Virus record (IMG/VR): IMGVR_UViG_3300035228_000525 | Span: 1-59,138 of that record | From: a virus | Strand: one strand, 5' to 3' | Length of the DNA: 59,138 bases | In this document: positions 1 to 59,138 of the stretch, in pieces | Layout of the letters: every line of letters begins with the position of its first letter | Numbering within the stretch: position 1 is the first letter of the stretch | Position numbers and translations under genes: made by a program | The notes under the pieces: generated by a model | Seen by the model: the letters and a program-made list of their open reading frames with translations, nothing else | Told to the model about the DNA's origin: nothing | The model's database searches: none

Positions 1-452
1 ACATCATCTGGTAAGTGTCCCCATAATTTTTTTGTATCTTCGTACCATCCAGTGCTTAATTGAGGTCCGCAAGATCTACAACGCATATTACATATATTTG
101 AAAATCTAAAATCCCAATAAACAATAGACAAATCATCTAACGAACCGTCTGGATTTGTTTCTGCGGGCCTATGTGCATGTTTTCGAAACCTAGTTGAAAA
201 AAAATGTCTAAGACTATCTTGTCCGTGGCTTTCGAGTTCAATACACTTACTACATGTTTTTAAAGGTAAGTTGCCTTTTAACATGCTTAGTCTCATGTCT
301 TTCATTTCTTGAGAATTCCAAACTTGTTCTAATGTTTGATTTTTAAGATTTCCTACCGGATTTTCCATTGGTGCTAAACAACAAGGATAAACATCATTGT
401 TAGGCCATGTATGTAAGTGTGTCCAAGGTGCTAGACAAATTTTATCAGTCAT
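1..452 (-). CDS. Radical SAM protein with N-terminal auxiliary cysteines (3' end cut by window)
   Basis: The first 150 residues of a radical SAM protein can be read; the rest lies beyond the left edge. The ATG at 452 overlaps the TGA of the upstream gene by 8 nt, so translation is probably coupled. The cluster motif CNMRCRSC places the three S-adenosylmethionine [4Fe-4S] cysteines at C121, C125 and C128. Extra cysteines lie before it (C6, C24, C25, C67, C70), in a segment that looks like the twitch/SPASM-type auxiliary-cluster domain common in phage radical SAM proteins. It is the third consecutive radical SAM gene here and the most divergent of the three. By family it would generate a 5'-deoxyadenosyl radical to modify some substrate. 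The substrate cannot be read from the sequence; adjacent glycosyltransferases hint at glycan or surface modification. Confidence 0.85.
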   Translation of the reverse strand, partial: MTDKICLAPWTHLHTWPNNDVYPCCLAPMENPVGNLKNQTLEQVWNSQEMKDMRLSMLKGNLPLKTCSKCIELESHGQDSLRHFFSTRFRKHAHRPAETNPDGSLDDLSIVYWDFRFSNICNMRCRSCGPQLSTGWYEDTKKLWGHLPDD

Positions 453-1890
453 ACGTTGCTAGTTCCTTATCAATATTCTTATTATTAGGGTTTAATATCC
501 AACCTTCTTTTTCTGCAAGTTCCATAATACTTGAATCTGTATTAGGAATACTATCAACCCAATCAGTAAGAATTTTAGGAAATACATCTAAACTTCTATG
601 TCGACGTAAATCGTACTGTGCATAAAATGTTTTAAAGTCACGCCATAGTGTTACAGGATTACTTGTACGCCTATGTGGAGCATCTACAGTTACTAAGTAA
701 TCAATTAGTCGTTCAATACTCGCCTTTTCGTGTTCATGCCATAACTTTTTATGCTTGTTTGCATTGTACCAATCATTTAGTTTATTATAACAATAGTCTT
801 TAAGATGTACTGGTAATGCTAGTGGACTTTGGAAACTTGGAAAACGTAGCAAATTTAAACTTACTGTTGGTGTTTTTGTTCCTGTGCGTTCTTTTAATTT
901 ATAAATCTCATCAAGAAATTCTGTAATACTAAACAAGCATAAACTATTAATAGTCATCATACAATGTAATTCTACTTCAGTTTCATCTAAAATACGTGTT
1001 ACATTGTTTAACCACATATCGTAATCTAATCCATCACGGATATATTCGGCCTGGTCGCCAACTGCTTCACAACTAGTATAGATATGAAACTTTTTTATTC
1101 CTTGTGCTTTTTCTATTAACTTGTCTATAATTTTATCTTTTGCAATTAAATTACTATTGATCGCAAATCGCATATCTGACTTTTGTTTAGCATACCAATC
1201 AAATAGTTTCCAAGTGTTTCCACTCATTAACGGCTCACCGCCAGTAATACGTAATTCGTCTAAGCTATCTGCAAGACCATTATCCCACCATTTCCAAAAT
1301 GCTTGTATGTAAGGATTATCTGCATCATCATCATATGGAGCGGCCCAGTCACCGTTATGTTTGAATGCACCAGCACCGTCACTAACTAAATTTTCATAAG
1401 GGCCGTGTTTATTAATATCCTTTGCCCAAGTAGTGCTAAAACTAGCATTACAATAACTACATGCTAAATTACAAACTCTATCAAATGCAATTTCAAATGT
1501 TTTAAGATTAGCATTTTCATTCCAGTCTGCATCATATGCGGCTTGTAGTTCTTCGTCTGTATAAATGATAGTTTTAAAAGTACGATCACTTACAGCATTT
1601 TTTTTCATATCTTCCATCTTCCAGCAATACTCACACTCTGCAGGGCGTTCGCCTGTTTGCATTTGTCTACGCATCTCTTTCTTATGATTAGTATTATGAA
1701 TTGCTGTGTAGTTTTCTTCTACTTCTTCTAATGGAATCTGATGTGCTGGTGGATGGTGACAACTAGCAGTTGTGCCACTACCTAGCCAAGTAGTAGCGTT
1801 AAACCATTTTGCTCCGCAAAAACTTACACTTTTAGGGTCTATTACACGTTGTCGATATTGTAATAAACTTTCGTCGTCTCTAGCCGGCAT
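445..1890 (-). CDS. Radical SAM protein, twitch-type
   Basis: This is a 481-residue radical SAM enzyme. The SAM-cluster motif CNLACSYC gives C140, C144 and C147, followed by the glycine-rich stretch RITGGEP typical of SAM-binding cores. Cysteines C25, C44, C86 and C89 precede the core (motifs CGAKW, SCHHP, ECEYCW) and probably bind an auxiliary Fe-S cluster, so the auxiliary domain is N-terminal instead of in the usual C-terminal SPASM position. Its ATG overlaps the end of the upstream paralogue by 11 nt and its TGA overlaps the start of the next by 8 nt. The neighbouring protein (1880-3256) shares the same cysteine spacing, so the two look like a duplicated pair. Substrate unknown. Recognition as radical SAM is firm; the role in surface glycan or peptide modification is inference. 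Confidence 0.9.
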   Translation of the reverse strand: MPARDDESLLQYRQRVIDPKSVSFCGAKWFNATTWLGSGTTASCHHPPAHQIPLEEVEENYTAIHNTNHKKEMRRQMQTGERPAECEYCWKMEDMKKNAVSDRTFKTIIYTDEELQAAYDADWNENANLKTFEIAFDRVCNLACSYCNASFSTTWAKDINKHGPYENLVSDGAGAFKHNGDWAAPYDDDADNPYIQAFWKWWDNGLADSLDELRITGGEPLMSGNTWKLFDWYAKQKSDMRFAINSNLIAKDKIIDKLIEKAQGIKKFHIYTSCEAVGDQAEYIRDGLDYDMWLNNVTRILDETEVELHCMMTINSLCLFSITEFLDEIYKLKERTGTKTPTVSLNLLRFPSFQSPLALPVHLKDYCYNKLNDWYNANKHKKLWHEHEKASIERLIDYLVTVDAPHRRTSNPVTLWRDFKTFYAQYDLRRHRSLDVFPKILTDWVDSIPNTDSSIMELAEKEGWILNPNNKNIDKELATYD

Positions 1891-3256
1891 ACCAATCCTT
1901 TAATAATGTTGCGTACTCGGGAAAAGTATTTTTAAAGTTTTTTCCTCGACGTTTATCGTACTCTACTATATATCTGCAAAAACGTTCACGATACTCTATA
2001 GCTGGCTCAGTATTTCTAAGATAGTTACATAATCTTTTTATTTGATCAAACTCTTCTAAATAAATTCTAGCATATTTTTCTTTGCTATAATATTTTAACC
2101 AATTCTTGCAGGTTGTTTCAATTTCGTCAGCATATTGTGTACGCTGTTCTTTATCTAACAGTATAGTTTGTAAATGATGAGGCCATCTTAAATAGTTTAT
2201 ACTTAAAGGTATTCTATTGTGTTCAAAATTTAAATTGTAATTTGTTCTAAGTTCCATTACTTCTTGTATAAAATTAGAAAACTTTGGCAAACTTAACATA
2301 TTAACTGTTGTCATTATTGCTACTGTACTATTTGTTTCATACAGCATACGGTTTACATTAGCATACCAACTTTTATAATTCATACCGTCTCGTACATAAT
2401 CATTTTGATCACCGGTTGATTCTGCACTTGTGTATATGTCTAATTTTTTTAATTTGTTGTTAAAAGTAAGCTCATTACAGTAGTATATTAGTTTGTCTAT
2501 TAGCTTTGCAGGAACATTTAAATTTGTGTTAACTGCAATTTCTAATTGTGGTTGCGGATTTTCATTTATATAATCAAGTAACTTCCAAGTATCTTTTGAC
2601 ATAGTTGGTTCGCCGCCTGTGATACGTAATACTTTTAAGTGAGGCAATGCATTAGGAAACCATTTCCAAAATGCTGTTACATAAGGATTATCTTCGTTGT
2701 GTGCATAAGGAAATTTACCATTTTGCTTTAAATAATCTAAGTTGTGGGCACCGTCTGGATACTCACCGTTTTGTTTTATATCTTCCATCCACTTACTACT
2801 AATCTCAGGTGAGCAATATGCACATGCAAAATTACATGCATTACTAAAGCTAACTTCTAAGTAACTCGGATATACATTGTCTTGTGGATTACTTTTTGCA
2901 ATATCTTCAAATTTATCCCAAGCCCAGTAGTCAGCTGTTTTATAATGCCTATCTGAGAAATATTCTTTATCTAAATCTTCAATCTTCCAACAATAATCAC
3001 ATTCGGCTGGACGTTCACCTTTTAACATCATAGCACGTTGTTCTTTTTTAAATTTACTGTTGTGCAATGCCGCAGGATCTGCTTCTATTTCTTCTAACGG
3101 AATTTTATGTGGAGAAGGATGATGACAACTATGATTGTAGCCATTTTGTAAATATAATGTAGTCTGTAACCATTTAGCCGTACAGAAGCTACAACTAACA
3201 GAGTTTATTAACTCTCGTTTTAGTTTTAATTCTTCTATACGTGCTTCGTTGCTCAT
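1880..3256 (-). CDS. Radical SAM protein, twitch-type (paralogue of the next gene)
   Basis: This is a 458-residue radical SAM enzyme with CNFACAYC (C141, C145, C148) and the core motif RITGGEP. N-terminal cysteines C22, C25, C44, C86 and C89 occupy almost the same positions as in the neighbouring protein, with shared motifs SCHHP and ERPAECDYCWK. The two genes are therefore probably a tandem duplication with the same auxiliary-cluster domain. Its ATG overlaps the TGA of the glycosyltransferase-like gene upstream (ATGA). Both clusters are oxygen-labile [4Fe-4S] centres by family knowledge, so expression would draw on Fe-S supply. Substrate unknown. Confidence 0.9.
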   Translation of the reverse strand: MSNEARIEELKLKRELINSVSCSFCTAKWLQTTLYLQNGYNHSCHHPSPHKIPLEEIEADPAALHNSKFKKEQRAMMLKGERPAECDYCWKIEDLDKEYFSDRHYKTADYWAWDKFEDIAKSNPQDNVYPSYLEVSFSNACNFACAYCSPEISSKWMEDIKQNGEYPDGAHNLDYLKQNGKFPYAHNEDNPYVTAFWKWFPNALPHLKVLRITGGEPTMSKDTWKLLDYINENPQPQLEIAVNTNLNVPAKLIDKLIYYCNELTFNNKLKKLDIYTSAESTGDQNDYVRDGMNYKSWYANVNRMLYETNSTVAIMTTVNMLSLPKFSNFIQEVMELRTNYNLNFEHNRIPLSINYLRWPHHLQTILLDKEQRTQYADEIETTCKNWLKYYSKEKYARIYLEEFDQIKRLCNYLRNTEPAIEYRERFCRYIVEYDKRRGKNFKNTFPEYATLLKDWYAG

Positions 3257-4170
3257 TCAGGATCAATCACAAACTGTTGTTTTGCATTTCTACTTGGATT
3301 TTGATAAACTGTTTTAAAAAACTTACTTTGTTCTGCGTCTAAAGGAACCCTTGCAATAGGAACTTCTAGTTCATTAATAAGTTTACTACCGTATTCCTCA
3401 ATAGATTCCTGTAGTCCATCCATTGATACCTTTGGTTCAACTTCTTCCCACATACTATTAAGGTATTCAAAGTCTCTTACATTTACAAAGTCCCAATCAG
3501 TACACATTGTTTTGTACAAGCCTTCGCGAGCACCATAGATTGCCCATTTGCCGTTTTCTATGTCTGATCCTATCATTAACCACACCCATAACCTATGTAA
3601 ATTTTTCCAATGACCTTCTAAGAATGCTTCTTTAGTTGGCTTTACTCCTTGATCAAGCGCCATCTTTACACCTTCTCTAAATCCAGCTCTCCATGCTTGA
3701 TGCGGAGTTTCGTTATTATATACATCACTATACCAACTGTTTTGCTGTATGTATTTTAAGTCCCAACAAAAATCTACTTGAGCATTAGGATTATTAGGGT
3801 CGGCATTTTCATGTGTTTTCATATCTAACACGTATTGTTTAGGCCAACATTTTAATCCACCGTTGCCGTACATAAGTCCATTAATAACATTACGGCCACA
3901 CCAACTAATTACACTGTGTTCTAAATCTGCATGTTCATCAAAGTTTAAAACTTGGTTTAAAAATTCTGGTTTAATAATATTATCACCGTCTACAGTAATA
4001 AATCGACTTGTTTCACTTAGATTTGCACAGGCTTTGTGTGCCGCGTCTGATCCTTCAACTCCATGTACACGTTTTGCCCAGGGCACTTTACTTAATAAGT
4101 CTGCATAATTTTTTTCTGCATTTGGCTCGTCATAACTTAAATAAATTATATCGTAATCTATAATCTTCAT
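3253..4170 (-). CDS. Glycosyltransferase-like protein (DGD motif)
   Basis: This 305-residue protein has a probable GT-A nucleotide-sugar fold. The opening strands (DIIYLSYDEPN) and the acidic motif VDGDN (D61, D63), which would hold the metal and nucleotide-sugar diphosphate, match the pattern of phage GT2-like enzymes. No signal peptide or membrane helix is seen, so it should act in the cytoplasm. It overlaps its upstream and downstream neighbours by 4 nt each (ATGA), which ties it to the radical SAM genes. The acceptor could be a host surface glycan, a virion protein or a modified peptide; nothing in the sequence decides this. Confidence 0.65.
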   Translation of the reverse strand: MKIIDYDIIYLSYDEPNAEKNYADLLSKVPWAKRVHGVEGSDAAHKACANLSETSRFITVDGDNIIKPEFLNQVLNFDEHADLEHSVISWCGRNVINGLMYGNGGLKCWPKQYVLDMKTHENADPNNPNAQVDFCWDLKYIQQNSWYSDVYNNETPHQAWRAGFREGVKMALDQGVKPTKEAFLEGHWKNLHRLWVWLMIGSDIENGKWAIYGAREGLYKTMCTDWDFVNVRDFEYLNSMWEEVEPKVSMDGLQESIEEYGSKLINELEVPIARVPLDAEQSKFFKTVYQNPSRNAKQQFVIDPE

Positions 4171-4793
4171 ACAAGTTCTCCTACTTTGTGATGATAAGTT
4201 AAAAAATCTCTTCTAACTAATAACCTAACATCTTGTGTTACTATCTTTTTATCAATATCAGGAATAGTATATGCCGGCGATGTTGCTACTTCGACTAACT
4301 CTCCTGTTTCAATTCTTTCTGCTTCAGTAAGCCATCCTTCATTTTTTGTAAGAACAAATTTTGCTGGAATTTTAATTGTATCTAATAATACAAATCTGTT
4401 ATCTTTAGATATTACATAAAATGTAAATATCTTTTTTTCAATTTGTTCTTTTGGCATTAGTAAGAAATTTTCTATAACATCATTACTAAGATAACATTGT
4501 GCATACCAATGTTTATTCTTTTTATCCTGTGTTATCATTAGACAATTTTCTATTAGCTTATCAGTTAATTCAATTGGTATTCTCGAGTCTGTATATTTTT
4601 CTAATTCAATTTCTGCTTTAAGTGTTAGTTTACCACTTATTACTTTGTAATTTATGTAATTAATTTTTTCTTCAACAAATGCAATAAACATTTCTTCATC
4701 AATTAAGATACACATATCACTAGTAGTATCATCAAGCTCATTAGTAACCTGTGTTACTTCACAAGTTTCATTGTAATATGCATAATAGTTCAT
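4167..4793 (-). CDS. Hypothetical protein in the radical SAM/glycosyltransferase block
   Basis: A 208-residue protein I do not recognise. It is rich in Ile, Lys and Glu, with no signal peptide, membrane segment, cysteine pair motif or obvious catalytic signature. The N-terminal half alternates short strands and charged stretches, and the protein ends in a basic region (VRRDFLTYHHKVGELV). It overlaps genes on both sides by 4 nt, so it should be made together with the glycosyltransferases and radical SAM proteins. It could be an accessory or binding subunit for one of them, which is inference from position only. Confidence 0.75.
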   Translation of the reverse strand: MNYYAYYNETCEVTQVTNELDDTTSDMCILIDEEMFIAFVEEKINYINYKVISGKLTLKAEIELEKYTDSRIPIELTDKLIENCLMITQDKKNKHWYAQCYLSNDVIENFLLMPKEQIEKKIFTFYVISKDNRFVLLDTIKIPAKFVLTKNEGWLTEAERIETGELVEVATSPAYTIPDIDKKIVTQDVRLLVRRDFLTYHHKVGELV

Positions 4794-5629
4794 ACTGCTT
4801 CCTCTAGTGTGTGTAATATCTTATCTGTTAAAAATTCATCTTCAACGTAATGAAATATTCCTGATTGTTTAATTCCGCCAACTATTAAATTAAGATCTGT
4901 ATTAAAATCTACAAATAAACTGTCTGTCCATTTGCTACCAATATCAACATTTTGTAATCTTGGTTTCATATGTGTAAATTCAAGTATGCTATTATTGTCG
5001 CCAATAGTATATGATCTATCTAATAGCTTTGCAGTTATAGCAGTACACACATCAAAGCTACACCACTCTTGTGGTATTTTACTTAAACTAATTTTGTAAA
5101 AATCTCCCCAATTCCACATAACAGTTTTTAATAATCCAAAGAATTGCTTAGTTGATTCACACTTTTTAAAATAATACATACCTGAATATAAATTAGGCAA
5201 CTCGTTTGCATCAAAAGTTTTTCTATAGTATCTATTTGTAATAACTTCATTTCTATAATTAACTACCTGTGTAGTAAACAATATATCATGATCAACATTA
5301 TTCTTTTGGATTTGATTCCAGTAAATATCTAAATCTTCAAGTACTATCATATCAACATCAAATACTATTGTATTTCTATAAGGCGTAGCATGATATACTT
5401 TCCAACGATTTTCAATTTTCCAATTACTTTTACTAGCACTATCGTCCCAAGGAATAGGAATAATTTGATCAAAAACTTTTTTATAACTTTCGTCTACAGT
5501 ATCATTAGTAATAAGACTTACTTTTTGTTTAGGAGACTTTGCAACAATACTTAATGCAAGTGCATATGCTTGTCTAACATAATTAGTTTGATCATTATTT
5601 TGTGCTAGTAAACAAACACCGTTACTCAT
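4790..5629 (-). CDS. Glycosyltransferase-like protein (DVD motif)
   Basis: A 279-residue protein resembling nucleotide-sugar transferases of the GT-A type. The N-terminus reads CLLAQNNDQTNYVRQA and the strand TIVFDVDMIVLED carries a DxD motif (D91, D93) expected to coordinate metal and the sugar nucleotide. An ATG six codons upstream is possible, but the ATG at 5629 is preferred because it overlaps the TAA of the preceding gene (ATGAGTAA) and gives the same MxxGxxL opening as the paralogue at 5622-6470. The two are similar in layout and probably arose by duplication. Acceptor and sugar are unknown. Confidence 0.65.
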   Translation of the reverse strand: MSNGVCLLAQNNDQTNYVRQAYALALSIVAKSPKQKVSLITNDTVDESYKKVFDQIIPIPWDDSASKSNWKIENRWKVYHATPYRNTIVFDVDMIVLEDLDIYWNQIQKNNVDHDILFTTQVVNYRNEVITNRYYRKTFDANELPNLYSGMYYFKKCESTKQFFGLLKTVMWNWGDFYKISLSKIPQEWCSFDVCTAITAKLLDRSYTIGDNNSILEFTHMKPRLQNVDIGSKWTDSLFVDFNTDLNLIVGGIKQSGIFHYVEDEFLTDKILHTLEEAV

Positions 5630-6470
5630 TTGCAAATACCTTATCAATACATCTTTCTAATGAAAATTTATTCATTACATGCACATTAGCGTCACTAATT
5701 GTTCCGGCTTGATAATCATATTCTTTATGTAGGAGCAATGTTAATTTTGTTTTATCTATTGAATGTAAAATATCTGTATCTACAGTAATCCAAATGCTTG
5801 CTGGAACACGTAATGGCCATGTAGAGTCTTTCATTCCACGTAACATATGTATTGCAATACTAAATGCATAATCATTTCTAAATTTAACTTCTGGAATTTC
5901 ATAAACTAATCTATAAAAGTGCCAATTTTCTTTTATATGCTCAATAAGGTCAAAGAACACATTTGTAAATGCTGTTTTTTTAAAATAAAATGCTGTAGCC
6001 CAAAACATATCACATGTTGTATCTGAAACTTTGTTAAATTCTGAGTAGTCACGTTTCATATCAACAAAGTTATAATCTTTTGATATTAAAAAATCTTCGT
6101 TTGAATTAAAACATCTGTTCAATTCGTCATTAAACAATAATACATCAGTATCTATTACAATAGTTTCGTCAAATGGTGTTAAGTCGTAGCAAGAGCTTCT
6201 GTTTGTGTTATACCAACGCTGTCTATCACTGTGATATAGCCCATCATTGTATATTCTTTCTTGTACGTTGTCTTCGTGACCAGTAGTAATGACATGATCA
6301 ATATACTTTTCATAAAAAGGATACTGACGCTGAATATATTCTTCGTTATCAGTTACTAGTGCAACATCTTTATTAAGATATTTTTTAATAAGTTTTGCAC
6401 AATATATAGCTTGCTTTGTATAATCCATATTTTTAGAATTATATGCAAATAACAGTATACCTTGCGTCAT
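5622..6470 (-). CDS. Glycosyltransferase-like protein (DTD motif)
   Basis: A 282-residue protein of the same type as its downstream neighbour. It begins MTQGILLFAYNS, has the helix DYTKQAIYCAKLIKK and the strand TIVIDTDVLLF, whose D107 and D109 form the DxD motif typical of GT-A glycosyltransferases. No export signal or membrane helix is visible. It starts 4 nt inside the upstream small gene (ATGA) and ends 8 nt inside the next, so the operon is translationally coupled. A role in altering host or virion glycans is inference. Confidence 0.65.
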   Translation of the reverse strand: MTQGILLFAYNSKNMDYTKQAIYCAKLIKKYLNKDVALVTDNEEYIQRQYPFYEKYIDHVITTGHEDNVQERIYNDGLYHSDRQRWYNTNRSSCYDLTPFDETIVIDTDVLLFNDELNRCFNSNEDFLISKDYNFVDMKRDYSEFNKVSDTTCDMFWATAFYFKKTAFTNVFFDLIEHIKENWHFYRLVYEIPEVKFRNDYAFSIAIHMLRGMKDSTWPLRVPASIWITVDTDILHSIDKTKLTLLLHKEYDYQAGTISDANVHVMNKFSLERCIDKVFANE

Positions 6471-6802
6471 AGATCAATTAGTTCCTCTACCGATCTTTTT
6501 GATTTAATTTTTTTAAATTCCATAAGATACTTACGTGAAGCAGTATCATACATTGCTGTTATTTTTTTAGTAAAATCCTCTACATCATTAATAAGCATTG
6601 GTGTTTTATTATCATCAATAACTACGACTGGCGATGTTTTATTAGAACAATAGTTAATCAATGATAGATCTACACTAATTTTATGACCATCAAAGTAATA
6701 AATTAGGTTATCTTTGTACTGCTTATGCAATATATTCTTTTGATTTTGATGTGTTTCTAACGCTTTGCTAACATCTAACGCTTTGGCTAGTCGTTCGTCC
6801 AT
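6467..6802 (-). CDS. Small conserved-looking protein, first gene of the block
   Basis: A 111-residue soluble protein that opens the eight-gene minus-strand block. A strong ribosome-binding site (AGGAG) lies 6 nt before the ATG. The sequence begins with an amphipathic helix (DERLAKALDVSKALE), has a central strand PVVVIDDNKTPMLIND, and ends in a charged helix. I recall small ORFs of similar pattern in T4-like marine phages but cannot assign a function. No catalytic motif is seen. It sits directly behind the host-type promoter at 6832-6860, so it should be the earliest-expressed member of the block. Confidence 0.75.
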   Translation of the reverse strand: MDERLAKALDVSKALETHQNQKNILHKQYKDNLIYYFDGHKISVDLSLINYCSNKTSPVVVIDDNKTPMLINDVEDFTKKITAMYDTASRKYLMEFKKIKSKRSVEELIDL

Positions 6803-6821
6803 GTGTACTCCTAAAGATATC

Positions 6822-6837
6822 TATACTATATAGTATA
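6822..6837. repeat. 16-bp perfect palindrome over the -10 box
   Basis: TATACTATATAGTATA is its own reverse complement and includes the -10 hexamer of the promoter reading left. It could be an operator for a dimeric repressor or simply AT-rich promoter DNA. Confidence 0.5.
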
Positions 6838-6860
6838 TACTAAATCTTAAGGATTGTCAA
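6832..6860 (-). promoter_or_regulatory. Host-type (sigma70) promoter of the radical SAM/glycosyltransferase block
   Basis: On the minus strand, TTGACA (6860-6855), a 17-nt spacer and TATACT (6837-6832) match the sigma70 consensus at 11 of 12 positions. Transcription would start about 20 nt before the gene at 6802. The -35 box sits between the stop of the virion gene at 6864 and the block, so the block can be read independently of the late virion genes. Confidence 0.75.
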
Positions 6861-6863
6861 TGG

Positions 6864-7754
6864 TTAAAGTGAAGATACTGTTACAAAACTAGGTGCGGCT
6901 ACTGATACATATACTCCACTTGCACGAGTAAACTTAACTGTACTAGTTAATGTACCATTAACTTGCTCGTCAAAGTTTGGATTACCTGCGGCTTCTTCTT
7001 GAAATAATAATGTAAACTCGATTTGTGTGCCTGAATTTGCTTTTGCATATACATAATAGTCATTTGCACTATATACACCGCTTCCAGGTTTCCTAAACAA
7101 TGTTTGATTTGATCCTGTTAGATCAAAATTACCTATACTTGACGTTGTTCCTGTACCAGTTGTGCTAGTTGCAGTATAATTCATTGAAATAGTACCCATA
7201 TTAGATAACATGTTTGCCCAATCATTTGACTTTGCACCACTTTGACCTGATAAAGATGCTTCAAATTTAATTGATCCGCCACTATTAAAAAAATGTCTAC
7301 GTGCATCAGCACTTGCAAAATCAACTCTTACAATATGAGAAATATCTGTGTTCCATTGTGCAGTTCTACTACTAGTAATTCCTGTACCGCTAGTTGACTG
7401 TCCGGCGGCTAAGCTAAATCTTGTTGGGTCTGCTTCAAAAGTAGTTATTAATGCTTCAAAATCAGCAAATCCTTTTGTTACATCGCCGTCACTTGCTCCG
7501 TCTCCAATAGTATCACCTATTACAATTTGTGATACACTGTTAGGAGTTCCGCCTGTTTGATGTATTCTGCCAGCTACGAGATCCGTATACAAATCATTTA
7601 CATGTTGTGCTGTAACTGTTAATGCTGTACTGACCTGCGAACTATTTAATGTTTGTCCATAACCTTCAGTTGTTGACCCAGTGCCCATAATTGCCGCAAC
7701 TCTTGCTTGAGCATTATTGTACCTTGCCGCTGTAATTATGTCGCCTACTGCCAT
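6864..7754 (-). CDS. Virion structural protein, probably tail fibre-associated
   Basis: A 296-residue protein preceded by AAGGA and a TATAAATA late promoter. It starts MAVGDIITAARYNNAQARV, a helical N-terminus, then becomes rich in Ser, Thr, Gly and Asn, as in phage fibre or adhesin domains. The region around residues 150-190 (DARRHFFNSGGSIKFEASLSG) resembles a segment I recall from tail-associated proteins of marine myoviruses. No cysteine or signal peptide. Its place at the end of the fibre cluster supports a tail-tip or fibre role; the exact part is unknown. Confidence 0.65.
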   Translation of the reverse strand: MAVGDIITAARYNNAQARVAAIMGTGSTTEGYGQTLNSSQVSTALTVTAQHVNDLYTDLVAGRIHQTGGTPNSVSQIVIGDTIGDGASDGDVTKGFADFEALITTFEADPTRFSLAAGQSTSGTGITSSRTAQWNTDISHIVRVDFASADARRHFFNSGGSIKFEASLSGQSGAKSNDWANMLSNMGTISMNYTATSTTGTGTTSSIGNFDLTGSNQTLFRKPGSGVYSANDYYVYAKANSGTQIEFTLLFQEEAAGNPNFDEQVNGTLTSTVKFTRASGVYVSVAAPSFVTVSSL

Positions 7755-7783
7755 TTACTTTTCCTTAATATACGTATATAATG

Positions 7784-7791
7784 TATTTATA
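7784..7791 (-). promoter_or_regulatory. Late promoter box TATAAATA
   Basis: A perfect T4-type late -10 element on the minus strand, 30 nt before the start of the virion gene at 7754. In T4 such boxes are read by host polymerase with gp55, which is encoded in this window. Confidence 0.75.
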
Positions 7792-9256
7792 CTTTTAAAA
7801 CACACTCAATTAATTTTTCATCTATATCTTCGCTTGATTCAAGTGCTATTCCAACAAATGCAGTAGATGCAATAGTTGAACCTACCCCATGTGACCAAGC
7901 ATATACTGGCTGTCCTTTAGATACTGGTCCTTGTATTCTTACTGGAACTCGTCCTTTAAGTGCTATTGCTTGTCCATCAAGTGCTGAATTCATTAAGTAT
8001 GCTGGTTCAGCTGATATAACTCCAATAGCATAGTTACTTGCGCCGGCCGCTTTAGTTTCTGCTTCTCCGCCTACACACATAATTGTACCTGTTGGATGTT
8101 CTTGATCTGTGGTATAGTTTTCAGCTAAGTCAGCATAACGTGCTTGGGTTGCAATACCTTGAAATAAGTTTGCTGTTAAATTTCCTGAGGCATCTCTAAG
8201 TGCCGCAGTATTTGCTGTAGCACTTTGATCTGGTGCATAAACTGTTCCGCTTAATTTTAATGAGCTTGCACTAGAAGCATTTCCCTGAAATGATGTTGCA
8301 TAAACATTAGCCCATACATTTCCTGAAGCACCAATATCAAATGCATTTGAACTTGCTGGTGTTATTCCTAATGCTGTAAAAGTTGTAGAATGTGTTTCTG
8401 CACCTGCTGAGTTATTAGCTTTAACTTTAATAATACTGTTAGTACCAACCTGATTTGAAATTACGCCGTCATTACCGTTTTCAATCTTAATAAGTAAATC
8501 ATTACTATCACCTACTGTAAGTCCTGCATCTGCAAAACGGACAATGTCTGTAAATGATCCTGAAGAACTTAGTAAGAAATCACTTGCTAAGTTTCCACCT
8601 AATCTTAATGCATTTGAAGCAGTTCCCCAATAAACATGATCTGTAGTTGTTACACCGTTAGTAGCCGCTAAAGTGTTAATCATAGTAAGACCTTTTTTGA
8701 CTACATCAAATCCTGTAATTGCATTTGATGCATCAGTACTATCAATAGTAAATTCAATACTACTAATTAAGTAAACTACTTCATCGTTAATTGTTGCGGC
8801 AATAACACTTCTATTTGTTGATGTTGTGTCTTTAACTGTTTTACTTCGCATTTGTGTAACACCACTACCTGTACTTTGTGGTCCTACAAGTATAAATGAC
8901 GTTCCGTCAAATGCATATAATTGATTATTTCCGCTATCCCACCAAAAGTCACCTGATGTTAAACTAGTTGGCTGTGTTGCTGAAACTTCTGCTCCGCCTG
9001 TATTTTTAAATCTAGTGCCGTTATAAAACTTTAATTTTTGTACTGAACTATCATACCATACTTGCCCTGAAACAGCTTTAGGCGGTTGTGATGTTCCACT
9101 AAAATTTTCTAGTAAGAATAAAAAGTTTTCATTTTGTATTTCACCATATCCAGCATAGTTTTTACCAACAAACCGCAAATCGGAAGTTGCATCAACTGTA
9201 CCATCTTGCACTGTAGCTAACGTTGCGCCGCTGTATCTATTAATTGTGTATGCCAT
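7787..9256 (-). CDS. Tail fibre paralogue with peptidase G2-like C-terminus
   Basis: A 489-residue fibre protein. The first ~190 residues (MAYTINRYSGATL, then VGKNYAGYGE, ENFLFLLENF and GQVWYDSS) match the N-terminal module of the next two fibre genes and probably attach it to the baseplate. The middle is a Ser/Thr/Asn-rich beta repeat region. The last ~120 residues, beginning ARYADLAENY, resemble the domain near phage peptidase G2/intramolecular chaperone fibre tips, with conserved-looking motifs PTGTIMCVGG and KGRVPVRIQGPVSKG. By family, such tips fold the trimer and may be cleaved off. A GATAAATA late box lies 27 nt upstream. The receptor is not predictable. Confidence 0.75.
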   Translation of the reverse strand: MAYTINRYSGATLATVQDGTVDATSDLRFVGKNYAGYGEIQNENFLFLLENFSGTSQPPKAVSGQVWYDSSVQKLKFYNGTRFKNTGGAEVSATQPTSLTSGDFWWDSGNNQLYAFDGTSFILVGPQSTGSGVTQMRSKTVKDTTSTNRSVIAATINDEVVYLISSIEFTIDSTDASNAITGFDVVKKGLTMINTLAATNGVTTTDHVYWGTASNALRLGGNLASDFLLSSSGSFTDIVRFADAGLTVGDSNDLLIKIENGNDGVISNQVGTNSIIKVKANNSAGAETHSTTFTALGITPASSNAFDIGASGNVWANVYATSFQGNASSASSLKLSGTVYAPDQSATANTAALRDASGNLTANLFQGIATQARYADLAENYTTDQEHPTGTIMCVGGEAETKAAGASNYAIGVISAEPAYLMNSALDGQAIALKGRVPVRIQGPVSKGQPVYAWSHGVGSTIASTAFVGIALESSEDIDEKLIECVLKV

Positions 9257-9282
9257 ATGTATTGTACCTCGTTATGTTTATA

Positions 9283-9290
9283 TATTTATC
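9283..9290 (-). promoter_or_regulatory. Late promoter-like box GATAAATA
   Basis: A one-base variant of TATAAATA on the minus strand, 27 nt upstream of the fibre gene starting at 9256. Confidence 0.55.
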
Positions 9291-9291
9291 G

Positions 9292-11106
9292 TTACACGCT
9301 ACTACTTAGGTTTTGATCAAATGTCCAATTTCCGCTTGATGTAACAAACTGCTTCAAGCTTCTTGTAGTACTAACAGCTACTGAACCAGTTGCGTTGGTA
9401 AATCCAATATCTTGTACTACTGATTGGTTTTGTGTTCCGTTAGCATCTACTGCTATGAACGATTTAGTTGCTACTGCTGTAATATCAATACCAGTAACTG
9501 TTGCACCAGCAAGAGTTGTGCCATGTATTCTAGCTGTTGTTCCGTTTGCAACGCTAGATGCAGGAACTAGATCATTAATAACTAGTGCAATCTGTGAATC
9601 GTTAAGTCCAGTGATGTCCATACTAAACGCAATAGCCGAACCGGCAATTTGTTGATCTACGTATAATTTATTTGTAACGTCTGCGTCAGCTGTAGGTGCT
9701 CCTACGCCAGTAATTTTTTTACTGTTACTAATAGTAATAGTATCAGCACTAGTAATCGTTAATCCAAGAGCTGTTGTTGTAATTGTTGCCGCATTAATAT
9801 TTGTATTATCAACTTGTAAATTACCTAATGTACCAACCGTAGTTAATCCAGTAGCAGATGTTACACTACTAGCTAGTGTAGTTGTTGATAATACTGTAGA
9901 TCCAGCAATTTTATATGTTTTACCTGTGCTAAGGTCCATATGTTCTGATGATGTCCATGCTTTAGTTGCATTTTTCCAAGTAAAGTTTTTATCATCTCCG
10001 GTAACTCTAATTACCATTCCGGCATCGTCAACTCCAGCATCATTTAATAATGTACTGTCATTTGTAATAGCAAGTTCAATTTGTTTATCTTCAACCCTTA
10101 ATGTAGAAACATCAATGCTTGCACTTGATCCTTCAACTATTAAATTGCCAGTAACACGCATGTCTCCTGTAACATCTAATGTATGCAAAGGAGTATCTTG
10201 GAAAATACCTACACGCTTTGTTGAAGCATCAATATGTACTGCATCAATAGCTAGTGATCCTGCCGCAGAACTTGTTACTTTAATAACATAGTCATCATCA
10301 ATTCTAGCATTTTCTGTAACAAAACTATTGCCAACTATTTTCATAATTTGGTTGGCATTAGGTCCAATTGTCAAACCATTTGAATTTAATACTTGTAACG
10401 CTCCGGTAGTTGTTCCGTCTGCAACTGCTGATAAAAAGCTATCTGCACTAACTGATGTTCCGTCTGCTTTAATTAAGTTTAACGCTTTGTCTGCAACACC
10501 TTGTAGTGTAAATCCTGTTGCGGAATTTGTATCAAGTACATTGATGCCTTTTTTAACATCTCCAGTAAATCCAGGAATAGCAGTTCCAGGTGTAAAAGTA
10601 ATATTACTCATAATAGCCATTAATGTTCCGCCAATATACAAGTCAGCACATGTTCTTGTCCTACTTTGTACATCAAGCCTAGATACTATTTCAAATCCTG
10701 ACTTACCTTGTGTAGTTGAATACAACGGACCGGCTAATACTGGATTATCAGATCCGTCAAAGAAGTATAATTGGTCATTATTATTATTAATCCATAAATC
10801 ACCTGCAACCATCGCCGGCTGTGAAGATTGTACAAAAGGTCCACCAACTGCTTTAAATTGTGCACCGTTATAAACTTTTAATCTACCATCAGAGGTATCC
10901 CACCAAACTTGTCCAGTTACTGGATTTAATGGGCTTGTTGAATTTGAAAAACTTTCTAATAATTTAATATAGTTTTCATTTAGGTATTCTCCAAATCCTG
11001 AATAATTTCTTCCTACTAGTGTAAGTGATGTACTAGCTGTATCAATTGATCCATCTATTAAATCTACAAGTAATGTTCCGTCTGTTTTATTTAATTTATA
11101 GCTCAT
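9292..11106 (-). CDS. Tail fibre paralogue (middle of three)
   Basis: A 604-residue fibre protein sharing the N-terminal module with both neighbours (MSYKLNKTDGTLL, VGRNYSGFGE, LNENYIKLLESF, GQVWWDTSDG). The centre includes LDVTGDMRVTGNLIVEGSS, a beta-strand repeat often found in long phage fibres, and later DADVTNKLYVDQQIAGSA, a trimeric coiled-coil or collar-like element. No collar or chaperone domain is seen at the C-terminus, which ends in a beta-rich stretch with ATGSVAVSTTRSLKQFV. Its ATG overlaps the stop codon of the upstream collar-fibre gene (4 nt), so production is coupled. Confidence 0.75.
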   Translation of the reverse strand: MSYKLNKTDGTLLVDLIDGSIDTASTSLTLVGRNYSGFGEYLNENYIKLLESFSNSTSPLNPVTGQVWWDTSDGRLKVYNGAQFKAVGGPFVQSSQPAMVAGDLWINNNNDQLYFFDGSDNPVLAGPLYSTTQGKSGFEIVSRLDVQSRTRTCADLYIGGTLMAIMSNITFTPGTAIPGFTGDVKKGINVLDTNSATGFTLQGVADKALNLIKADGTSVSADSFLSAVADGTTTGALQVLNSNGLTIGPNANQIMKIVGNSFVTENARIDDDYVIKVTSSAAGSLAIDAVHIDASTKRVGIFQDTPLHTLDVTGDMRVTGNLIVEGSSASIDVSTLRVEDKQIELAITNDSTLLNDAGVDDAGMVIRVTGDDKNFTWKNATKAWTSSEHMDLSTGKTYKIAGSTVLSTTTLASSVTSATGLTTVGTLGNLQVDNTNINAATITTTALGLTITSADTITISNSKKITGVGAPTADADVTNKLYVDQQIAGSAIAFSMDITGLNDSQIALVINDLVPASSVANGTTARIHGTTLAGATVTGIDITAVATKSFIAVDANGTQNQSVVQDIGFTNATGSVAVSTTRSLKQFVTSSGNWTFDQNLSSSV

Positions 11107-13148
11107 ATGTTTACTGCCCCTGCATAGATAATATAATTAATGGACATGAACGGATTCATTGTGTCTAATGCTGTGCCCGTTGTTCCTGATACACCACCAC
11201 TTGTTGAAACAGCTTGCCCTTGGCCGCTTCCTGTTGGAGCATCATAAGTAATAGAAGAAGCAGGACTTTCAGCCCCTTTTGCCGCATCTAGTATTGCATA
11301 AAACTGTGTTCCTTCAACAACTAGATCATGCTCGTGTTCAGGTAAATTGTTAAGTCCAATAGTAACATCTTCGGTACCACCTGTGTTACCAATTTCAGAA
11401 CCTTTTAATCCAGTTACTCGACCTGCGGCAGTGCCGCCCATATTATCTAAACCAATTGGGCTTCTACCTCTTAAATCAGGTAATGCAAATTTTGCAACGC
11501 CGCCATCACTTATTAAATTAGCTTGTTTGTAATCAAAACCAATTAATGTAAACAGCTCTTGATATGTTGTTTGATCAATCTCGCTACCGTCACACAATAA
11601 CCATCCAGGATACTTTACTGGGTCTGGAACTGTTCTTCCAGTGTATGGCATAATAACGCCCGGTGGGTTAGTTGGTACACTTTCTAGTAGCGTATCTCTA
11701 CCAACTCTATATAGTCCTGTTGTTCCTGAAGTTCTGTTTAATAAGAATTCATCATCTGATACTGTAGTTGCTGTATTTGTTTTATTACTAATAAATGCAT
11801 TAGATACCGAAGTTGTAAATACTTTGGTACTACCACCTGTTTGGCCGTCAAATACTAATTGGTTAGCTATTACCTCGCCTGTCATTTGAAAGTTAGTACT
11901 ACTTGCTAATTTATCTGCACTTCCTGCTCGACCACTAACTGTACCAGTTACGTTTCCTAATAGGTTACCATTAAATGTAGTTGCATAAATTCCTAGATAT
12001 TTGTTAGCTGAATTACCAATATTTCTTACGTTTGGCGAGTCTGGTGCTATATTTTGTGTAGTTAAAATACCATCAATATCAAAACTTCCGCCAACATTTA
12101 AATTTCCTGCAATTCCTGCGCCGCCAGCAACTACTAATGCACCGTTACCAAAGTTTGTACTAGAAGTTGTTCCGTCTACGTATATATTTCCACTTAATTT
12201 AATATTACCTGTAACATCTAACTTTTCGCTTGGTGCTGTATTGCTTATGCCAATATTTGTTGTTGAGTCAATACGCATTGCTGTTTGCGTTGTGCCGCTA
12301 TTATTAACTCTAATATCAATATTACTTCCACTAGTATTATGTGTAATAATACCTGCTTCTCCCTCAACCTCAATAGCAAGTTGGTTTCCTGTTCCTAATA
12401 ATAATCCTGAATCATTTTTAATTTTAATTTGATAGTTTGTTGTACTTACTGCATCACCTCTTAAGAAGTTTGTTGCCGCAACGTTTGTAGTACCAATTAA
12501 TAAGTTTTCTGCAACAGTAGATGGACCTACAAATTTAGGAGCACCATCTCCCGTAAGATTTGTTGTAGTTAAGTTAATACCCGGACTTATAGTTGTAAAT
12601 CCGCTAATGGTAGCTTTTGGTGTAAAACTGTCTGCTGAAATAATTGCAACTGGTTTTGCCGCTACTTCAACTTGTACTGCACTATAAACAACATTATCTT
12701 GACCTATTATCTCAACTGGTTGTGCACCAGTTGTAAGTCCGCCTGTAAACTCAGGTCCTACTAATACCCAGCCTGAGCCTGTAAACAAATATAATTGTTG
12801 ATTGTCAGTGTCTACCCATAGGTCACCAACAACACTACTTGATGCTTCAGGCTGTGTTAATGCTTTTTTTAGTCCGCCTGATGCTACCCAATTTGTTGCA
12901 TCATATACTTTTAATTGTTCGCTTCCAGGAGTGTTGTCGTACCAAATTTGTCCTTCAACAGGATTACTTGGCGCAGAATTTTTTGCAAAATTCTCTAATA
13001 AGTGTAAAAAGTTTTCGTTAATTGCAGTACCGTATGCTGTAGTATTTCTTCCAGGAAAACTTAAACTAGTCTGTACATTTAAGGTATTATCCTCAACAGT
13101 AATGCTTCCTTTATTTGATACATCTGTAAAATTAATAGTATATGCCAT
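11103..13148 (-). CDS. Tail fibre with phage tail-collar domain (gp12-like)
   Basis: A 681-residue fibre protein. The N-terminal ~190 residues are the shared attachment module (MAYTINFTDVSNKG, NENFLHLLENFA, GQIWYD). The middle is a beta-repeat region with GAAVV-like repeats such as NGALVVAGGAGIAGNLNVGG. From about residue 490 it has the phage tail-collar pattern: PPGVIMPYTGRTVPD, GWLLCDGSEIDQTTYQELF, FALPDLRGRSPIG, LPEHEHD and a C-terminal NPFMSINYIIYAG. T4 gp12 carries this domain. The role is therefore probably a short tail fibre or adhesin. It starts 4 nt downstream of the preceding gene's stop codon. Confidence 0.85.
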   Translation of the reverse strand: MAYTINFTDVSNKGSITVEDNTLNVQTSLSFPGRNTTAYGTAINENFLHLLENFAKNSAPSNPVEGQIWYDNTPGSEQLKVYDATNWVASGGLKKALTQPEASSSVVGDLWVDTDNQQLYLFTGSGWVLVGPEFTGGLTTGAQPVEIIGQDNVVYSAVQVEVAAKPVAIISADSFTPKATISGFTTISPGINLTTTNLTGDGAPKFVGPSTVAENLLIGTTNVAATNFLRGDAVSTTNYQIKIKNDSGLLLGTGNQLAIEVEGEAGIITHNTSGSNIDIRVNNSGTTQTAMRIDSTTNIGISNTAPSEKLDVTGNIKLSGNIYVDGTTSSTNFGNGALVVAGGAGIAGNLNVGGSFDIDGILTTQNIAPDSPNVRNIGNSANKYLGIYATTFNGNLLGNVTGTVSGRAGSADKLASSTNFQMTGEVIANQLVFDGQTGGSTKVFTTSVSNAFISNKTNTATTVSDDEFLLNRTSGTTGLYRVGRDTLLESVPTNPPGVIMPYTGRTVPDPVKYPGWLLCDGSEIDQTTYQELFTLIGFDYKQANLISDGGVAKFALPDLRGRSPIGLDNMGGTAAGRVTGLKGSEIGNTGGTEDVTIGLNNLPEHEHDLVVEGTQFYAILDAAKGAESPASSITYDAPTGSGQGQAVSTSGGVSGTTGTALDTMNPFMSINYIIYAGAVNI

Positions 13149-13151
13149 TTA

Positions 13152-13757
13152 TTACGCTCCCGACAAACTCTGTACACGCACAGTATAATCTATTTGTATA
13201 AGTCTGTTCAAAGATTTTTGTACTGGATGAAAAATTACATGAGTAATTAGTTTACCGGTGGTAGCCGGATCATAACTTTTTAATCCTAGCTCGTCGAATA
13301 CATAAGTGCTAGTTGCATCTGTAGCAGTATCAAATGCGTCTTGGCCTGCTGGTTCGCCGTAATCTAGTAAACATGTTACAATAATATCAGTATAATTAGT
13401 TCCGCTTACATGTCTAGTTTCTAATTTGTTTCTAACAGGATCAGTATTGTTTGTACTTAAATCATCTACAACTTTAGTAAATGTTTGATTATACAAACTA
13501 GCATTTGTTCCTGTACTATTAGGTGTTAAGTATGTAATAATACCTGTTGGATCTACGCTAGTACCGCCATTACCAAAACTCATTTCATAAATGGGTCCTT
13601 TGCCAGCATTAGCTAAACTTTCAGCAAGTGCAATACTCATATTCTCATAATGAATAGCATTACGCTTATCAACATATACTTCACCACTACTTGGATCGGA
13701 TATCTTGATATGCCCTGTTATTGCTACTCCTGATTTGTCATTTAATTTATCTGTCAT
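13152..13757 (-). CDS. Virion protein of unknown role, T4-like marine phage family
   Basis: A 201-residue protein between the giant baseplate gene and the fibres. The ATG at 13757 is chosen over a GTG four codons upstream because GTGAGA lies at ribosome-binding distance before it and the late box leaves little leader. Visible features are KISDPSSGEVYVDKRNAIH, a glycine-rich stretch MSFGNGGTSVDPTG and a beta-rich C-terminus. I recall similar ~200-residue proteins in T4-like marine phages at this position but know no function. A baseplate or fibre-attachment role is inference from position. Confidence 0.65.
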   Translation of the reverse strand: MTDKLNDKSGVAITGHIKISDPSSGEVYVDKRNAIHYENMSIALAESLANAGKGPIYEMSFGNGGTSVDPTGIITYLTPNSTGTNASLYNQTFTKVVDDLSTNNTDPVRNKLETRHVSGTNYTDIIVTCLLDYGEPAGQDAFDTATDATSTYVFDELGLKSYDPATTGKLITHVIFHPVQKSLNRLIQIDYTVRVQSLSGA

Positions 13758-13778
13758 TTTGTTTCTCACTGCTATGTG

Positions 13779-13786
13779 TATTTATT
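13779..13786 (-). promoter_or_regulatory. Late promoter-like box AATAAATA
   Basis: A one-base variant of the T4 late box on the minus strand, 22 nt before the ATG at 13757 and overlapping the stop of the giant ORF. Confidence 0.5.
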
Positions 13787-16700
13787 TGACTAGCTCGGTT
13801 ACTTTGGTCCTAAGGAACCTTGCAATGTCATTTTCTTGTCTAGTTAGGCTAGTTCCAGGATCTGTCCAGAGTTTACCTTTTTTACGTACTATAATAATCT
13901 TTTGATTCTCTAATGGAGCAGTAGTAAGTGTTAATGTACTAGTTGTACCGTCTATACTAAACTCTGCCGCACTTGATGCATCACCTTCTGGACTATCTAA
14001 ATTAGTAGCCGGATTAAAGATATCTATAGCATTCTTTCTCATACGCTTACCTGCAACAAATACTTCAAACTCGTTTATACTTGTTGGTATAAAGTCTAGT
14101 TCATAAGCAGTTGAAGTACCGTCTGCTGTAAGTACCTGTGTTAGTGTTTCGTCTACATAAGGAATAGTTTGTCCAATGCTTTGTTCAATTACTGTAGTTC
14201 CTGCAGAATAGGTTGGTTTAACTCCTGTTCCGAGTGTTCCTCTACGTAATTGTCTCAAAGTATTGTTTTGTTTCACAAAATATTCAATTCTTTCTCCATC
14301 AATAAACACCACTCCGGGTATTTTTGACGTTTTATTAGGCGTTGGCAACTGACTTGCATCTAATAATTGTATTTTTAAATCAGACCAATTAAGTGCTTCT
14401 GCTAACATATACTTATTCGAATCATCCATACGCTTATAGTGAGTCCGGTTTAGCATATCTTTAAACTGTCTAAACCCAAACTTCTGTAGCGTTGGAGGAG
14501 CAGTAAAGTGTATTAACTCAATAGTGTCGTTTGAATTAATTGGTTTTGTTATTTTAATATGATTTTTGTCTTCTGTAACATAATAATCTACTACTGGTGT
14601 TAATTGTACACCATTTAAGACTACCCACACATATTTTGAATTATTAACAGCTTTGCGTAATTTTACAAATCCATTAGTTAATAATGTATATTCTTGGAAA
14701 TCTACTGTTCCTTCTGATACTGATGTCCTAGTAATAACATTATATTTAATACGTTCAATATCTTGTATGTCATGATTACTAAATGTAGTAATTTCTACAG
14801 TAGCGTCAATTGCCGGAGCATTATCAAAATATATTACCCCTGGTGTTGAAATAAACTTAGTTGAACTATCAGGTCCTGCTTCGATACCTACATATCCAAA
14901 TGCATATTCTCCGTCTGCTACTAGGAATACATCAAGTATTTGTCCAGCTGTTGCTATGTTAGGCGTTAAGTTAACTATATTACTAGCTGAATCCCATTTG
15001 TATTCAATGTTCCTTACTAACTTAATACCATCTATATAAACTTCAATATCCTCGCCACGTATAGTATTAAGACCTAACTGCCAATTCTGTAATTGGTATT
15101 GTAGTAAATTTGTCACAACATGCCTATCACTATATCCTGAATTTAATATAACTCCGTTAACTTTAACTATTGTTTGGTTAGCAACTGGATTGCTTCCTAT
15201 TGGTGTGTTAGCTAATGTATAAGTTTTTGTACTTCCATCTGCTGTAAATTCTTGTGATGCTACTTGACTGAAGTTTGTTCCTGTTGCATAAAATAATCCA
15301 TAATCTATTACTGCGTCTAGTGCAGGTGCTGTATCAAATCTAATTCCTGCGTATCCTTTATCAACTCCGTAACTATCTCCTGCAGAGAAAATTGTAACTG
15401 ATTGTGCAACTCCGTTAATATTAACAAAGTTTGTCATATTTGATTGCCATTCTACATTAGTAATAAACTCTACTGAACTTCCGTCTCCTGTAAATTTATT
15501 AATATCTAAGATCTTTTGTCCTGCTTCTCCCATAACTATTATGTTTAATAATTTACGTGTTGTAGGTGCTGTTGAAAATGTAATAGTATTAGTTGCGTAA
15601 TTTACTGTATATAAACTTGGTGCAACTTTAACATTATCAAGTCTTACAAATATTGCATCTGCTGAATTAGGATGTCCTGCTAGATTAAATGTATCTTTAA
15701 TACCGTCTGTCCAATATACATTACTATAAATTGTACTACCGCCATCAACTGAACGATGAAATACTTTTAAATCCATTGTATCTAATATCTGTCCAGCAAC
15801 TAATTCTTCAGGACCTTTACTAGTAGTTGGAGTTACAAATAAGTCACCGTCTACTACTATTTCAGAAGCCGATATACCTCTAGCAGTATCATATAATGTA
15901 GTTCCGCCATCAAGTAATGTATCGTAAGATGTTACATCAGGTTTAAAGCTACCATCACTAGTAGTTTTTCTAATAATAAATGTGTCATCACTATTTGCTG
16001 TTATGCCTAAGTTTTGTAAATTTATTTCAGTTTGCCCTGCACCTGTAATACTAAGCATCTTAGCATTTGGATTAGTAGCTTCACTAGAATCATTGTAATA
16101 CAAATCGTCTATTCTTATATTATTTTTATAGACATTATATACAACACCAGTTTCTAATGGCGTAGTCCATGTTAATGATGTCGTTGATCCGTCTAGTTGA
16201 AATACTAGATCTTCGTATGTGTTATCATAGGTATCAAATGTTTCTGTAAAGAACGGATCAGTATCCCAACCTGCACTACCTTCAAAACTAAAACTTTTAA
16301 TTTCAACGCCGCCGTAGTCAATACCTTCCATTAACTGCGAAACATCTTTACCTATCATTCCTGTAGTAGGATTATAAAGTAAATTAATTCTATCCTGTGC
16401 ATCTAGTAAATTTGCATCTTTGCTATATGTAACAGTTATTGCCGCACCTAATTTAGGTGGAGTAGTAAAAGTAATCTGACCAATTTCTCTGTCATATCCT
16501 TTGGTGGCGTCTTTAATATTAGTAAACGTATACTCGCTTCTTAATAATTCAATACCTGTAACCACTACTGTTGTATTTGTATTTTTCCTATCCATTGGCC
16601 ATTTTAATTTATAATTAAATTGGGTGCCTGTTCCTGTAAATGATTCGCTTGTAGCAAGAGTAGTAATATAATAACTTCCACTAACTCTATCAAACTTAAA

Positions 16701-19451
16701 CTTAACTTTAGTACCTCTAACTACTCCGTTACCAAGAATAGCACTTGCTCTAGCAATAGTACCATTATCACTTAATCCGCCATCAACAATAATTGTTGGA
16801 GCACTTAAATAACCACTACCTGAAGTTAATACTTCAATTTTACTTATTTTTCCATTATTTAAATATGCTTTTGCTGTTGCACCTGATCCGCTACCGCCTT
16901 CAAATTTAATTACTGGAGGTAGATTATATAAATTACCCGGGTCTCCAATTTCAATACTTGAAACTTCATAACCTGAATTATCGTACCAATGTTTATCTGG
17001 ATACGATGATACATCACGTTGACCATAAATTGCGTCACTGTCTACTTTTGCAGTCGAAGCTTCTATTTTCTGTGTTGCTATACTATACTTAGGAGGTAAA
17101 TCAAAATCTGATACTGTTGTGTTAGTTGGATCAATTTTTTCATATGAACTTACAAACTCTCTAACTTTTGTTTTGTACGGCTTAACTTCATTAATATATG
17201 TTTGGTAGCTTTCTAAATTATCATTTTTAAATGTAACTTTTTGTGCTAACTCGCCTAAGTTATGTTGTGCTTTGACAAAGCTAGTTTTAAATGCCCAATC
17301 AATATTTGGCTGTTCACTAAACGCATATCTAATGCTTGATAAAAATAATTTATTATATTCAGCTTCTAAATTATCAACAAATATCTTATCTCGTAATGTT
17401 TCTAATATTATTCTTGATTCTGTTACAGGTTGTGCATCAAAAAATACACTATCGTAATTATTACTATCAAATCCTACTTTACTTTTTCCTACATTATATA
17501 ATGTATCAGTAAACATAATAGTTGCATTTTGTTTGCCGATTGTTTTATAATTTACTGTGTAATCTTCAGTATCTACGTTTGCTATTTTTTGTAGTAATAG
17601 CCATCCGCCTGAACCAACATTTTCAATTTTTACAGTATCATTAATATCATTATCTAAGCCAGTTAATAAATAACTTGCTGAAATTATATCTGTAGGTGTA
17701 ACAAAATTATTATATCCCGGAGCATACCAGTCTACATAATTCCAATAAAGATTTGTATCATAACGCTGGCTTACACTTCTTTCCCATTTAGTTCCTACTA
17801 ATTCGTATATACTCCATTTGCCGGATACATTAGAATCTGAACTAACTAATGCAGAGAATTTTCTAACTGTAAGTGTAGTAGTTTCATCATATCCCTTACC
17901 TGCATTTATAATTGTTACTGTAGCAATTTGTCCAAGTTCATTTAATGTACATTCTACTTCAGCACCTGTTCCAATTCCATTAACTGTAATCTTAGGGCCT
18001 TTCCTAACACCACTAGTATATGTAGAATCAATATATCCTCTACCAGTACCTGTAATTAATACTTGTGTTAATGTACCGTCAATAATTGTTGGGGTTAATG
18101 TAGGTACTGTTTTATTACCTATTCCTAAAAATGCTAAGTCCTCAAATGTATCAATTACCGAATCATAAAGTTGTGTACTAGCACTTGGTGCTGGATCACT
18201 TTTAACTAAATCACTAATATCAAATTCGTCAACAATTATATGTTGTTTCAAAACATCGTTTGTTCTTTCAATTACTTGTTTAAATGCTTCTGATTTATTT
18301 ACAAATAGACCTTGTCTTGGCCTATCTTGTATTCCATATTTTAATTTAACACTTAATGCAGGATCTGGTACTAGTCTATCCTTATTATCGTATCCAATTA
18401 AACTGTCAAACCATTTGCGTTCAATATCTTTGTTAGGCTTGCTAGTAGCAACGCCCTGTGCAATCATTTGATATTCGTTGTGTATATTTTGATTTTTATT
18501 ACTAGTAGTGTAGTAACGAATGTTTAATGCAATATCTTTATCTTCCATTAACTGTGCTACATTAAATAACGAGAATCTATCTTTACTCATAAGTGCGGCA
18601 AACTTATACCCTGCGCCTGCAGGGTCTTTAATAAGTTGCTGAACAGCACTTGCACTTAAATTTCTAAAGTCTACTTCTGGAATAGTTTTTTTATTTAATA
18701 CCCAAAAATAGTACTTTGTTGATGTTGAATTAGATATAGTATCCCATACTAGTTGTTGACTATAAGCATTATCGCCATATTTTGATAAACCACTTATTCC
18801 TTGTGCTATACCTTCCTCAGTATCTGCAAGTGAATCCCATTCACTTGGTAATATATTAGATTCAACCCATTCCCATATTGCAATGTCTGTTCCTGGAAAT
18901 ACTTCTGACCAAAAATTTGTTTGATAAGTTATATCGTTTTGATAATAATTATAATACTTAACTGCACTTAGATCCCACCATAGTTTGCCAACTGTATCAT
19001 TAGTCCAGCCACCATAAGTATCAACAACAACACTAGTATCACCAATATTATAAGACGCAGGATCGTAATAAGTTTTAAAACTTAATTCTTGCTCTGCTAT
19101 TCCTGCAATTTTTCCTTGAACTGGATCAATTAGATCAATATCAGCAATGAATGTATTTGTTTTTGTGTTATATAGGAATGCACTTTTAATATTAGACAAA
19201 TCTACTTGGTCTAATGGATTTCTATGTGTAACCCATGCAGTAGTTCCAAGTATTTTTCTATAATCAACTACCATGCCTTGATACGTATTAAAGTCTGTCA
19301 TATGAGGCATACTTGCATAAACGTGATTGTTATTTACTAGTATGTTTTTACCAAACATTATTGAGTCACTATTATCAAACAAAAACTCTTCAGCATATAC
19401 TAATGTTTCATTAATTCTTTCGTAAGTGTAAATAACTCCACTATCCATCAT
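13782..19451 (-). CDS. C-terminal part of giant baseplate/tail protein, downstream of in-frame amber
   Basis: The first ATG downstream of the amber codon at 19587-19589 gives 1889 residues, but the frame is open and identical with the preceding 2995-residue ORF. Translation of 19452-19586 gives an FG-GAP-like half blade (QFGTALGFDGNVLAVTALQGD) joining both parts, and the ATG pair at 19451 has no ribosome-binding site, so this is probably not an independent gene. The sequence has repeated Ig-like units (a GxGT/ADGSTKTY start, a VNGV turn and an ITF..AP end), consistent with tail or adhesin proteins. The C-terminus ends ENDIARFLRTKVTELVK, a type of ending I recall from marine T4-like virion proteins. 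It reads 5669 nt with no other stop, so it is under selection. Confidence 0.7.
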   Translation of the reverse strand: MMDSGVIYTYERINETLVYAEEFLFDNSDSIMFGKNILVNNNHVYASMPHMTDFNTYQGMVVDYRKILGTTAWVTHRNPLDQVDLSNIKSAFLYNTKTNTFIADIDLIDPVQGKIAGIAEQELSFKTYYDPASYNIGDTSVVVDTYGGWTNDTVGKLWWDLSAVKYYNYYQNDITYQTNFWSEVFPGTDIAIWEWVESNILPSEWDSLADTEEGIAQGISGLSKYGDNAYSQQLVWDTISNSTSTKYYFWVLNKKTIPEVDFRNLSASAVQQLIKDPAGAGYKFAALMSKDRFSLFNVAQLMEDKDIALNIRYYTTSNKNQNIHNEYQMIAQGVATSKPNKDIERKWFDSLIGYDNKDRLVPDPALSVKLKYGIQDRPRQGLFVNKSEAFKQVIERTNDVLKQHIIVDEFDISDLVKSDPAPSASTQLYDSVIDTFEDLAFLGIGNKTVPTLTPTIIDGTLTQVLITGTGRGYIDSTYTSGVRKGPKITVNGIGTGAEVECTLNELGQIATVTIINAGKGYDETTTLTVRKFSALVSSDSNVSGKWSIYELVGTKWERSVSQRYDTNLYWNYVDWYAPGYNNFVTPTDIISASYLLTGLDNDINDTVKIENVGSGGWLLLQKIANVDTEDYTVNYKTIGKQNATIMFTDTLYNVGKSKVGFDSNNYDSVFFDAQPVTESRIILETLRDKIFVDNLEAEYNKLFLSSIRYAFSEQPNIDWAFKTSFVKAQHNLGELAQKVTFKNDNLESYQTYINEVKPYKTKVREFVSSYEKIDPTNTTVSDFDLPPKYSIATQKIEASTAKVDSDAIYGQRDVSSYPDKHWYDNSGYEVSSIEIGDPGNLYNLPPVIKFEGGSGSGATAKAYLNNGKISKIEVLTSGSGYLSAPTIIVDGGLSDNGTIARASAILGNGVVRGTKVKFKFDRVSGSYYITTLATSESFTGTGTQFNYKLKWPMDRKNTNTTVVVTGIELLRSEYTFTNIKDATKGYDREIGQITFTTPPKLGAAITVTYSKDANLLDAQDRINLLYNPTTGMIGKDVSQLMEGIDYGGVEIKSFSFEGSAGWDTDPFFTETFDTYDNTYEDLVFQLDGSTTSLTWTTPLETGVVYNVYKNNIRIDDLYYNDSSEATNPNAKMLSITGAGQTEINLQNLGITANSDDTFIIRKTTSDGSFKPDVTSYDTLLDGGTTLYDTARGISASEIVVDGDLFVTPTTSKGPEELVAGQILDTMDLKVFHRSVDGGSTIYSNVYWTDGIKDTFNLAGHPNSADAIFVRLDNVKVAPSLYTVNYATNTITFSTAPTTRKLLNIIVMGEAGQKILDINKFTGDGSSVEFITNVEWQSNMTNFVNINGVAQSVTIFSAGDSYGVDKGYAGIRFDTAPALDAVIDYGLFYATGTNFSQVASQEFTADGSTKTYTLANTPIGSNPVANQTIVKVNGVILNSGYSDRHVVTNLLQYQLQNWQLGLNTIRGEDIEVYIDGIKLVRNIEYKWDSASNIVNLTPNIATAGQILDVFLVADGEYAFGYVGIEAGPDSSTKFISTPGVIYFDNAPAIDATVEITTFSNHDIQDIERIKYNVITRTSVSEGTVDFQEYTLLTNGFVKLRKAVNNSKYVWVVLNGVQLTPVVDYYVTEDKNHIKITKPINSNDTIELIHFTAPPTLQKFGFRQFKDMLNRTHYKRMDDSNKYMLAEALNWSDLKIQLLDASQLPTPNKTSKIPGVVFIDGERIEYFVKQNNTLRQLRRGTLGTGVKPTYSAGTTVIEQSIGQTIPYVDETLTQVLTADGTSTAYELDFIPTSINEFEVFVAGKRMRKNAIDIFNPATNLDSPEGDASSAAEFSIDGTTSTLTLTTAPLENQKIIIVRKKGKLWTDPGTSLTRQENDIARFLRTKVTELVK

Positions 19452-19586
19452 TACTGTTTTAAAGTTAGTAAATTTGTTATCAAAGTAAGTATTTTCTGCA
19501 TCAAATATAGTTGGAGAATCAATGTCTCCTTGTAATGCTGTTACAGCTAATACATTTCCATCAAATCCTAGAGCAGTACCAAACTG

Positions 19587-19589
19587 CTA
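19587..19589 (-). other. In-frame amber codon within giant ORF (readthrough or nonsense)
   Basis: TAG follows codons for HNNEVA and is followed by CAG TTT GGT. The same frame stays open upstream to 28574 and downstream to 13782 (4931 codons in all). TAG is a genuine stop elsewhere here (ends of gp55 and the tape measure gene), so the code is not simply reassigned. TAG-CAG-TTT is close to the leaky context UAG-CARYYA known from tobamovirus readthrough. Confidence 0.85.
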
Positions 19590-22500
19590 TGCAACTTCAT
19601 TATTATGACTAGTTAATGTCTGTGATAAAGTAAATGTTCCTGCTGTTAGTTTATAAATGTAAACTTTGCCTTGTGAGCTTGCAACTGAGTTATTATAAGG
19701 TTCACCTACAGCAATTAACGTACCGTCTGCACTAATTGATATTGCATCGCCAAACCCAGTAAGAGTATCTGTACTCACATCAGTGTATGGTCCCTCAATT
19801 GTTTGTGATATAGTAAACTGCCCGTTAACTTGACGATAAACATTAACTGCTCTAGCTCCTGTACTATCATTACCTTGTATCTTAGTGCTTGTAATTAATA
19901 CTTGTCCTGTTTTATCTTGATCAAACTTCTTAGCAAAGTCTCTAATTCCGCCTTCTGGAGTATAAATTCCTTCTCCTATAACTAATTGTTCTGGCGTACT
20001 TGGTATATACCCAACATGCGTAGTAGTACTAGATAATTTAGTCCAGTTTGTTGTAGAAAATGCTGACCCACTAGCAATGTTTTGATTTGCACTATATAAT
20101 TCTTTATTATATGATACAATTTCGTCTACTTTATAGAATGTAGTTACACTAAACTGGCCTCTAAATAATGGATTAATATCTAATTGCCAGTCATAATTTA
20201 CAAAAGTATTTCCAACAGTATTTTCACGTCCGTTTTTAATAAAATGTATACTACCTGGATTAGATTCAGTATCATTTCCGTTTGAAGCAACTGCAACTCT
20301 ATAAAGTGCATTAACTCCTGTACCGGTTTGTGTTACTTGTATTTCATCACCAAATTTCTTATAGTGCTCTCTTTCAGGTATTACATAAGAATTATTATGT
20401 TCAAACTGATTTACTTCACTAATTGAGTATATTGAAATCATACCTTCTTGTGTTAATCCACTTCCGGTAGCATTTGTACTATTGCTTGCAATTAAATTAT
20501 TTACTTGTGACCAGTCATTATTATTACTTGACGGAATGTTAGCACCTCTAGCAATACCTTGTAGTGTAATTTCATTATAGATCCAATATTCTTTATCTAG
20601 TAGCTGTGTAATAGCAACATTAGCAAAGTTAGTTGTTTCTGTTATAACAAATATTTTTCCAACTTCTGAAGTTCCTAGCGAAACATTTTTAATTTCGCCC
20701 ATTGTTCTGTCTGGAGTTCCTTGTCTAATAATATCAGATGTTTGTCCCCAATTATCACCTAAACTCCAATTTCCAGTAGTATTTTTAACATACAATCTTA
20801 CATCATTAAACTGTCTTTTATAGAATACAACTTCTGCTGTTGCGCCACTTGATGCATCTCTGACTATATCACCAACTGCTGGTTCAAAAGGTAACTGATT
20901 TAGTGTACTAAAATTATCAAATACGAAATCAATATATCCGTCCCATACATCAGCAATAGTATGTTGCTTATTAAGTATATCAAATGTAAATGCTGTACCT
21001 GTTAAGTCTACTAAACCGCTTTGATTGTCGACCTTAAGAAAGAATTGGTCTCCTATAGTCTTTACATCTGAAAATACTTTAGGAACTCTTATTGCCCATT
21101 GATTAGAAGTTTGAACTCCGAATACTTCTCCCGGGTCGCCCTCATAAGTAAAACTTTCAATAAACGATATTTGATCGTTTGCTGATGTTTTTGCTCCAAT
21201 AGCTTGTATATTATCTTGTATATTATAAAAATAATTTGGCGTTCTGCCTGAATTTTCTTTAATAACATCTACATATATTAATCCTTGCCCCGGATCTACA
21301 AATATATTAGAACTATCTGCTGATGTTTCATAAGCAGGTGTTGTTATCATCCAATATCCGCCGACATTACTTGAAGGATTTACGTAATCTTCAGTATAAT
21401 CTCCAACTGCAATCTCATTAATAAACAACTGTCCTGTTGATGCAAATGTTCCATTTACATCTTTTACGTATACTATTGCGGCTCCGTCTGCATCGCCAAC
21501 ATAAGCTACTGTGCCACTAGCAACTGCACTATTTACTGTTTGTCCTACACCTGGTAAGTTTTGGAAGTTTGCAATATGTAATACATTCTCAACTTTATTA
21601 ACAATAGGATGCGTATCTGTTAAAAACGCACCAGTTATTGGTGCAAATTGTCCGTCAAATGGTTCTACAGCAACATTATATCCTTGAATATTTAAGTTAC
21701 TATAAGTATTCCATTTTAATACAATACTGTCGCCTTCTTTAGATCCTTCGTATGCTTGCTTAGGTGCTCTTACTAATAAATGAGTTGTGTTTGGCTTACT
21801 GTTAAGTTTATAGTTGCCAGTTTGGAGCAAATTAAGTAGTGTACTATCAGTATCAGAAACTATATCAGCATAAGAATCAAAAGTAGTATACGGAATAGAT
21901 CCAACTGCGCCGTCGATAACTGCTACTGCTTTAAACAAGTTAGGACCATATTTTATTATATCATTTTTATTATAGTTACTACCTTCGATATAGGTACCTT
22001 TATATGCAGTTTTTACATTACTTGCATGAGGTGATCCAATAATTAAATACTTTCCGTCTGGACTGAACGAAACACTTTCGCCAAATTTCTGTGATGTAAT
22101 TTCTGTACTTCCGTCATATGTGTCAACATATGTTGAAGGAGCACTAATTGTTTGATCAAATACTAAATTATTTGCATCACTTGAACGTTTATAAACATGC
22201 ACTTCGCCGTTTCCTTTATCAGGAATACCAATAGCTAATAATGTATTAGCTTCATTTGCAGTAATACTATGTCCAAAATTATGTTGAGTGCTATCTAATG
22301 GAAGACTACTTTTAAGTGTTTGTGCTTGAGTATATACTGGAGAGTTTTTAATAACTTTCCATTTTCCAGTATCATCATCATCGACCCAAATTACTTCTTT
22401 TGATTGTAAGTCTTTAGTACTTAAATTATTTGCATCTGATAATGTACTAACTCGTTGGGTTGAAAATTTTGTTATTATACCATTTAAATTAGTTAACGAA

Positions 22501-25500
22501 GCTAGTTTTTCCCAATCAGGAAGTTCTGATTCTATTTCAATTTTATTATTGAATACATCTGTAATAGTATAAAACGCCTCTACTGTTGTTGGAGCAGTAT
22601 CAGTTCCAACTATTTGATCTATATTATAAATTCCAATAATATCACCTATTGCAACATTAACTGTGTTATTACAATTAAGTGTTATAGTAGTAGATTCTTG
22701 CGTTATTGTTTGAATTATTAAATTACTATCAACATGCTTTAATACATTCCATGATTGATCGTCTGTTGCTACCCATACATATGCACCCTTGTCTATATCA
22801 CTAGTTGCAAAATTTAGTAATCCGGCAGTATTAGATACTGCTCTATTAACATCTTCGCCTGTAACATACCCAACTGTTTTTACATATTCGTCATTTAAAA
22901 ATTTTGTTGGCAGTCTGTTTGTTTCGTAATCTTTAGGTTTTAAAAATACATCATAATGCGGAATTCTATAAGTTAGATCTGTTGTTGCAGTTGGTACAAC
23001 GTCTACTAGCTCAATTGGTTGTGGCTCAAGTCTAAATTTAGCCTCGTCTAATTGATATTCAATTTCTTCAAATCCATCACTTGCACCGTATTGTGCAGAT
23101 TTAATAGCCCATTCTTCATAAAAGTCAACACTATCTTTATCAGCACTTGCTAAACTATCAAATAATTTATCAATAGCATTTCTTGTACCTTTATCAGCTA
23201 TCATTCCTTGATAAAATTTATATTGACTTACTTCGTCATTAATAATGTTTTCTAAATATTGTCTTTTTTGGTAGCCAATTAAATGCTGTGCCATTTTTTG
23301 TTGATCTGAATCAAAATTATCTGAATCAAGATCGTAAAAGTCAGAAAATTGATTAATTCTATAATCAAAGTTTGTTAGCAGTTTTGTATCTGGCTTTTTA
23401 TCTAATCGAGCCCAGTTTAAGGGATCAAATATTTCTGTTCCTGTAATATTAGTCGTTGCACTATAATAAAATTCTTTGTATTTTACTACATCACCAATAG
23501 CAAAATCAGTCCATTGTGCCCAATTAACTACTTTAGCAGAATCAAATATAAATCCAGGAATATTAAGACTACCAGTCCATCCAGCGGCTACATATCCTAA
23601 TACTTTAATTCTTTCTTGTCGATATCCTGTAGCAGGACTGTATATTACATCTTCAAATACTGATTTATTATCTAAAACTGCAACATGTTCATATTGCACT
23701 TGAGGGAGAATTGAATGATAAAGTCCATCAGCAGTATTTTTAAGTTGTATTACAAAGTTTCCACTGTCTCTGTTTAATCTTGTAAGATCTTCAGTTATTT
23801 TTTGACCGCTGGCATTTAAAATACTATAATCATAAAAGCTATCATATAAGTTATCAATTACAGAAAATGTTGAATTAAATTCTAATTTTGAAGCCGATGG
23901 ACTAATTGCTAAAACTGTCCCGGCCGCCCAATTTTGTGTGGTAAAATATAGAAATTCTTTTGTACTTAATTTCCAATCTTCAACAACTTGTGATTCTTTA
24001 TTATAGTAATCAAATTTAAATCCTACAGATTCTAAATAATTTCCGTAGCCTAAGATAAAATCAACTACATCTTGTATTGATTCAAGTAACGTGCCATATG
24101 GTAAAACTTTAACATCTGTTTCAAAACTTTTTCTATATACTGCGGTACGTCCACCAAGTGTAGGAAGTTCAGCCATTGGCTGAAATTTATCTGCTTCAAA
24201 ACTTGTAGTACTTGTATGCTCTGCTTTTACTCTGTAAAATTGACTATTATTTCTTACATTACTACCTACTAAGTATTTTTGCCCTGTTGACCATTCTAAG
24301 AAAGACTCTGATATCCCGCCAACATTAATATTTGGATCACTTATAGTTACTTGTGGTTCATTGTAATTAAACGTAGGGTTTGTATTATCGTATCCTCTAA
24401 CAATAAACCCACCTGGTGCTTTTTCAATCATTATACCACTATAAGATGCTACCTTTAACGGAGAACTTTTATTTAAGAAAATGTTGTAATTCTCTGTTGG
24501 TAAGAATACGTTTCCTTTATTAAATGGAGTTCTGCTATCTAGTATAAATTTTAATTTTTCTTTATCAGTAAATGACCCTAGCTTAATACCTAATTGATTT
24601 TTAATTAATTTAAAATTTTCTTTATAAGTTGAAACATCTGTTGTTCCTTCACTAGCTAAGTAATCAACAATATAATTAATTAATCCTGATGTATGAGTTA
24701 TAGTAGTATCAGTTGCAACTGTTGGTAATACTAAATCTTTAGATGATAATGATTTTTCAGTTGTAGAATATATCCATTGACCTGATAACGACTTATTCAT
24801 CCTAGATAGATCAAATCCTAATCCCATTATTTTATGAGGTTGATTTAATATCCAAGACTTAATTAAACTAAATGGATATTCTCCACTACGTCTCCAAGCA
24901 GTTTCTGTAGGGCCTTCGTCGCCAAACTTTAGAGAAGATGCAATTGATGACGGAACAAATCCTGATGTAAATCCTGCTTCTTGTGGACTTAATAGCTGTC
25001 CAGATTCATTAACTGGAATATGTTTAAGTAATTCTTTTCTTTTATATTTTTTAATAAATTCTGCAGGAACATTAGGTGCTTTAATCTTACCTTCTTGTAT
25101 ATCTTCCCACATTACTAAGTTATTACTTGTATAAGGTGCAGGACCATATTGTGTTTCCCACCAAGTAGGCATAATTGTAAAGCCTAACATCTCCCAAGGA
25201 TGGCTATGGGGTCTATCTGTATCGTATGCTTGTTTATATACAGATCTCCAAAATCCGTTAACATTTGTCTCGTCTCGTGTAGACATCTCTGAATAGTTCC
25301 ATGTAAAACTATTAGCTCTAGTATAAAAATCTGTAGTTGAAGTATAGTTTAATCCGCCTAGGCTTTCTGACCACTGTACAAAATCACGCATCATTGCATT
25401 GTCTATTTGTGTTTTAGTAAATTTTGTATTTCTATCGTTACTTGGCACAAAATTGTGTATATCTAATCTAGTAGTATCATATGTTATTTTAATATTATTA

Positions 25501-28500
25501 AAAATTCTTTTTTCTAATTCTAATAATAACTGATCTCTATAGTCCATGAACGCTATTGTTTTACTGCCGTCGTGACCTTGTATTACTCGTGTAGTTGTTT
25601 GGTAGGTATCATCTTCTATTATTTCTGGATGATATGAAGGATATAATCCTAACTTAGTTGGAGTTGGTGGAATAAAACTTCCGGCTGTATTTTCATACTC
25701 AAATATTTCAATTAAATCATTTTTAGTTTTAGTTGCTGTTATAACAGCAAATCCATCTGTATTAAATGTATAATCTTTATTATGTATTAATTGAACACCG
25801 TTTTGATAAATTGTAACTGCTTTTGATGAAAGTGTATTTAAATCATATACTTGGCTTAATGAAAAGAAATTATTTTCTGAATCATAAACTACAAATTCTA
25901 AACGCTTGTAACCTTCACCAGGAACCATATCACTAAAACGATAAGGATCAGTATCTATTTTATCTTTATGATATTCATGTAATATTTTATCAACATGTTG
26001 CTTTACTGGTCCATCATAACCCAACGTTTCGGCTATTTGTAAAAAAGATCTTTTAAATTTTCTATATTCTTTTCTAGCAAAATCAATTGCTTTAATTATG
26101 TTTGCATCTTTATCAGTAGCATGATATACATTTATATTTGGTGACCCTGCATACTGTAAAAACTTTTTACCATAAGATGATATATTACCAAGACTTGCAA
26201 TATTACTTACTCCAGGAAATATTCCTGTAAACCCTGGTAAGTCTTCTATCATAGTATTAACATGGTCATTTACTTCTCCTAGTGTAAATGTACTAAGATT
26301 TTCATTTTCTGGATTTTTTTCCATTGCATGTGGAAATTCGTAGTGCCCGTTAGCATTTTTAATTGTATCACTATTAGTTTTAATTACTACACTGCTATTT
26401 ACAGGTATTGCTGTTGCAAATCTAACAGTCTTAACTCCGTTAACATCTACAAGAGTATAATCAAATCTCCAAGTATTATCAACTTGAACTGCACATTTTA
26501 GATCTGTAAGTGTACTACTGTTATCATAAACATCAATACTAAAATCTGTTTGTGCAGTAGTAACGTCATACTGTCTAATAACTTTTGAGACTGTATTTGT
26601 ATTAGCTTTCTTCCAACCATTACAATAAGTAAAACTATCAATATCTGTGTAAACTCTATAAAAGCCAGTATCAGACTTTTTAGATAAAGGTGTGTTATTA
26701 ATTTGATAATTAAACGTATCTGTTACTAAATTAAAATCAAAAGTTATATCACCTACATTTTCTAATGCTCTGTAAGTAATAGGAAATCCTAATTCAATGT
26801 CATTAGTGCCTGATCCAACTTTATAACTAAAGATTTTGTTACCACGGAAATCATTTACTGGATAAGTAGTTTCGTTGGTAAAACTAATACCATTATTATC
26901 AAATAATTCAAATAATGGTTGTTGATTTATTTTTGTTTTTAGTTGTGCTACTTTCCAATCAGTGCCATTATAATAATACTGTTTACCTGCATTAGTACCT
27001 TTAGTTATTAATGCAACCTGGTTAGTAATTGGCAATGTGTCGTCTTCTTCAATCAGTGCAATTTGCGTTACTGTTGAATTGTGTTTAATCATTTTAACTT
27101 TATAGATTCTATCTTTTACAAGTAGATCAGGATCAGCTACGAACAAAATACGCATGCCGTCAGTAATATCAACACCGTCAATATTATAACCTTCTCTACC
27201 ATTAATAGTTGAAAATACATCAGTAGTAAATGTATCTATAAGATCTACATTTTCTGCTTTTGCTGATGTACCAAATTGATAAAGTTTCATTCCGGCATTA
27301 AATTCAAGAATTGGTCGTTTAGCTCTTGCACTTTGATCAATATTAAAAACTTGTCCATTTAGAGTTGCTGTTTTTTCAAGTACTGATTTATGAAACCATC
27401 GATTGTTTCTAGACCAAGCATTTTTATCAGGAGATGCTCTATTAATTACAACATAGTCCTTAGTTGCCGCATACGAACTAGCTGTTCCATATGGAAGGTT
27501 ATCAAAGTTATTTGCATCAAATAGCACTTCTATATCTTCTGAATATGTTTGAGGGATTATTAAATCTGTGTCTTGGATTAGTAAAATTTTATTACCTACT
27601 CCTTCAACATACCAAGAACCTGTTGCATATTTTTCAGGAGTAACTGTTCCTGTAAAATTAAGCTTCATTCCGTTCATTAATTCAGTACCGTTTGCACTAG
27701 TATAAGTTTTTTTACCTAGTATATCATCAGATATGTTAATAGATGTATTTGATTCAATTTCTGCAATTCTAAACATTCCGCCTGTATTAACATCTGTTTC
27801 TGAAACATAATACAATCTCTCAGGAGCATTTAGCGGAACAGTAAATGTTACAACACCATTGTCAACACCAGCGTTAGTAACTCCTGTTGCGTATTCATTG
27901 TCACTTTCAATCAATCTCGAAGTTCTTATTGTAAACGGAAGTCCAGGAGTACCTACATCAAATATATAAGTTTGTCCTCTATATAATTCTAATGTAGGAT
28001 TCTGTGTTAATTCACCATTAAATACGTAACCCTTATTTCCAGCATTATCAACGCTATTTACAGTATATGTACTTGTAACATCATCTGATTGTCCAAAAAT
28101 TGATATTGGAGCAGGACCACTTGGTAGCCAATAATACTCACGGAAGTTTGTAAGTTTATCCCAGTCTACGCTAGAATCCCAAGAGTAATATTCTTGACTA
28201 TTGAATAAACTTTCATTAGTAGTAGTACCACCTAATATATCAAGCTGATTTCTAAAATCATTATAATCTTTATAAAATAAAACATTATTCAATATATCTT
28301 TAGAAACTAATGCAGGCTCTAATTGATAATTAGTTCTATTAGCGTTAACATCGCCTAGATAGATATCTGTCGGTGAGTATGCCGGAGCTGTTTTTCTACC
28401 AAGATAACCATTTAATTTTTTAGCTGTACCAGGCTTTGTAACCTGATCGAGTGTAGAATTTAAAAATTTTTCATTACTTTCTGTACGAAAGTATTTTGGT

Positions 28501-28574
28501 AATAGTTCAGCGGACTTTCTATCAGATTTACCATTAACTGGTAGTGGATAGTCCTTTTGATCATCGTACGCCAT
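19587..28574 (-). CDS. Giant baseplate/tail structural protein, N-terminal 2995 residues (gp7-like position)
   Basis: A 2995-residue protein beginning one base inside the gp6 stop (TAATG). In T4 the gene after 6 is 7, a baseplate wedge protein, so a gp7-like role is plausible by order; I cannot see clear T4 gp7 motifs. N-terminal ~300 residues include a cupredoxin-like stretch (LELYRGQTYIFDVGTPGLPF). Around residues 860-1040 the pattern GHDGSKTIAFMDYRDQLLLELEKRIF resembles large marine T4-like structural proteins. From about residue 2100 on are FG-GAP-like repeats (FGHSITANEANTLLAIG, FGESVSFSPDGKYLIIGSP, FGDAISISADGTLIAVG), a probable beta-propeller interrupted by other domains. The TAG stop falls inside this propeller. 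Confidence 0.75.
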   Translation of the reverse strand: MAYDDQKDYPLPVNGKSDRKSAELLPKYFRTESNEKFLNSTLDQVTKPGTAKKLNGYLGRKTAPAYSPTDIYLGDVNANRTNYQLEPALVSKDILNNVLFYKDYNDFRNQLDILGGTTTNESLFNSQEYYSWDSSVDWDKLTNFREYYWLPSGPAPISIFGQSDDVTSTYTVNSVDNAGNKGYVFNGELTQNPTLELYRGQTYIFDVGTPGLPFTIRTSRLIESDNEYATGVTNAGVDNGVVTFTVPLNAPERLYYVSETDVNTGGMFRIAEIESNTSINISDDILGKKTYTSANGTELMNGMKLNFTGTVTPEKYATGSWYVEGVGNKILLIQDTDLIIPQTYSEDIEVLFDANNFDNLPYGTASSYAATKDYVVINRASPDKNAWSRNNRWFHKSVLEKTATLNGQVFNIDQSARAKRPILEFNAGMKLYQFGTSAKAENVDLIDTFTTDVFSTINGREGYNIDGVDITDGMRILFVADPDLLVKDRIYKVKMIKHNSTVTQIALIEEDDTLPITNQVALITKGTNAGKQYYYNGTDWKVAQLKTKINQQPLFELFDNNGISFTNETTYPVNDFRGNKIFSYKVGSGTNDIELGFPITYRALENVGDITFDFNLVTDTFNYQINNTPLSKKSDTGFYRVYTDIDSFTYCNGWKKANTNTVSKVIRQYDVTTAQTDFSIDVYDNSSTLTDLKCAVQVDNTWRFDYTLVDVNGVKTVRFATAIPVNSSVVIKTNSDTIKNANGHYEFPHAMEKNPENENLSTFTLGEVNDHVNTMIEDLPGFTGIFPGVSNIASLGNISSYGKKFLQYAGSPNINVYHATDKDANIIKAIDFARKEYRKFKRSFLQIAETLGYDGPVKQHVDKILHEYHKDKIDTDPYRFSDMVPGEGYKRLEFVVYDSENNFFSLSQVYDLNTLSSKAVTIYQNGVQLIHNKDYTFNTDGFAVITATKTKNDLIEIFEYENTAGSFIPPTPTKLGLYPSYHPEIIEDDTYQTTTRVIQGHDGSKTIAFMDYRDQLLLELEKRIFNNIKITYDTTRLDIHNFVPSNDRNTKFTKTQIDNAMMRDFVQWSESLGGLNYTSTTDFYTRANSFTWNYSEMSTRDETNVNGFWRSVYKQAYDTDRPHSHPWEMLGFTIMPTWWETQYGPAPYTSNNLVMWEDIQEGKIKAPNVPAEFIKKYKRKELLKHIPVNESGQLLSPQEAGFTSGFVPSSIASSLKFGDEGPTETAWRRSGEYPFSLIKSWILNQPHKIMGLGFDLSRMNKSLSGQWIYSTTEKSLSSKDLVLPTVATDTTITHTSGLINYIVDYLASEGTTDVSTYKENFKLIKNQLGIKLGSFTDKEKLKFILDSRTPFNKGNVFLPTENYNIFLNKSSPLKVASYSGIMIEKAPGGFIVRGYDNTNPTFNYNEPQVTISDPNINVGGISESFLEWSTGQKYLVGSNVRNNSQFYRVKAEHTSTTSFEADKFQPMAELPTLGGRTAVYRKSFETDVKVLPYGTLLESIQDVVDFILGYGNYLESVGFKFDYYNKESQVVEDWKLSTKEFLYFTTQNWAAGTVLAISPSASKLEFNSTFSVIDNLYDSFYDYSILNASGQKITEDLTRLNRDSGNFVIQLKNTADGLYHSILPQVQYEHVAVLDNKSVFEDVIYSPATGYRQERIKVLGYVAAGWTGSLNIPGFIFDSAKVVNWAQWTDFAIGDVVKYKEFYYSATTNITGTEIFDPLNWARLDKKPDTKLLTNFDYRINQFSDFYDLDSDNFDSDQQKMAQHLIGYQKRQYLENIINDEVSQYKFYQGMIADKGTRNAIDKLFDSLASADKDSVDFYEEWAIKSAQYGASDGFEEIEYQLDEAKFRLEPQPIELVDVVPTATTDLTYRIPHYDVFLKPKDYETNRLPTKFLNDEYVKTVGYVTGEDVNRAVSNTAGLLNFATSDIDKGAYVWVATDDQSWNVLKHVDSNLIIQTITQESTTITLNCNNTVNVAIGDIIGIYNIDQIVGTDTAPTTVEAFYTITDVFNNKIEIESELPDWEKLASLTNLNGIITKFSTQRVSTLSDANNLSTKDLQSKEVIWVDDDDTGKWKVIKNSPVYTQAQTLKSSLPLDSTQHNFGHSITANEANTLLAIGIPDKGNGEVHVYKRSSDANNLVFDQTISAPSTYVDTYDGSTEITSQKFGESVSFSPDGKYLIIGSPHASNVKTAYKGTYIEGSNYNKNDIIKYGPNLFKAVAVIDGAVGSIPYTTFDSYADIVSDTDSTLLNLLQTGNYKLNSKPNTTHLLVRAPKQAYEGSKEGDSIVLKWNTYSNLNIQGYNVAVEPFDGQFAPITGAFLTDTHPIVNKVENVLHIANFQNLPGVGQTVNSAVASGTVAYVGDADGAAIVYVKDVNGTFASTGQLFINEIAVGDYTEDYVNPSSNVGGYWMITTPAYETSADSSNIFVDPGQGLIYVDVIKENSGRTPNYFYNIQDNIQAIGAKTSANDQISFIESFTYEGDPGEVFGVQTSNQWAIRVPKVFSDVKTIGDQFFLKVDNQSGLVDLTGTAFTFDILNKQHTIADVWDGYIDFVFDNFSTLNQLPFEPAVGDIVRDASSGATAEVVFYKRQFNDVRLYVKNTTGNWSLGDNWGQTSDIIRQGTPDRTMGEIKNVSLGTSEVGKIFVITETTNFANVAITQLLDKEYWIYNEITLQGIARGANIPSSNNNDWSQVNNLIASNSTNATGSGLTQEGMISIYSISEVNQFEHNNSYVIPEREHYKKFGDEIQVTQTGTGVNALYRVAVASNGNDTESNPGSIHFIKNGRENTVGNTFVNYDWQLDINPLFRGQFSVTTFYKVDEIVSYNKELYSANQNIASGSAFSTTNWTKLSSTTTHVGYIPSTPEQLVIGEGIYTPEGGIRDFAKKFDQDKTGQVLITSTKIQGNDSTGARAVNVYRQVNGQFTISQTIEGPYTDVSTDTLTGFGDAISISADGTLIAVGEPYNNSVASSQGKVYIYKLTAGTFTLSQTLTSHNNEVA

Positions 28575-31500
28575 TAGTAACTATATCCTCCGCTACTGCT
28601 ACTGCTACTGCTACTGCTACTGCTACTGCTACTGCTCGAGCCGCTATTTGAATTAATAGTAGTGTTATAAGAACTACTAGAACTTTGTATTCCAGTATTT
28701 GCTGTTTCTGTACTTGCTGTTACAACGTTGCCTGTTGCTTTTAATCTAGTTGCTGTTATGCTATCTATAATGTCTACATCTGCAACTGTTGCTCCACTTA
28801 TAAAAATTTCATCTGACTCTGACTTAATTTCGTATAATGATCCAAATGCTTGTGTGTCTTCATTTGGAACAATTACTATAGAACTAATATTAGGTGCAAG
28901 CTGATTCATTATATACGTTGATAATTCTGAAAAGTAAAATGATTCGCCAAATTCCCAATTCTCTAAACTAAAATATTCATTTATTGCGTTTATTACATTT
29001 GATTTAATTTCATTATCATTTGTAACTGTTTCTACATTTTTTACAATTTTAAAGGTTGCTTGCAAACTAGCCTCCGCTGATGGACCAAAAAGTATTTTAT
29101 ACTTTACTGGATGATAAATTACTTCATCACTAATAGATTTAATTTTATCTAACGCAACACCATAACTTCTATAAAGTTGATCGCTACTTGGCGGCATTGG
29201 TTTTACTGCAATATCTCCGTTAAGCCATTGTCTATAACTGTTATCATATAAACGAGTCAACATGTAAATATCTATTAAATTTGTACTACTAGGATCAATT
29301 CTTTTATTATTGTCTGCGGCATGTACGTACCTAAATTTTAAATCTGATCTTCCTAAAAATGCTTTATAAGTTGATATTTGTGTTAATGTAAGTTTATCAG
29401 TTGATAGTTGCTTAAATAATCCAGTATCAATGTAGTAAAAAACTTCTAATGCATCATAAGAACTATATGCATTCATTGCCGATTCAGTTGTTAGTACACT
29501 AATATTTTCGACGTTTGCTTTTACATATTTGAAATCTTCAACTCCATCAGTAGTAGTATATTTTTTCTCGAAAATATATTTTGTAGTCGGTGATATTGTT
29601 TCTTGTACAATATCAATAAACGAATTTGGGTTATCAACAACACCATCATCGTCGTCATCAAAGAAAGATATTTCTACTTTTTTGGTATCGACATATCCAT
29701 CATTGTCTCTATATTCTTTTGTAATTTCAAAATTATAATCTTTTGTAAAAGGAGTAGTACTACCGGGTAGAGTATTAATACTTAATACTTCAATTTTATC
29801 TTTAATAATTTTTCCTGTTTTATTATCATAAATTTTATCACTACTGTCATAATAAAATTTAATCTCATTATCACTTTCATATACATAACGCATTGCTCTA
29901 TATGTAATATCGTATTTTTCGCCATCAGTTTTAAACCACAGTAACCAACTTGCATCTAAATTTTGACTACTAACATCACCTGTTTTACCTGTACTAAATG
30001 GACTAGTAGTATTTAGGTTTACTTCTGTAATAATTCTCCATTGTCTAGTAGATACATCGTATCGCAAGCCAAAAGTATTATTAGCAAACGCTTGATCAAT
30101 AATTTGTGTTTTAACAGAATTAAGTATTTTTGTACTTAATTTAGGTCTAATCTCTGTTAATAATGCAGTTGATGGAATACTGTCATTTAATACTATTGGT
30201 CCTAAACCTGCTGTAGTATTTGTTGTGCCGTCACCATTAACACTGATTACTTTTACCCATTTGTAAGTTAAAGACCCAGGGTGATTGGCATCTCCTATCA
30301 TAAGTGTAGTTTTGTCACCTACCATAAAATGATACCCTGCAGGTGCTTCAAATTTTAGTAGTGACCCTGCTTCTAACAAACTAAGATTATTAGCTGTAAA
30401 AGATCCTACTTTATATTTTGCATCACTTTCATCTATTAAATATCCTGTTCCTCTATTAGTATCTGTAGTAACCTGCACCCATTCTGCTTTTAAATCAGAC
30501 GTAATAATTTTTGTAAAATTTGTAAGGTAGTAATTTAAAACTCTTCTGTCTTTTAATATTGGTTCTATTTTATTTGTAATAGCACTTTCAATATCTGTTT
30601 GTGTTGTGTAAGGAAAACTGTCTTTTTGAGTTAAATTTTCTTTATATATAATACCATCATTTGCAAATAAATTAGTACTACTATATTTTCCTGTAGAATC
30701 TAATAAGTCGTAGTATCTACTAATTCCGCTTGCAAACCTATTAACTGATTTAACTTTAATAATATCTTGACTTATACCTAATGGAGCAACATTGTAATCT
30801 TCTGCTGTAACCATTCTATTTTGTGTATAATATGTTGACGGAGCATTTTGTTTAATGCTATCGTTTGATTCACTAGTAGTACTATTAGACACTGTATATT
30901 TTAATTCTAAATTAAGTGTAATTGTTTCAATTACGTTACTTTTACTTAGATACGGAACTCTTACTTGTATTCCGGTCATGTCTTGCGGTTTAATTACATA
31001 TCTTTGATTATTACTAGTTCTATAAAAGACTTTAAATACACCTTTTGGTAATTCACCAAAAGTACCGTCGGAAAATACTAAACTAACTCTGTCACTTACT
31101 CTAGTAAGTACACTATATATTGTTCTAACTTTTTTACTAATGCTATTATAGATAACATTGTTGCCTTCAACAGCTTCAACTTTTGTCCAGTATTCTGCTT
31201 CTTGTCCTGACGAGTCTAATTTATATAACCATACATCGTCGTTGTTAATATTAGTTGCATCAATATCAATTATTTGATTTGTTGTAGGATTATTAACAAC
31301 AAATTGACCACTGTCAAGTGATCCTTGTTTGAACATACAAAAGAATCCTGTATTACTACTTGACGGTCCTTTGCCATCATCTTTAAATAAGTATGCAAAA
31401 CTATTTGCAGTTAGTGGAATTTCTTCTTGTATACTTTTTAAATCCGAATCAATATCTGTAGAAACAACTTCAAAATCTAAACTAGATCCTTGAACTGTTT

Positions 31501-32107
31501 TATTAAAGCCATATTTTGGAATATCTGTGTTTACTGCATTAAATCTATATTGTTGGTGGGGAACGCCGTCAACATTTTCCTTTTTGAGAGGTCGACCAAA
31601 TGTTCCATTAACTGGTAATGCAGTATTCATTATTTTAATAAATTGCTCATACCAATCAGTATTAGTAGGATCGTTCCATTGTATTTCTTGATTTGCTAAA
31701 TTAAAGTTGTTACTATCTACAACTTCTTCTGTTGTTGAAATGCTAGTAACTTTAAGTAACCCTTGTGCGGCTTGATTACGCTTTGGATTGTAAGAAAGTA
31801 ACCGTGCTAGACGGAGAACTGATTCTCTACGTTCAGCTAATTCTAAAAAGTTTTCTCTTGCATTTAGATCAATACGGAAGGAAATATTTTGACCTAAAAA
31901 AGCAATCAAATCAATTAAAGAAAGGTATTCGCTTGATTCAATATAATCATTAAAATCTTCAGGATAATTAGTCCTCAAGTATGATATCATTGTTCGTCTT
32001 AGATTATCAAAATCGTAGCTTTGAAAATCAGCGTTACGAAAACTTTGGTAAACCCTCTTCCAATCTTCTGCTACTAATAACCTATTTTGTCTATCTGTTG
32101 TTGACAT
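28574..32107 (-). CDS. 6: Baseplate wedge protein gp6
   Basis: A 1177-residue protein matching T4-like gp6, the baseplate J-like wedge subunit that forms the inner ring of the baseplate. The N-terminus (DWKRVYQSFRNADFQSYDFD, then NYPEDFNDYIESSEYLSLIDLIAFLGQN and SFRIDLNARENFL) is diagnostic of gp6 in marine T4-like phages. It is longer than T4 gp6 (about 660 residues). The C-terminus holds a run of serines encoded by a GCTACT hexamer repeat and ends GGYSY. It follows gp25 at a distance of 56 nt that contains a late promoter, and its stop overlaps the start of the giant gene, so wedge proteins are co-produced. Confidence 0.9.
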   Translation of the reverse strand: MSTTDRQNRLLVAEDWKRVYQSFRNADFQSYDFDNLRRTMISYLRTNYPEDFNDYIESSEYLSLIDLIAFLGQNISFRIDLNARENFLELAERRESVLRLARLLSYNPKRNQAAQGLLKVTSISTTEEVVDSNNFNLANQEIQWNDPTNTDWYEQFIKIMNTALPVNGTFGRPLKKENVDGVPHQQYRFNAVNTDIPKYGFNKTVQGSSLDFEVVSTDIDSDLKSIQEEIPLTANSFAYLFKDDGKGPSSSNTGFFCMFKQGSLDSGQFVVNNPTTNQIIDIDATNINNDDVWLYKLDSSGQEAEYWTKVEAVEGNNVIYNSISKKVRTIYSVLTRVSDRVSLVFSDGTFGELPKGVFKVFYRTSNNQRYVIKPQDMTGIQVRVPYLSKSNVIETITLNLELKYTVSNSTTSESNDSIKQNAPSTYYTQNRMVTAEDYNVAPLGISQDIIKVKSVNRFASGISRYYDLLDSTGKYSSTNLFANDGIIYKENLTQKDSFPYTTQTDIESAITNKIEPILKDRRVLNYYLTNFTKIITSDLKAEWVQVTTDTNRGTGYLIDESDAKYKVGSFTANNLSLLEAGSLLKFEAPAGYHFMVGDKTTLMIGDANHPGSLTYKWVKVISVNGDGTTNTTAGLGPIVLNDSIPSTALLTEIRPKLSTKILNSVKTQIIDQAFANNTFGLRYDVSTRQWRIITEVNLNTTSPFSTGKTGDVSSQNLDASWLLWFKTDGEKYDITYRAMRYVYESDNEIKFYYDSSDKIYDNKTGKIIKDKIEVLSINTLPGSTTPFTKDYNFEITKEYRDNDGYVDTKKVEISFFDDDDDGVVDNPNSFIDIVQETISPTTKYIFEKKYTTTDGVEDFKYVKANVENISVLTTESAMNAYSSYDALEVFYYIDTGLFKQLSTDKLTLTQISTYKAFLGRSDLKFRYVHAADNNKRIDPSSTNLIDIYMLTRLYDNSYRQWLNGDIAVKPMPPSSDQLYRSYGVALDKIKSISDEVIYHPVKYKILFGPSAEASLQATFKIVKNVETVTNDNEIKSNVINAINEYFSLENWEFGESFYFSELSTYIMNQLAPNISSIVIVPNEDTQAFGSLYEIKSESDEIFISGATVADVDIIDSITATRLKATGNVVTASTETANTGIQSSSSSYNTTINSNSGSSSSSSSSSSSSSSSSGGYSY
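28592..28637. repeat. Hexanucleotide microsatellite (GCTACT)n
   Basis: About 7.5 copies of GCTACT, encoding a polyserine run (AGT/AGC codons) close to the end of gp6. Slippage would change the run by two residues without shifting the frame. Confidence 0.9.
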
Positions 32108-32131
32108 ATATTACCTTCCTTCACTCACATG

Positions 32132-32139
32132 TATTTATT
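32132..32139 (-). promoter_or_regulatory. Late promoter-like box AATAAATA
   Basis: A one-base variant of TATAAATA on the minus strand, 25 nt upstream of the gp6 start, in the gap between gp25 and gp6. AAGGAAGG follows as ribosome-binding site. Confidence 0.55.
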
Positions 32140-32163
32140 GGTTTAGGATAACTGCGTAGTTTA

Positions 32164-32616
32164 TTACGACATCAAACCATTGTTTTCATCAAATGTTAAA
32201 CGCATAGATTCTGATATGTTGTAAGGAAGATATGTAAGGTCTATTTCAATCTGTATTCCAGTCTCAAACGAATCAACTGTAACTTGATTTACTTGTGTGC
32301 GTGGATCATAGTTTACAATTTCAGTAACATTCTTTGCTACTGCACTTCTTAATTGATCTGTCATCGGTTCGAATAACACTTCCCAAATAATTGTTCCAAA
32401 TTCAGGATTTTCTAATTTTTCGCCTTGCCTAATATGAAAGTAGTTAATTAAGTCTTGCTTAATTAACGCAAGATCGTATAATGTAGTTGAAGTATTTTCA
32501 GGATTAACTGAACTTAATCCCCTGTATGCCTTCGACGCCGATTGTCTCGAAACAGTAGTTGACTTTCGGCCTGTAACTTTTATTCTTTCAAAAATATCTT
32601 TTTCTAATGTGCTCAT
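32164..32616 (-). CDS. 25: Baseplate wedge protein gp25
   Basis: A 150-residue protein with the gp25-like (GPW_gp25) signature: ALIKQDLINYFHIRQGEK, NPEFGTIIWEVLFEP and a final beta-rich domain. gp25 joins gp6 and gp53 in the wedge and resembles type VI secretion TssE. T4 gp25 is 132 residues, so length fits. It precedes gp6 and follows the hydrolase gene with a 15-nt gap, in the usual 25-6 wedge arrangement of marine T4-like phages. Confidence 0.93.
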   Translation of the reverse strand: MSTLEKDIFERIKVTGRKSTTVSRQSASKAYRGLSSVNPENTSTTLYDLALIKQDLINYFHIRQGEKLENPEFGTIIWEVLFEPMTDQLRSAVAKNVTEIVNYDPRTQVNQVTVDSFETGIQIEIDLTYLPYNISESMRLTFDENNGLMS

Positions 32617-32631
32617 AACGTATTTACCTAC

Positions 32632-33399
32632 TTAGGTTGTGGTGCTTTCTGTACCTGTTGAAGTTGCATCAACAACAAGTTTATCTGCACCAAATAGCGG
32701 TTTATCAAACTCTGCTGGTAGATCCCAATTTCTTTTAATATTTACAACATACTGGCTTGTATTTGAAACACTATATGTTGATATTTTAACATCATTTCCT
32801 TGATTCCCGCCAAGCACCTTAAGTTTGTTTGTTTTTGGATCTGCACCTACTATAAATCCAATATGCCCGCCTGAACGCTTCCTTGATTTAAAAACTACAA
32901 TGTCTAAATAACGAATTTTATCTAATGTCCTCCAGTCAACTTCAGAACCATATGTTCTATATGTTTGACTTCCCATTGAACGTAAACTTTCTATCCCAGC
33001 ATTTTTTAATGCCCAACTTACAAATGCCGCACACCAAGCATTAGCCATTGAGCTACCGTCGCTCTTATAAGATAACCCGCATACTTCGTAGGTAGCTAAT
33101 ATATTTGGATTTCCAGGATTACCTCTTTCTTTCCAATCTCCGGCATTTGCGTTTTCTAGTATTGCTTTAAGTTTTTCATAACCAGGACCTGATGGAACTG
33201 GGCCAACGTCAGCATATGCTATTGGTGATCCTTTATTTGCATTCATGCCGCCAATAGATTGAGGATAATCACCTTCTAAATTTGATGCTTCGCCAGTATA
33301 ATTAAATCTGCCAGATTCTAAATCTGCGGCTTGATAGCTAAGATCTGATATTGATCTTGGTCTTACTACTTTTGCTTCAGGTATAAAAACATTACACAT
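32632..33399 (-). CDS. CHAP/NlpC-P60-like peptidoglycan hydrolase
   Basis: A 255-residue protein whose middle carries the papain-like amidase pattern: AWCAAFVSWALKNAGI, with the catalytic cysteine in WC, and GGHIGFIVGAD, with the catalytic histidine. This is the TIGR02594-type arrangement found in phage cell-wall enzymes. No signal peptide is seen. Lying between the gp5-like spike and gp25, overlapped by the spike gene's stop (TAATG), it is more likely a baseplate-borne enzyme that opens peptidoglycan on infection than a free endolysin, but an endolysin role is possible. Confidence 0.8.
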   Translation of the reverse strand: MCNVFIPEAKVVRPRSISDLSYQAADLESGRFNYTGEASNLEGDYPQSIGGMNANKGSPIAYADVGPVPSGPGYEKLKAILENANAGDWKERGNPGNPNILATYEVCGLSYKSDGSSMANAWCAAFVSWALKNAGIESLRSMGSQTYRTYGSEVDWRTLDKIRYLDIVVFKSRKRSGGHIGFIVGADPKTNKLKVLGGNQGNDVKISTYSVSNTSQYVVNIKRNWDLPAEFDKPLFGADKLVVDATSTGTESTTT

Positions 33400-36143
33400 T
33401 AGAACGGTCCTTTACGTCTTTCTTGAACGCCACCGGCATCTTGAACATTTTTGCTAATATTAGCAGTTTGTTCAGCTTTAGGTTCTTCTAACCAAGAGCT
33501 ATCAATTTTTTTACGGAATGCTAAATCTTTAGGATATGCATGATCAAATCCTCCAGGATTAATACATAATCTTAAATCACCTAATATTCCTTTTCCTCTA
33601 TTAGGCTTATATCTTTCTAAAAGATATTGTGCGGCAATATCACAACTAGTTACATAATCTGTTTTGAGCAAATCTGGATTATCTAAAATTGTAACACCAA
33701 ATGGATTTTTGTTTGTTTCTAGACCTATACCAGATCCTGGAGGGCCGTCTTTTAATGTTTCGTCTATAAGTCCTGCTTTTTTGCCAAATCTTTCATAATT
33801 ATCTCTACCAGTTAGCTGTATAATTCCTCTACCAATATAGTTTCCGCCATCGCCATCAAATTGATTTCCTAGCTCTAAACCTTTTTTATTATTATTACCA
33901 TATACTAGTTCAAAGAAAGAAGTTTTTGTAGATTTTGCTGAAGTTAAAGCGCCTTCGCTAACTCCTCTAGTTGCTGTTTTAAATATACTTCTAATATAGC
34001 TATTAGTATTATTACCATAACTTGCTTCTTCTGCAGGGAGTAAATTACTTTCAGTATTACATACTGCAATAATTGATAGTAATGTTTCGTCGTCTGTAAA
34101 TCCTGCGGCTCGCATACGTGACGCTAATATTCTACCTCTTTCACGCTTATCACCTGTAATAGGTGCTCCTGTTGCGTTTCTAGTTCCTGTTTTTCTTCTA
34201 TCAACTGTATCATACTCACCAAATTGTCCGCCATACTCATTTTGTGTAGTGCCCGGATCAACGTAAGTTCCGCTTGAGCTAACTCCTACATCACCTGCAT
34301 CGTTTGTTTTAGGTTCAAGTTTTGGAGTTGGTTGTCCAAACACCGGTACACCAATTTGTTTTGCAAAGGTATCAGAAATACGTGGTACATATGTTTGTTC
34401 TTGATGCGTGTTTGCTACAGTTTTTTCTGGTGTGTAAAGTGCCGGATTTAAGTGTTCGTGTTCGTACCAAGGTTCATGCTGTGGTATTCTAGATGCTTGA
34501 TCAGCTAATGTAGGAGGTTCCGGAGCAGTCGGTGTTGGAGCAACAGGCACAGTTGCACCTTCTGCTTGTCCTGCGGCCGCAAGCGAAGCAATAGCACCAT
34601 CTGAGTTTAAATCTATTTGTCCTGCTGTTGCTTTAATTGTAGATCCGCCATTAATATCTAAACTAGTAGTTGACGAAATTTTTGTTGCTTCAGCACCTAA
34701 TATATCTAATGTATTTTCACTATGTATTCTCATACTAGCAGTACTCTGTACAGCCATTTCGCCTGTTGATTTAATATCTGTTTCACCTTTACTTTGAATA
34801 TGTAAATCTGTACCTAAATGTATATGTCCTTCTTTGTCTGCGTTTAAATGAAAATTATTAAATGCATCAATGTTTACGTTTGCACCTGCAGATCCAATGA
34901 ATACATTATCAGCTGATAAAAAATTTGCATTTTCAGTTGAAGAATATGTTGAATTTCCTTCTGCATGTTGTGTAATATTTTCACCAGCCGCTATTTCATA
35001 TGCATCGCCTACATTCCATAATGCATTTGCTCCTGCAACAAAATTCATATTAGATCCTGTTGTGGCTTTAATGTCTTTACCTACAACCATATTTAAATTT
35101 TTTCCAGCTGTAAAATTTATATCTCTATCTGCTGTAAAATTTAAATCAACTTGTGTATGCACACTAATACTATCTGCGGCATAAATGTCAATTTTACCAT
35201 TTGAAGTAAGTTCAATCCAAGCAGTACCTTTTGCATTTCCTATATAGATTAAGTCCTCAGTATTATGCATCAATAATTGATGTCCTGTACGAGTTCTTAA
35301 TCGTAGTAGTTCGTTAGCAGGTAATGTAGGATCGCCGCCTTCTTCGGCCGCTTCAAGATTTACATACTCCATAGGAGAATCTTCAGCTTTGCCCTTTCTT
35401 ATAAATTTATCGTCGCCGTCATCCATAACAAACGACGATCCACCTAATCGATGAGTATGGATACTAGCTTTTGTACCAAAAGGCCCTAGGCCATCCTTAG
35501 GTGCATTTGGTCTTTTATCAAGTGGGCCACCTGTACTAATACCAAATACTGCACTAGGAACTTCTCTTCTAGCACTCGACGTAGTAATACCTCTAATATC
35601 GTCTTGGAGTAATCCTTGTTGTATTAAACTTCTTGCTAAATCACCGTGTACCGGCTTTCTATATTTTGTAGCATCTTTAAGTTTTACAGAATTTAGTCGC
35701 TTATTATATTCTGTAGCAGGTGCTCTACTACCAAAATCTGCTAAATTATCTGTACCAGCATATCCTGGAAGCATAAAGTTCATATTTTCTTCTTGTACAC
35801 ATCCTATCCAAAATGCTTTAGATAAATTTTCTTCTACAAGTATTACTAATACAGTAGTTCCGACATCTGGAGGGATGCCCCAAAAACCATATGACTTTTG
35901 TGAATGTTTATATCCTTCATTATTTGATGTTGCAGTTAGCGGTGTTACTCCATAAAACGGACTTAGATATCTAGCTTCGACCATTTGTCCAGTACGTTCA
36001 GGTTGGTTACCCGATGCTGTTTGTTTTAATAATTCAACTTGGAGTGTTCCCATGTAATGAGGATCTAGATGATTAACTACAATAGCCTCAAATGGGCCAG
36101 TAGAACTTTTGTTAATATAATTTTTAGCTCTCTTAGCAACCAT
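33399..36143 (-). CDS. 5: Baseplate hub/tail spike gp5-like with C-terminal GH19-type lysozyme
   Basis: A 914-residue protein. Residues ~15-130 have the gp5/VgrG OB-fold pattern (GPFEAIVVNHLDPHYMG, GFWGIPPDVGTTVLVI). Residues ~285-525 are a run of short repeats (GKIDIYAADSISVHTQ, DRDINFTAGKNLNMVVGKD and more) like the triple-stranded beta-helix needle of T4 gp5. After a Pro-rich linker (~530-560), residues ~670-885 look like a GH19/chitinase-type lysozyme with GRGIIQLTGRDNYERFG. T4 gp5 instead has its lysozyme between the OB-fold and the needle, so the enzyme has moved to the C-terminus and changed family here. Confidence 0.85.
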   Translation of the reverse strand: MVAKRAKNYINKSSTGPFEAIVVNHLDPHYMGTLQVELLKQTASGNQPERTGQMVEARYLSPFYGVTPLTATSNNEGYKHSQKSYGFWGIPPDVGTTVLVILVEENLSKAFWIGCVQEENMNFMLPGYAGTDNLADFGSRAPATEYNKRLNSVKLKDATKYRKPVHGDLARSLIQQGLLQDDIRGITTSSARREVPSAVFGISTGGPLDKRPNAPKDGLGPFGTKASIHTHRLGGSSFVMDDGDDKFIRKGKAEDSPMEYVNLEAAEEGGDPTLPANELLRLRTRTGHQLLMHNTEDLIYIGNAKGTAWIELTSNGKIDIYAADSISVHTQVDLNFTADRDINFTAGKNLNMVVGKDIKATTGSNMNFVAGANALWNVGDAYEIAAGENITQHAEGNSTYSSTENANFLSADNVFIGSAGANVNIDAFNNFHLNADKEGHIHLGTDLHIQSKGETDIKSTGEMAVQSTASMRIHSENTLDILGAEATKISSTTSLDINGGSTIKATAGQIDLNSDGAIASLAAAGQAEGATVPVAPTPTAPEPPTLADQASRIPQHEPWYEHEHLNPALYTPEKTVANTHQEQTYVPRISDTFAKQIGVPVFGQPTPKLEPKTNDAGDVGVSSSGTYVDPGTTQNEYGGQFGEYDTVDRRKTGTRNATGAPITGDKRERGRILASRMRAAGFTDDETLLSIIAVCNTESNLLPAEEASYGNNTNSYIRSIFKTATRGVSEGALTSAKSTKTSFFELVYGNNNKKGLELGNQFDGDGGNYIGRGIIQLTGRDNYERFGKKAGLIDETLKDGPPGSGIGLETNKNPFGVTILDNPDLLKTDYVTSCDIAAQYLLERYKPNRGKGILGDLRLCINPGGFDHAYPKDLAFRKKIDSSWLEEPKAEQTANISKNVQDAGGVQERRKGPF

Positions 36144-39100
36144 TAGTTAAATTGCTCCCATCTACCAGTAAGATCGTTTTTAATTCTTCTACTACCACCA
36201 AGGTCTACTTTTGGTAAATTTACTTCTGGTAGTGTTAATTTATTTTTTATTCTATTTGCCTCAGCCTCGGTCATTCCGCCGATTGTATTAACACTATTAT
36301 AGCCGTCAATATTTCCAATATAAGAAGTTGCTCCGCCTATTTTATTTTTTAAATTATTGTTTAATGAATTAATTTCTGCTGATCCTATTGCGGCTGACTG
36401 CCTAGCCGCGGCACTTATTGATCCCACACTTGGACCAATTCCGCCAAAGGCTGATAAGTCTGGTGCGGCCGGTAGTGTACTTGTCAAAATTTGATCCAAT
36501 TTAACTCCAGTATATCCTTCAAGATTAGTTACAATTCCTTGGAAGTTACTTCCAACTTTTGCTAGGTCAAAATCTCCCATAGAAGCTTCTAACTGTTTGG
36601 CTAAATCACCAACTCTTCCAAACGTAGCTAGTGCATCACTATTTAACGATGCCTTTGCTTGTTCAGCAATAGTTCCGAGTTCTTGTATTGTTGGTAGCAG
36701 TTCTGCTAATTCATCTTGATATGCTATTATATTACTAGGAAAATCTATTTCTTGTATTGCTTTATTTGCTAGTGTTTGTGCTTTTAGTGCTATTTCGTTT
36801 AACGCTTCAATTTGTTCAGCTTTTACTAGTGCTGATGTAGCGGCAGTACTATTAGTATTTTGTTGATTTGGCATTCTTAATAATACTAGATCTTGTGTAA
36901 ATTTATTTTGTTCAAATTTATGGTTAACTTCGTTTACTTTATAAATGCCACTAAACGACTCTACTAATAATAAATCTTCAGGAAATGTGTATTCTCCGTA
37001 ATCTGTATTAATATCAATCGGAGTTCTAAAAAGTACATTTATATATATTTGACCGTTGTTATAATTAGCAGTACCATCACTAGTCATTCCACTAAATGAA
37101 GTATCTCCTGCATGGTAATTTCCAGCACCATTATCGCTTAGATAAAATGGGTCACCTATAATGTTTAAGTTTACATTAACCATATCCGGAGTTGCGGCAT
37201 TTAAATTATCATTAAACATTCTAGTAATTGCAATATCTGAATTAGATATTTCACTACCGCCTCTAGCTTTTGCTATAGCATTAATACTTTCAATTTGATT
37301 AGGCATACCTTCTGGAGGAACGTAAGCACTGTCGTCGGAAAACGCCATGCCGTCTCCAGTTTTTAATGCCATATCTGGGTTACCTGCAACTGCTTGGCTA
37401 CCCGCTCCTTTTCTTTGGTTAGCACTACTTGAACCTACGTCTGCACTAAATGCACGGTTGTATTGAAATTCATATAATATCTCAAGATCTATAATATCTT
37501 TATTCTTACCAGTATAGATATAATTGTATTCTTTTGCTACTTCTTGTTTTAGTTTATCTATGCCAACCGAAGGTGTTGCTGGATTAGCAAAGATACTAGA
37601 ATGTACTTGATACGGTACAACTCTATAAACATATATATTTGCTGAAGTACCAGTTCTAGCAACTTCAGAGTTATCGCCTACAGGATACACATCGGCTTCA
37701 ACTTTGTACCAAGTAACCATCCCTGTAGGATCTTTAATATCTTGTAATTGTTGTGCAAGTGATTGTCCGTATGTGCTTACAATTAAAACTTCTTCAATAA
37801 TCTGTGTTATTTTTGTTCCAGAACTAAATTTAAACATTCTGTTACTACCACTAGTTTGGAGCTCAGCTGATCCTCTTGCAAAAATAGGATAAGTGTCTTT
37901 CATTTCTTGAGAAAATTTTGGCTGACCCATTGGCGATTGTCCTGTTTCAACCGTATTATTAATAACTGGGCTCATTCCAATTACATTAGTTGCAAAATCA
38001 CTATTTGCATATTCTTTAAATGCTTTACCTAAATCTGATGAAGCCTTAACTCTACCTGTAATACTATTAACATACTCGTCGTAATTTAAAGGAACTTCGC
38101 CGTCTGCATCGCCGGTAATAGATCTATATATTTCAGTAAGCTCTCGTTTAGATATACGTCCTGATGTATCAAATTCTCCGTAATCACCGCCGTATTGAGA
38201 TGTGGCCATAGGAGTCTTTTTCTGGGTAGCAGGCGGTGGCTTTCCAGAAGCACTTGTTTTATCTTCTGGAAAGATAATAACATATTGGTCGCCTACGTTT
38301 ACTTGATTTTTTTCTTCTTTATCTTGTTGTCTAGTATTTAATAACGTTGTTAGGCTCTGACCTCCGGACTGTAATATTTCTCTAACAGTTCTACCAGTAA
38401 TATTAACATCTGTTTTCATAGACTGTACATCGTCTTGAAATCCTCTTTCATTGCTTATTAATGCCTTACAACTATATTCTGATCCTGCGCCTGTAACATT
38501 AAAAACCGACTCATTAATAATAATTGGAATAAATCTTCTAGAATAAGGTGCAACTCCCATATTGCCGTCTTCGTCTGTTCCTACAAATTCAATAGTAAGC
38601 ATAAAATTACATTGTAAATAATTTGCCCATCCGCCGTCAATTGCGGCAGTTTTTAAAGACTGGTAAAACAATCCCATACTGTATGGCTCGGTAACTGTAA
38701 ACGAAATATTATTTACGTTTGCATTTCCTGCTACAGGTGATACAATAGAATTCATTTCTAAATTATCTATAAAAAATTCTACAGTTTTACCTAATACTTT
38801 TTCGTATGCTGTCCTAACTTTTTTAGTGCCAGCACCCCCGCTTCGACAAATTATTGATTCAGGACGTACTCCTGCACTTCTATACGTTCCGTCAGGATCT
38901 GCTACTTCTTCTTTGCTTAGGGCTGAAAGAGTTATAATTGAATTCATACTAGCAAATCCTTCAAGCTCATTTGGCCAAGGACCAGGACTTTGTCCAGGAA
39001 CCATTTGTCCAGGTTTAATCTTAGTTCCTATACTTCCTGGTTTTGAATCAAAATTGTTACTATATGATCTACTATTTGCTGTTGCATTAAAAATTCTATC

Positions 39101-39304
39101 TGTTACTTTACCGATAGCACTGCCGTCATTTAATCCAAGATCCGATAATACGTTTCCAATTGACCCTGATGTAAAATTATCAATTTCATTTGTAAACTTT
39201 TTAAAATCTGTTTCTATCTGTCCTGCAATATCAGGAACAAGGTCTTTCATAGAACTTACTTTTTTAGTTATATTATTTCTTAATGCATTAAAATTAGGTG
39301 GCAT
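36143..39304 (-). CDS. Large baseplate hub protein (gp27-like position)
   Basis: A 1053-residue protein with its stop overlapping the gp5-like start (TAATG). The N-terminal half has KTVEFFIDNLEMNSIVSP and FTVTEPYSMGLFYQSLKTA, which resemble hub/late-control proteins that seat the spike. The C-terminal ~200 residues are helical and Ala-rich (KAEQIEALNEIALKAQTLANK). By position, next to gp5 and gp53, it most likely supplies the gp27 function (platform for the gp5 trimer), but it is far longer than T4 gp27 (391 residues) and I see no decisive motif. The role is an inference. Confidence 0.6.
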   Translation of the reverse strand: MPPNFNALRNNITKKVSSMKDLVPDIAGQIETDFKKFTNEIDNFTSGSIGNVLSDLGLNDGSAIGKVTDRIFNATANSRSYSNNFDSKPGSIGTKIKPGQMVPGQSPGPWPNELEGFASMNSIITLSALSKEEVADPDGTYRSAGVRPESIICRSGGAGTKKVRTAYEKVLGKTVEFFIDNLEMNSIVSPVAGNANVNNISFTVTEPYSMGLFYQSLKTAAIDGGWANYLQCNFMLTIEFVGTDEDGNMGVAPYSRRFIPIIINESVFNVTGAGSEYSCKALISNERGFQDDVQSMKTDVNITGRTVREILQSGGQSLTTLLNTRQQDKEEKNQVNVGDQYVIIFPEDKTSASGKPPPATQKKTPMATSQYGGDYGEFDTSGRISKRELTEIYRSITGDADGEVPLNYDEYVNSITGRVKASSDLGKAFKEYANSDFATNVIGMSPVINNTVETGQSPMGQPKFSQEMKDTYPIFARGSAELQTSGSNRMFKFSSGTKITQIIEEVLIVSTYGQSLAQQLQDIKDPTGMVTWYKVEADVYPVGDNSEVARTGTSANIYVYRVVPYQVHSSIFANPATPSVGIDKLKQEVAKEYNYIYTGKNKDIIDLEILYEFQYNRAFSADVGSSSANQRKGAGSQAVAGNPDMALKTGDGMAFSDDSAYVPPEGMPNQIESINAIAKARGGSEISNSDIAITRMFNDNLNAATPDMVNVNLNIIGDPFYLSDNGAGNYHAGDTSFSGMTSDGTANYNNGQIYINVLFRTPIDINTDYGEYTFPEDLLLVESFSGIYKVNEVNHKFEQNKFTQDLVLLRMPNQQNTNSTAATSALVKAEQIEALNEIALKAQTLANKAIQEIDFPSNIIAYQDELAELLPTIQELGTIAEQAKASLNSDALATFGRVGDLAKQLEASMGDFDLAKVGSNFQGIVTNLEGYTGVKLDQILTSTLPAAPDLSAFGGIGPSVGSISAAARQSAAIGSAEINSLNNNLKNKIGGATSYIGNIDGYNSVNTIGGMTEAEANRIKNKLTLPEVNLPKVDLGGSRRIKNDLTGRWEQFN

Positions 39305-39307
39305 AGT

Positions 39308-39610
39308 TTAAATTCCTAACATTTGTTTTAATGCAGGACCCTTAGGTAAGTAAATTTCTAAGCCTGCTTCAATATCATATACTGGATCTTTAATTGAATC
39401 CATATTACGTTGAGCAAATACCCACCATAATTTAGGAGTTCCGTATAAATCGTATGCTAATAAATCTGGCCTATGTGTATATTGAGCTTCAATTACATAA
39501 AGCACATCGTCTGATTCTGCAGGAACTGGCCTGATTTCAAAATGATTTAGATATCTTCTGTTTACTATTTTAGTATTTTTCCAGGGACTAGTATTAGAAT
39601 AAGATGCCAT
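39308..39610 (-). CDS. 53: Baseplate wedge protein gp53
   Basis: A 100-residue protein matching the gp53 family: YVIEAQYTHRPDLLAYDLYG, TPKLWWVFAQRNMDSIKDPVYD and a C-terminal IYLPKG, a LysM-like fold. T4 gp53 is about 196 residues, and short forms are usual in marine T4-like phages. gp53 links gp6 wedges around the baseplate. It starts one base inside the upstream stop (TAATG) and is 4 nt from the hub gene. Confidence 0.9.
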   Translation of the reverse strand: MASYSNTSPWKNTKIVNRRYLNHFEIRPVPAESDDVLYVIEAQYTHRPDLLAYDLYGTPKLWWVFAQRNMDSIKDPVYDIEAGLEIYLPKGPALKQMLGI

Positions 39611-40461
39611 TAAATAATTCCTCTACTTATTAAGTCACCGCTAACAAAGTCATTTAAATTAAATTCTGACTGTGTTGCTCTACTATAAATTGGTTGCACT
39701 GTTACTGATATTAAACTTTGTGACGGAACCCATGTATCTGGTCCGCTTTGTGATGTTGGGTCCGGATAATAATCAGCAGTTCCTTCGTCAGTTCCTCCAG
39801 ACATTGTTGCTTTAATATAATCTACATCTTGTGGTAAATCAATATTAAATGAAGTTACCACACAAGGGACATCGTTAAACACAAATTCTCCGTACCCATT
39901 TAATTTTATAATAGGAGGCGGATTACCAACATTATCTCCGTTACCATAAAACATTTTAGTTACAGTACGTAGATATGTTACTGCGGCTATCCAATATTGT
40001 GCATCGATATTATTTTCAACAAAAAAGTCTCCTGCTATAGTTATAGCGTCCACAGCTGAGCTTTGATAATTAAAAAAAGGATAATTAGTATGTATAGGTT
40101 GCAATGCATTATAACTTGCAGAGTGGGAGAAGATTATACTTGGCGTAAAAGGAAACACCATACGGTTGTTTGTGCGAGTTAGTGGACTTAATAGAGCCTT
40201 AGGCATTCCTTGCATTATAGGAGGAATACTTAAACTAACACGCCAATCATTTTCGCCTCTAGGAGTTTTTACTGTTGCTCCTGTGCGTGTTTTAAATGTT
40301 GGCATTGCATCTGTAGGTAAATTTATACCACGTATACCTTTCATAAAACCTAGTGGATTATCAGCAAATGCTTGTACTGAGTCTACGGTTCTTTTAACAG
40401 TATTAACTATATTAATTGCACTGCCGAAAGTCTTTTGTAAACTTTGGAATGGGTTTGGCAT
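39610..40461 (-). CDS. Tail-tube cap/baseplate protein (gp48/gp54-like)
   Basis: A 283-residue protein, first gene of the minus-strand baseplate operon, behind AAGGAG. Residues ~95-160 (SPLTRTNNRMVFPFTPSII, YPFFNYQSSAVDAITIAGDF, YWIAAVTYLRTVTKMFYG) and ~185-260 (PCVVTSFNIDLPQDVDYI, WVPSQSLISVTVQPIYSR) match the pattern of tube-initiator proteins: a strand that ends 'v-s-p-P-x-l-x-i-x-I', as at the gp48 C-terminus. gp48 and gp54 cap the hub and nucleate the tail tube. Which of the two it corresponds to is uncertain. Confidence 0.6.
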   Translation of the reverse strand: MPNPFQSLQKTFGSAINIVNTVKRTVDSVQAFADNPLGFMKGIRGINLPTDAMPTFKTRTGATVKTPRGENDWRVSLSIPPIMQGMPKALLSPLTRTNNRMVFPFTPSIIFSHSASYNALQPIHTNYPFFNYQSSAVDAITIAGDFFVENNIDAQYWIAAVTYLRTVTKMFYGNGDNVGNPPPIIKLNGYGEFVFNDVPCVVTSFNIDLPQDVDYIKATMSGGTDEGTADYYPDPTSQSGPDTWVPSQSLISVTVQPIYSRATQSEFNLNDFVSGDLISRGII

Positions 40462-40482
40462 AACGTCTCCTTCTTATAGTAT

Positions 40483-40490
40483 TATTTAGT
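40483..40490 (-). promoter_or_regulatory. Late promoter-like box ACTAAATA
   Basis: A CTAAATA-type late box on the minus strand, 22 nt before the gene at 40461, directly abutting the plus-strand gp55 promoter. Confidence 0.5.
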
Positions 40491-40518
40491 TGACTTTTTA
40501 ATGTATGTATATTATAAT
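40490..40518 (+). promoter_or_regulatory. Host-type promoter of gp55
   Basis: TTGACT (40490-40495), 17 nt, TATAAT (40513-40518): a near-consensus sigma70 promoter 30 nt before the gp55 ATG, which also has TTGGAG as ribosome-binding site. Confidence 0.85.
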
Positions 40519-40548
40519 ATATGTAACATCTTATAACTTGGAGAAACT

Positions 40549-41385
40549 ATGGCTAGAAGAGTAAATTACTTAAACAACAAAGATATTTTAAAAGAAATAC
40601 ACAAATCAAAGAGCACATTTTGTAGCTATACAGAAGAAGGCCATGCGAATTATGACATTATCTTATTAGACGTTGATAAAATTAACATTAGAACTATTGC
40701 AGAAGCAAAACGTAACAAAGCAAAGAAGCTTAGTTCGGCAGAATTTGAACGAAGAAAAGCAAACGGGGAGAAAGTTAAACAAGCAGAGTGTGAAGTCAAG
40801 TACACTAGTATTACTAAAGAAGAATTAATCTTCCGTATAATGACGTTTGATCACATTCCAGAAGAGCCTGGACGTAAAAAGAACCCTAAAACAATAGCAG
40901 ATACAAAAACAAAACTTAATTTTCCTCCATTTAAACATTATAAATTTGACGATAGCGGTAATTTACAACTAGTTGGTAAATCACACTGGCAAGGTGGCAT
41001 GGAAAACGGACATTTTGACAAGACATCAGGTAAAGCTACTAATAAACTTGCTATGATGTGGATGAAATTGTGTGATCGTTATGCAACAAGAGGAAATGTT
41101 CGCGGATACACATATAATGACGAAATGCGAGGACAAGCTATTTTACAATTAGCACAAATTGGCTTACAATTTGACGAATCTAAGTCACAAAATCCATTTG
41201 CTTACTATACTGCGGCTGTAACTAATAGTTTTGTTAGAGTTATTAATATAGAAAAGCGTAATCAAAACATTAGAGACGATATCCTCGAAATGAACGATAT
41301 GAACCCTAGTTTTACAAGACAAAATCAAGGACAATGGGAAGCTGAACAGAAAAGAGAAACTGATAAAATTAATGCGGCAAAATAG
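40549..41385 (+). CDS. 55: Late-transcription sigma factor gp55
   Basis: A 278-residue protein with the T4-like gp55 pattern: DEMRGQAILQLAQIGLQFDESKSQNPFAYYTAAVTNSFVRV, where the highly conserved region 2-like helix binds RNA polymerase core and melts late promoters. Longer than T4 gp55 (185 residues); the extra sequence is a basic N-terminus (residues 1-120) with many Lys. It needs to direct host polymerase to TATAAATA-type boxes, of which several lie in this window. It ends in TAG, so TAG is a normal stop here. Expressed from a host-type promoter, as expected for a regulator made before late genes. Confidence 0.9.
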   Translation: MARRVNYLNNKDILKEIHKSKSTFCSYTEEGHANYDIILLDVDKINIRTIAEAKRNKAKKLSSAEFERRKANGEKVKQAECEVKYTSITKEELIFRIMTFDHIPEEPGRKKNPKTIADTKTKLNFPPFKHYKFDDSGNLQLVGKSHWQGGMENGHFDKTSGKATNKLAMMWMKLCDRYATRGNVRGYTYNDEMRGQAILQLAQIGLQFDESKSQNPFAYYTAAVTNSFVRVINIEKRNQNIRDDILEMNDMNPSFTRQNQGQWEAEQKRETDKINAAK

Positions 41386-41389
41386 GTCG

Positions 41390-41418
41390 TTGACTTTGTT
41401 AAGTTTCTACTGTATAAT
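41390..41418 (+). promoter_or_regulatory. Host-type promoter of gp47
   Basis: TTGACT (41390-41395), 17 nt, TATAAT (41413-41418), with identical boxes and spacing to the gp55 promoter. An AGAGGAA ribosome-binding site follows. Confidence 0.85.
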
Positions 41419-41445
41419 GTTAGTTAAATCATAGAGGAATTATAA

Positions 41446-42456
41446 GTGTTTAAAAAAGCGGCGGTTTTTACTGATATCCATTTAGGATTGAAAGGTAATA
41501 GCAAAGTACACAATCAAGATTGCGAAGATTTTGTTGATTGGTTTATTAAAAATGCAAAAGAAAACGGTTGTGAGACTGGGATCTTTTGCGGTGACTGGAA
41601 CCACAATAGAAATAGTTTGAATCTTACTACAATGGATGCAGGAATTCGTTGTTTAGAAAAATTAGGCAAAGCATTTGATAATTTTTACATGTTTGCTGGT
41701 AATCACGACTTGTACTACAAAGATAAACGTGACGTAAAGTCAACAGAATGGGCAAAGCACATTCCTGGTATTGTTGTAGTAGACGAAATACTAGTAAATG
41801 ATGATGTTGCTCTTGTTCCTTGGCTAGTAGGAGACGAATGGCGAAAGATTAAAGATATAAAAGCAAAGTACTTGTTTGGACATTTTGAATTACCTAGTTT
41901 CTATATGAACGCAATGGTACAAATGCCCGATCACGGCGAGTTACGTGCTGAACACTTTGAACATCAAGAGTATGTATTCAGTGGACACTTCCATAAACGA
42001 CAAAAACAAGGTAAAGTACATTATATTGGTAATGCATTTCCGCACAACTATGCTGACGCATGGGACGATGCTCGAGGAATGATGATACTAGATAAAGAAA
42101 ATAGTAAAGAACCCGAGTATATCGACTGGGCCGACTGTCCAAAGTACCGTACAATTAAACTAAGTCAGTTAATTGATGAGCAGGATAAACTTATTAAGCC
42201 TAACATGTACTTAAGAGTTAACTTAGACTTGCCTATTAGTTTTGAAGAAGCTAGTTTTGTTAAAGAAACATTTATTAACCAATATAAATGTAGAGAAATT
42301 AGTTTAATACCGCAAAAACAACTAGAAGAAATTAATACAGAACTAGATATACAGCAATTTGAAAGTGTTGATCAAATTGTTGCTGGCGAAATTGCCGCAA
42401 TCGACTCAGACAACTTCAATAAGAAGATGCTAATGGACATTTATAACGAACTATGA
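41446..42456 (+). CDS. 47: Recombination endonuclease subunit gp47 (Mre11/SbcD-like)
   Basis: A 336-residue calcineurin-like phosphoesterase, the nuclease partner of gp46. Metal-binding motifs are in order: DIHLG (D10, H12), GDWNH (D50), GNHD (N86, H87, D88), GHFE (H146) and GHFH (H181, H183). With gp46 it resects DNA ends for recombination-dependent replication. It starts with GTG preceded by AGAGGA and its last codons overlap the gp46 ATG (ATGA), so subunits are made in balance. T4 gp47 is 339 residues, so length is normal. Confidence 0.93.
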   Translation: MFKKAAVFTDIHLGLKGNSKVHNQDCEDFVDWFIKNAKENGCETGIFCGDWNHNRNSLNLTTMDAGIRCLEKLGKAFDNFYMFAGNHDLYYKDKRDVKSTEWAKHIPGIVVVDEILVNDDVALVPWLVGDEWRKIKDIKAKYLFGHFELPSFYMNAMVQMPDHGELRAEHFEHQEYVFSGHFHKRQKQGKVHYIGNAFPHNYADAWDDARGMMILDKENSKEPEYIDWADCPKYRTIKLSQLIDEQDKLIKPNMYLRVNLDLPISFEEASFVKETFINQYKCREISLIPQKQLEEINTELDIQQFESVDQIVAGEIAAIDSDNFNKKMLMDIYNEL

Positions 42457-44225
42457 TTAAGATTAAAGATTTAACCGTAAAAAACTTTATGAGTGTGGGT
42501 AATCAGACTCAGGCTGTTGACTTCGATAAAGAAAATTTAACACTTGTTCTAGGTGAAAACTTAGACCAAGGCGGAGACGACACTGGATCACGTAATGGTA
42601 CAGGCAAGACTACTATTATTAATGCATTGAGCTATGCATTGTATGGTACAGCTCTTACAAACATCAAACGCAACAACTTAATCAACAAAACTAACTCAAA
42701 AGGTATGTTAGTTACATTACACTTTGAAAAAAATAATATTGATTACCGTATTGAGCGTGGTAGATCGCCCAATGTACTAAAATTTTATGTTGATAACCAA
42801 GAACAAGAGATGACAGACGAGTCTCAAGGTGATTCACGCAAAACACAAGAGTATATTAACGATTTACTTGACATGAGTCATGATATGTTTAAGCATATAC
42901 TTGCATTAAACACTTATACTGAACCGTTTTTAAGTATGCGTCAAAATGATCAACGTGCTATTATTGAACAGTTGCTCGGTATTACTATTTTAAGTGAAAA
43001 AGCAGACGCACTTAAAGAACAAACACGACAAACCAAAGATGCTATCCAAGAAGAAACATTAAAGATTAATGCTATTCAAAGTGCAAACGAAAAAATTGGT
43101 GCAACTGTCGAAAGTTTACAAAAAACGCAACGTGCATGGCTATCAAAGAAAGATCAAGACGTACAAAAGTTAAGAGTAAGTATCGACGAACTAGAACATT
43201 TAGATATTGACATAGAACTAGAATTACATGAAAAACTAGCAAATTGGACTGAGCATAACAATGCTATTTTGGCTCTTAAAAAAGAATTAAGTACATTAGA
43301 GCCAGCATTAGTACGTGCTGATAAGAGTGTTGAAAAAGCATCTAAAGATATCGCAGATTTAGATGATGCTAAGTGTTATACTTGTGGTCAAGAACTACAT
43401 GCAGACAAAAAAGCAGAGATTTCAGACCGCAAATCTAAAGAACTAGAAGATGCATTAGCCTATCAAAAAGAAATTACTGGTAAAGTAACTGAGGTTATGT
43501 CAGCATTAGATAAAATAGGTGATATAAACGGAAAACCTACTACATTTTATGAAAATGCTAAAGAAGCATACGAACATAGGCAAAATGTTGACAGTTTAAA
43601 AAGTGCATTAACTAATAAAGAACAAGATATTGACCCGTATCAAACACAAATTGACGAATTAAACAATAGTGCTATGCAAGAAGTTAATTGGAGTGTAGTT
43701 AATAGCTTAACTGAGTTTAAAGATCATCAAGACTTCTTATTAAAATTACTCACTAACAAAGATAGCTTCATACGTAAGAAGATTATTGATCAAAACTTAA
43801 TGTATCTTAACAATAGGCTGACATACTACTTAGATAAGTTAGGACTTCCGCATCAAGTAGTGTTTCAAAATGACCTAGCTGTTGAAATTACGCAACTAGG
43901 ACAAGATCTAGACTTTGATAATTTATCAAGAGGAGAACGTAATAGACTTATACTCGGTATGAGCTTTGCATTCCGTGATGTTTGGGAAAGTTTATATCAA
44001 AAAATTAACTTAATGTTTATTGATGAACTTATTGATAGCGGTATGGATACTGCTGGTGTTGAAAATTCACTTAGTGTCCTTAAAAAGATGGGTAGAGAAG
44101 GCGATAAGAACGTTTATCTTATATCCCACAAAGACGAACTTATTGGTAGGGTTAATAATGTAATGAAAGTTATTAAAGAAAACGGGTTTACTAGTTACGA
44201 AAACGATATTGAGATTTTAGAATGA
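42453..44225 (+). CDS. 46: Recombination endonuclease subunit gp46 (Rad50/SbcC-like)
   Basis: A 590-residue SMC-like ATPase that pairs with gp47. The Walker A region (NGTGKTT, residues ~48-54) follows an Asp/Gly-rich insertion. Coiled-coil arms surround a zinc hook CYTC (C308, C311). The signature LSRGERNR and Walker B LMFIDELID lie near the C-terminus. T4 gp46 is 560 residues. It acts with gp47 at double-strand ends in phage recombination and replication. Confidence 0.93.
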   Translation: MIKIKDLTVKNFMSVGNQTQAVDFDKENLTLVLGENLDQGGDDTGSRNGTGKTTIINALSYALYGTALTNIKRNNLINKTNSKGMLVTLHFEKNNIDYRIERGRSPNVLKFYVDNQEQEMTDESQGDSRKTQEYINDLLDMSHDMFKHILALNTYTEPFLSMRQNDQRAIIEQLLGITILSEKADALKEQTRQTKDAIQEETLKINAIQSANEKIGATVESLQKTQRAWLSKKDQDVQKLRVSIDELEHLDIDIELELHEKLANWTEHNNAILALKKELSTLEPALVRADKSVEKASKDIADLDDAKCYTCGQELHADKKAEISDRKSKELEDALAYQKEITGKVTEVMSALDKIGDINGKPTTFYENAKEAYEHRQNVDSLKSALTNKEQDIDPYQTQIDELNNSAMQEVNWSVVNSLTEFKDHQDFLLKLLTNKDSFIRKKIIDQNLMYLNNRLTYYLDKLGLPHQVVFQNDLAVEITQLGQDLDFDNLSRGERNRLILGMSFAFRDVWESLYQKINLMFIDELIDSGMDTAGVENSLSVLKKMGREGDKNVYLISHKDELIGRVNNVMKVIKENGFTSYENDIEILE

Positions 44226-44425
44226 CAGAAGATCCACATGACTCCTTAGTACAAGCATATTTGTCTTATTTTAAAGCAAACGAAAATTTTGAAGCTAGAA
44301 ATTCTCATAGAACACATGCAGAGAGCAGAAAATGGTTGCGAGAAATAAGAAAATATGCTAAACTTAGAAGTGATGAAATACATCAAAAACACAGAGCCAA
44401 AAAAGAGGCAATTAAAGGCAAGTAA
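44222..44425 (+). CDS. Small basic protein after gp46
   Basis: A 67-residue protein whose ATG overlaps the gp46 stop (ATGA). It starts MTEDPHDSLVQAYLSYFKANE and ends in a Lys/Arg-rich helix (RKWLREIRKYAKLRSDEIHQKHRAKK), suggesting a DNA- or RNA-binding helix. I recall small proteins of similar layout next to gp46 in marine T4-like phages but no function. Co-production with gp46/47 suggests a role with recombination, which is inference. Confidence 0.7.
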   Translation: MTEDPHDSLVQAYLSYFKANENFEARNSHRTHAESRKWLREIRKYAKLRSDEIHQKHRAKKEAIKGK

Positions 44426-44429
44426 TAAT

Positions 44430-44440
44430 AAGTATCCGTA
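44430..44440. repeat. Direct repeat AAGTATCCGTA, left copy
   Basis: An 11-bp sequence identical to 44907-44917; the two copies flank the GIY-YIG-like gene. Confidence 0.5.
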
Positions 44441-44871
44441 TGCAATGGACTTATCAAGGTAAAAAAATAGATGATCTACCCTTAGGGTGTGAAGCATTTG
44501 TTTACTTGATAACAAATAAAGTCAATGGCATGAAGTACGTAGGCAAGAAACTAGCAAAATTTAAGACAACTAAGCCACCACTTAAAGGCAAAAAAAACAA
44601 AAGACGAGGCACTAAAGAAAGTGACTGGAGAAACTATTGGGGATCCAGTGATCGACTTAATGCAGATGTATTAGAGCTCGGTGAGGACAAGTTCACAAGA
44701 GAAATAATTCATATTTGTCCAAGTAGAGGCATTGCAAGTTACTTAGAGGCACGTGAACAATTTGAACGCAGAGTACTTGAAACAGATGATTACTATAATG
44801 GTATTATCAATGTTAGAGTTGGCGGTTCTCAAATACTAAAAGAACACTTAGGCAAATCAAGCAACACATAA
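44440..44871 (+). CDS. GIY-YIG-like endonuclease (Seg-like)
   Basis: A 143-residue protein with FVYLITNKVNGMKYVGKK, a match to the GIY-YIG pattern (Tyr-Leu-Ile, ~10 residues, Tyr-Val-Gly), then YWGSSDRLNADV, REIIHICPSRGIASYLEAREQFE, which carries the downstream Glu of the fold, and YYNGIINVRVGG. Similar phage proteins are homing endonucleases of the Seg type. Its ATG overlaps the 11-bp sequence AAGTATCCGTA, and a second copy lies 36 nt after the stop, so the gene may have been inserted. The ribosome-binding site is weak. Confidence 0.7.
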   Translation: MQWTYQGKKIDDLPLGCEAFVYLITNKVNGMKYVGKKLAKFKTTKPPLKGKKNKRRGTKESDWRNYWGSSDRLNADVLELGEDKFTREIIHICPSRGIASYLEAREQFERRVLETDDYYNGIINVRVGGSQILKEHLGKSSNT

Positions 44872-44906
44872 AGTTAGCGGGCTAGTTTATAATACCGCTG
44901 TGTAAA

Positions 44907-44917
44907 AAGTATCCGTA
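44907..44917. repeat. Direct repeat AAGTATCCGTA, right copy
   Basis: An 11-bp sequence identical to 44430-44440, near the 5' end of the putative structured RNA. Confidence 0.5.
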
Positions 44918-45218
44918 AAGGAACACACGTAACACATTGAGCCACGTCTGGTAATAAGGCGCAGGATTGATGTAGATTGAATGTTGCCAGTCAAAAAACA
45001 CAACACAGTTCATAAAAACTCTTTAGCAATAGGAACGAAGCGAGAGGTAGCGTAAGCGATGTCGACGTAGGTTGGGTAAGGTCAGAGCCCATTGAACTAA
45101 GTGTATAAACAATTACCTATTTCCAAGTCTCGGCTGTGACGAACTCACATGAAGTCAAGATTAGATGGAACCAGTAAATAGGTTCCGTCTGACTGAAACA
45201 ATCTACATGAAGTATAAA

Positions 45219-45246
45219 CATTAATACATTCGTATTAATGCTTTTT
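45219..45246 (+). terminator. Rho-independent terminator after the RNA
   Basis: CATTAATAC, loop ATTC, GTATTAATG (45219-45240), a 9-bp perfect stem followed by CTTTTTAT. Confidence 0.8.
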
Positions 45247-45310
45247 ATATAATTCATATTTAAATCATTTAAATCAAAACGAAGTGTTGTAGTTTGAGTG
45301 TTAACGAAAA

Positions 45311-45344
45311 CTTGTATTAACGAAGTTAATACACTAAATACAAG
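45311..45344 (+). other. Alternative hairpins in leader of the gene at 45367
   Basis: Two mutually exclusive stems overlap: GTATTAAC/GTTAATAC (45314-45321/45325-45332, loop GAA) and CTTGTATT/AATACAAG (45311-45318/45337-45344). The second includes part of the late box. A switch is possible but unproved. Confidence 0.4.
45333..45340 (+). promoter_or_regulatory. Late promoter-like box ACTAAATA
   Basis: A CTAAATA-type late box 27 nt before the gene at 45367, followed by AAGGA ribosome-binding sequence. Confidence 0.5.
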
Positions 45345-45366
45345 TAATAAAGTTTAAGGATTACTC

Positions 45367-45945
45367 ATGAATGTCTATGATATTGTAAATGAAGATAAAA
45401 GAATTGATGAAAAGCCTACTAGTAGTACTATGAATACTCTTAAAGGTCTTGCTGGTAAATTACCTGGTGGTGAGCGTATGCAAGGTAGTGCTGATATGGG
45501 TAAAGAAGCTAATAACTTGTATAAAACTCTAAAAAGATGGCAAGGCATTAATGGCAAAAATGATAAAAACATGACAGCCCAAGACTTTGCACAATTTATG
45601 AAGCAAAATAAATTATCTGCAGGTGGTATGAAGCTACCTGATGGTGTACTTGATAAAAAAACTATTATGGATGTATTGAAGCAGGCCGCACGTAATAAAC
45701 TTACAGGCGGAAATGCGGCTTCTGCACCTAGCGGTGGTGCTGGCGCACCTGGCGCAGAGAAAAATTCTGCAGGCGGTATCTTAGATAAAATGCAAGCTAA
45801 GACTGGTAAAGCAGGAGTTGGTGGCGGAACAGCTGGAGCAAAAGCAGGTCCTACAGGAAAACCTGGCAAGATAAGTCCAGATCTAAAAGCTAAAATTGAT
45901 AAGTTAAATGATGCTCAAAAGAAATCATTAGCAGGGATGTTATAA
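45367..45945 (+). CDS. Virion-associated protein of unknown function, low complexity
   Basis: A 192-residue protein with a helical N-terminal half (MNVYDIVNEDKRIDEKPT, TLKGLAGKLPGGERMQG) and a C-terminal Gly/Ala/Lys/Pro-rich tail. No catalytic motif or membrane segment. It has a late box upstream and its TAA overlaps the start of the 856-residue gene (TAATG), so the two are likely made together in the late phase. A role as an internal or packaged protein is inference from timing and partner. Confidence 0.6.
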   Translation: MNVYDIVNEDKRIDEKPTSSTMNTLKGLAGKLPGGERMQGSADMGKEANNLYKTLKRWQGINGKNDKNMTAQDFAQFMKQNKLSAGGMKLPDGVLDKKTIMDVLKQAARNKLTGGNAASAPSGGAGAPGAEKNSAGGILDKMQAKTGKAGVGGGTAGAKAGPTGKPGKISPDLKAKIDKLNDAQKKSLAGML

Positions 45946-48515
45946 TGCAAGTTACTGAAATTACAAATTATAATTTAAAATCACAAACTATTTTAAATGA
46001 AAGTTGGAATGTGCTTACTGAGGCACAGCGTATACACATAGGCAATTGGGAGAAAACCCTTTGGCCATTAATGGAAAGCTATAATAAACTTTTAGAAGCT
46101 GAATTAACTCCTCAACAAATTGATGCTATCTTTACATCTGCAGAAGCAAGTGCAACAGCTGGCGGTAATAATAAAACAGCATTAGGCAAAGCTGGCGGTA
46201 GTATTGCTAAACAAACAGCAAAGATAACCGATACACTTAATAAACTAGCAACACAAGCACAAAACAGCGGACCAATTAAAAACTTTGATGCACAGTTTGA
46301 AAAACTTAAATTACAATTAAAGAAACAACTACAAGGCAATCCAGTAGGTCAAAAAGTTCTTAAAGGAATAGAATCTTGGGGAGACTTTGCAAAAGAAAGT
46401 CCTGCTAAGAGTGCATTTATTATTGGTGCAATGACATCATTACTTGCATTTGCAAGTGGTGGAATACTTAGTGGTGCCGCAATTGGTTTCTTTATCAAGA
46501 TGGCAAACAACACTATGAAAGGTGATAAACTTTCTACAGCAGTTGGTAAGGGTGTTAAAGGCGCGGCAATTGGTGCTATTGCAGGTGCATTAGGCGATGC
46601 TATATCAGGAACAGCAGAAGATATGTTCCCAGCAGAGATTACACAAACATTTATGACTACTAATGGCGAGATAGATATAACACAACTAACAGCCATGGGT
46701 GCAAACAGTATTGAAGACTTAGATTCTGAAGCAATTAAAGAACTTATTCAAACACGTACAGCAATGGTACAGATGATACCTGAGTTAGACGCTGAAGCAA
46801 AAGAAGTATTAGATCAACAATTAAAAGCATTAAACGATAAAATATTCGAACTTGAACCAGATGGTGAAAATGTAAAACAAGCAATTGACAATCTTCAAAC
46901 TAAATTTAATATTGAAGGTGAAGGTATTGACGTTGTTGTAAAACAAAACATTACAGGTGACGCAAACGTTACTTTAGCAGATCCAGATAAGTTAGGTGAT
47001 GAAGGCGACTACGGTTCAGGTCCCGAGCAAGATGTAGGTGGCACTGGCAAAGACACAGTTGACACAACAAGTACTGCTGATCCAGACGGAGATGTAGGTG
47101 TTAAAGGAACTGTAAAAGCAGAGTACAGCAAAGAAGAAATGAACCAACTTGGTATGGACACAAGTGAACAACCAACAAGTACAGGAATTACTAAACTCGG
47201 TGATGAATTTGATTTAAGTCCAGAACAAGTTGAAAAACTTCAATCAGTTTATCAAATGGAAAAAGCAGTTTCAACCCGACAATTTATGGGTACAAGTATT
47301 TCCGCTGACACTTCAATAAAAGACTTTGCAGGTAGTACACCACAAGTAATTGACGGTCTTGAAGGCGAGTATGAAGCAGGATCAGTATTTAAAAAGACTA
47401 TTGAAACTAAAATTCCAGGTTCAGACAAACCATGGAGTGCATTAGTTACAGGTTCAGTTGAAGGTGTAGATGCAGAAGGAAATATTGTTTACTCAATGTC
47501 TAAAGTATTTGTAGGTCCGGAAACAATGGACAGTGAATTCTGGGCAATCATTGATTCACTACCAGAAGACCAAAAAGACAGAATGATGGACATGTTTGAT
47601 ACATGGAAAGAAACAGCAGACTTAGAAACAGGCATCGATACATTTAAGCAAGACATGGCTGAAAAAATTATGCAAGGTGCGGCGGCAGTTGCACTTGGAG
47701 GAGCATTAGCAACTGCTGAATTTAAACCAGCACAAGGTGAACTGAATCTTAAAGGTGGACAAGGTGTAAAGAATACAGAATCTATAGATTACGAAGAAGC
47801 ATATACACATTTGTTTGAACAGTTTATTGCCGAAGCACCGCCTAAGCAAGGTGAATTGCCGTTAAACAATCCTAACTCAATTGGTAGTAAGATTGGTAAA
47901 GCCGCAATGGGTGCAGGAAGCAGTTTACTTAAAACTGTAAACAAAGGTGTTGATGCTGTAGGAGCCGCGGCTCAAAAAGGTATAGGTAAAACTGTAGCAG
48001 GTGTTAAAGACGCAGGTAAGCAACTTGCTAATAAAGTTACAAAAGAAAAATTAATGAAGGCATGGAAAAAAGCTGGCGAACCAACTGATACTGGTGCAGT
48101 AATGACCATACTTAGTGATAACGGATTAGCTGACGAACAAATTGTAGCTATTGGACAATCTAATAAAGTTGAACTAGATCCAAAATCAAAAGCACCCGAG
48201 CCTACAGCAGACGAACCAGTTGATGCAGATGGCGACGGATTTGATGATGCAGATGCCAATAAAGATGGAACAGTATCACCTGATGAAAAATCAAAAGCAA
48301 ATTATAGTAGCGGTATGGATAACATAAAGGCTAGTGAAAAAATGTTAGCAAGCCTTGCAGATGAAATTAAGAAAGCTGGCGTTGCGGCAGAAGTAAAAGC
48401 AATGCTACTAGGAACTAAGAAGCCACCAGTAGGTTCACCAGATAAATTAAATGCATCTTATATACCAGGACCAAAAAGTGCACCAGCACCACCAATACCA
48501 GTAGCTGATATTTAA
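45945..48515 (+). CDS. Large late protein with glycine-rich hydrophobic region and EF-hand-like loops
   Basis: An 856-residue protein I cannot name. Residues ~156-186 (AFIIGAMTSLLAFASGGIL, GAAIGFFIKM) form a hydrophobic, glycine-zipper-like helix and ~204-221 (VKGAAIGAIAGALGDAISG) another. Residues ~759-782 contain DADGDGFDDADANKDGTVS, like two consecutive calcium-binding DxDxDG loops. The C-terminal third has helical repeats (KEKLMKAWKKAGEPTDT). A site IAE-APP (~residue 630) fits the T4 prohead protease rule (I/L-x-E before A/G). It could be an internal head protein ejected with DNA and inserted into the host membrane, or a baseplate-associated protein. The stop overlaps the 3' end of the convergent minus-strand frame by 4 nt. 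Confidence 0.6.
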   Translation: MQVTEITNYNLKSQTILNESWNVLTEAQRIHIGNWEKTLWPLMESYNKLLEAELTPQQIDAIFTSAEASATAGGNNKTALGKAGGSIAKQTAKITDTLNKLATQAQNSGPIKNFDAQFEKLKLQLKKQLQGNPVGQKVLKGIESWGDFAKESPAKSAFIIGAMTSLLAFASGGILSGAAIGFFIKMANNTMKGDKLSTAVGKGVKGAAIGAIAGALGDAISGTAEDMFPAEITQTFMTTNGEIDITQLTAMGANSIEDLDSEAIKELIQTRTAMVQMIPELDAEAKEVLDQQLKALNDKIFELEPDGENVKQAIDNLQTKFNIEGEGIDVVVKQNITGDANVTLADPDKLGDEGDYGSGPEQDVGGTGKDTVDTTSTADPDGDVGVKGTVKAEYSKEEMNQLGMDTSEQPTSTGITKLGDEFDLSPEQVEKLQSVYQMEKAVSTRQFMGTSISADTSIKDFAGSTPQVIDGLEGEYEAGSVFKKTIETKIPGSDKPWSALVTGSVEGVDAEGNIVYSMSKVFVGPETMDSEFWAIIDSLPEDQKDRMMDMFDTWKETADLETGIDTFKQDMAEKIMQGAAAVALGGALATAEFKPAQGELNLKGGQGVKNTESIDYEEAYTHLFEQFIAEAPPKQGELPLNNPNSIGSKIGKAAMGAGSSLLKTVNKGVDAVGAAAQKGIGKTVAGVKDAGKQLANKVTKEKLMKAWKKAGEPTDTGAVMTILSDNGLADEQIVAIGQSNKVELDPKSKAPEPTADEPVDADGDGFDDADANKDGTVSPDEKSKANYSSGMDNIKASEKMLASLADEIKKAGVAAEVKAMLLGTKKPPVGSPDKLNASYIPGPKSAPAPPIPVADI

Positions 48516-48742
48516 ATTAACGGCAATCCAGATTTTTTAGTATCTTCGTAATTTTCTTTAACAATATCGTTAATAAGACTTCGATCCTCGTGACTAAGCA
48601 TAAATGCTTCGTCCATGCTGATACTTCCTCGCATATACCACATTAATTTTAGTACTGAATGGCGGAATTCTTTAGCTTGTCCTTTAAGGTCTTCTACTTC
48701 TCTTAGGATCTCGTCAATTGACCAATTAAGGATCCTTAGGCG
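48512..48742 (-). CDS. Downstream -1 frame of gp26 (probable frameshift extension)
   Basis: An open frame from within the gp26 end to TAA at 48512-48514, 76 codons from the slip site. It encodes a protein ending GQAKEFRHSVLKLMWYMRGS, MDEAFMLSHEDRSLIND and GLPLI, a pattern that I recall from small proteins next to gp26 in T4-like marine phages (called gp51 there, although T4 gp51 is much larger). It has no ATG, GTG or TTG before residue ~34 and no proper ribosome-binding site. The slippery run AAATTTTTTC (48751-48742), a 5-nt spacer and a 32-nt stem-loop (48736-48705) lie at the junction, so it is probably made as the C-terminus of a 372-residue gp26 fusion, like lambda G-T. An ATT start at 48718 (68 residues) is the alternative. 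Confidence 0.65.
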   Translation of the reverse strand, partial: RLRILNWSIDEILREVEDLKGQAKEFRHSVLKLMWYMRGSISMDEAFMLSHEDRSLINDIVKENYEDTKKSGLPLI

Positions 48743-49629
48743 AAAAAATTTGCTTGATCAAAAACAATTGGTACTTCGTAAGTTTCCGGAGCACCTTTAG
48801 CAATATCTTCTGGATCAGAAGCCGCAGTCATTGGTTTAACAGCAAAGTTTTCTTTTTGTATTTCGATATGTTTAGTAATATCGTCAAACACACCCTTTTC
48901 AGCATTACTAATAAAGTCATTAATATGTTGCCTATTAGTTACTATATCATCGCCGGCAGTAATCGATACAATACTGTCAGTAATAATTCCAACTGTAAGA
49001 TCTCTAAGTTTACTAAAAGTTTTTCCAAACTTTTCTAACTTTTCTTCTTCATTCATCTCAGCATCATTAACAATAGTAAACATTCTTTGTTCTTCAAATG
49101 TTGTTAACTGTGCTTGTGTAAACTCTTTATAAGATACTGGTCTAACTTTAACTTGAAAATCAGGTGATGACATAGCAACATCTTCAATAAAATTAAATTG
49201 TCCCATAGTTTCTAATAATTGTTTTAAATCTAATGCAAATATCTTTTCTTCTTTAGCCATTGGAGGCTGAATAGTAAGATCCATTTGATCACCATAAGAT
49301 GCAATACGTATTGCAATTAAACATGCATCGACATCAATACTAGGCATAGCCCATGCATCTTTAATATTTGGTATACAACTTTGTATAATCTCAACAGTTG
49401 CCGCACCATTAAGTAGTGCATCTGGAGTCTTTAAAGTTAATTCATCTTTAGCTGTCATTGCAAAGACTGGTAGTTCGTTATTTTCGGTCATTTGAATTGA
49501 CCCTTGACGGTACCAACTACCTTTACTAGGCAACGTAATATACAATTTAGGTTGTCTAAAGTATTTCTTTAAAGGGTTAGCACCTGTAGCAGTTATTTCA
49601 GTTACTCCTGGCGCATTATTTTCATTCAT
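48736..49629 (-). CDS. 26: Baseplate hub subunit gp26-like (T4 baseplate protein family)
   Basis: A 297-residue protein of the T4 baseplate family (Pfam T4_baseplate): KLYITLPSKGSWYRQGSI, LPVFAMTAKDELTLKTPDALLNGAATVEIIQSCIPN and ALDLKQLLETMGQFNFI. T4 gp26 is 208 residues. T4 gp26 works in hub assembly with gp51 and the tape measure gp29; here the tape measure gene is divergent next door, which fits a tail-assembly chaperone. Its last codons before TAA are AAT TTT TTC GCC, so the end overlaps a slippery site. It is driven by a TATAAATA box facing the tape measure promoter. Confidence 0.8.
   Translation of the reverse strand: MNENNAPGVTEITATGANPLKKYFRQPKLYITLPSKGSWYRQGSIQMTENNELPVFAMTAKDELTLKTPDALLNGAATVEIIQSCIPNIKDAWAMPSIDVDACLIAIRIASYGDQMDLTIQPPMAKEEKIFALDLKQLLETMGQFNFIEDVAMSSPDFQVKVRPVSYKEFTQAQLTTFEEQRMFTIVNDAEMNEEEKLEKFGKTFSKLRDLTVGIITDSIVSITAGDDIVTNRQHINDFISNAEKGVFDDITKHIEIQKENFAVKPMTAASDPEDIAKGAPETYEVPIVFDQANFFA
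48742..48751 (-). other. Predicted -1 frameshift site with stem-loop
   Basis: On the minus strand AAATTTTTTC gives in-phase slippery heptamers A AAT TTT and T TTT TTC just before the gp26 stop. Spacer GCCTA precedes a stem AGGATC (48736-48731) with GATCCT (48710-48705), which encloses an inner stem TTAATT/AATTGA. Confidence 0.65.
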
Positions 49630-49640
49630 GTTTTTCTCCG

Positions 49641-49648
49641 TATAAATA
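49641..49648 (+). promoter_or_regulatory. Late promoter of the tape measure gene
   Basis: A perfect TATAAATA on the plus strand, 58 nt before the ATG at 49707. Confidence 0.75.
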
Positions 49649-49672
49649 CATTATACAAGTATGTATCTCTTA

Positions 49673-49680
49673 TATTTATA
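49673..49680 (-). promoter_or_regulatory. Late promoter of gp26
   Basis: A perfect TATAAATA on the minus strand, 43 nt before the gp26 ATG. It faces the plus-strand box at 49641, so both transcripts overlap in a 25-nt stretch. Confidence 0.75.
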
Positions 49681-49706
49681 TGCGTACTTAATAGGATTTA
49701 TAATTT

Positions 49707-52211
49707 ATGGCAGACGTCACAGGTACCATTGGTCAAGAGGAAGTAAACCTCGAAAATGCGGCCACTGAAGCAACTTTAAAACAGCTACTCAAAGCTATGC
49801 AAGGTGGCGGCGGTGGAGCTGGCGGAGCTGGTAAAGCTAAAGATTCTTTATTAGATTTAGCTAAACAATCAGGCCATACATCTAAAGAATTAGACGAATT
49901 AGAAGATTCTGCTGACAAAGCTGGAAATGCAATGTCTCGCGGTGCCGGACATATATTTAATGCTGTTAAAGGATTAGCAGGAGAATTACTTACTGGCGGG
50001 ACTCAAATCAGTGACTTTACTAGTCATATTGCAGGCGCGGCTAGTGCAATACCTATTTTTGGTGGACCATTAGCTTCTATTGGTCAACTATTAGTATCCA
50101 CAATAGATAATCAAATTCAAGACTTTAGAGAACTATCAGCAGTAGGTGTTGATGTTGGCGGTGGTTTACAAGAGTTTAGAAAAATTGCGGCTTCGACTGC
50201 AATGGATATGGATAGTTTTAAAGACATTGTAATTAATAGCTCAGAAGTTTTTGCAAGTTTAAATTTAAACGGCGGAGATGGTGTTAGACAGTTTGCTAAA
50301 TTACAAGCTACACTAGCTAAAAGTTCTAATCAATTTACTAGCTTAGGTTTAACTATGTCAGAAGTAGGAGAATTTACTGTTGACTATATGAAAATTCAAG
50401 CTAGAGGTGCTAGATTCCAGCAGATGACCGCAAATCAACAAACTAATGGTGCAAAGGCTTATATTTTAGAACTTGATAGACTATCTAAATTAACAGGTAA
50501 GTCAAGAAGAGAACTTGCTGATCAAATGGATGCTAGATCACAAGATGCGGCATTTGAAACGTATGTAAAAACATTAGGCGATCAAGAAAAAGCTGTACGA
50601 GATACTGTTGCTTTTTATACTGCTAAAAACAAACAAATAGGTGACGCAGTTGCTGAAATGGTAGTAACTAACGGTGCGCCTACTACTGCAATGGGTAAAG
50701 CCTTATTAAATCTAAATCCACAACTTGGTACAATGGTTGAAGGACTAAAGAAAGGAACTGTAACACGAGCAGAATTTGATGCGGCTATGGTTAAGGCTCA
50801 AGAAGAATATAATAAAATGCCGGCTGAACAAAAGAAAGCATATGCAATTTCTGCAAAAGCGGGTAATGAATTTTCTGGTGCAATGACAGAGATAGGTAAC
50901 TCAGTAACATTAAAAGCTAAAACTATGACTGAGCAAGAAAAGAAAGATGCGGCTCAGAAAGTGTTAGATGAAGCGGCGGCTAAAGAAAGAAGAGATAAAC
51001 TAACAGCGTTTAGTACAGAAGTACAAAAAATTAAAAATAAAATAACAGATGCATTAATAGAATCAGGTGTGTTTACTACAGTTGAAACAGCCCTTACAAC
51101 GCTAGGAGATGCTATAGCTAATGTTGATATGGAAGTAATGAAAGGTTATGTTGATACGTTTGCTGAAAAGCTAAAAGGTCTTATTACAGCATTTGAAAAT
51201 GGCAATCTTATGGAAACAGTGGGCACATATCTAAAAGATGGCCTATCAAAATTGGGCGAATTAATGAAACCTCATATTAGTTCGGCACTTAGCGGACTAA
51301 AACAAATGGCACTGGATGCTATATTTGGTAAAAAGAAAACACAAGAAGGTCCACCGGGCGGTGGAGGAAATGGTGCAGATTTAGAAGCTGACAACGGGTT
51401 TACTGCACTTGGCGATATACTTAAAATTATCGGAGGAGCAACAATAAGTGCCGGATTGGCCGGGTTAGGCGCAATGCTTGCGACAGGCGGTGTTGTGTAT
51501 TTAGGATTTAAAGCATTTACATCAATATTAAAAATGTTTGCAAACGGACCAGTAGCAATTGGTGCCGCAGTATTTACGGCTATGCTTATTGGTACTGGCG
51601 CCGCAATAACACTTGCAGGAAAAGGCATTGACTTAGCAGGAGACGGCGTTGAAAAGATTGCCGCAGGTGTTGAAAAAATGGCTAACATGAAAGGCGCGAC
51701 AAACTTTGCAGAAATTTCTACATCATTAGGATTACTAGGACCTGCATTAATTTCACTTACTGCCGGCGGAGTGCTAGATAGTATTACTAGTTTCTTTGGT
51801 GCTGATTCTCCCTTTGATAAAATTGTTGATGGATTAAACAAGTTTAAAGGCATTGATGCAAATGCTATTACTAATGTAAAACTAAGTGGCACTGCACTAG
51901 AAAGTTTATCAAAATTTGGTGATGATTTAGATGCTAGTGGATTAAAAGAATACGCAAAGCAAATGGAACGTTTGGGCACTGCTCTTGGAACAATTAATGA
52001 TGAATTAACTAAAGATAATAGTTGGTTACCTTTTTATAAAGGCGAAAATGCCGGTAATACTAAATTACCTAACATGGGCGGATCCGGATCAGGTAGCTCA
52101 GATCAGCTTACGATGTTAAATACTACTAATCAAAGTATCTTAGAAGTGTTACGCTTAGGTAACTTAATTAACAAACAAGGTTACAGAGATCTCAAAGGTG
52201 ACTACAATTAG
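49707..52211 (+). CDS. Tape measure protein
   Basis: An 834-residue protein with the features of phage tape measures: Gly-rich N-terminus, long helical middle (residues ~230-510; LGDQEKAVRDTVAFYTAKNK, AKERRDKLTAFSTEVQKI), and hydrophobic helices near 545-670 (ISAGLAGLGAMLATGGVVYLG, VAIGAAVFTAMLIGTGAAI) that may insert in the host membrane during DNA ejection. The equivalent in T4 is gp29 (590 residues), so the tail may be longer. It starts with its own late promoter and AGGA, opposite the gp26-like chaperone gene. It ends in TAG, a normal stop. Confidence 0.8.
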   Translation: MADVTGTIGQEEVNLENAATEATLKQLLKAMQGGGGGAGGAGKAKDSLLDLAKQSGHTSKELDELEDSADKAGNAMSRGAGHIFNAVKGLAGELLTGGTQISDFTSHIAGAASAIPIFGGPLASIGQLLVSTIDNQIQDFRELSAVGVDVGGGLQEFRKIAASTAMDMDSFKDIVINSSEVFASLNLNGGDGVRQFAKLQATLAKSSNQFTSLGLTMSEVGEFTVDYMKIQARGARFQQMTANQQTNGAKAYILELDRLSKLTGKSRRELADQMDARSQDAAFETYVKTLGDQEKAVRDTVAFYTAKNKQIGDAVAEMVVTNGAPTTAMGKALLNLNPQLGTMVEGLKKGTVTRAEFDAAMVKAQEEYNKMPAEQKKAYAISAKAGNEFSGAMTEIGNSVTLKAKTMTEQEKKDAAQKVLDEAAAKERRDKLTAFSTEVQKIKNKITDALIESGVFTTVETALTTLGDAIANVDMEVMKGYVDTFAEKLKGLITAFENGNLMETVGTYLKDGLSKLGELMKPHISSALSGLKQMALDAIFGKKKTQEGPPGGGGNGADLEADNGFTALGDILKIIGGATISAGLAGLGAMLATGGVVYLGFKAFTSILKMFANGPVAIGAAVFTAMLIGTGAAITLAGKGIDLAGDGVEKIAAGVEKMANMKGATNFAEISTSLGLLGPALISLTAGGVLDSITSFFGADSPFDKIVDGLNKFKGIDANAITNVKLSGTALESLSKFGDDLDASGLKEYAKQMERLGTALGTINDELTKDNSWLPFYKGENAGNTKLPNMGGSGSGSSDQLTMLNTTNQSILEVLRLGNLINKQGYRDLKGDYN

Positions 52212-52220
52212 GAAAAAGGT

Positions 52221-53966
52221 ATGAGTTGGAAAAAATATTTTACACCTGTTAAAACAGGGGATAACATGGGCGGAAGCTATTCGCCTTTGGGAGGCGGCAA
52301 AGGTGGAGGTAATCCTGGACCGGCACATTCGAAATATAGCTCATACTTACCAGATGTATATGTAGGTAGTCCTAATAGAGTTGAGCGTTACGGACAATAC
52401 AATACTATGGATATGGATTCAGAAGTTAATGCGGCTTTAGATATCTTAGCAGAGTTTTGTTCACAGCAAAACTCTCACAATAGAACTCCGTTTACTGTAG
52501 ACTTTAAAAAGAAATCTACAAATACAGAAACAACAATTATACAACAATACTTACAGCAATGGTGCAAACTACAAAAATTTGAAACACGTATGTTTAGAAT
52601 ACTACGAAATTGTTTTAAATATGGAGATCAATTTTTTATTAGAGATCCTGAAACTAAAAAACTATATCATGTAGACGGTGCAAACGTTAATAGAATTATT
52701 GTAAACGAAAGCGAAGGAAAAACTCCTGAGCAGTATGTTATTAAAAACTTTAATTTAAATTTTAAAGATATGGTAGCTACTACTCCTCATGTAACAAGTG
52801 GGAACATTAACGGCGGTGGCGGAACTTATCAGCCAGCAGGCGGTGTTAGAGGTATGGTAGGAAATGCTCCACAGCAATCAGGATCAAGATTTAGTACTGA
52901 AGATGGAGAAATTTCTGTCGATGCAGACAATATTGTACATTTAAGTTTATCAGAAGGATTAGATCAAAACTATCCTTTTGGTAATAGTCTATTAGAAACT
53001 GTATTTAAAGTATACAAGCAAAAAGAATTATTAGAGGATGCTATTATCATCTACAGAGTACAACGTGCTCCAGAACGCAGGGTGTTCTATGTAGATGTCG
53101 GCAATATGCCGTCGCACTTAGCGATGCAATTTGTTGAGCGTGTAAAAACTGAGATTCACCAACGCAGAATCCCAAGTAGTACAGGCGGAGGAACTAATGT
53201 TATAGACAGTAGTTATAATCCTTTATCAATTAACGAAGATTATTTCTTTCCACAAACTGCTGAAGGACGCGGATCTAAAGTTGAAACACTACCGGGTGGT
53301 ACTAATCTAGGAGAGATTGATGATCTTAGATATTTTACTAACAAGTTAGTTCGTGGATTGCGTATTCCTTCAAGTTATCTACCTACTGGTGCAGATGATT
53401 CAGCCGCACAATATAATGATGGCCGAGTTGGAACAGCATATATTCAAGAATTAAGATTTAATACATACTGTGAAAGACTACAAAACTTAATTGTTGAAGA
53501 GTTAAATCAAGAATTTAAACGGTATGTATTGGAAAAGGGCATTAACATTGACACAGCAATGTTTGATCTAAGATTCCAGCCACCACAAAACTTTGCAAGC
53601 TATAGACAATCAGAAATTGACAATGCACGTATTCCAACATTTACACAAATGAGTGCTATACCTTATATTTCAAATCGTTTTGCAATGCAACGCTTCTTAG
53701 GAATGTCAGCAGAAGAAGTTGCAGAAAATGAACGCTTATGGCGAGAAGAAAATGACGAAAATTTAGATCCATTGCCGGCAGATGCTGAAGGCGAAATGAG
53801 AACTGCTGGAATAAGCGGTGCTGGTATTGCTGGAGACATAGGCGGTATGGAAGATGAAGCACCAACTGATGAAGCACCTATTGAAGGCGGTATGGATGAT
53901 GCCGGTGCAGAAGTACCAACTGGAGGAGATGCAGGCGCTGAAGGTAATACTGACGTAACTGTATAA
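52221..53966 (+). CDS. 20: Portal vertex protein gp20
   Basis: A 581-residue protein with the T4-like gp20 sequence: YGQYNTMDMDSEVNAALDILAEFCSQ, RNCFKYGDQFFIRDPETK, GNSLLETVFKVYKQKELLEDAI, YRVQRAPERRVFYVDVGNMP and RLPTGADDS-like RIPSSYLPTGADDSAAQYNDG. T4 gp20 is 524 residues. It forms the dodecameric portal on which the head is built and through which DNA is packed. The C-terminal ~50 residues are acidic and Gly-rich. It starts 10 nt after the tape measure stop; no gp18/gp19 genes lie between. Confidence 0.95.
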   Translation: MSWKKYFTPVKTGDNMGGSYSPLGGGKGGGNPGPAHSKYSSYLPDVYVGSPNRVERYGQYNTMDMDSEVNAALDILAEFCSQQNSHNRTPFTVDFKKKSTNTETTIIQQYLQQWCKLQKFETRMFRILRNCFKYGDQFFIRDPETKKLYHVDGANVNRIIVNESEGKTPEQYVIKNFNLNFKDMVATTPHVTSGNINGGGGTYQPAGGVRGMVGNAPQQSGSRFSTEDGEISVDADNIVHLSLSEGLDQNYPFGNSLLETVFKVYKQKELLEDAIIIYRVQRAPERRVFYVDVGNMPSHLAMQFVERVKTEIHQRRIPSSTGGGTNVIDSSYNPLSINEDYFFPQTAEGRGSKVETLPGGTNLGEIDDLRYFTNKLVRGLRIPSSYLPTGADDSAAQYNDGRVGTAYIQELRFNTYCERLQNLIVEELNQEFKRYVLEKGINIDTAMFDLRFQPPQNFASYRQSEIDNARIPTFTQMSAIPYISNRFAMQRFLGMSAEEVAENERLWREENDENLDPLPADAEGEMRTAGISGAGIAGDIGGMEDEAPTDEAPIEGGMDDAGAEVPTGGDAGAEGNTDVTV

Positions 53967-53969
53967 ATA
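53962..53969 (+). promoter_or_regulatory. TATAAATA box at end of gp20
   Basis: A perfect late box overlapping the gp20 stop codon. It lies 6 nt before the ATG at 53975, so its transcript would start inside that gene and would serve the gene at 54227. It may be fortuitous. Confidence 0.4.
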
Positions 53970-53974
53970 GTAAT

Positions 53975-54223
53975 ATGATACTACGTGAATTATTTTATTT
54001 TGATAAAGAAACTTTAGACCCAGTTGATGACAAACGTTATGATGCTGACTTAGATCAGTCTCCTGTAGACTTAGATGATACACGAAAAACTAAACTAACA
54101 CTTCGCCAGATCAATCGAGCAAGGAAAGCCGCAGAGCTACATACAGAAGAAACAGAGAAAGAACTTCACTTTGTTAGACAAATGTATGGTAATGCGGCCA
54201 ATGCAGAGGCCGGCGGAGTATGA
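53975..54223 (+). CDS. Small head-cluster protein between gp20 and the core protein
   Basis: An 82-residue charged protein: MILRELFYFDKETLDP, YDADLDQSPVDLDDTRKTKLTLRQINRARKAAELHTEETEKEL. I recall similar ~80-residue proteins next to gp20 in marine T4-like phages, some noted as prohead core or conserved hypothetical. T4 gp68 and gp67 lie here in T4. No motif allows a firm assignment. It is followed directly by the ORF at 54227. Confidence 0.6.
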   Translation: MILRELFYFDKETLDPVDDKRYDADLDQSPVDLDDTRKTKLTLRQINRARKAAELHTEETEKELHFVRQMYGNAANAEAGGV

Positions 54224-54226
54224 TAA

Positions 54227-54835
54227 TTGAGTATAGCTTTTGTACTAGGTAACGGTACTAGTCGTCAATCAATACCAATAGAACCATTAAAAAAATACGG
54301 AACTTTATATGCATGCAATGCAGTATATAGAGAAACATCTGTTGATTATCTAGTAGCTGTAGATATTAAGATGATTCATGAAATTAACATGAGTCGATAT
54401 CATATGTCTAATCAAGTTTGGACAAACTATAATAAAGCATTTGAACCTTATACTAGTTTTAATTATTTTAATCCTAGTTTAGGATGGAGTAGCGGACCAA
54501 CAGCGTTACATCTTGCGGCAACGCATGATCATTCAGTAGTATATATATTAGGTTTTGACTACAAAGGAATAGGTCCGGAGCATAAAAGAGTAAACAATAT
54601 ATACTCAAGTACTGCAAATTATAAAAGATCTGAAGACGGAGCAACATATTATGGTAATTGGTTGCGTCAAACATGCAATGTAATACAGAAATCTCCGCAA
54701 AAGAGATATATAAGAGTGTTAGAGAATAAGGACTCGTATATTCCAGAACCTTTTGATAACTTTGCAAATTTAAGCCATGTAACCATTGAAGATTTTGCTA
54801 AATCCTTCAATATACAGCATCATATCTCAAAATGA
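54227..54835 (+). CDS. Unrecognised protein with Rossmann-like glycine motif (TTG start)
   Basis: A 202-residue protein starting with TTG (54227) 3 nt after the previous stop; the start gives MSIAFVLGNGTSRQ, a glycine-rich loop after a strand as in MptE-like or DUF115 proteins, which use GNGxSR-type motifs to bind a nucleotide or sugar. SVDYLVAVDIKMIHE, SGPTALHLAATH and VVYILGFDYKGIG follow. Such a protein is not usual in a head gene cluster, so it may be an inserted accessory gene, possibly surface-glycan related like the left-arm block. Function not known. Confidence 0.65.
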   Translation: MSIAFVLGNGTSRQSIPIEPLKKYGTLYACNAVYRETSVDYLVAVDIKMIHEINMSRYHMSNQVWTNYNKAFEPYTSFNYFNPSLGWSSGPTALHLAATHDHSVVYILGFDYKGIGPEHKRVNNIYSSTANYKRSEDGATYYGNWLRQTCNVIQKSPQKRYIRVLENKDSYIPEPFDNFANLSHVTIEDFAKSFNIQHHISK

Positions 54836-54846
54836 CTCATTTTGAG
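54826..54846. other. Palindromic hairpin at the stop of the ORF at 54227
   Basis: CTCAAAATGA, C, TCATTTTGAG: a 10-bp inverted repeat. As RNA it gives a 9-bp stem with a 3-nt loop, without a T-run, so it may stabilise or partly terminate the transcript. Confidence 0.5.
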
Positions 54847-54875
54847 CCTATTATACACCCATATTTCATACATTG

Positions 54876-54883
54876 AGTAAATA
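54876..54883 (+). promoter_or_regulatory. Late promoter-like box AGTAAATA
   Basis: A variant late box 51 nt before the acidic core protein gene. TTAGGAG precedes its ATG. Confidence 0.4.
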
Positions 54884-54934
54884 CAACTGACAGCCTAACC
54901 TTAGGTACATAAACATTTCATTAGGAGAAAGAAA

Positions 54935-55957
54935 ATGGCAGATCGTAACAAGTTCGAGGAAATGCTCGAAAAATTAGTTAACGAAGACCGTGCTGGTGCG
55001 GAAGAACTATTTCACGAAATAGTTGTTGAAAAATCCAGAGACATTTATGAGAATCTTTTAGAAGATGATCTAGAAGTTGACGAAGCTAACGACGAAGAAG
55101 TAGATGAAGCTACTGACGAAGAAGTAGACGAAGCAACTGACGAAGAAGTTGACGAATCAAGTGAAGAAGTCGACGAAACTAAAGACGAAGAAGTAGATGA
55201 GTCAGATGAAGACTTAGATGAAAACTTTGATTTAGACGAATTTGAAGTTGAAGCAGATCCAATGGATATGGATTCATCAGCTGACATGGCAATGGATATT
55301 GGTGCTGACGCAGGCGAAGAAGATCCAATGGGCATGGACGACGAAGGTGAAGCAGGTTCACCAGAAGACATGGCTGACGACATCAGTGATTTGCAAGACG
55401 AAGTAGAAAAATTAAAAGCGGCATTTGATGCAGAAATGGGCGGAGACTCCATGGACACAGATGACGATAAAGATTCCGAAGACGGCGATGACGGCGACGA
55501 GGAAGAAGAAGATGCTCCAGAAGAAGAGAGTGTCAATCTTGGCATGGAAGAAGCTACTGACGAAGAAGTAGACGAAGCAACTGATGAAGTTGACGAGTCC
55601 GGTGATAAATCAGAAGCAGAACAAATGCGTGAGTATGTTGAAAAAGTAAGTGGTGGTGGATTAGATGCACAAAAAATTGGCGGCGATAACGGCGCAAATG
55701 CAAAAAGTCCAGTAGCAAGTGCTAACAAAATGGGCGACGGCACAACAGCAAATATAGTTGCAGGTGGCGAAGCTGGTCCAGGTGGGACAGCTGGCGGTTT
55801 AGCTGGTAATAGTCCTAAAGTAGACAACATGGGCAACATAAACGTTCCAGGCGGTAAAGCAGGGAAAGCAATGAAACCAATGTCAAAAGGCCACGGTGCT
55901 GAGAAAAAAGGCGCAGGCGAAACAGCTGACAATAAGAAATCTATTGTAGGCAAATAA
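54935..55957 (+). CDS. 67: Acidic prohead core protein (gp67-like)
   Basis: A 340-residue, very acidic protein. Residues 1-45 (RNKFEEMLEKLVNEDRAGAEELFHEIVVEKSRDIYENLL) match the start of gp67-type prohead core proteins that I recall from marine T4-like phages. Residues ~45-90 contain tandem DEEVDEAT repeats, followed by Asp/Glu/Met-rich stretches, a short coiled coil (DISDLQDEVEKLKAAFDAEM) and a Gly/Ala/Lys tail. T4 gp67 is 80 residues, so this is greatly expanded. Core proteins fill the prohead and are cleaved by gp21 before DNA enters. Its position before gp21 and gp22 is as in T4 (20-67-68-21-22-23). Confidence 0.75.
   Translation: MADRNKFEEMLEKLVNEDRAGAEELFHEIVVEKSRDIYENLLEDDLEVDEANDEEVDEATDEEVDEATDEEVDESSEEVDETKDEEVDESDEDLDENFDLDEFEVEADPMDMDSSADMAMDIGADAGEEDPMGMDDEGEAGSPEDMADDISDLQDEVEKLKAAFDAEMGGDSMDTDDDKDSEDGDDGDEEEEDAPEEESVNLGMEEATDEEVDEATDEVDESGDKSEAEQMREYVEKVSGGGLDAQKIGGDNGANAKSPVASANKMGDGTTANIVAGGEAGPGGTAGGLAGNSPKVDNMGNINVPGGKAGKAMKPMSKGHGAEKKGAGETADNKKSIVGK
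55091..55162 (+). repeat. Tandem 24-nt repeat in the acidic core gene
   Basis: Three imperfect copies of a 24-nt unit encoding DEEVDEAT; a partial copy recurs at about 55558-55600. It may expand or contract without frameshift. Confidence 0.7.
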
Positions 55958-55967
55958 GGAAGACTAG

Positions 55968-56585
55968 ATGCTAAACTTACGTGAGAACTTGACATTCGAC
56001 CAGGCGAAGATCGTCGTAGAAACTGCTAATGATGGCAAAGACCTTTTTATGAAAGGTATTTGTATACAAGGCGGAGTACGCAATGCTAATCAGCGTGTGT
56101 ACCCTGTTAATGAAATTGGTAGGGCTGTCAAAACTCTTAACGATCAAGTTACAGGAGGATACAGTGTACTCGGGGAAGTAGATCATCCAGAAGGCCTTAA
56201 CATTAACTTAGACCGCGTGTCTCACATGATTACAGAAATGTGGATGGAAGACGCTAACGGTTATGGGAAGTTAAAGATATTACCAACTCCTATGGGAAAA
56301 CTAGTTGAAACAATGCTTAATAGCGGCGTTAAACTTGGTGTTTCCAGTAGGGGCTCTGGTGAAGTAACAGACTCCGGTGATGTATCGGATTTTGAAATCA
56401 TAACAGTGGACGTTGTGGCACAGCCAAGTGCGCCAGGAGCATATCCGACAGCAATTTACGAACACTTAATGAATGCTCGAGGCGGGCACAAGGCATATGA
56501 ATTAGCACAGGCAACAAGACACGATCCAAAGGCACAAAAGTATCTTAAGGAATCGCTGATTAATATAATCAGCAAACTCCAGTAA
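55968..56585 (+). CDS. 21: Prohead maturation protease gp21
   Basis: A 205-residue protein like T4 gp21 (212 residues): FMKGICIQGGVRNANQRVYP, LGEVDHPEGLNIN with catalytic His73, GVKLGVSSRGSGEV with catalytic Ser126/127, and DFEIITVDVVAQPSAPGAYP. It is a herpesvirus-like serine protease that cuts scaffold and capsid proteins at I/L-x-E sites during head maturation. It follows the core protein by 10 nt and precedes gp22 by 14 nt. Confidence 0.95.
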   Translation: MLNLRENLTFDQAKIVVETANDGKDLFMKGICIQGGVRNANQRVYPVNEIGRAVKTLNDQVTGGYSVLGEVDHPEGLNINLDRVSHMITEMWMEDANGYGKLKILPTPMGKLVETMLNSGVKLGVSSRGSGEVTDSGDVSDFEIITVDVVAQPSAPGAYPTAIYEHLMNARGGHKAYELAQATRHDPKAQKYLKESLINIISKLQ

Positions 56586-56599
56586 ACTAGGAGAATAGT

Positions 56600-57694
56600 A
56601 TGATAGATGCACTGAAAACACTCTTTGAAAACGATGTAGTTTCTGAAGATATCAGGGCTCAAATTGAAGAAGCTTGGGAAAGCAAAATTAAAGCGAATAA
56701 GATGCAGGTAACTGCTGAACTTCGTGAAGAATTTGCATCTAAGTACGAGCATGACAAGAGTCAGATGGTAGAAGCTGTCGACACTCTAGTTTCAGATCGA
56801 CTTCAAGCAGAAATTTCTGAGTTTGCAGATGACCGCAAACAACTAGCTGAAGCTAAAGCAAAATATGCAGTAGCAATGCGTGAAAACGCAAACCTATTAA
56901 AAAGTTTTGTAATGCAACAGTTAGGTAAAGAAGTTTCTGAATTACACGAAGATCAAAAAGTAATGTCAACTAAGTTTGGCCAGCTTGAAGAATTCGTTGT
57001 AGAAGCCCTATCTAAGGAAATTGCAGAATTTTACGAGGATAAACAAGACTTGGCTGAAACAAAAGTACGTTTAGTACGTGAAGCTAAGACACACTTCAAT
57101 AAAGTTAAAAAGAACTTCATTGAAAAGAGTGCAGTTAAAGTATCAGAAATGGTAAGTAAGAACTTGAATAAAGAAATTACTTCACTTAAAGAAGATATTG
57201 AAACTGCAAGACAAAATGACTTCGGTCGTAAGTTGTTTGAATCTTTTGCATCCGAGTATGCTAATAGCTACTTAAATGAAAAAAGTGAAACAGCAAAACT
57301 TCTAAAAGTTGTCGATACTAAAAATCGTCAATTAGCAGAAGCAAAGAACATTGTTGATAAGACTACAACTTTAACAGAAGCTAAAGATGCTGAAATTAAA
57401 AAGATTAACGAGTCAGTTCAACGTTCGAAAATTATGAACGATTTGATTGCACCATTAGGTAACGATCAACGTGAGATAATGTCAGACTTACTGGAATCTG
57501 TTCAAACTTCAAAATTAGAAAAGTCGTTTAACAAGTACCTACCAACAGTAATTGAGGGTAATAGTCCAGCGAAGAAGAAGGCAGTTATTGTAGAAGGCAA
57601 AGAAATTACAGGCAATAAAGAAGAAACTAACGTTAGTAGACAAAAGCAAAACGAGAATGTCGTCGACATCCGTCGTTTAGCTGGATTAAATTAA
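56600..57694 (+). CDS. 22: Prohead scaffold protein gp22
   Basis: A 364-residue mostly helical, charged protein that matches T4-like gp22: EDIRAQIEEAWESKIKANK, LREEFASKYEHDKSQMVEA, FVEALSKEIAEFYEDK-type heptads and the C-terminal VVDIRRLAGLN. It is the main scaffold inside which gp23 assembles and is degraded by gp21. T4 gp22 is 269 residues, so the coiled coil is longer. It is followed 10 nt later by gp23. Confidence 0.93.
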   Translation: MIDALKTLFENDVVSEDIRAQIEEAWESKIKANKMQVTAELREEFASKYEHDKSQMVEAVDTLVSDRLQAEISEFADDRKQLAEAKAKYAVAMRENANLLKSFVMQQLGKEVSELHEDQKVMSTKFGQLEEFVVEALSKEIAEFYEDKQDLAETKVRLVREAKTHFNKVKKNFIEKSAVKVSEMVSKNLNKEITSLKEDIETARQNDFGRKLFESFASEYANSYLNEKSETAKLLKVVDTKNRQLAEAKNIVDKTTTLTEAKDAEIKKINESVQRSKIMNDLIAPLGNDQREIMSDLLESVQTSKLEKSFNKYLPTVIEGNSPAKKKAVIVEGKEITGNKEETNVSRQKQNENVVDIRRLAGLN

Positions 57695-57704
57695 GGAGAT
57701 AATT

Positions 57705-58877
57705 ATGTCAGAACTACTAGAAAGTCGCTGGCAAGAGACGAAAACAGCATTGATGGAAGGCCTTTCAGGAACTAAGAAATCTGTAATGGGTACTACCTTA
57801 GAAAATACTCGCAAGTATTTGTCTGAGACATCAGCCGCTGGTTCGACTACTGCCGGTAATGTCGCAACTCTAAATAGAGTTATCCTACCAGTTATCAGAC
57901 GTGTAATGCCAACAGTGATTGCAAATGAACTTGTTGGAGTACAACCGATGACAGGACCCGTGGGCCAAATCCACACATTAAGAGTACGTTACTCAGATAC
58001 CGCAGATGATGCCACAGCAGGCGAAGAGGCATTAAGCCCATTCAAAATTGCACTTGGTTATTCAGGTGATGAGGCTGGTTCAGATGCAGGTAGAGCAAAA
58101 GGAACAGCACTAGCTGAAGGTACAGCTGGTAACAAACTCAGTATTCAGATCTTGAAACAAACTGTTGAAGCGAAAACTCGTAAGTTGAGTGCTCGTTGGA
58201 CATTTGAATCAGCTCAGGATGCACAAGCACAGCACGGCATTGATGTCGAAGCTGAAATCATGGCAGCTCTTGCACAAGAGATTACTGCTGAAATCGACCA
58301 AGAAGTACTTGCTTCTTTACGTTCACTAAGTGGTACGGCCGTACAAACATACGACCAAGCTGGTGTATCAGGTACAGCAACATTTGTTGGTGACGAACAT
58401 GCCGCATTGGCAGTTCAAATCAACAGAGCCGCTAACTTGATCGCACAGAGAACAAGAAGAGGCGCTGGTAACTATTGTGTTGTTAGCCCATTTGCGTTAA
58501 CAATCCTACAGTCTGCTACAACAAGTGCATTTGCACGTACAACTGAAGGCACATTTGAAGCACCAACAAACACTAAGTTTGTAGGTACTTTAAACAACGC
58601 AATGAGAGTATATGTTGATACATATGCGGCTGATAACGCTATGGCGCTTGTTGGTTACAAAGGTTCAAGTGAATCAGATGCTCCAGCATTCTACTGCCCA
58701 TACATCCCGTTGATGTCAAGTGGTGTTGTAATGGATCCAGGTACATTTGAGCCAGTAGTGAGCTTTATGACTAGATACGGATATGTTGAGTTATCAAACA
58801 CAGCATCGTCTCTAGGTAATGCCGCTGACTACTTAGCAAATGTTGCTATTACTTCAGCGAACGTTAGCTTTAGCTAA
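57705..58877 (+). CDS. 23: Major capsid protein gp23
   Basis: A 390-residue protein of the gp23 HK97-fold family: VATLNRVILPVIRRVMPTVI, ANELVGVQPMTGPVGQIHTL and DPGTFEPVVSFMTRYGY, shorter than T4 gp23 (521 residues) as in marine T4-like phages. Sites LME-G (after E18) and LSE-T (after E41) fit the gp21 cleavage pattern, so the N-terminal propeptide may be removed. AAGGAG precedes the ATG. A terminator follows at 58894. Confidence 0.95.
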   Translation: MSELLESRWQETKTALMEGLSGTKKSVMGTTLENTRKYLSETSAAGSTTAGNVATLNRVILPVIRRVMPTVIANELVGVQPMTGPVGQIHTLRVRYSDTADDATAGEEALSPFKIALGYSGDEAGSDAGRAKGTALAEGTAGNKLSIQILKQTVEAKTRKLSARWTFESAQDAQAQHGIDVEAEIMAALAQEITAEIDQEVLASLRSLSGTAVQTYDQAGVSGTATFVGDEHAALAVQINRAANLIAQRTRRGAGNYCVVSPFALTILQSATTSAFARTTEGTFEAPTNTKFVGTLNNAMRVYVDTYAADNAMALVGYKGSSESDAPAFYCPYIPLMSSGVVMDPGTFEPVVSFMTRYGYVELSNTASSLGNAADYLANVAITSANVSFS

Positions 58878-58893
58878 TATTGCTTTAACAATT

Positions 58894-58925
58894 AAAATAG
58901 GCTCCATTTAGGGGCCTATTTTTTT
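58894..58925 (+). terminator. Rho-independent terminator after gp23
   Basis: A 12-bp stem (58894-58905 with 58911-58922; core TAGGCTCC/GGGGCCTA with one G-U) and loop ATTTA followed by T7. Confidence 0.9.
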
Positions 58926-58952
58926 GACTTTTTAAAACTGTCCTTATAAATA
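58924..58952 (+). promoter_or_regulatory. Late (and possibly host-type) promoter of iscU
   Basis: TATAAATA (58945-58952) is a perfect late box. TTGACT (58924-58929) stands 17 nt before TAAATA, and is the same -35 as at gp55 and gp47, so both types of polymerase might use it. The iscU ATG is at 58979. Confidence 0.65.
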
Positions 58953-58978
58953 AGTGTAGTATAACTACAGAGACTAAT

Positions 58979-59138
58979 ATGGCATACTCAGAAAAAGTAA
59001 TGGACCATTACGAAAACCCACGCAACGTTGGAACATTTGATCCCAAAAAAGATAACATAGGAACAGGAATGGTAGGAGCACCTGCCTGTGGTGATGTTAT
59101 GCGTCTACAGATAGAAGTAGAAGATGGAATCATTAAAG
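58979..59138 (+). CDS. iscU: IscU-like Fe-S cluster scaffold (3' end cut by window)
   Basis: The first 53 residues can be read: MAYSEKVMDHYENPRNVGTF, then the motif GAPACGDVMRLQIE. The conserved Cys37 and Asp39 (numbering as in E. coli IscU) are present and the N-terminus is close to the bacterial IscU consensus (from memory). IscU holds nascent [2Fe-2S]/[4Fe-4S] clusters made by IscS. The other cluster ligands (Cys63 and Cys106 in E. coli) lie beyond the window. It follows the gp23 terminator and has its own TATAAATA box, so it is a phage gene and not chromosomal DNA. It may help load the three radical SAM enzymes and host Fe-S enzymes. Confidence 0.85.
   Translation, partial: MAYSEKVMDHYENPRNVGTFDPKKDNIGTGMVGAPACGDVMRLQIEVEDGIIK

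Follow-up and report, generated by a model that had tools for sequence, protein, structure and literature searches.

The in-frame amber codon at positions 19589-19587 (minus strand) of this viral record is, almost certainly, the product of an ordinary base change. The reading that we favour, with a probability of roughly 0.64, is that of an erroneous consensus base within a gene that encodes one uninterrupted baseplate protein; otherwise, the codon would most likely have arisen by a nonsense mutation of recent date, and the genome would be defective. In either case the change is a private one-base substitution, by which the G that opens a Glu codon on the coding strand becomes T; the gene of this lineage encodes a single protein of about 4,930 aa, and no decoding mechanism would be involved. 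Stop codon readthrough, reassignment of TAG and a genuine split into two proteins are, taken together, very improbable explanations. Throughout, "the window" refers to the entire 59,138-nucleotide stretch that was analyzed.

A Single Giant Gene with One Interruption

Translated on the minus strand, positions 28574 to 13782 yield 4,930 codons with a single internal stop, the TAG at codon 2996, and a terminal TAA, as described in an earlier note on this DNA; so long a frame, about 4,900 codons with one interruption, is far beyond chance. In a mechanical list of open reading frames this same frame appears as two entries, one of 2,995 aa (19587-28574) and one of 1,889 aa running from the next ATG (13782-19451), and the existence of these two entries is what would speak for a genuine split into two proteins. 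We nevertheless regard such a split as the least probable of all the explanations. Profile searches place the N-terminal half on positions 549-1465 of phrog_10938 (E 6e-235) and the C-terminal half on positions 1798-2149 of the same family (E 8e-70), and since both match this one family in the right order, they represent the halves of one gene. Ka/Ks, calculated against an 84%-identical contig (L005), is 0.104 before the TAG and 0.104 after it, as expected for one continuous gene. The ATG at 19451 corresponds to Met3042, which is found in only two of 27 representative sequences, and the earlier observation that it lacks a ribosome-binding site holds: no Shine-Dalgarno-like sequence precedes it (upstream CAAATTTACTAACTTTAAAACAGTA), and most other genes in the window carry GGA/GAGG-type sites. 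The break also lies within a domain. Furthermore, every relative whose DNA holds both gene ends has a single open reading frame of about 4,720-5,420 aa, and two proteins with a clear start for the second, the arrangement that the earlier note took as evidence against one interrupted gene, were seen in none of the relatives examined. The apparent downstream open reading frame is an artefact of the stop.

The genomic context agrees with the annotation as a giant baseplate or virion structural protein. The gene lies directly downstream of a baseplate wedge subunit gene (phrog_10646; 28574-32107, minus strand), the same placement as in the phages RaK2 and PA5oct, each of which has one giant coding sequence (ORF070w and gp355, respectively); gp355 is annotated as found by ESI-MS/MS.

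A Sense Codon in All Relatives

A scan of IMG/VR returned 49 related loci, of which 48 cover the stop site, at identities that reach down to about 30-36%; many of these are near-duplicates, and 27 representatives were also counted. The comparison of the site in related phages, which the earlier note had called for, gave a uniform result: all 48 carry a sense codon, and the usual residue is Glu, not Gln. The codon is GAA or GAG in 37 sequences, AAA in six, CAA or CAG in four, and AGA in one that is weakly aligned, with a stop in none. Among the representatives the residue is E in 23, Q in three and K in one, and the FG beside the site is almost invariant.

The nearest relative, IMGVR_UViG_3300024348_000150 (loci L003 and L054), has GAG at the site and an uninterrupted open reading frame of 4,930 aa. 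The alignment takes in all 32,873 bp of this contig, which correspond to window positions 11998-44870, with 11 substitutions and no indels (99.96% identity). Given that this near-identical contig has GAG and that all relatives have a sense codon, the TAG is private to the window record and differs by one base from the codon in this closest contig. When IMG/VR was scanned with patterns for the exact surroundings of the site, only the near-identical contig matched, and no second copy of the TAG was recovered. Phage records gave no match in a nucleotide search or in a search with the 1,003 aa that precede the stop; only the C-terminal half reached named phages. A scan of genome contigs added two distant relatives, at 36% identity, from a Marinimicrobia MAG. 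Two contigs of 153 kb and 335 kb (L057 and L058), which are assigned to a Candidatus Neomarinimicrobiota MAG (RS350, Red Sea) and carry a gene for a relative of the baseplate protein, may be jumbo-phage contigs that were binned with the bacterium.

The Stop Interrupts a Predicted β-Propeller

The earlier note had placed the TAG inside an FG-GAP-like blade, and the fold is borne out by a Pfam FG-GAP_2 match at residues 2941-2974 and by structure prediction. AlphaFold2, run on the intact segment of the nearest relative (residues 2086-3120; window 19217-22319, minus strand) with 27 aligned sequences, gave a confident model (mean pLDDT 84, pTM 0.73), which aligns along its length with integrin alpha headpieces (Z about 29-31, rmsd about 3.1, about 350 residues). 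Seven FG-type repeats begin at about residues 2100, 2164, 2741, 2884, 2941, 2998 and 3074, and in our own reading of the model these correspond to the seven blades of one propeller. The stop corresponds to model residue 911, between the strands 895-903 and 913-919 and just before blade 6. The model therefore places the TAG within a single predicted β-propeller, between blades 5 and 6 and not at a domain boundary, and a product ended there would lose blades 6 and 7 as well as about 1,800 further residues. The propeller is possibly a receptor- or glycan-binding module; one of its insertions shows a weak CBM_5_12 match (residues 2808-2838).

The position of the stop bears on programmed or tolerated readthrough, by which a minor full-length protein would be made beside the 2,995-aa form. 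Such a mechanism, put forward in the earlier note, would accord with a frame that goes on for 1,934 codons past the TAG and with the 3' context CAG TTT. Natural readthrough sites typically separate domains, whereas this stop breaks a propeller, and CAGTTT does not fit the leaky motif CARYYA. A stimulatory 3' RNA structure, which not every readthrough site needs, was looked for in the 97 nt after the TAG, and this segment is not unusually structured (z-score -0.53). Conservation of the stop would also be expected, yet it is missing from all 48 relatives, the 99.96%-identical contig included. Readthrough is accordingly a highly improbable explanation.

TAG as a Normal Terminator

Some phages are known to read TAG as an amino acid (PMC11210395, PMC9523058), and since the window covers only part of its genome, a suppressor tRNA could be encoded elsewhere. 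We consider reassignment in this lineage to be more improbable still than readthrough. The 59 kb hold one gene-disrupting in-frame TAG, while three genes (1880-3256, 40549-41385 and 49707-52211) end with TAG, in agreement with what had been noted before, and all other compared genes are full length under table 11. A tRNA search of the window, an incomplete genome, returned none, and an Rfam search of the window returned no match. The IMG/VR records of seven relatives, up to 187 kb long and either fragmentary or of unknown completeness, contain Gly-TCC as their only tRNA, and no suppressor was seen in them. The suppressor tRNA proposed in the earlier note thus found no support in these records or in the use of TAG within the window.

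A Probable Consensus Error or a Possible Recent Nonsense Mutation

Two further suggestions of the earlier note, a recent nonsense mutation and a base error, are both favoured by the sense codon in the near-identical contig. On the first of these, the TAG would be real and recent, and the sampled genomes would be defective, or would persist either through complementation during co-infection or in a host that carries a suppressor tRNA. This is a possible though less likely explanation. In its favour, the change is one substitution among others that include genuine strain polymorphism, and over the 7.6 kb that follow the stop there are zero differences from the nearest relative, so that any loss would be very recent. 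However, the gene is long, conserved and under purifying selection (Ka/Ks about 0.10), its product is a virion component in a relative (PA5oct), a truncated allele should not reach the majority in a viable population, and neither the window nor the records of the seven relatives contain a detectable suppressor tRNA. A variant in which the real TAG is fixed in one strain of a jumbo-like phage, with a host suppressor or readthrough producing the virion protein through this very recent stop, appears very doubtful.

In our preferred reading, the substitution would most likely stem from an incorrect base in the metagenomic consensus, possibly the result of damage, amplification or error at low coverage. 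With the TAG in place, a conserved virion protein would lose two of its seven blades and its C-terminal ~1,800 residues, and a genome of this kind should not form the majority in a population of viable phage, which argues for a consensus error. The 11 differences from the near-identical contig comprise six synonymous, four missense and one nonsense change. The synonymous share (6/11) exceeds the 21% expected for random changes (P = 0.016), which suggests that most of the differences probably represent real polymorphism shaped by purifying selection, with the nonsense change as the odd one out. Since about 5.1% of random substitutions in the giant gene would be nonsense, one random error giving a stop is unremarkable. 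Against a consensus error, the record is otherwise clean: in comparison with the 84%-identical contig (L005, L059 and L060) the baseplate gene is the only split one, with all other matched genes full length or nearly so, and no frameshifts occur, so that nothing else in the record points to low base quality. For G-to-T sequencing artefacts of oxidative origin, a literature search found nothing specific to metagenome assemblies.

The in-frame stop itself carries little biological weight: automatic annotation would list two proteins where the lineage encodes one baseplate protein of about 4,930 aa. It does provide a practical lesson: when one isolated in-frame stop turns up in a phage contig from a metagenome, recoding should be invoked only after comparison with a near-identical contig.

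Neighboring Genes

Elsewhere in the window, three consecutive tail genes (11103-13148, 9292-11106 and 7787-9256, minus strand) have their N-terminal ~290-330 aa in common at about 32-35% identity, a sequence pattern that suggests fibre proteins in which the attachment domain is shared. Two neighboring radical-SAM-like genes (445-3256, minus strand; phrog_14086, with Pfam Radical_SAM just under the cut-off) follow downstream of the tail genes, and the 84%-identical contig (L060) has at least four further radical-SAM paralogs beyond these two. Such a tandem array looks unusual for a phage.

Comparison with Known Systems

An in-frame TAG in a structural gene is also found in the crAss-like phages that have reassigned this codon (code 15). 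Code-15 phages are described as carrying many in-frame TAGs (PMC10607447, PMC11210395, PMC9523058), with 41 open reading frames holding such stops reported for the recoded phage phAss-1 (PMC10607447), in contrast to the one TAG of the window, where TAG is a normal terminator and no suppressor tRNA was found. The FG-GAP propeller of integrin alpha chains has the same fold as that predicted for residues 2086-3110 of the baseplate protein, and the FG repeats are common to both; identity is about 14-18%, the baseplate propeller has large insertions between its blades, and the common fold does not show a common function. The closest known counterparts are the giant virion structural proteins of phrog_10938, ORF070w of Klebsiella phage RaK2 and gp355 of Pseudomonas phage PA5oct, which have in common with the window gene the family profile, the position after the wedge gene and the single coding sequence. 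At about 3,330 and 3,860 aa, respectively, they fall short of the ~4,930 codons of the window gene, and identity to them is about 25-29% over part of the C-terminal half only. The internal TAG is a feature of the window copy and not of the RaK2 and PA5oct genes.
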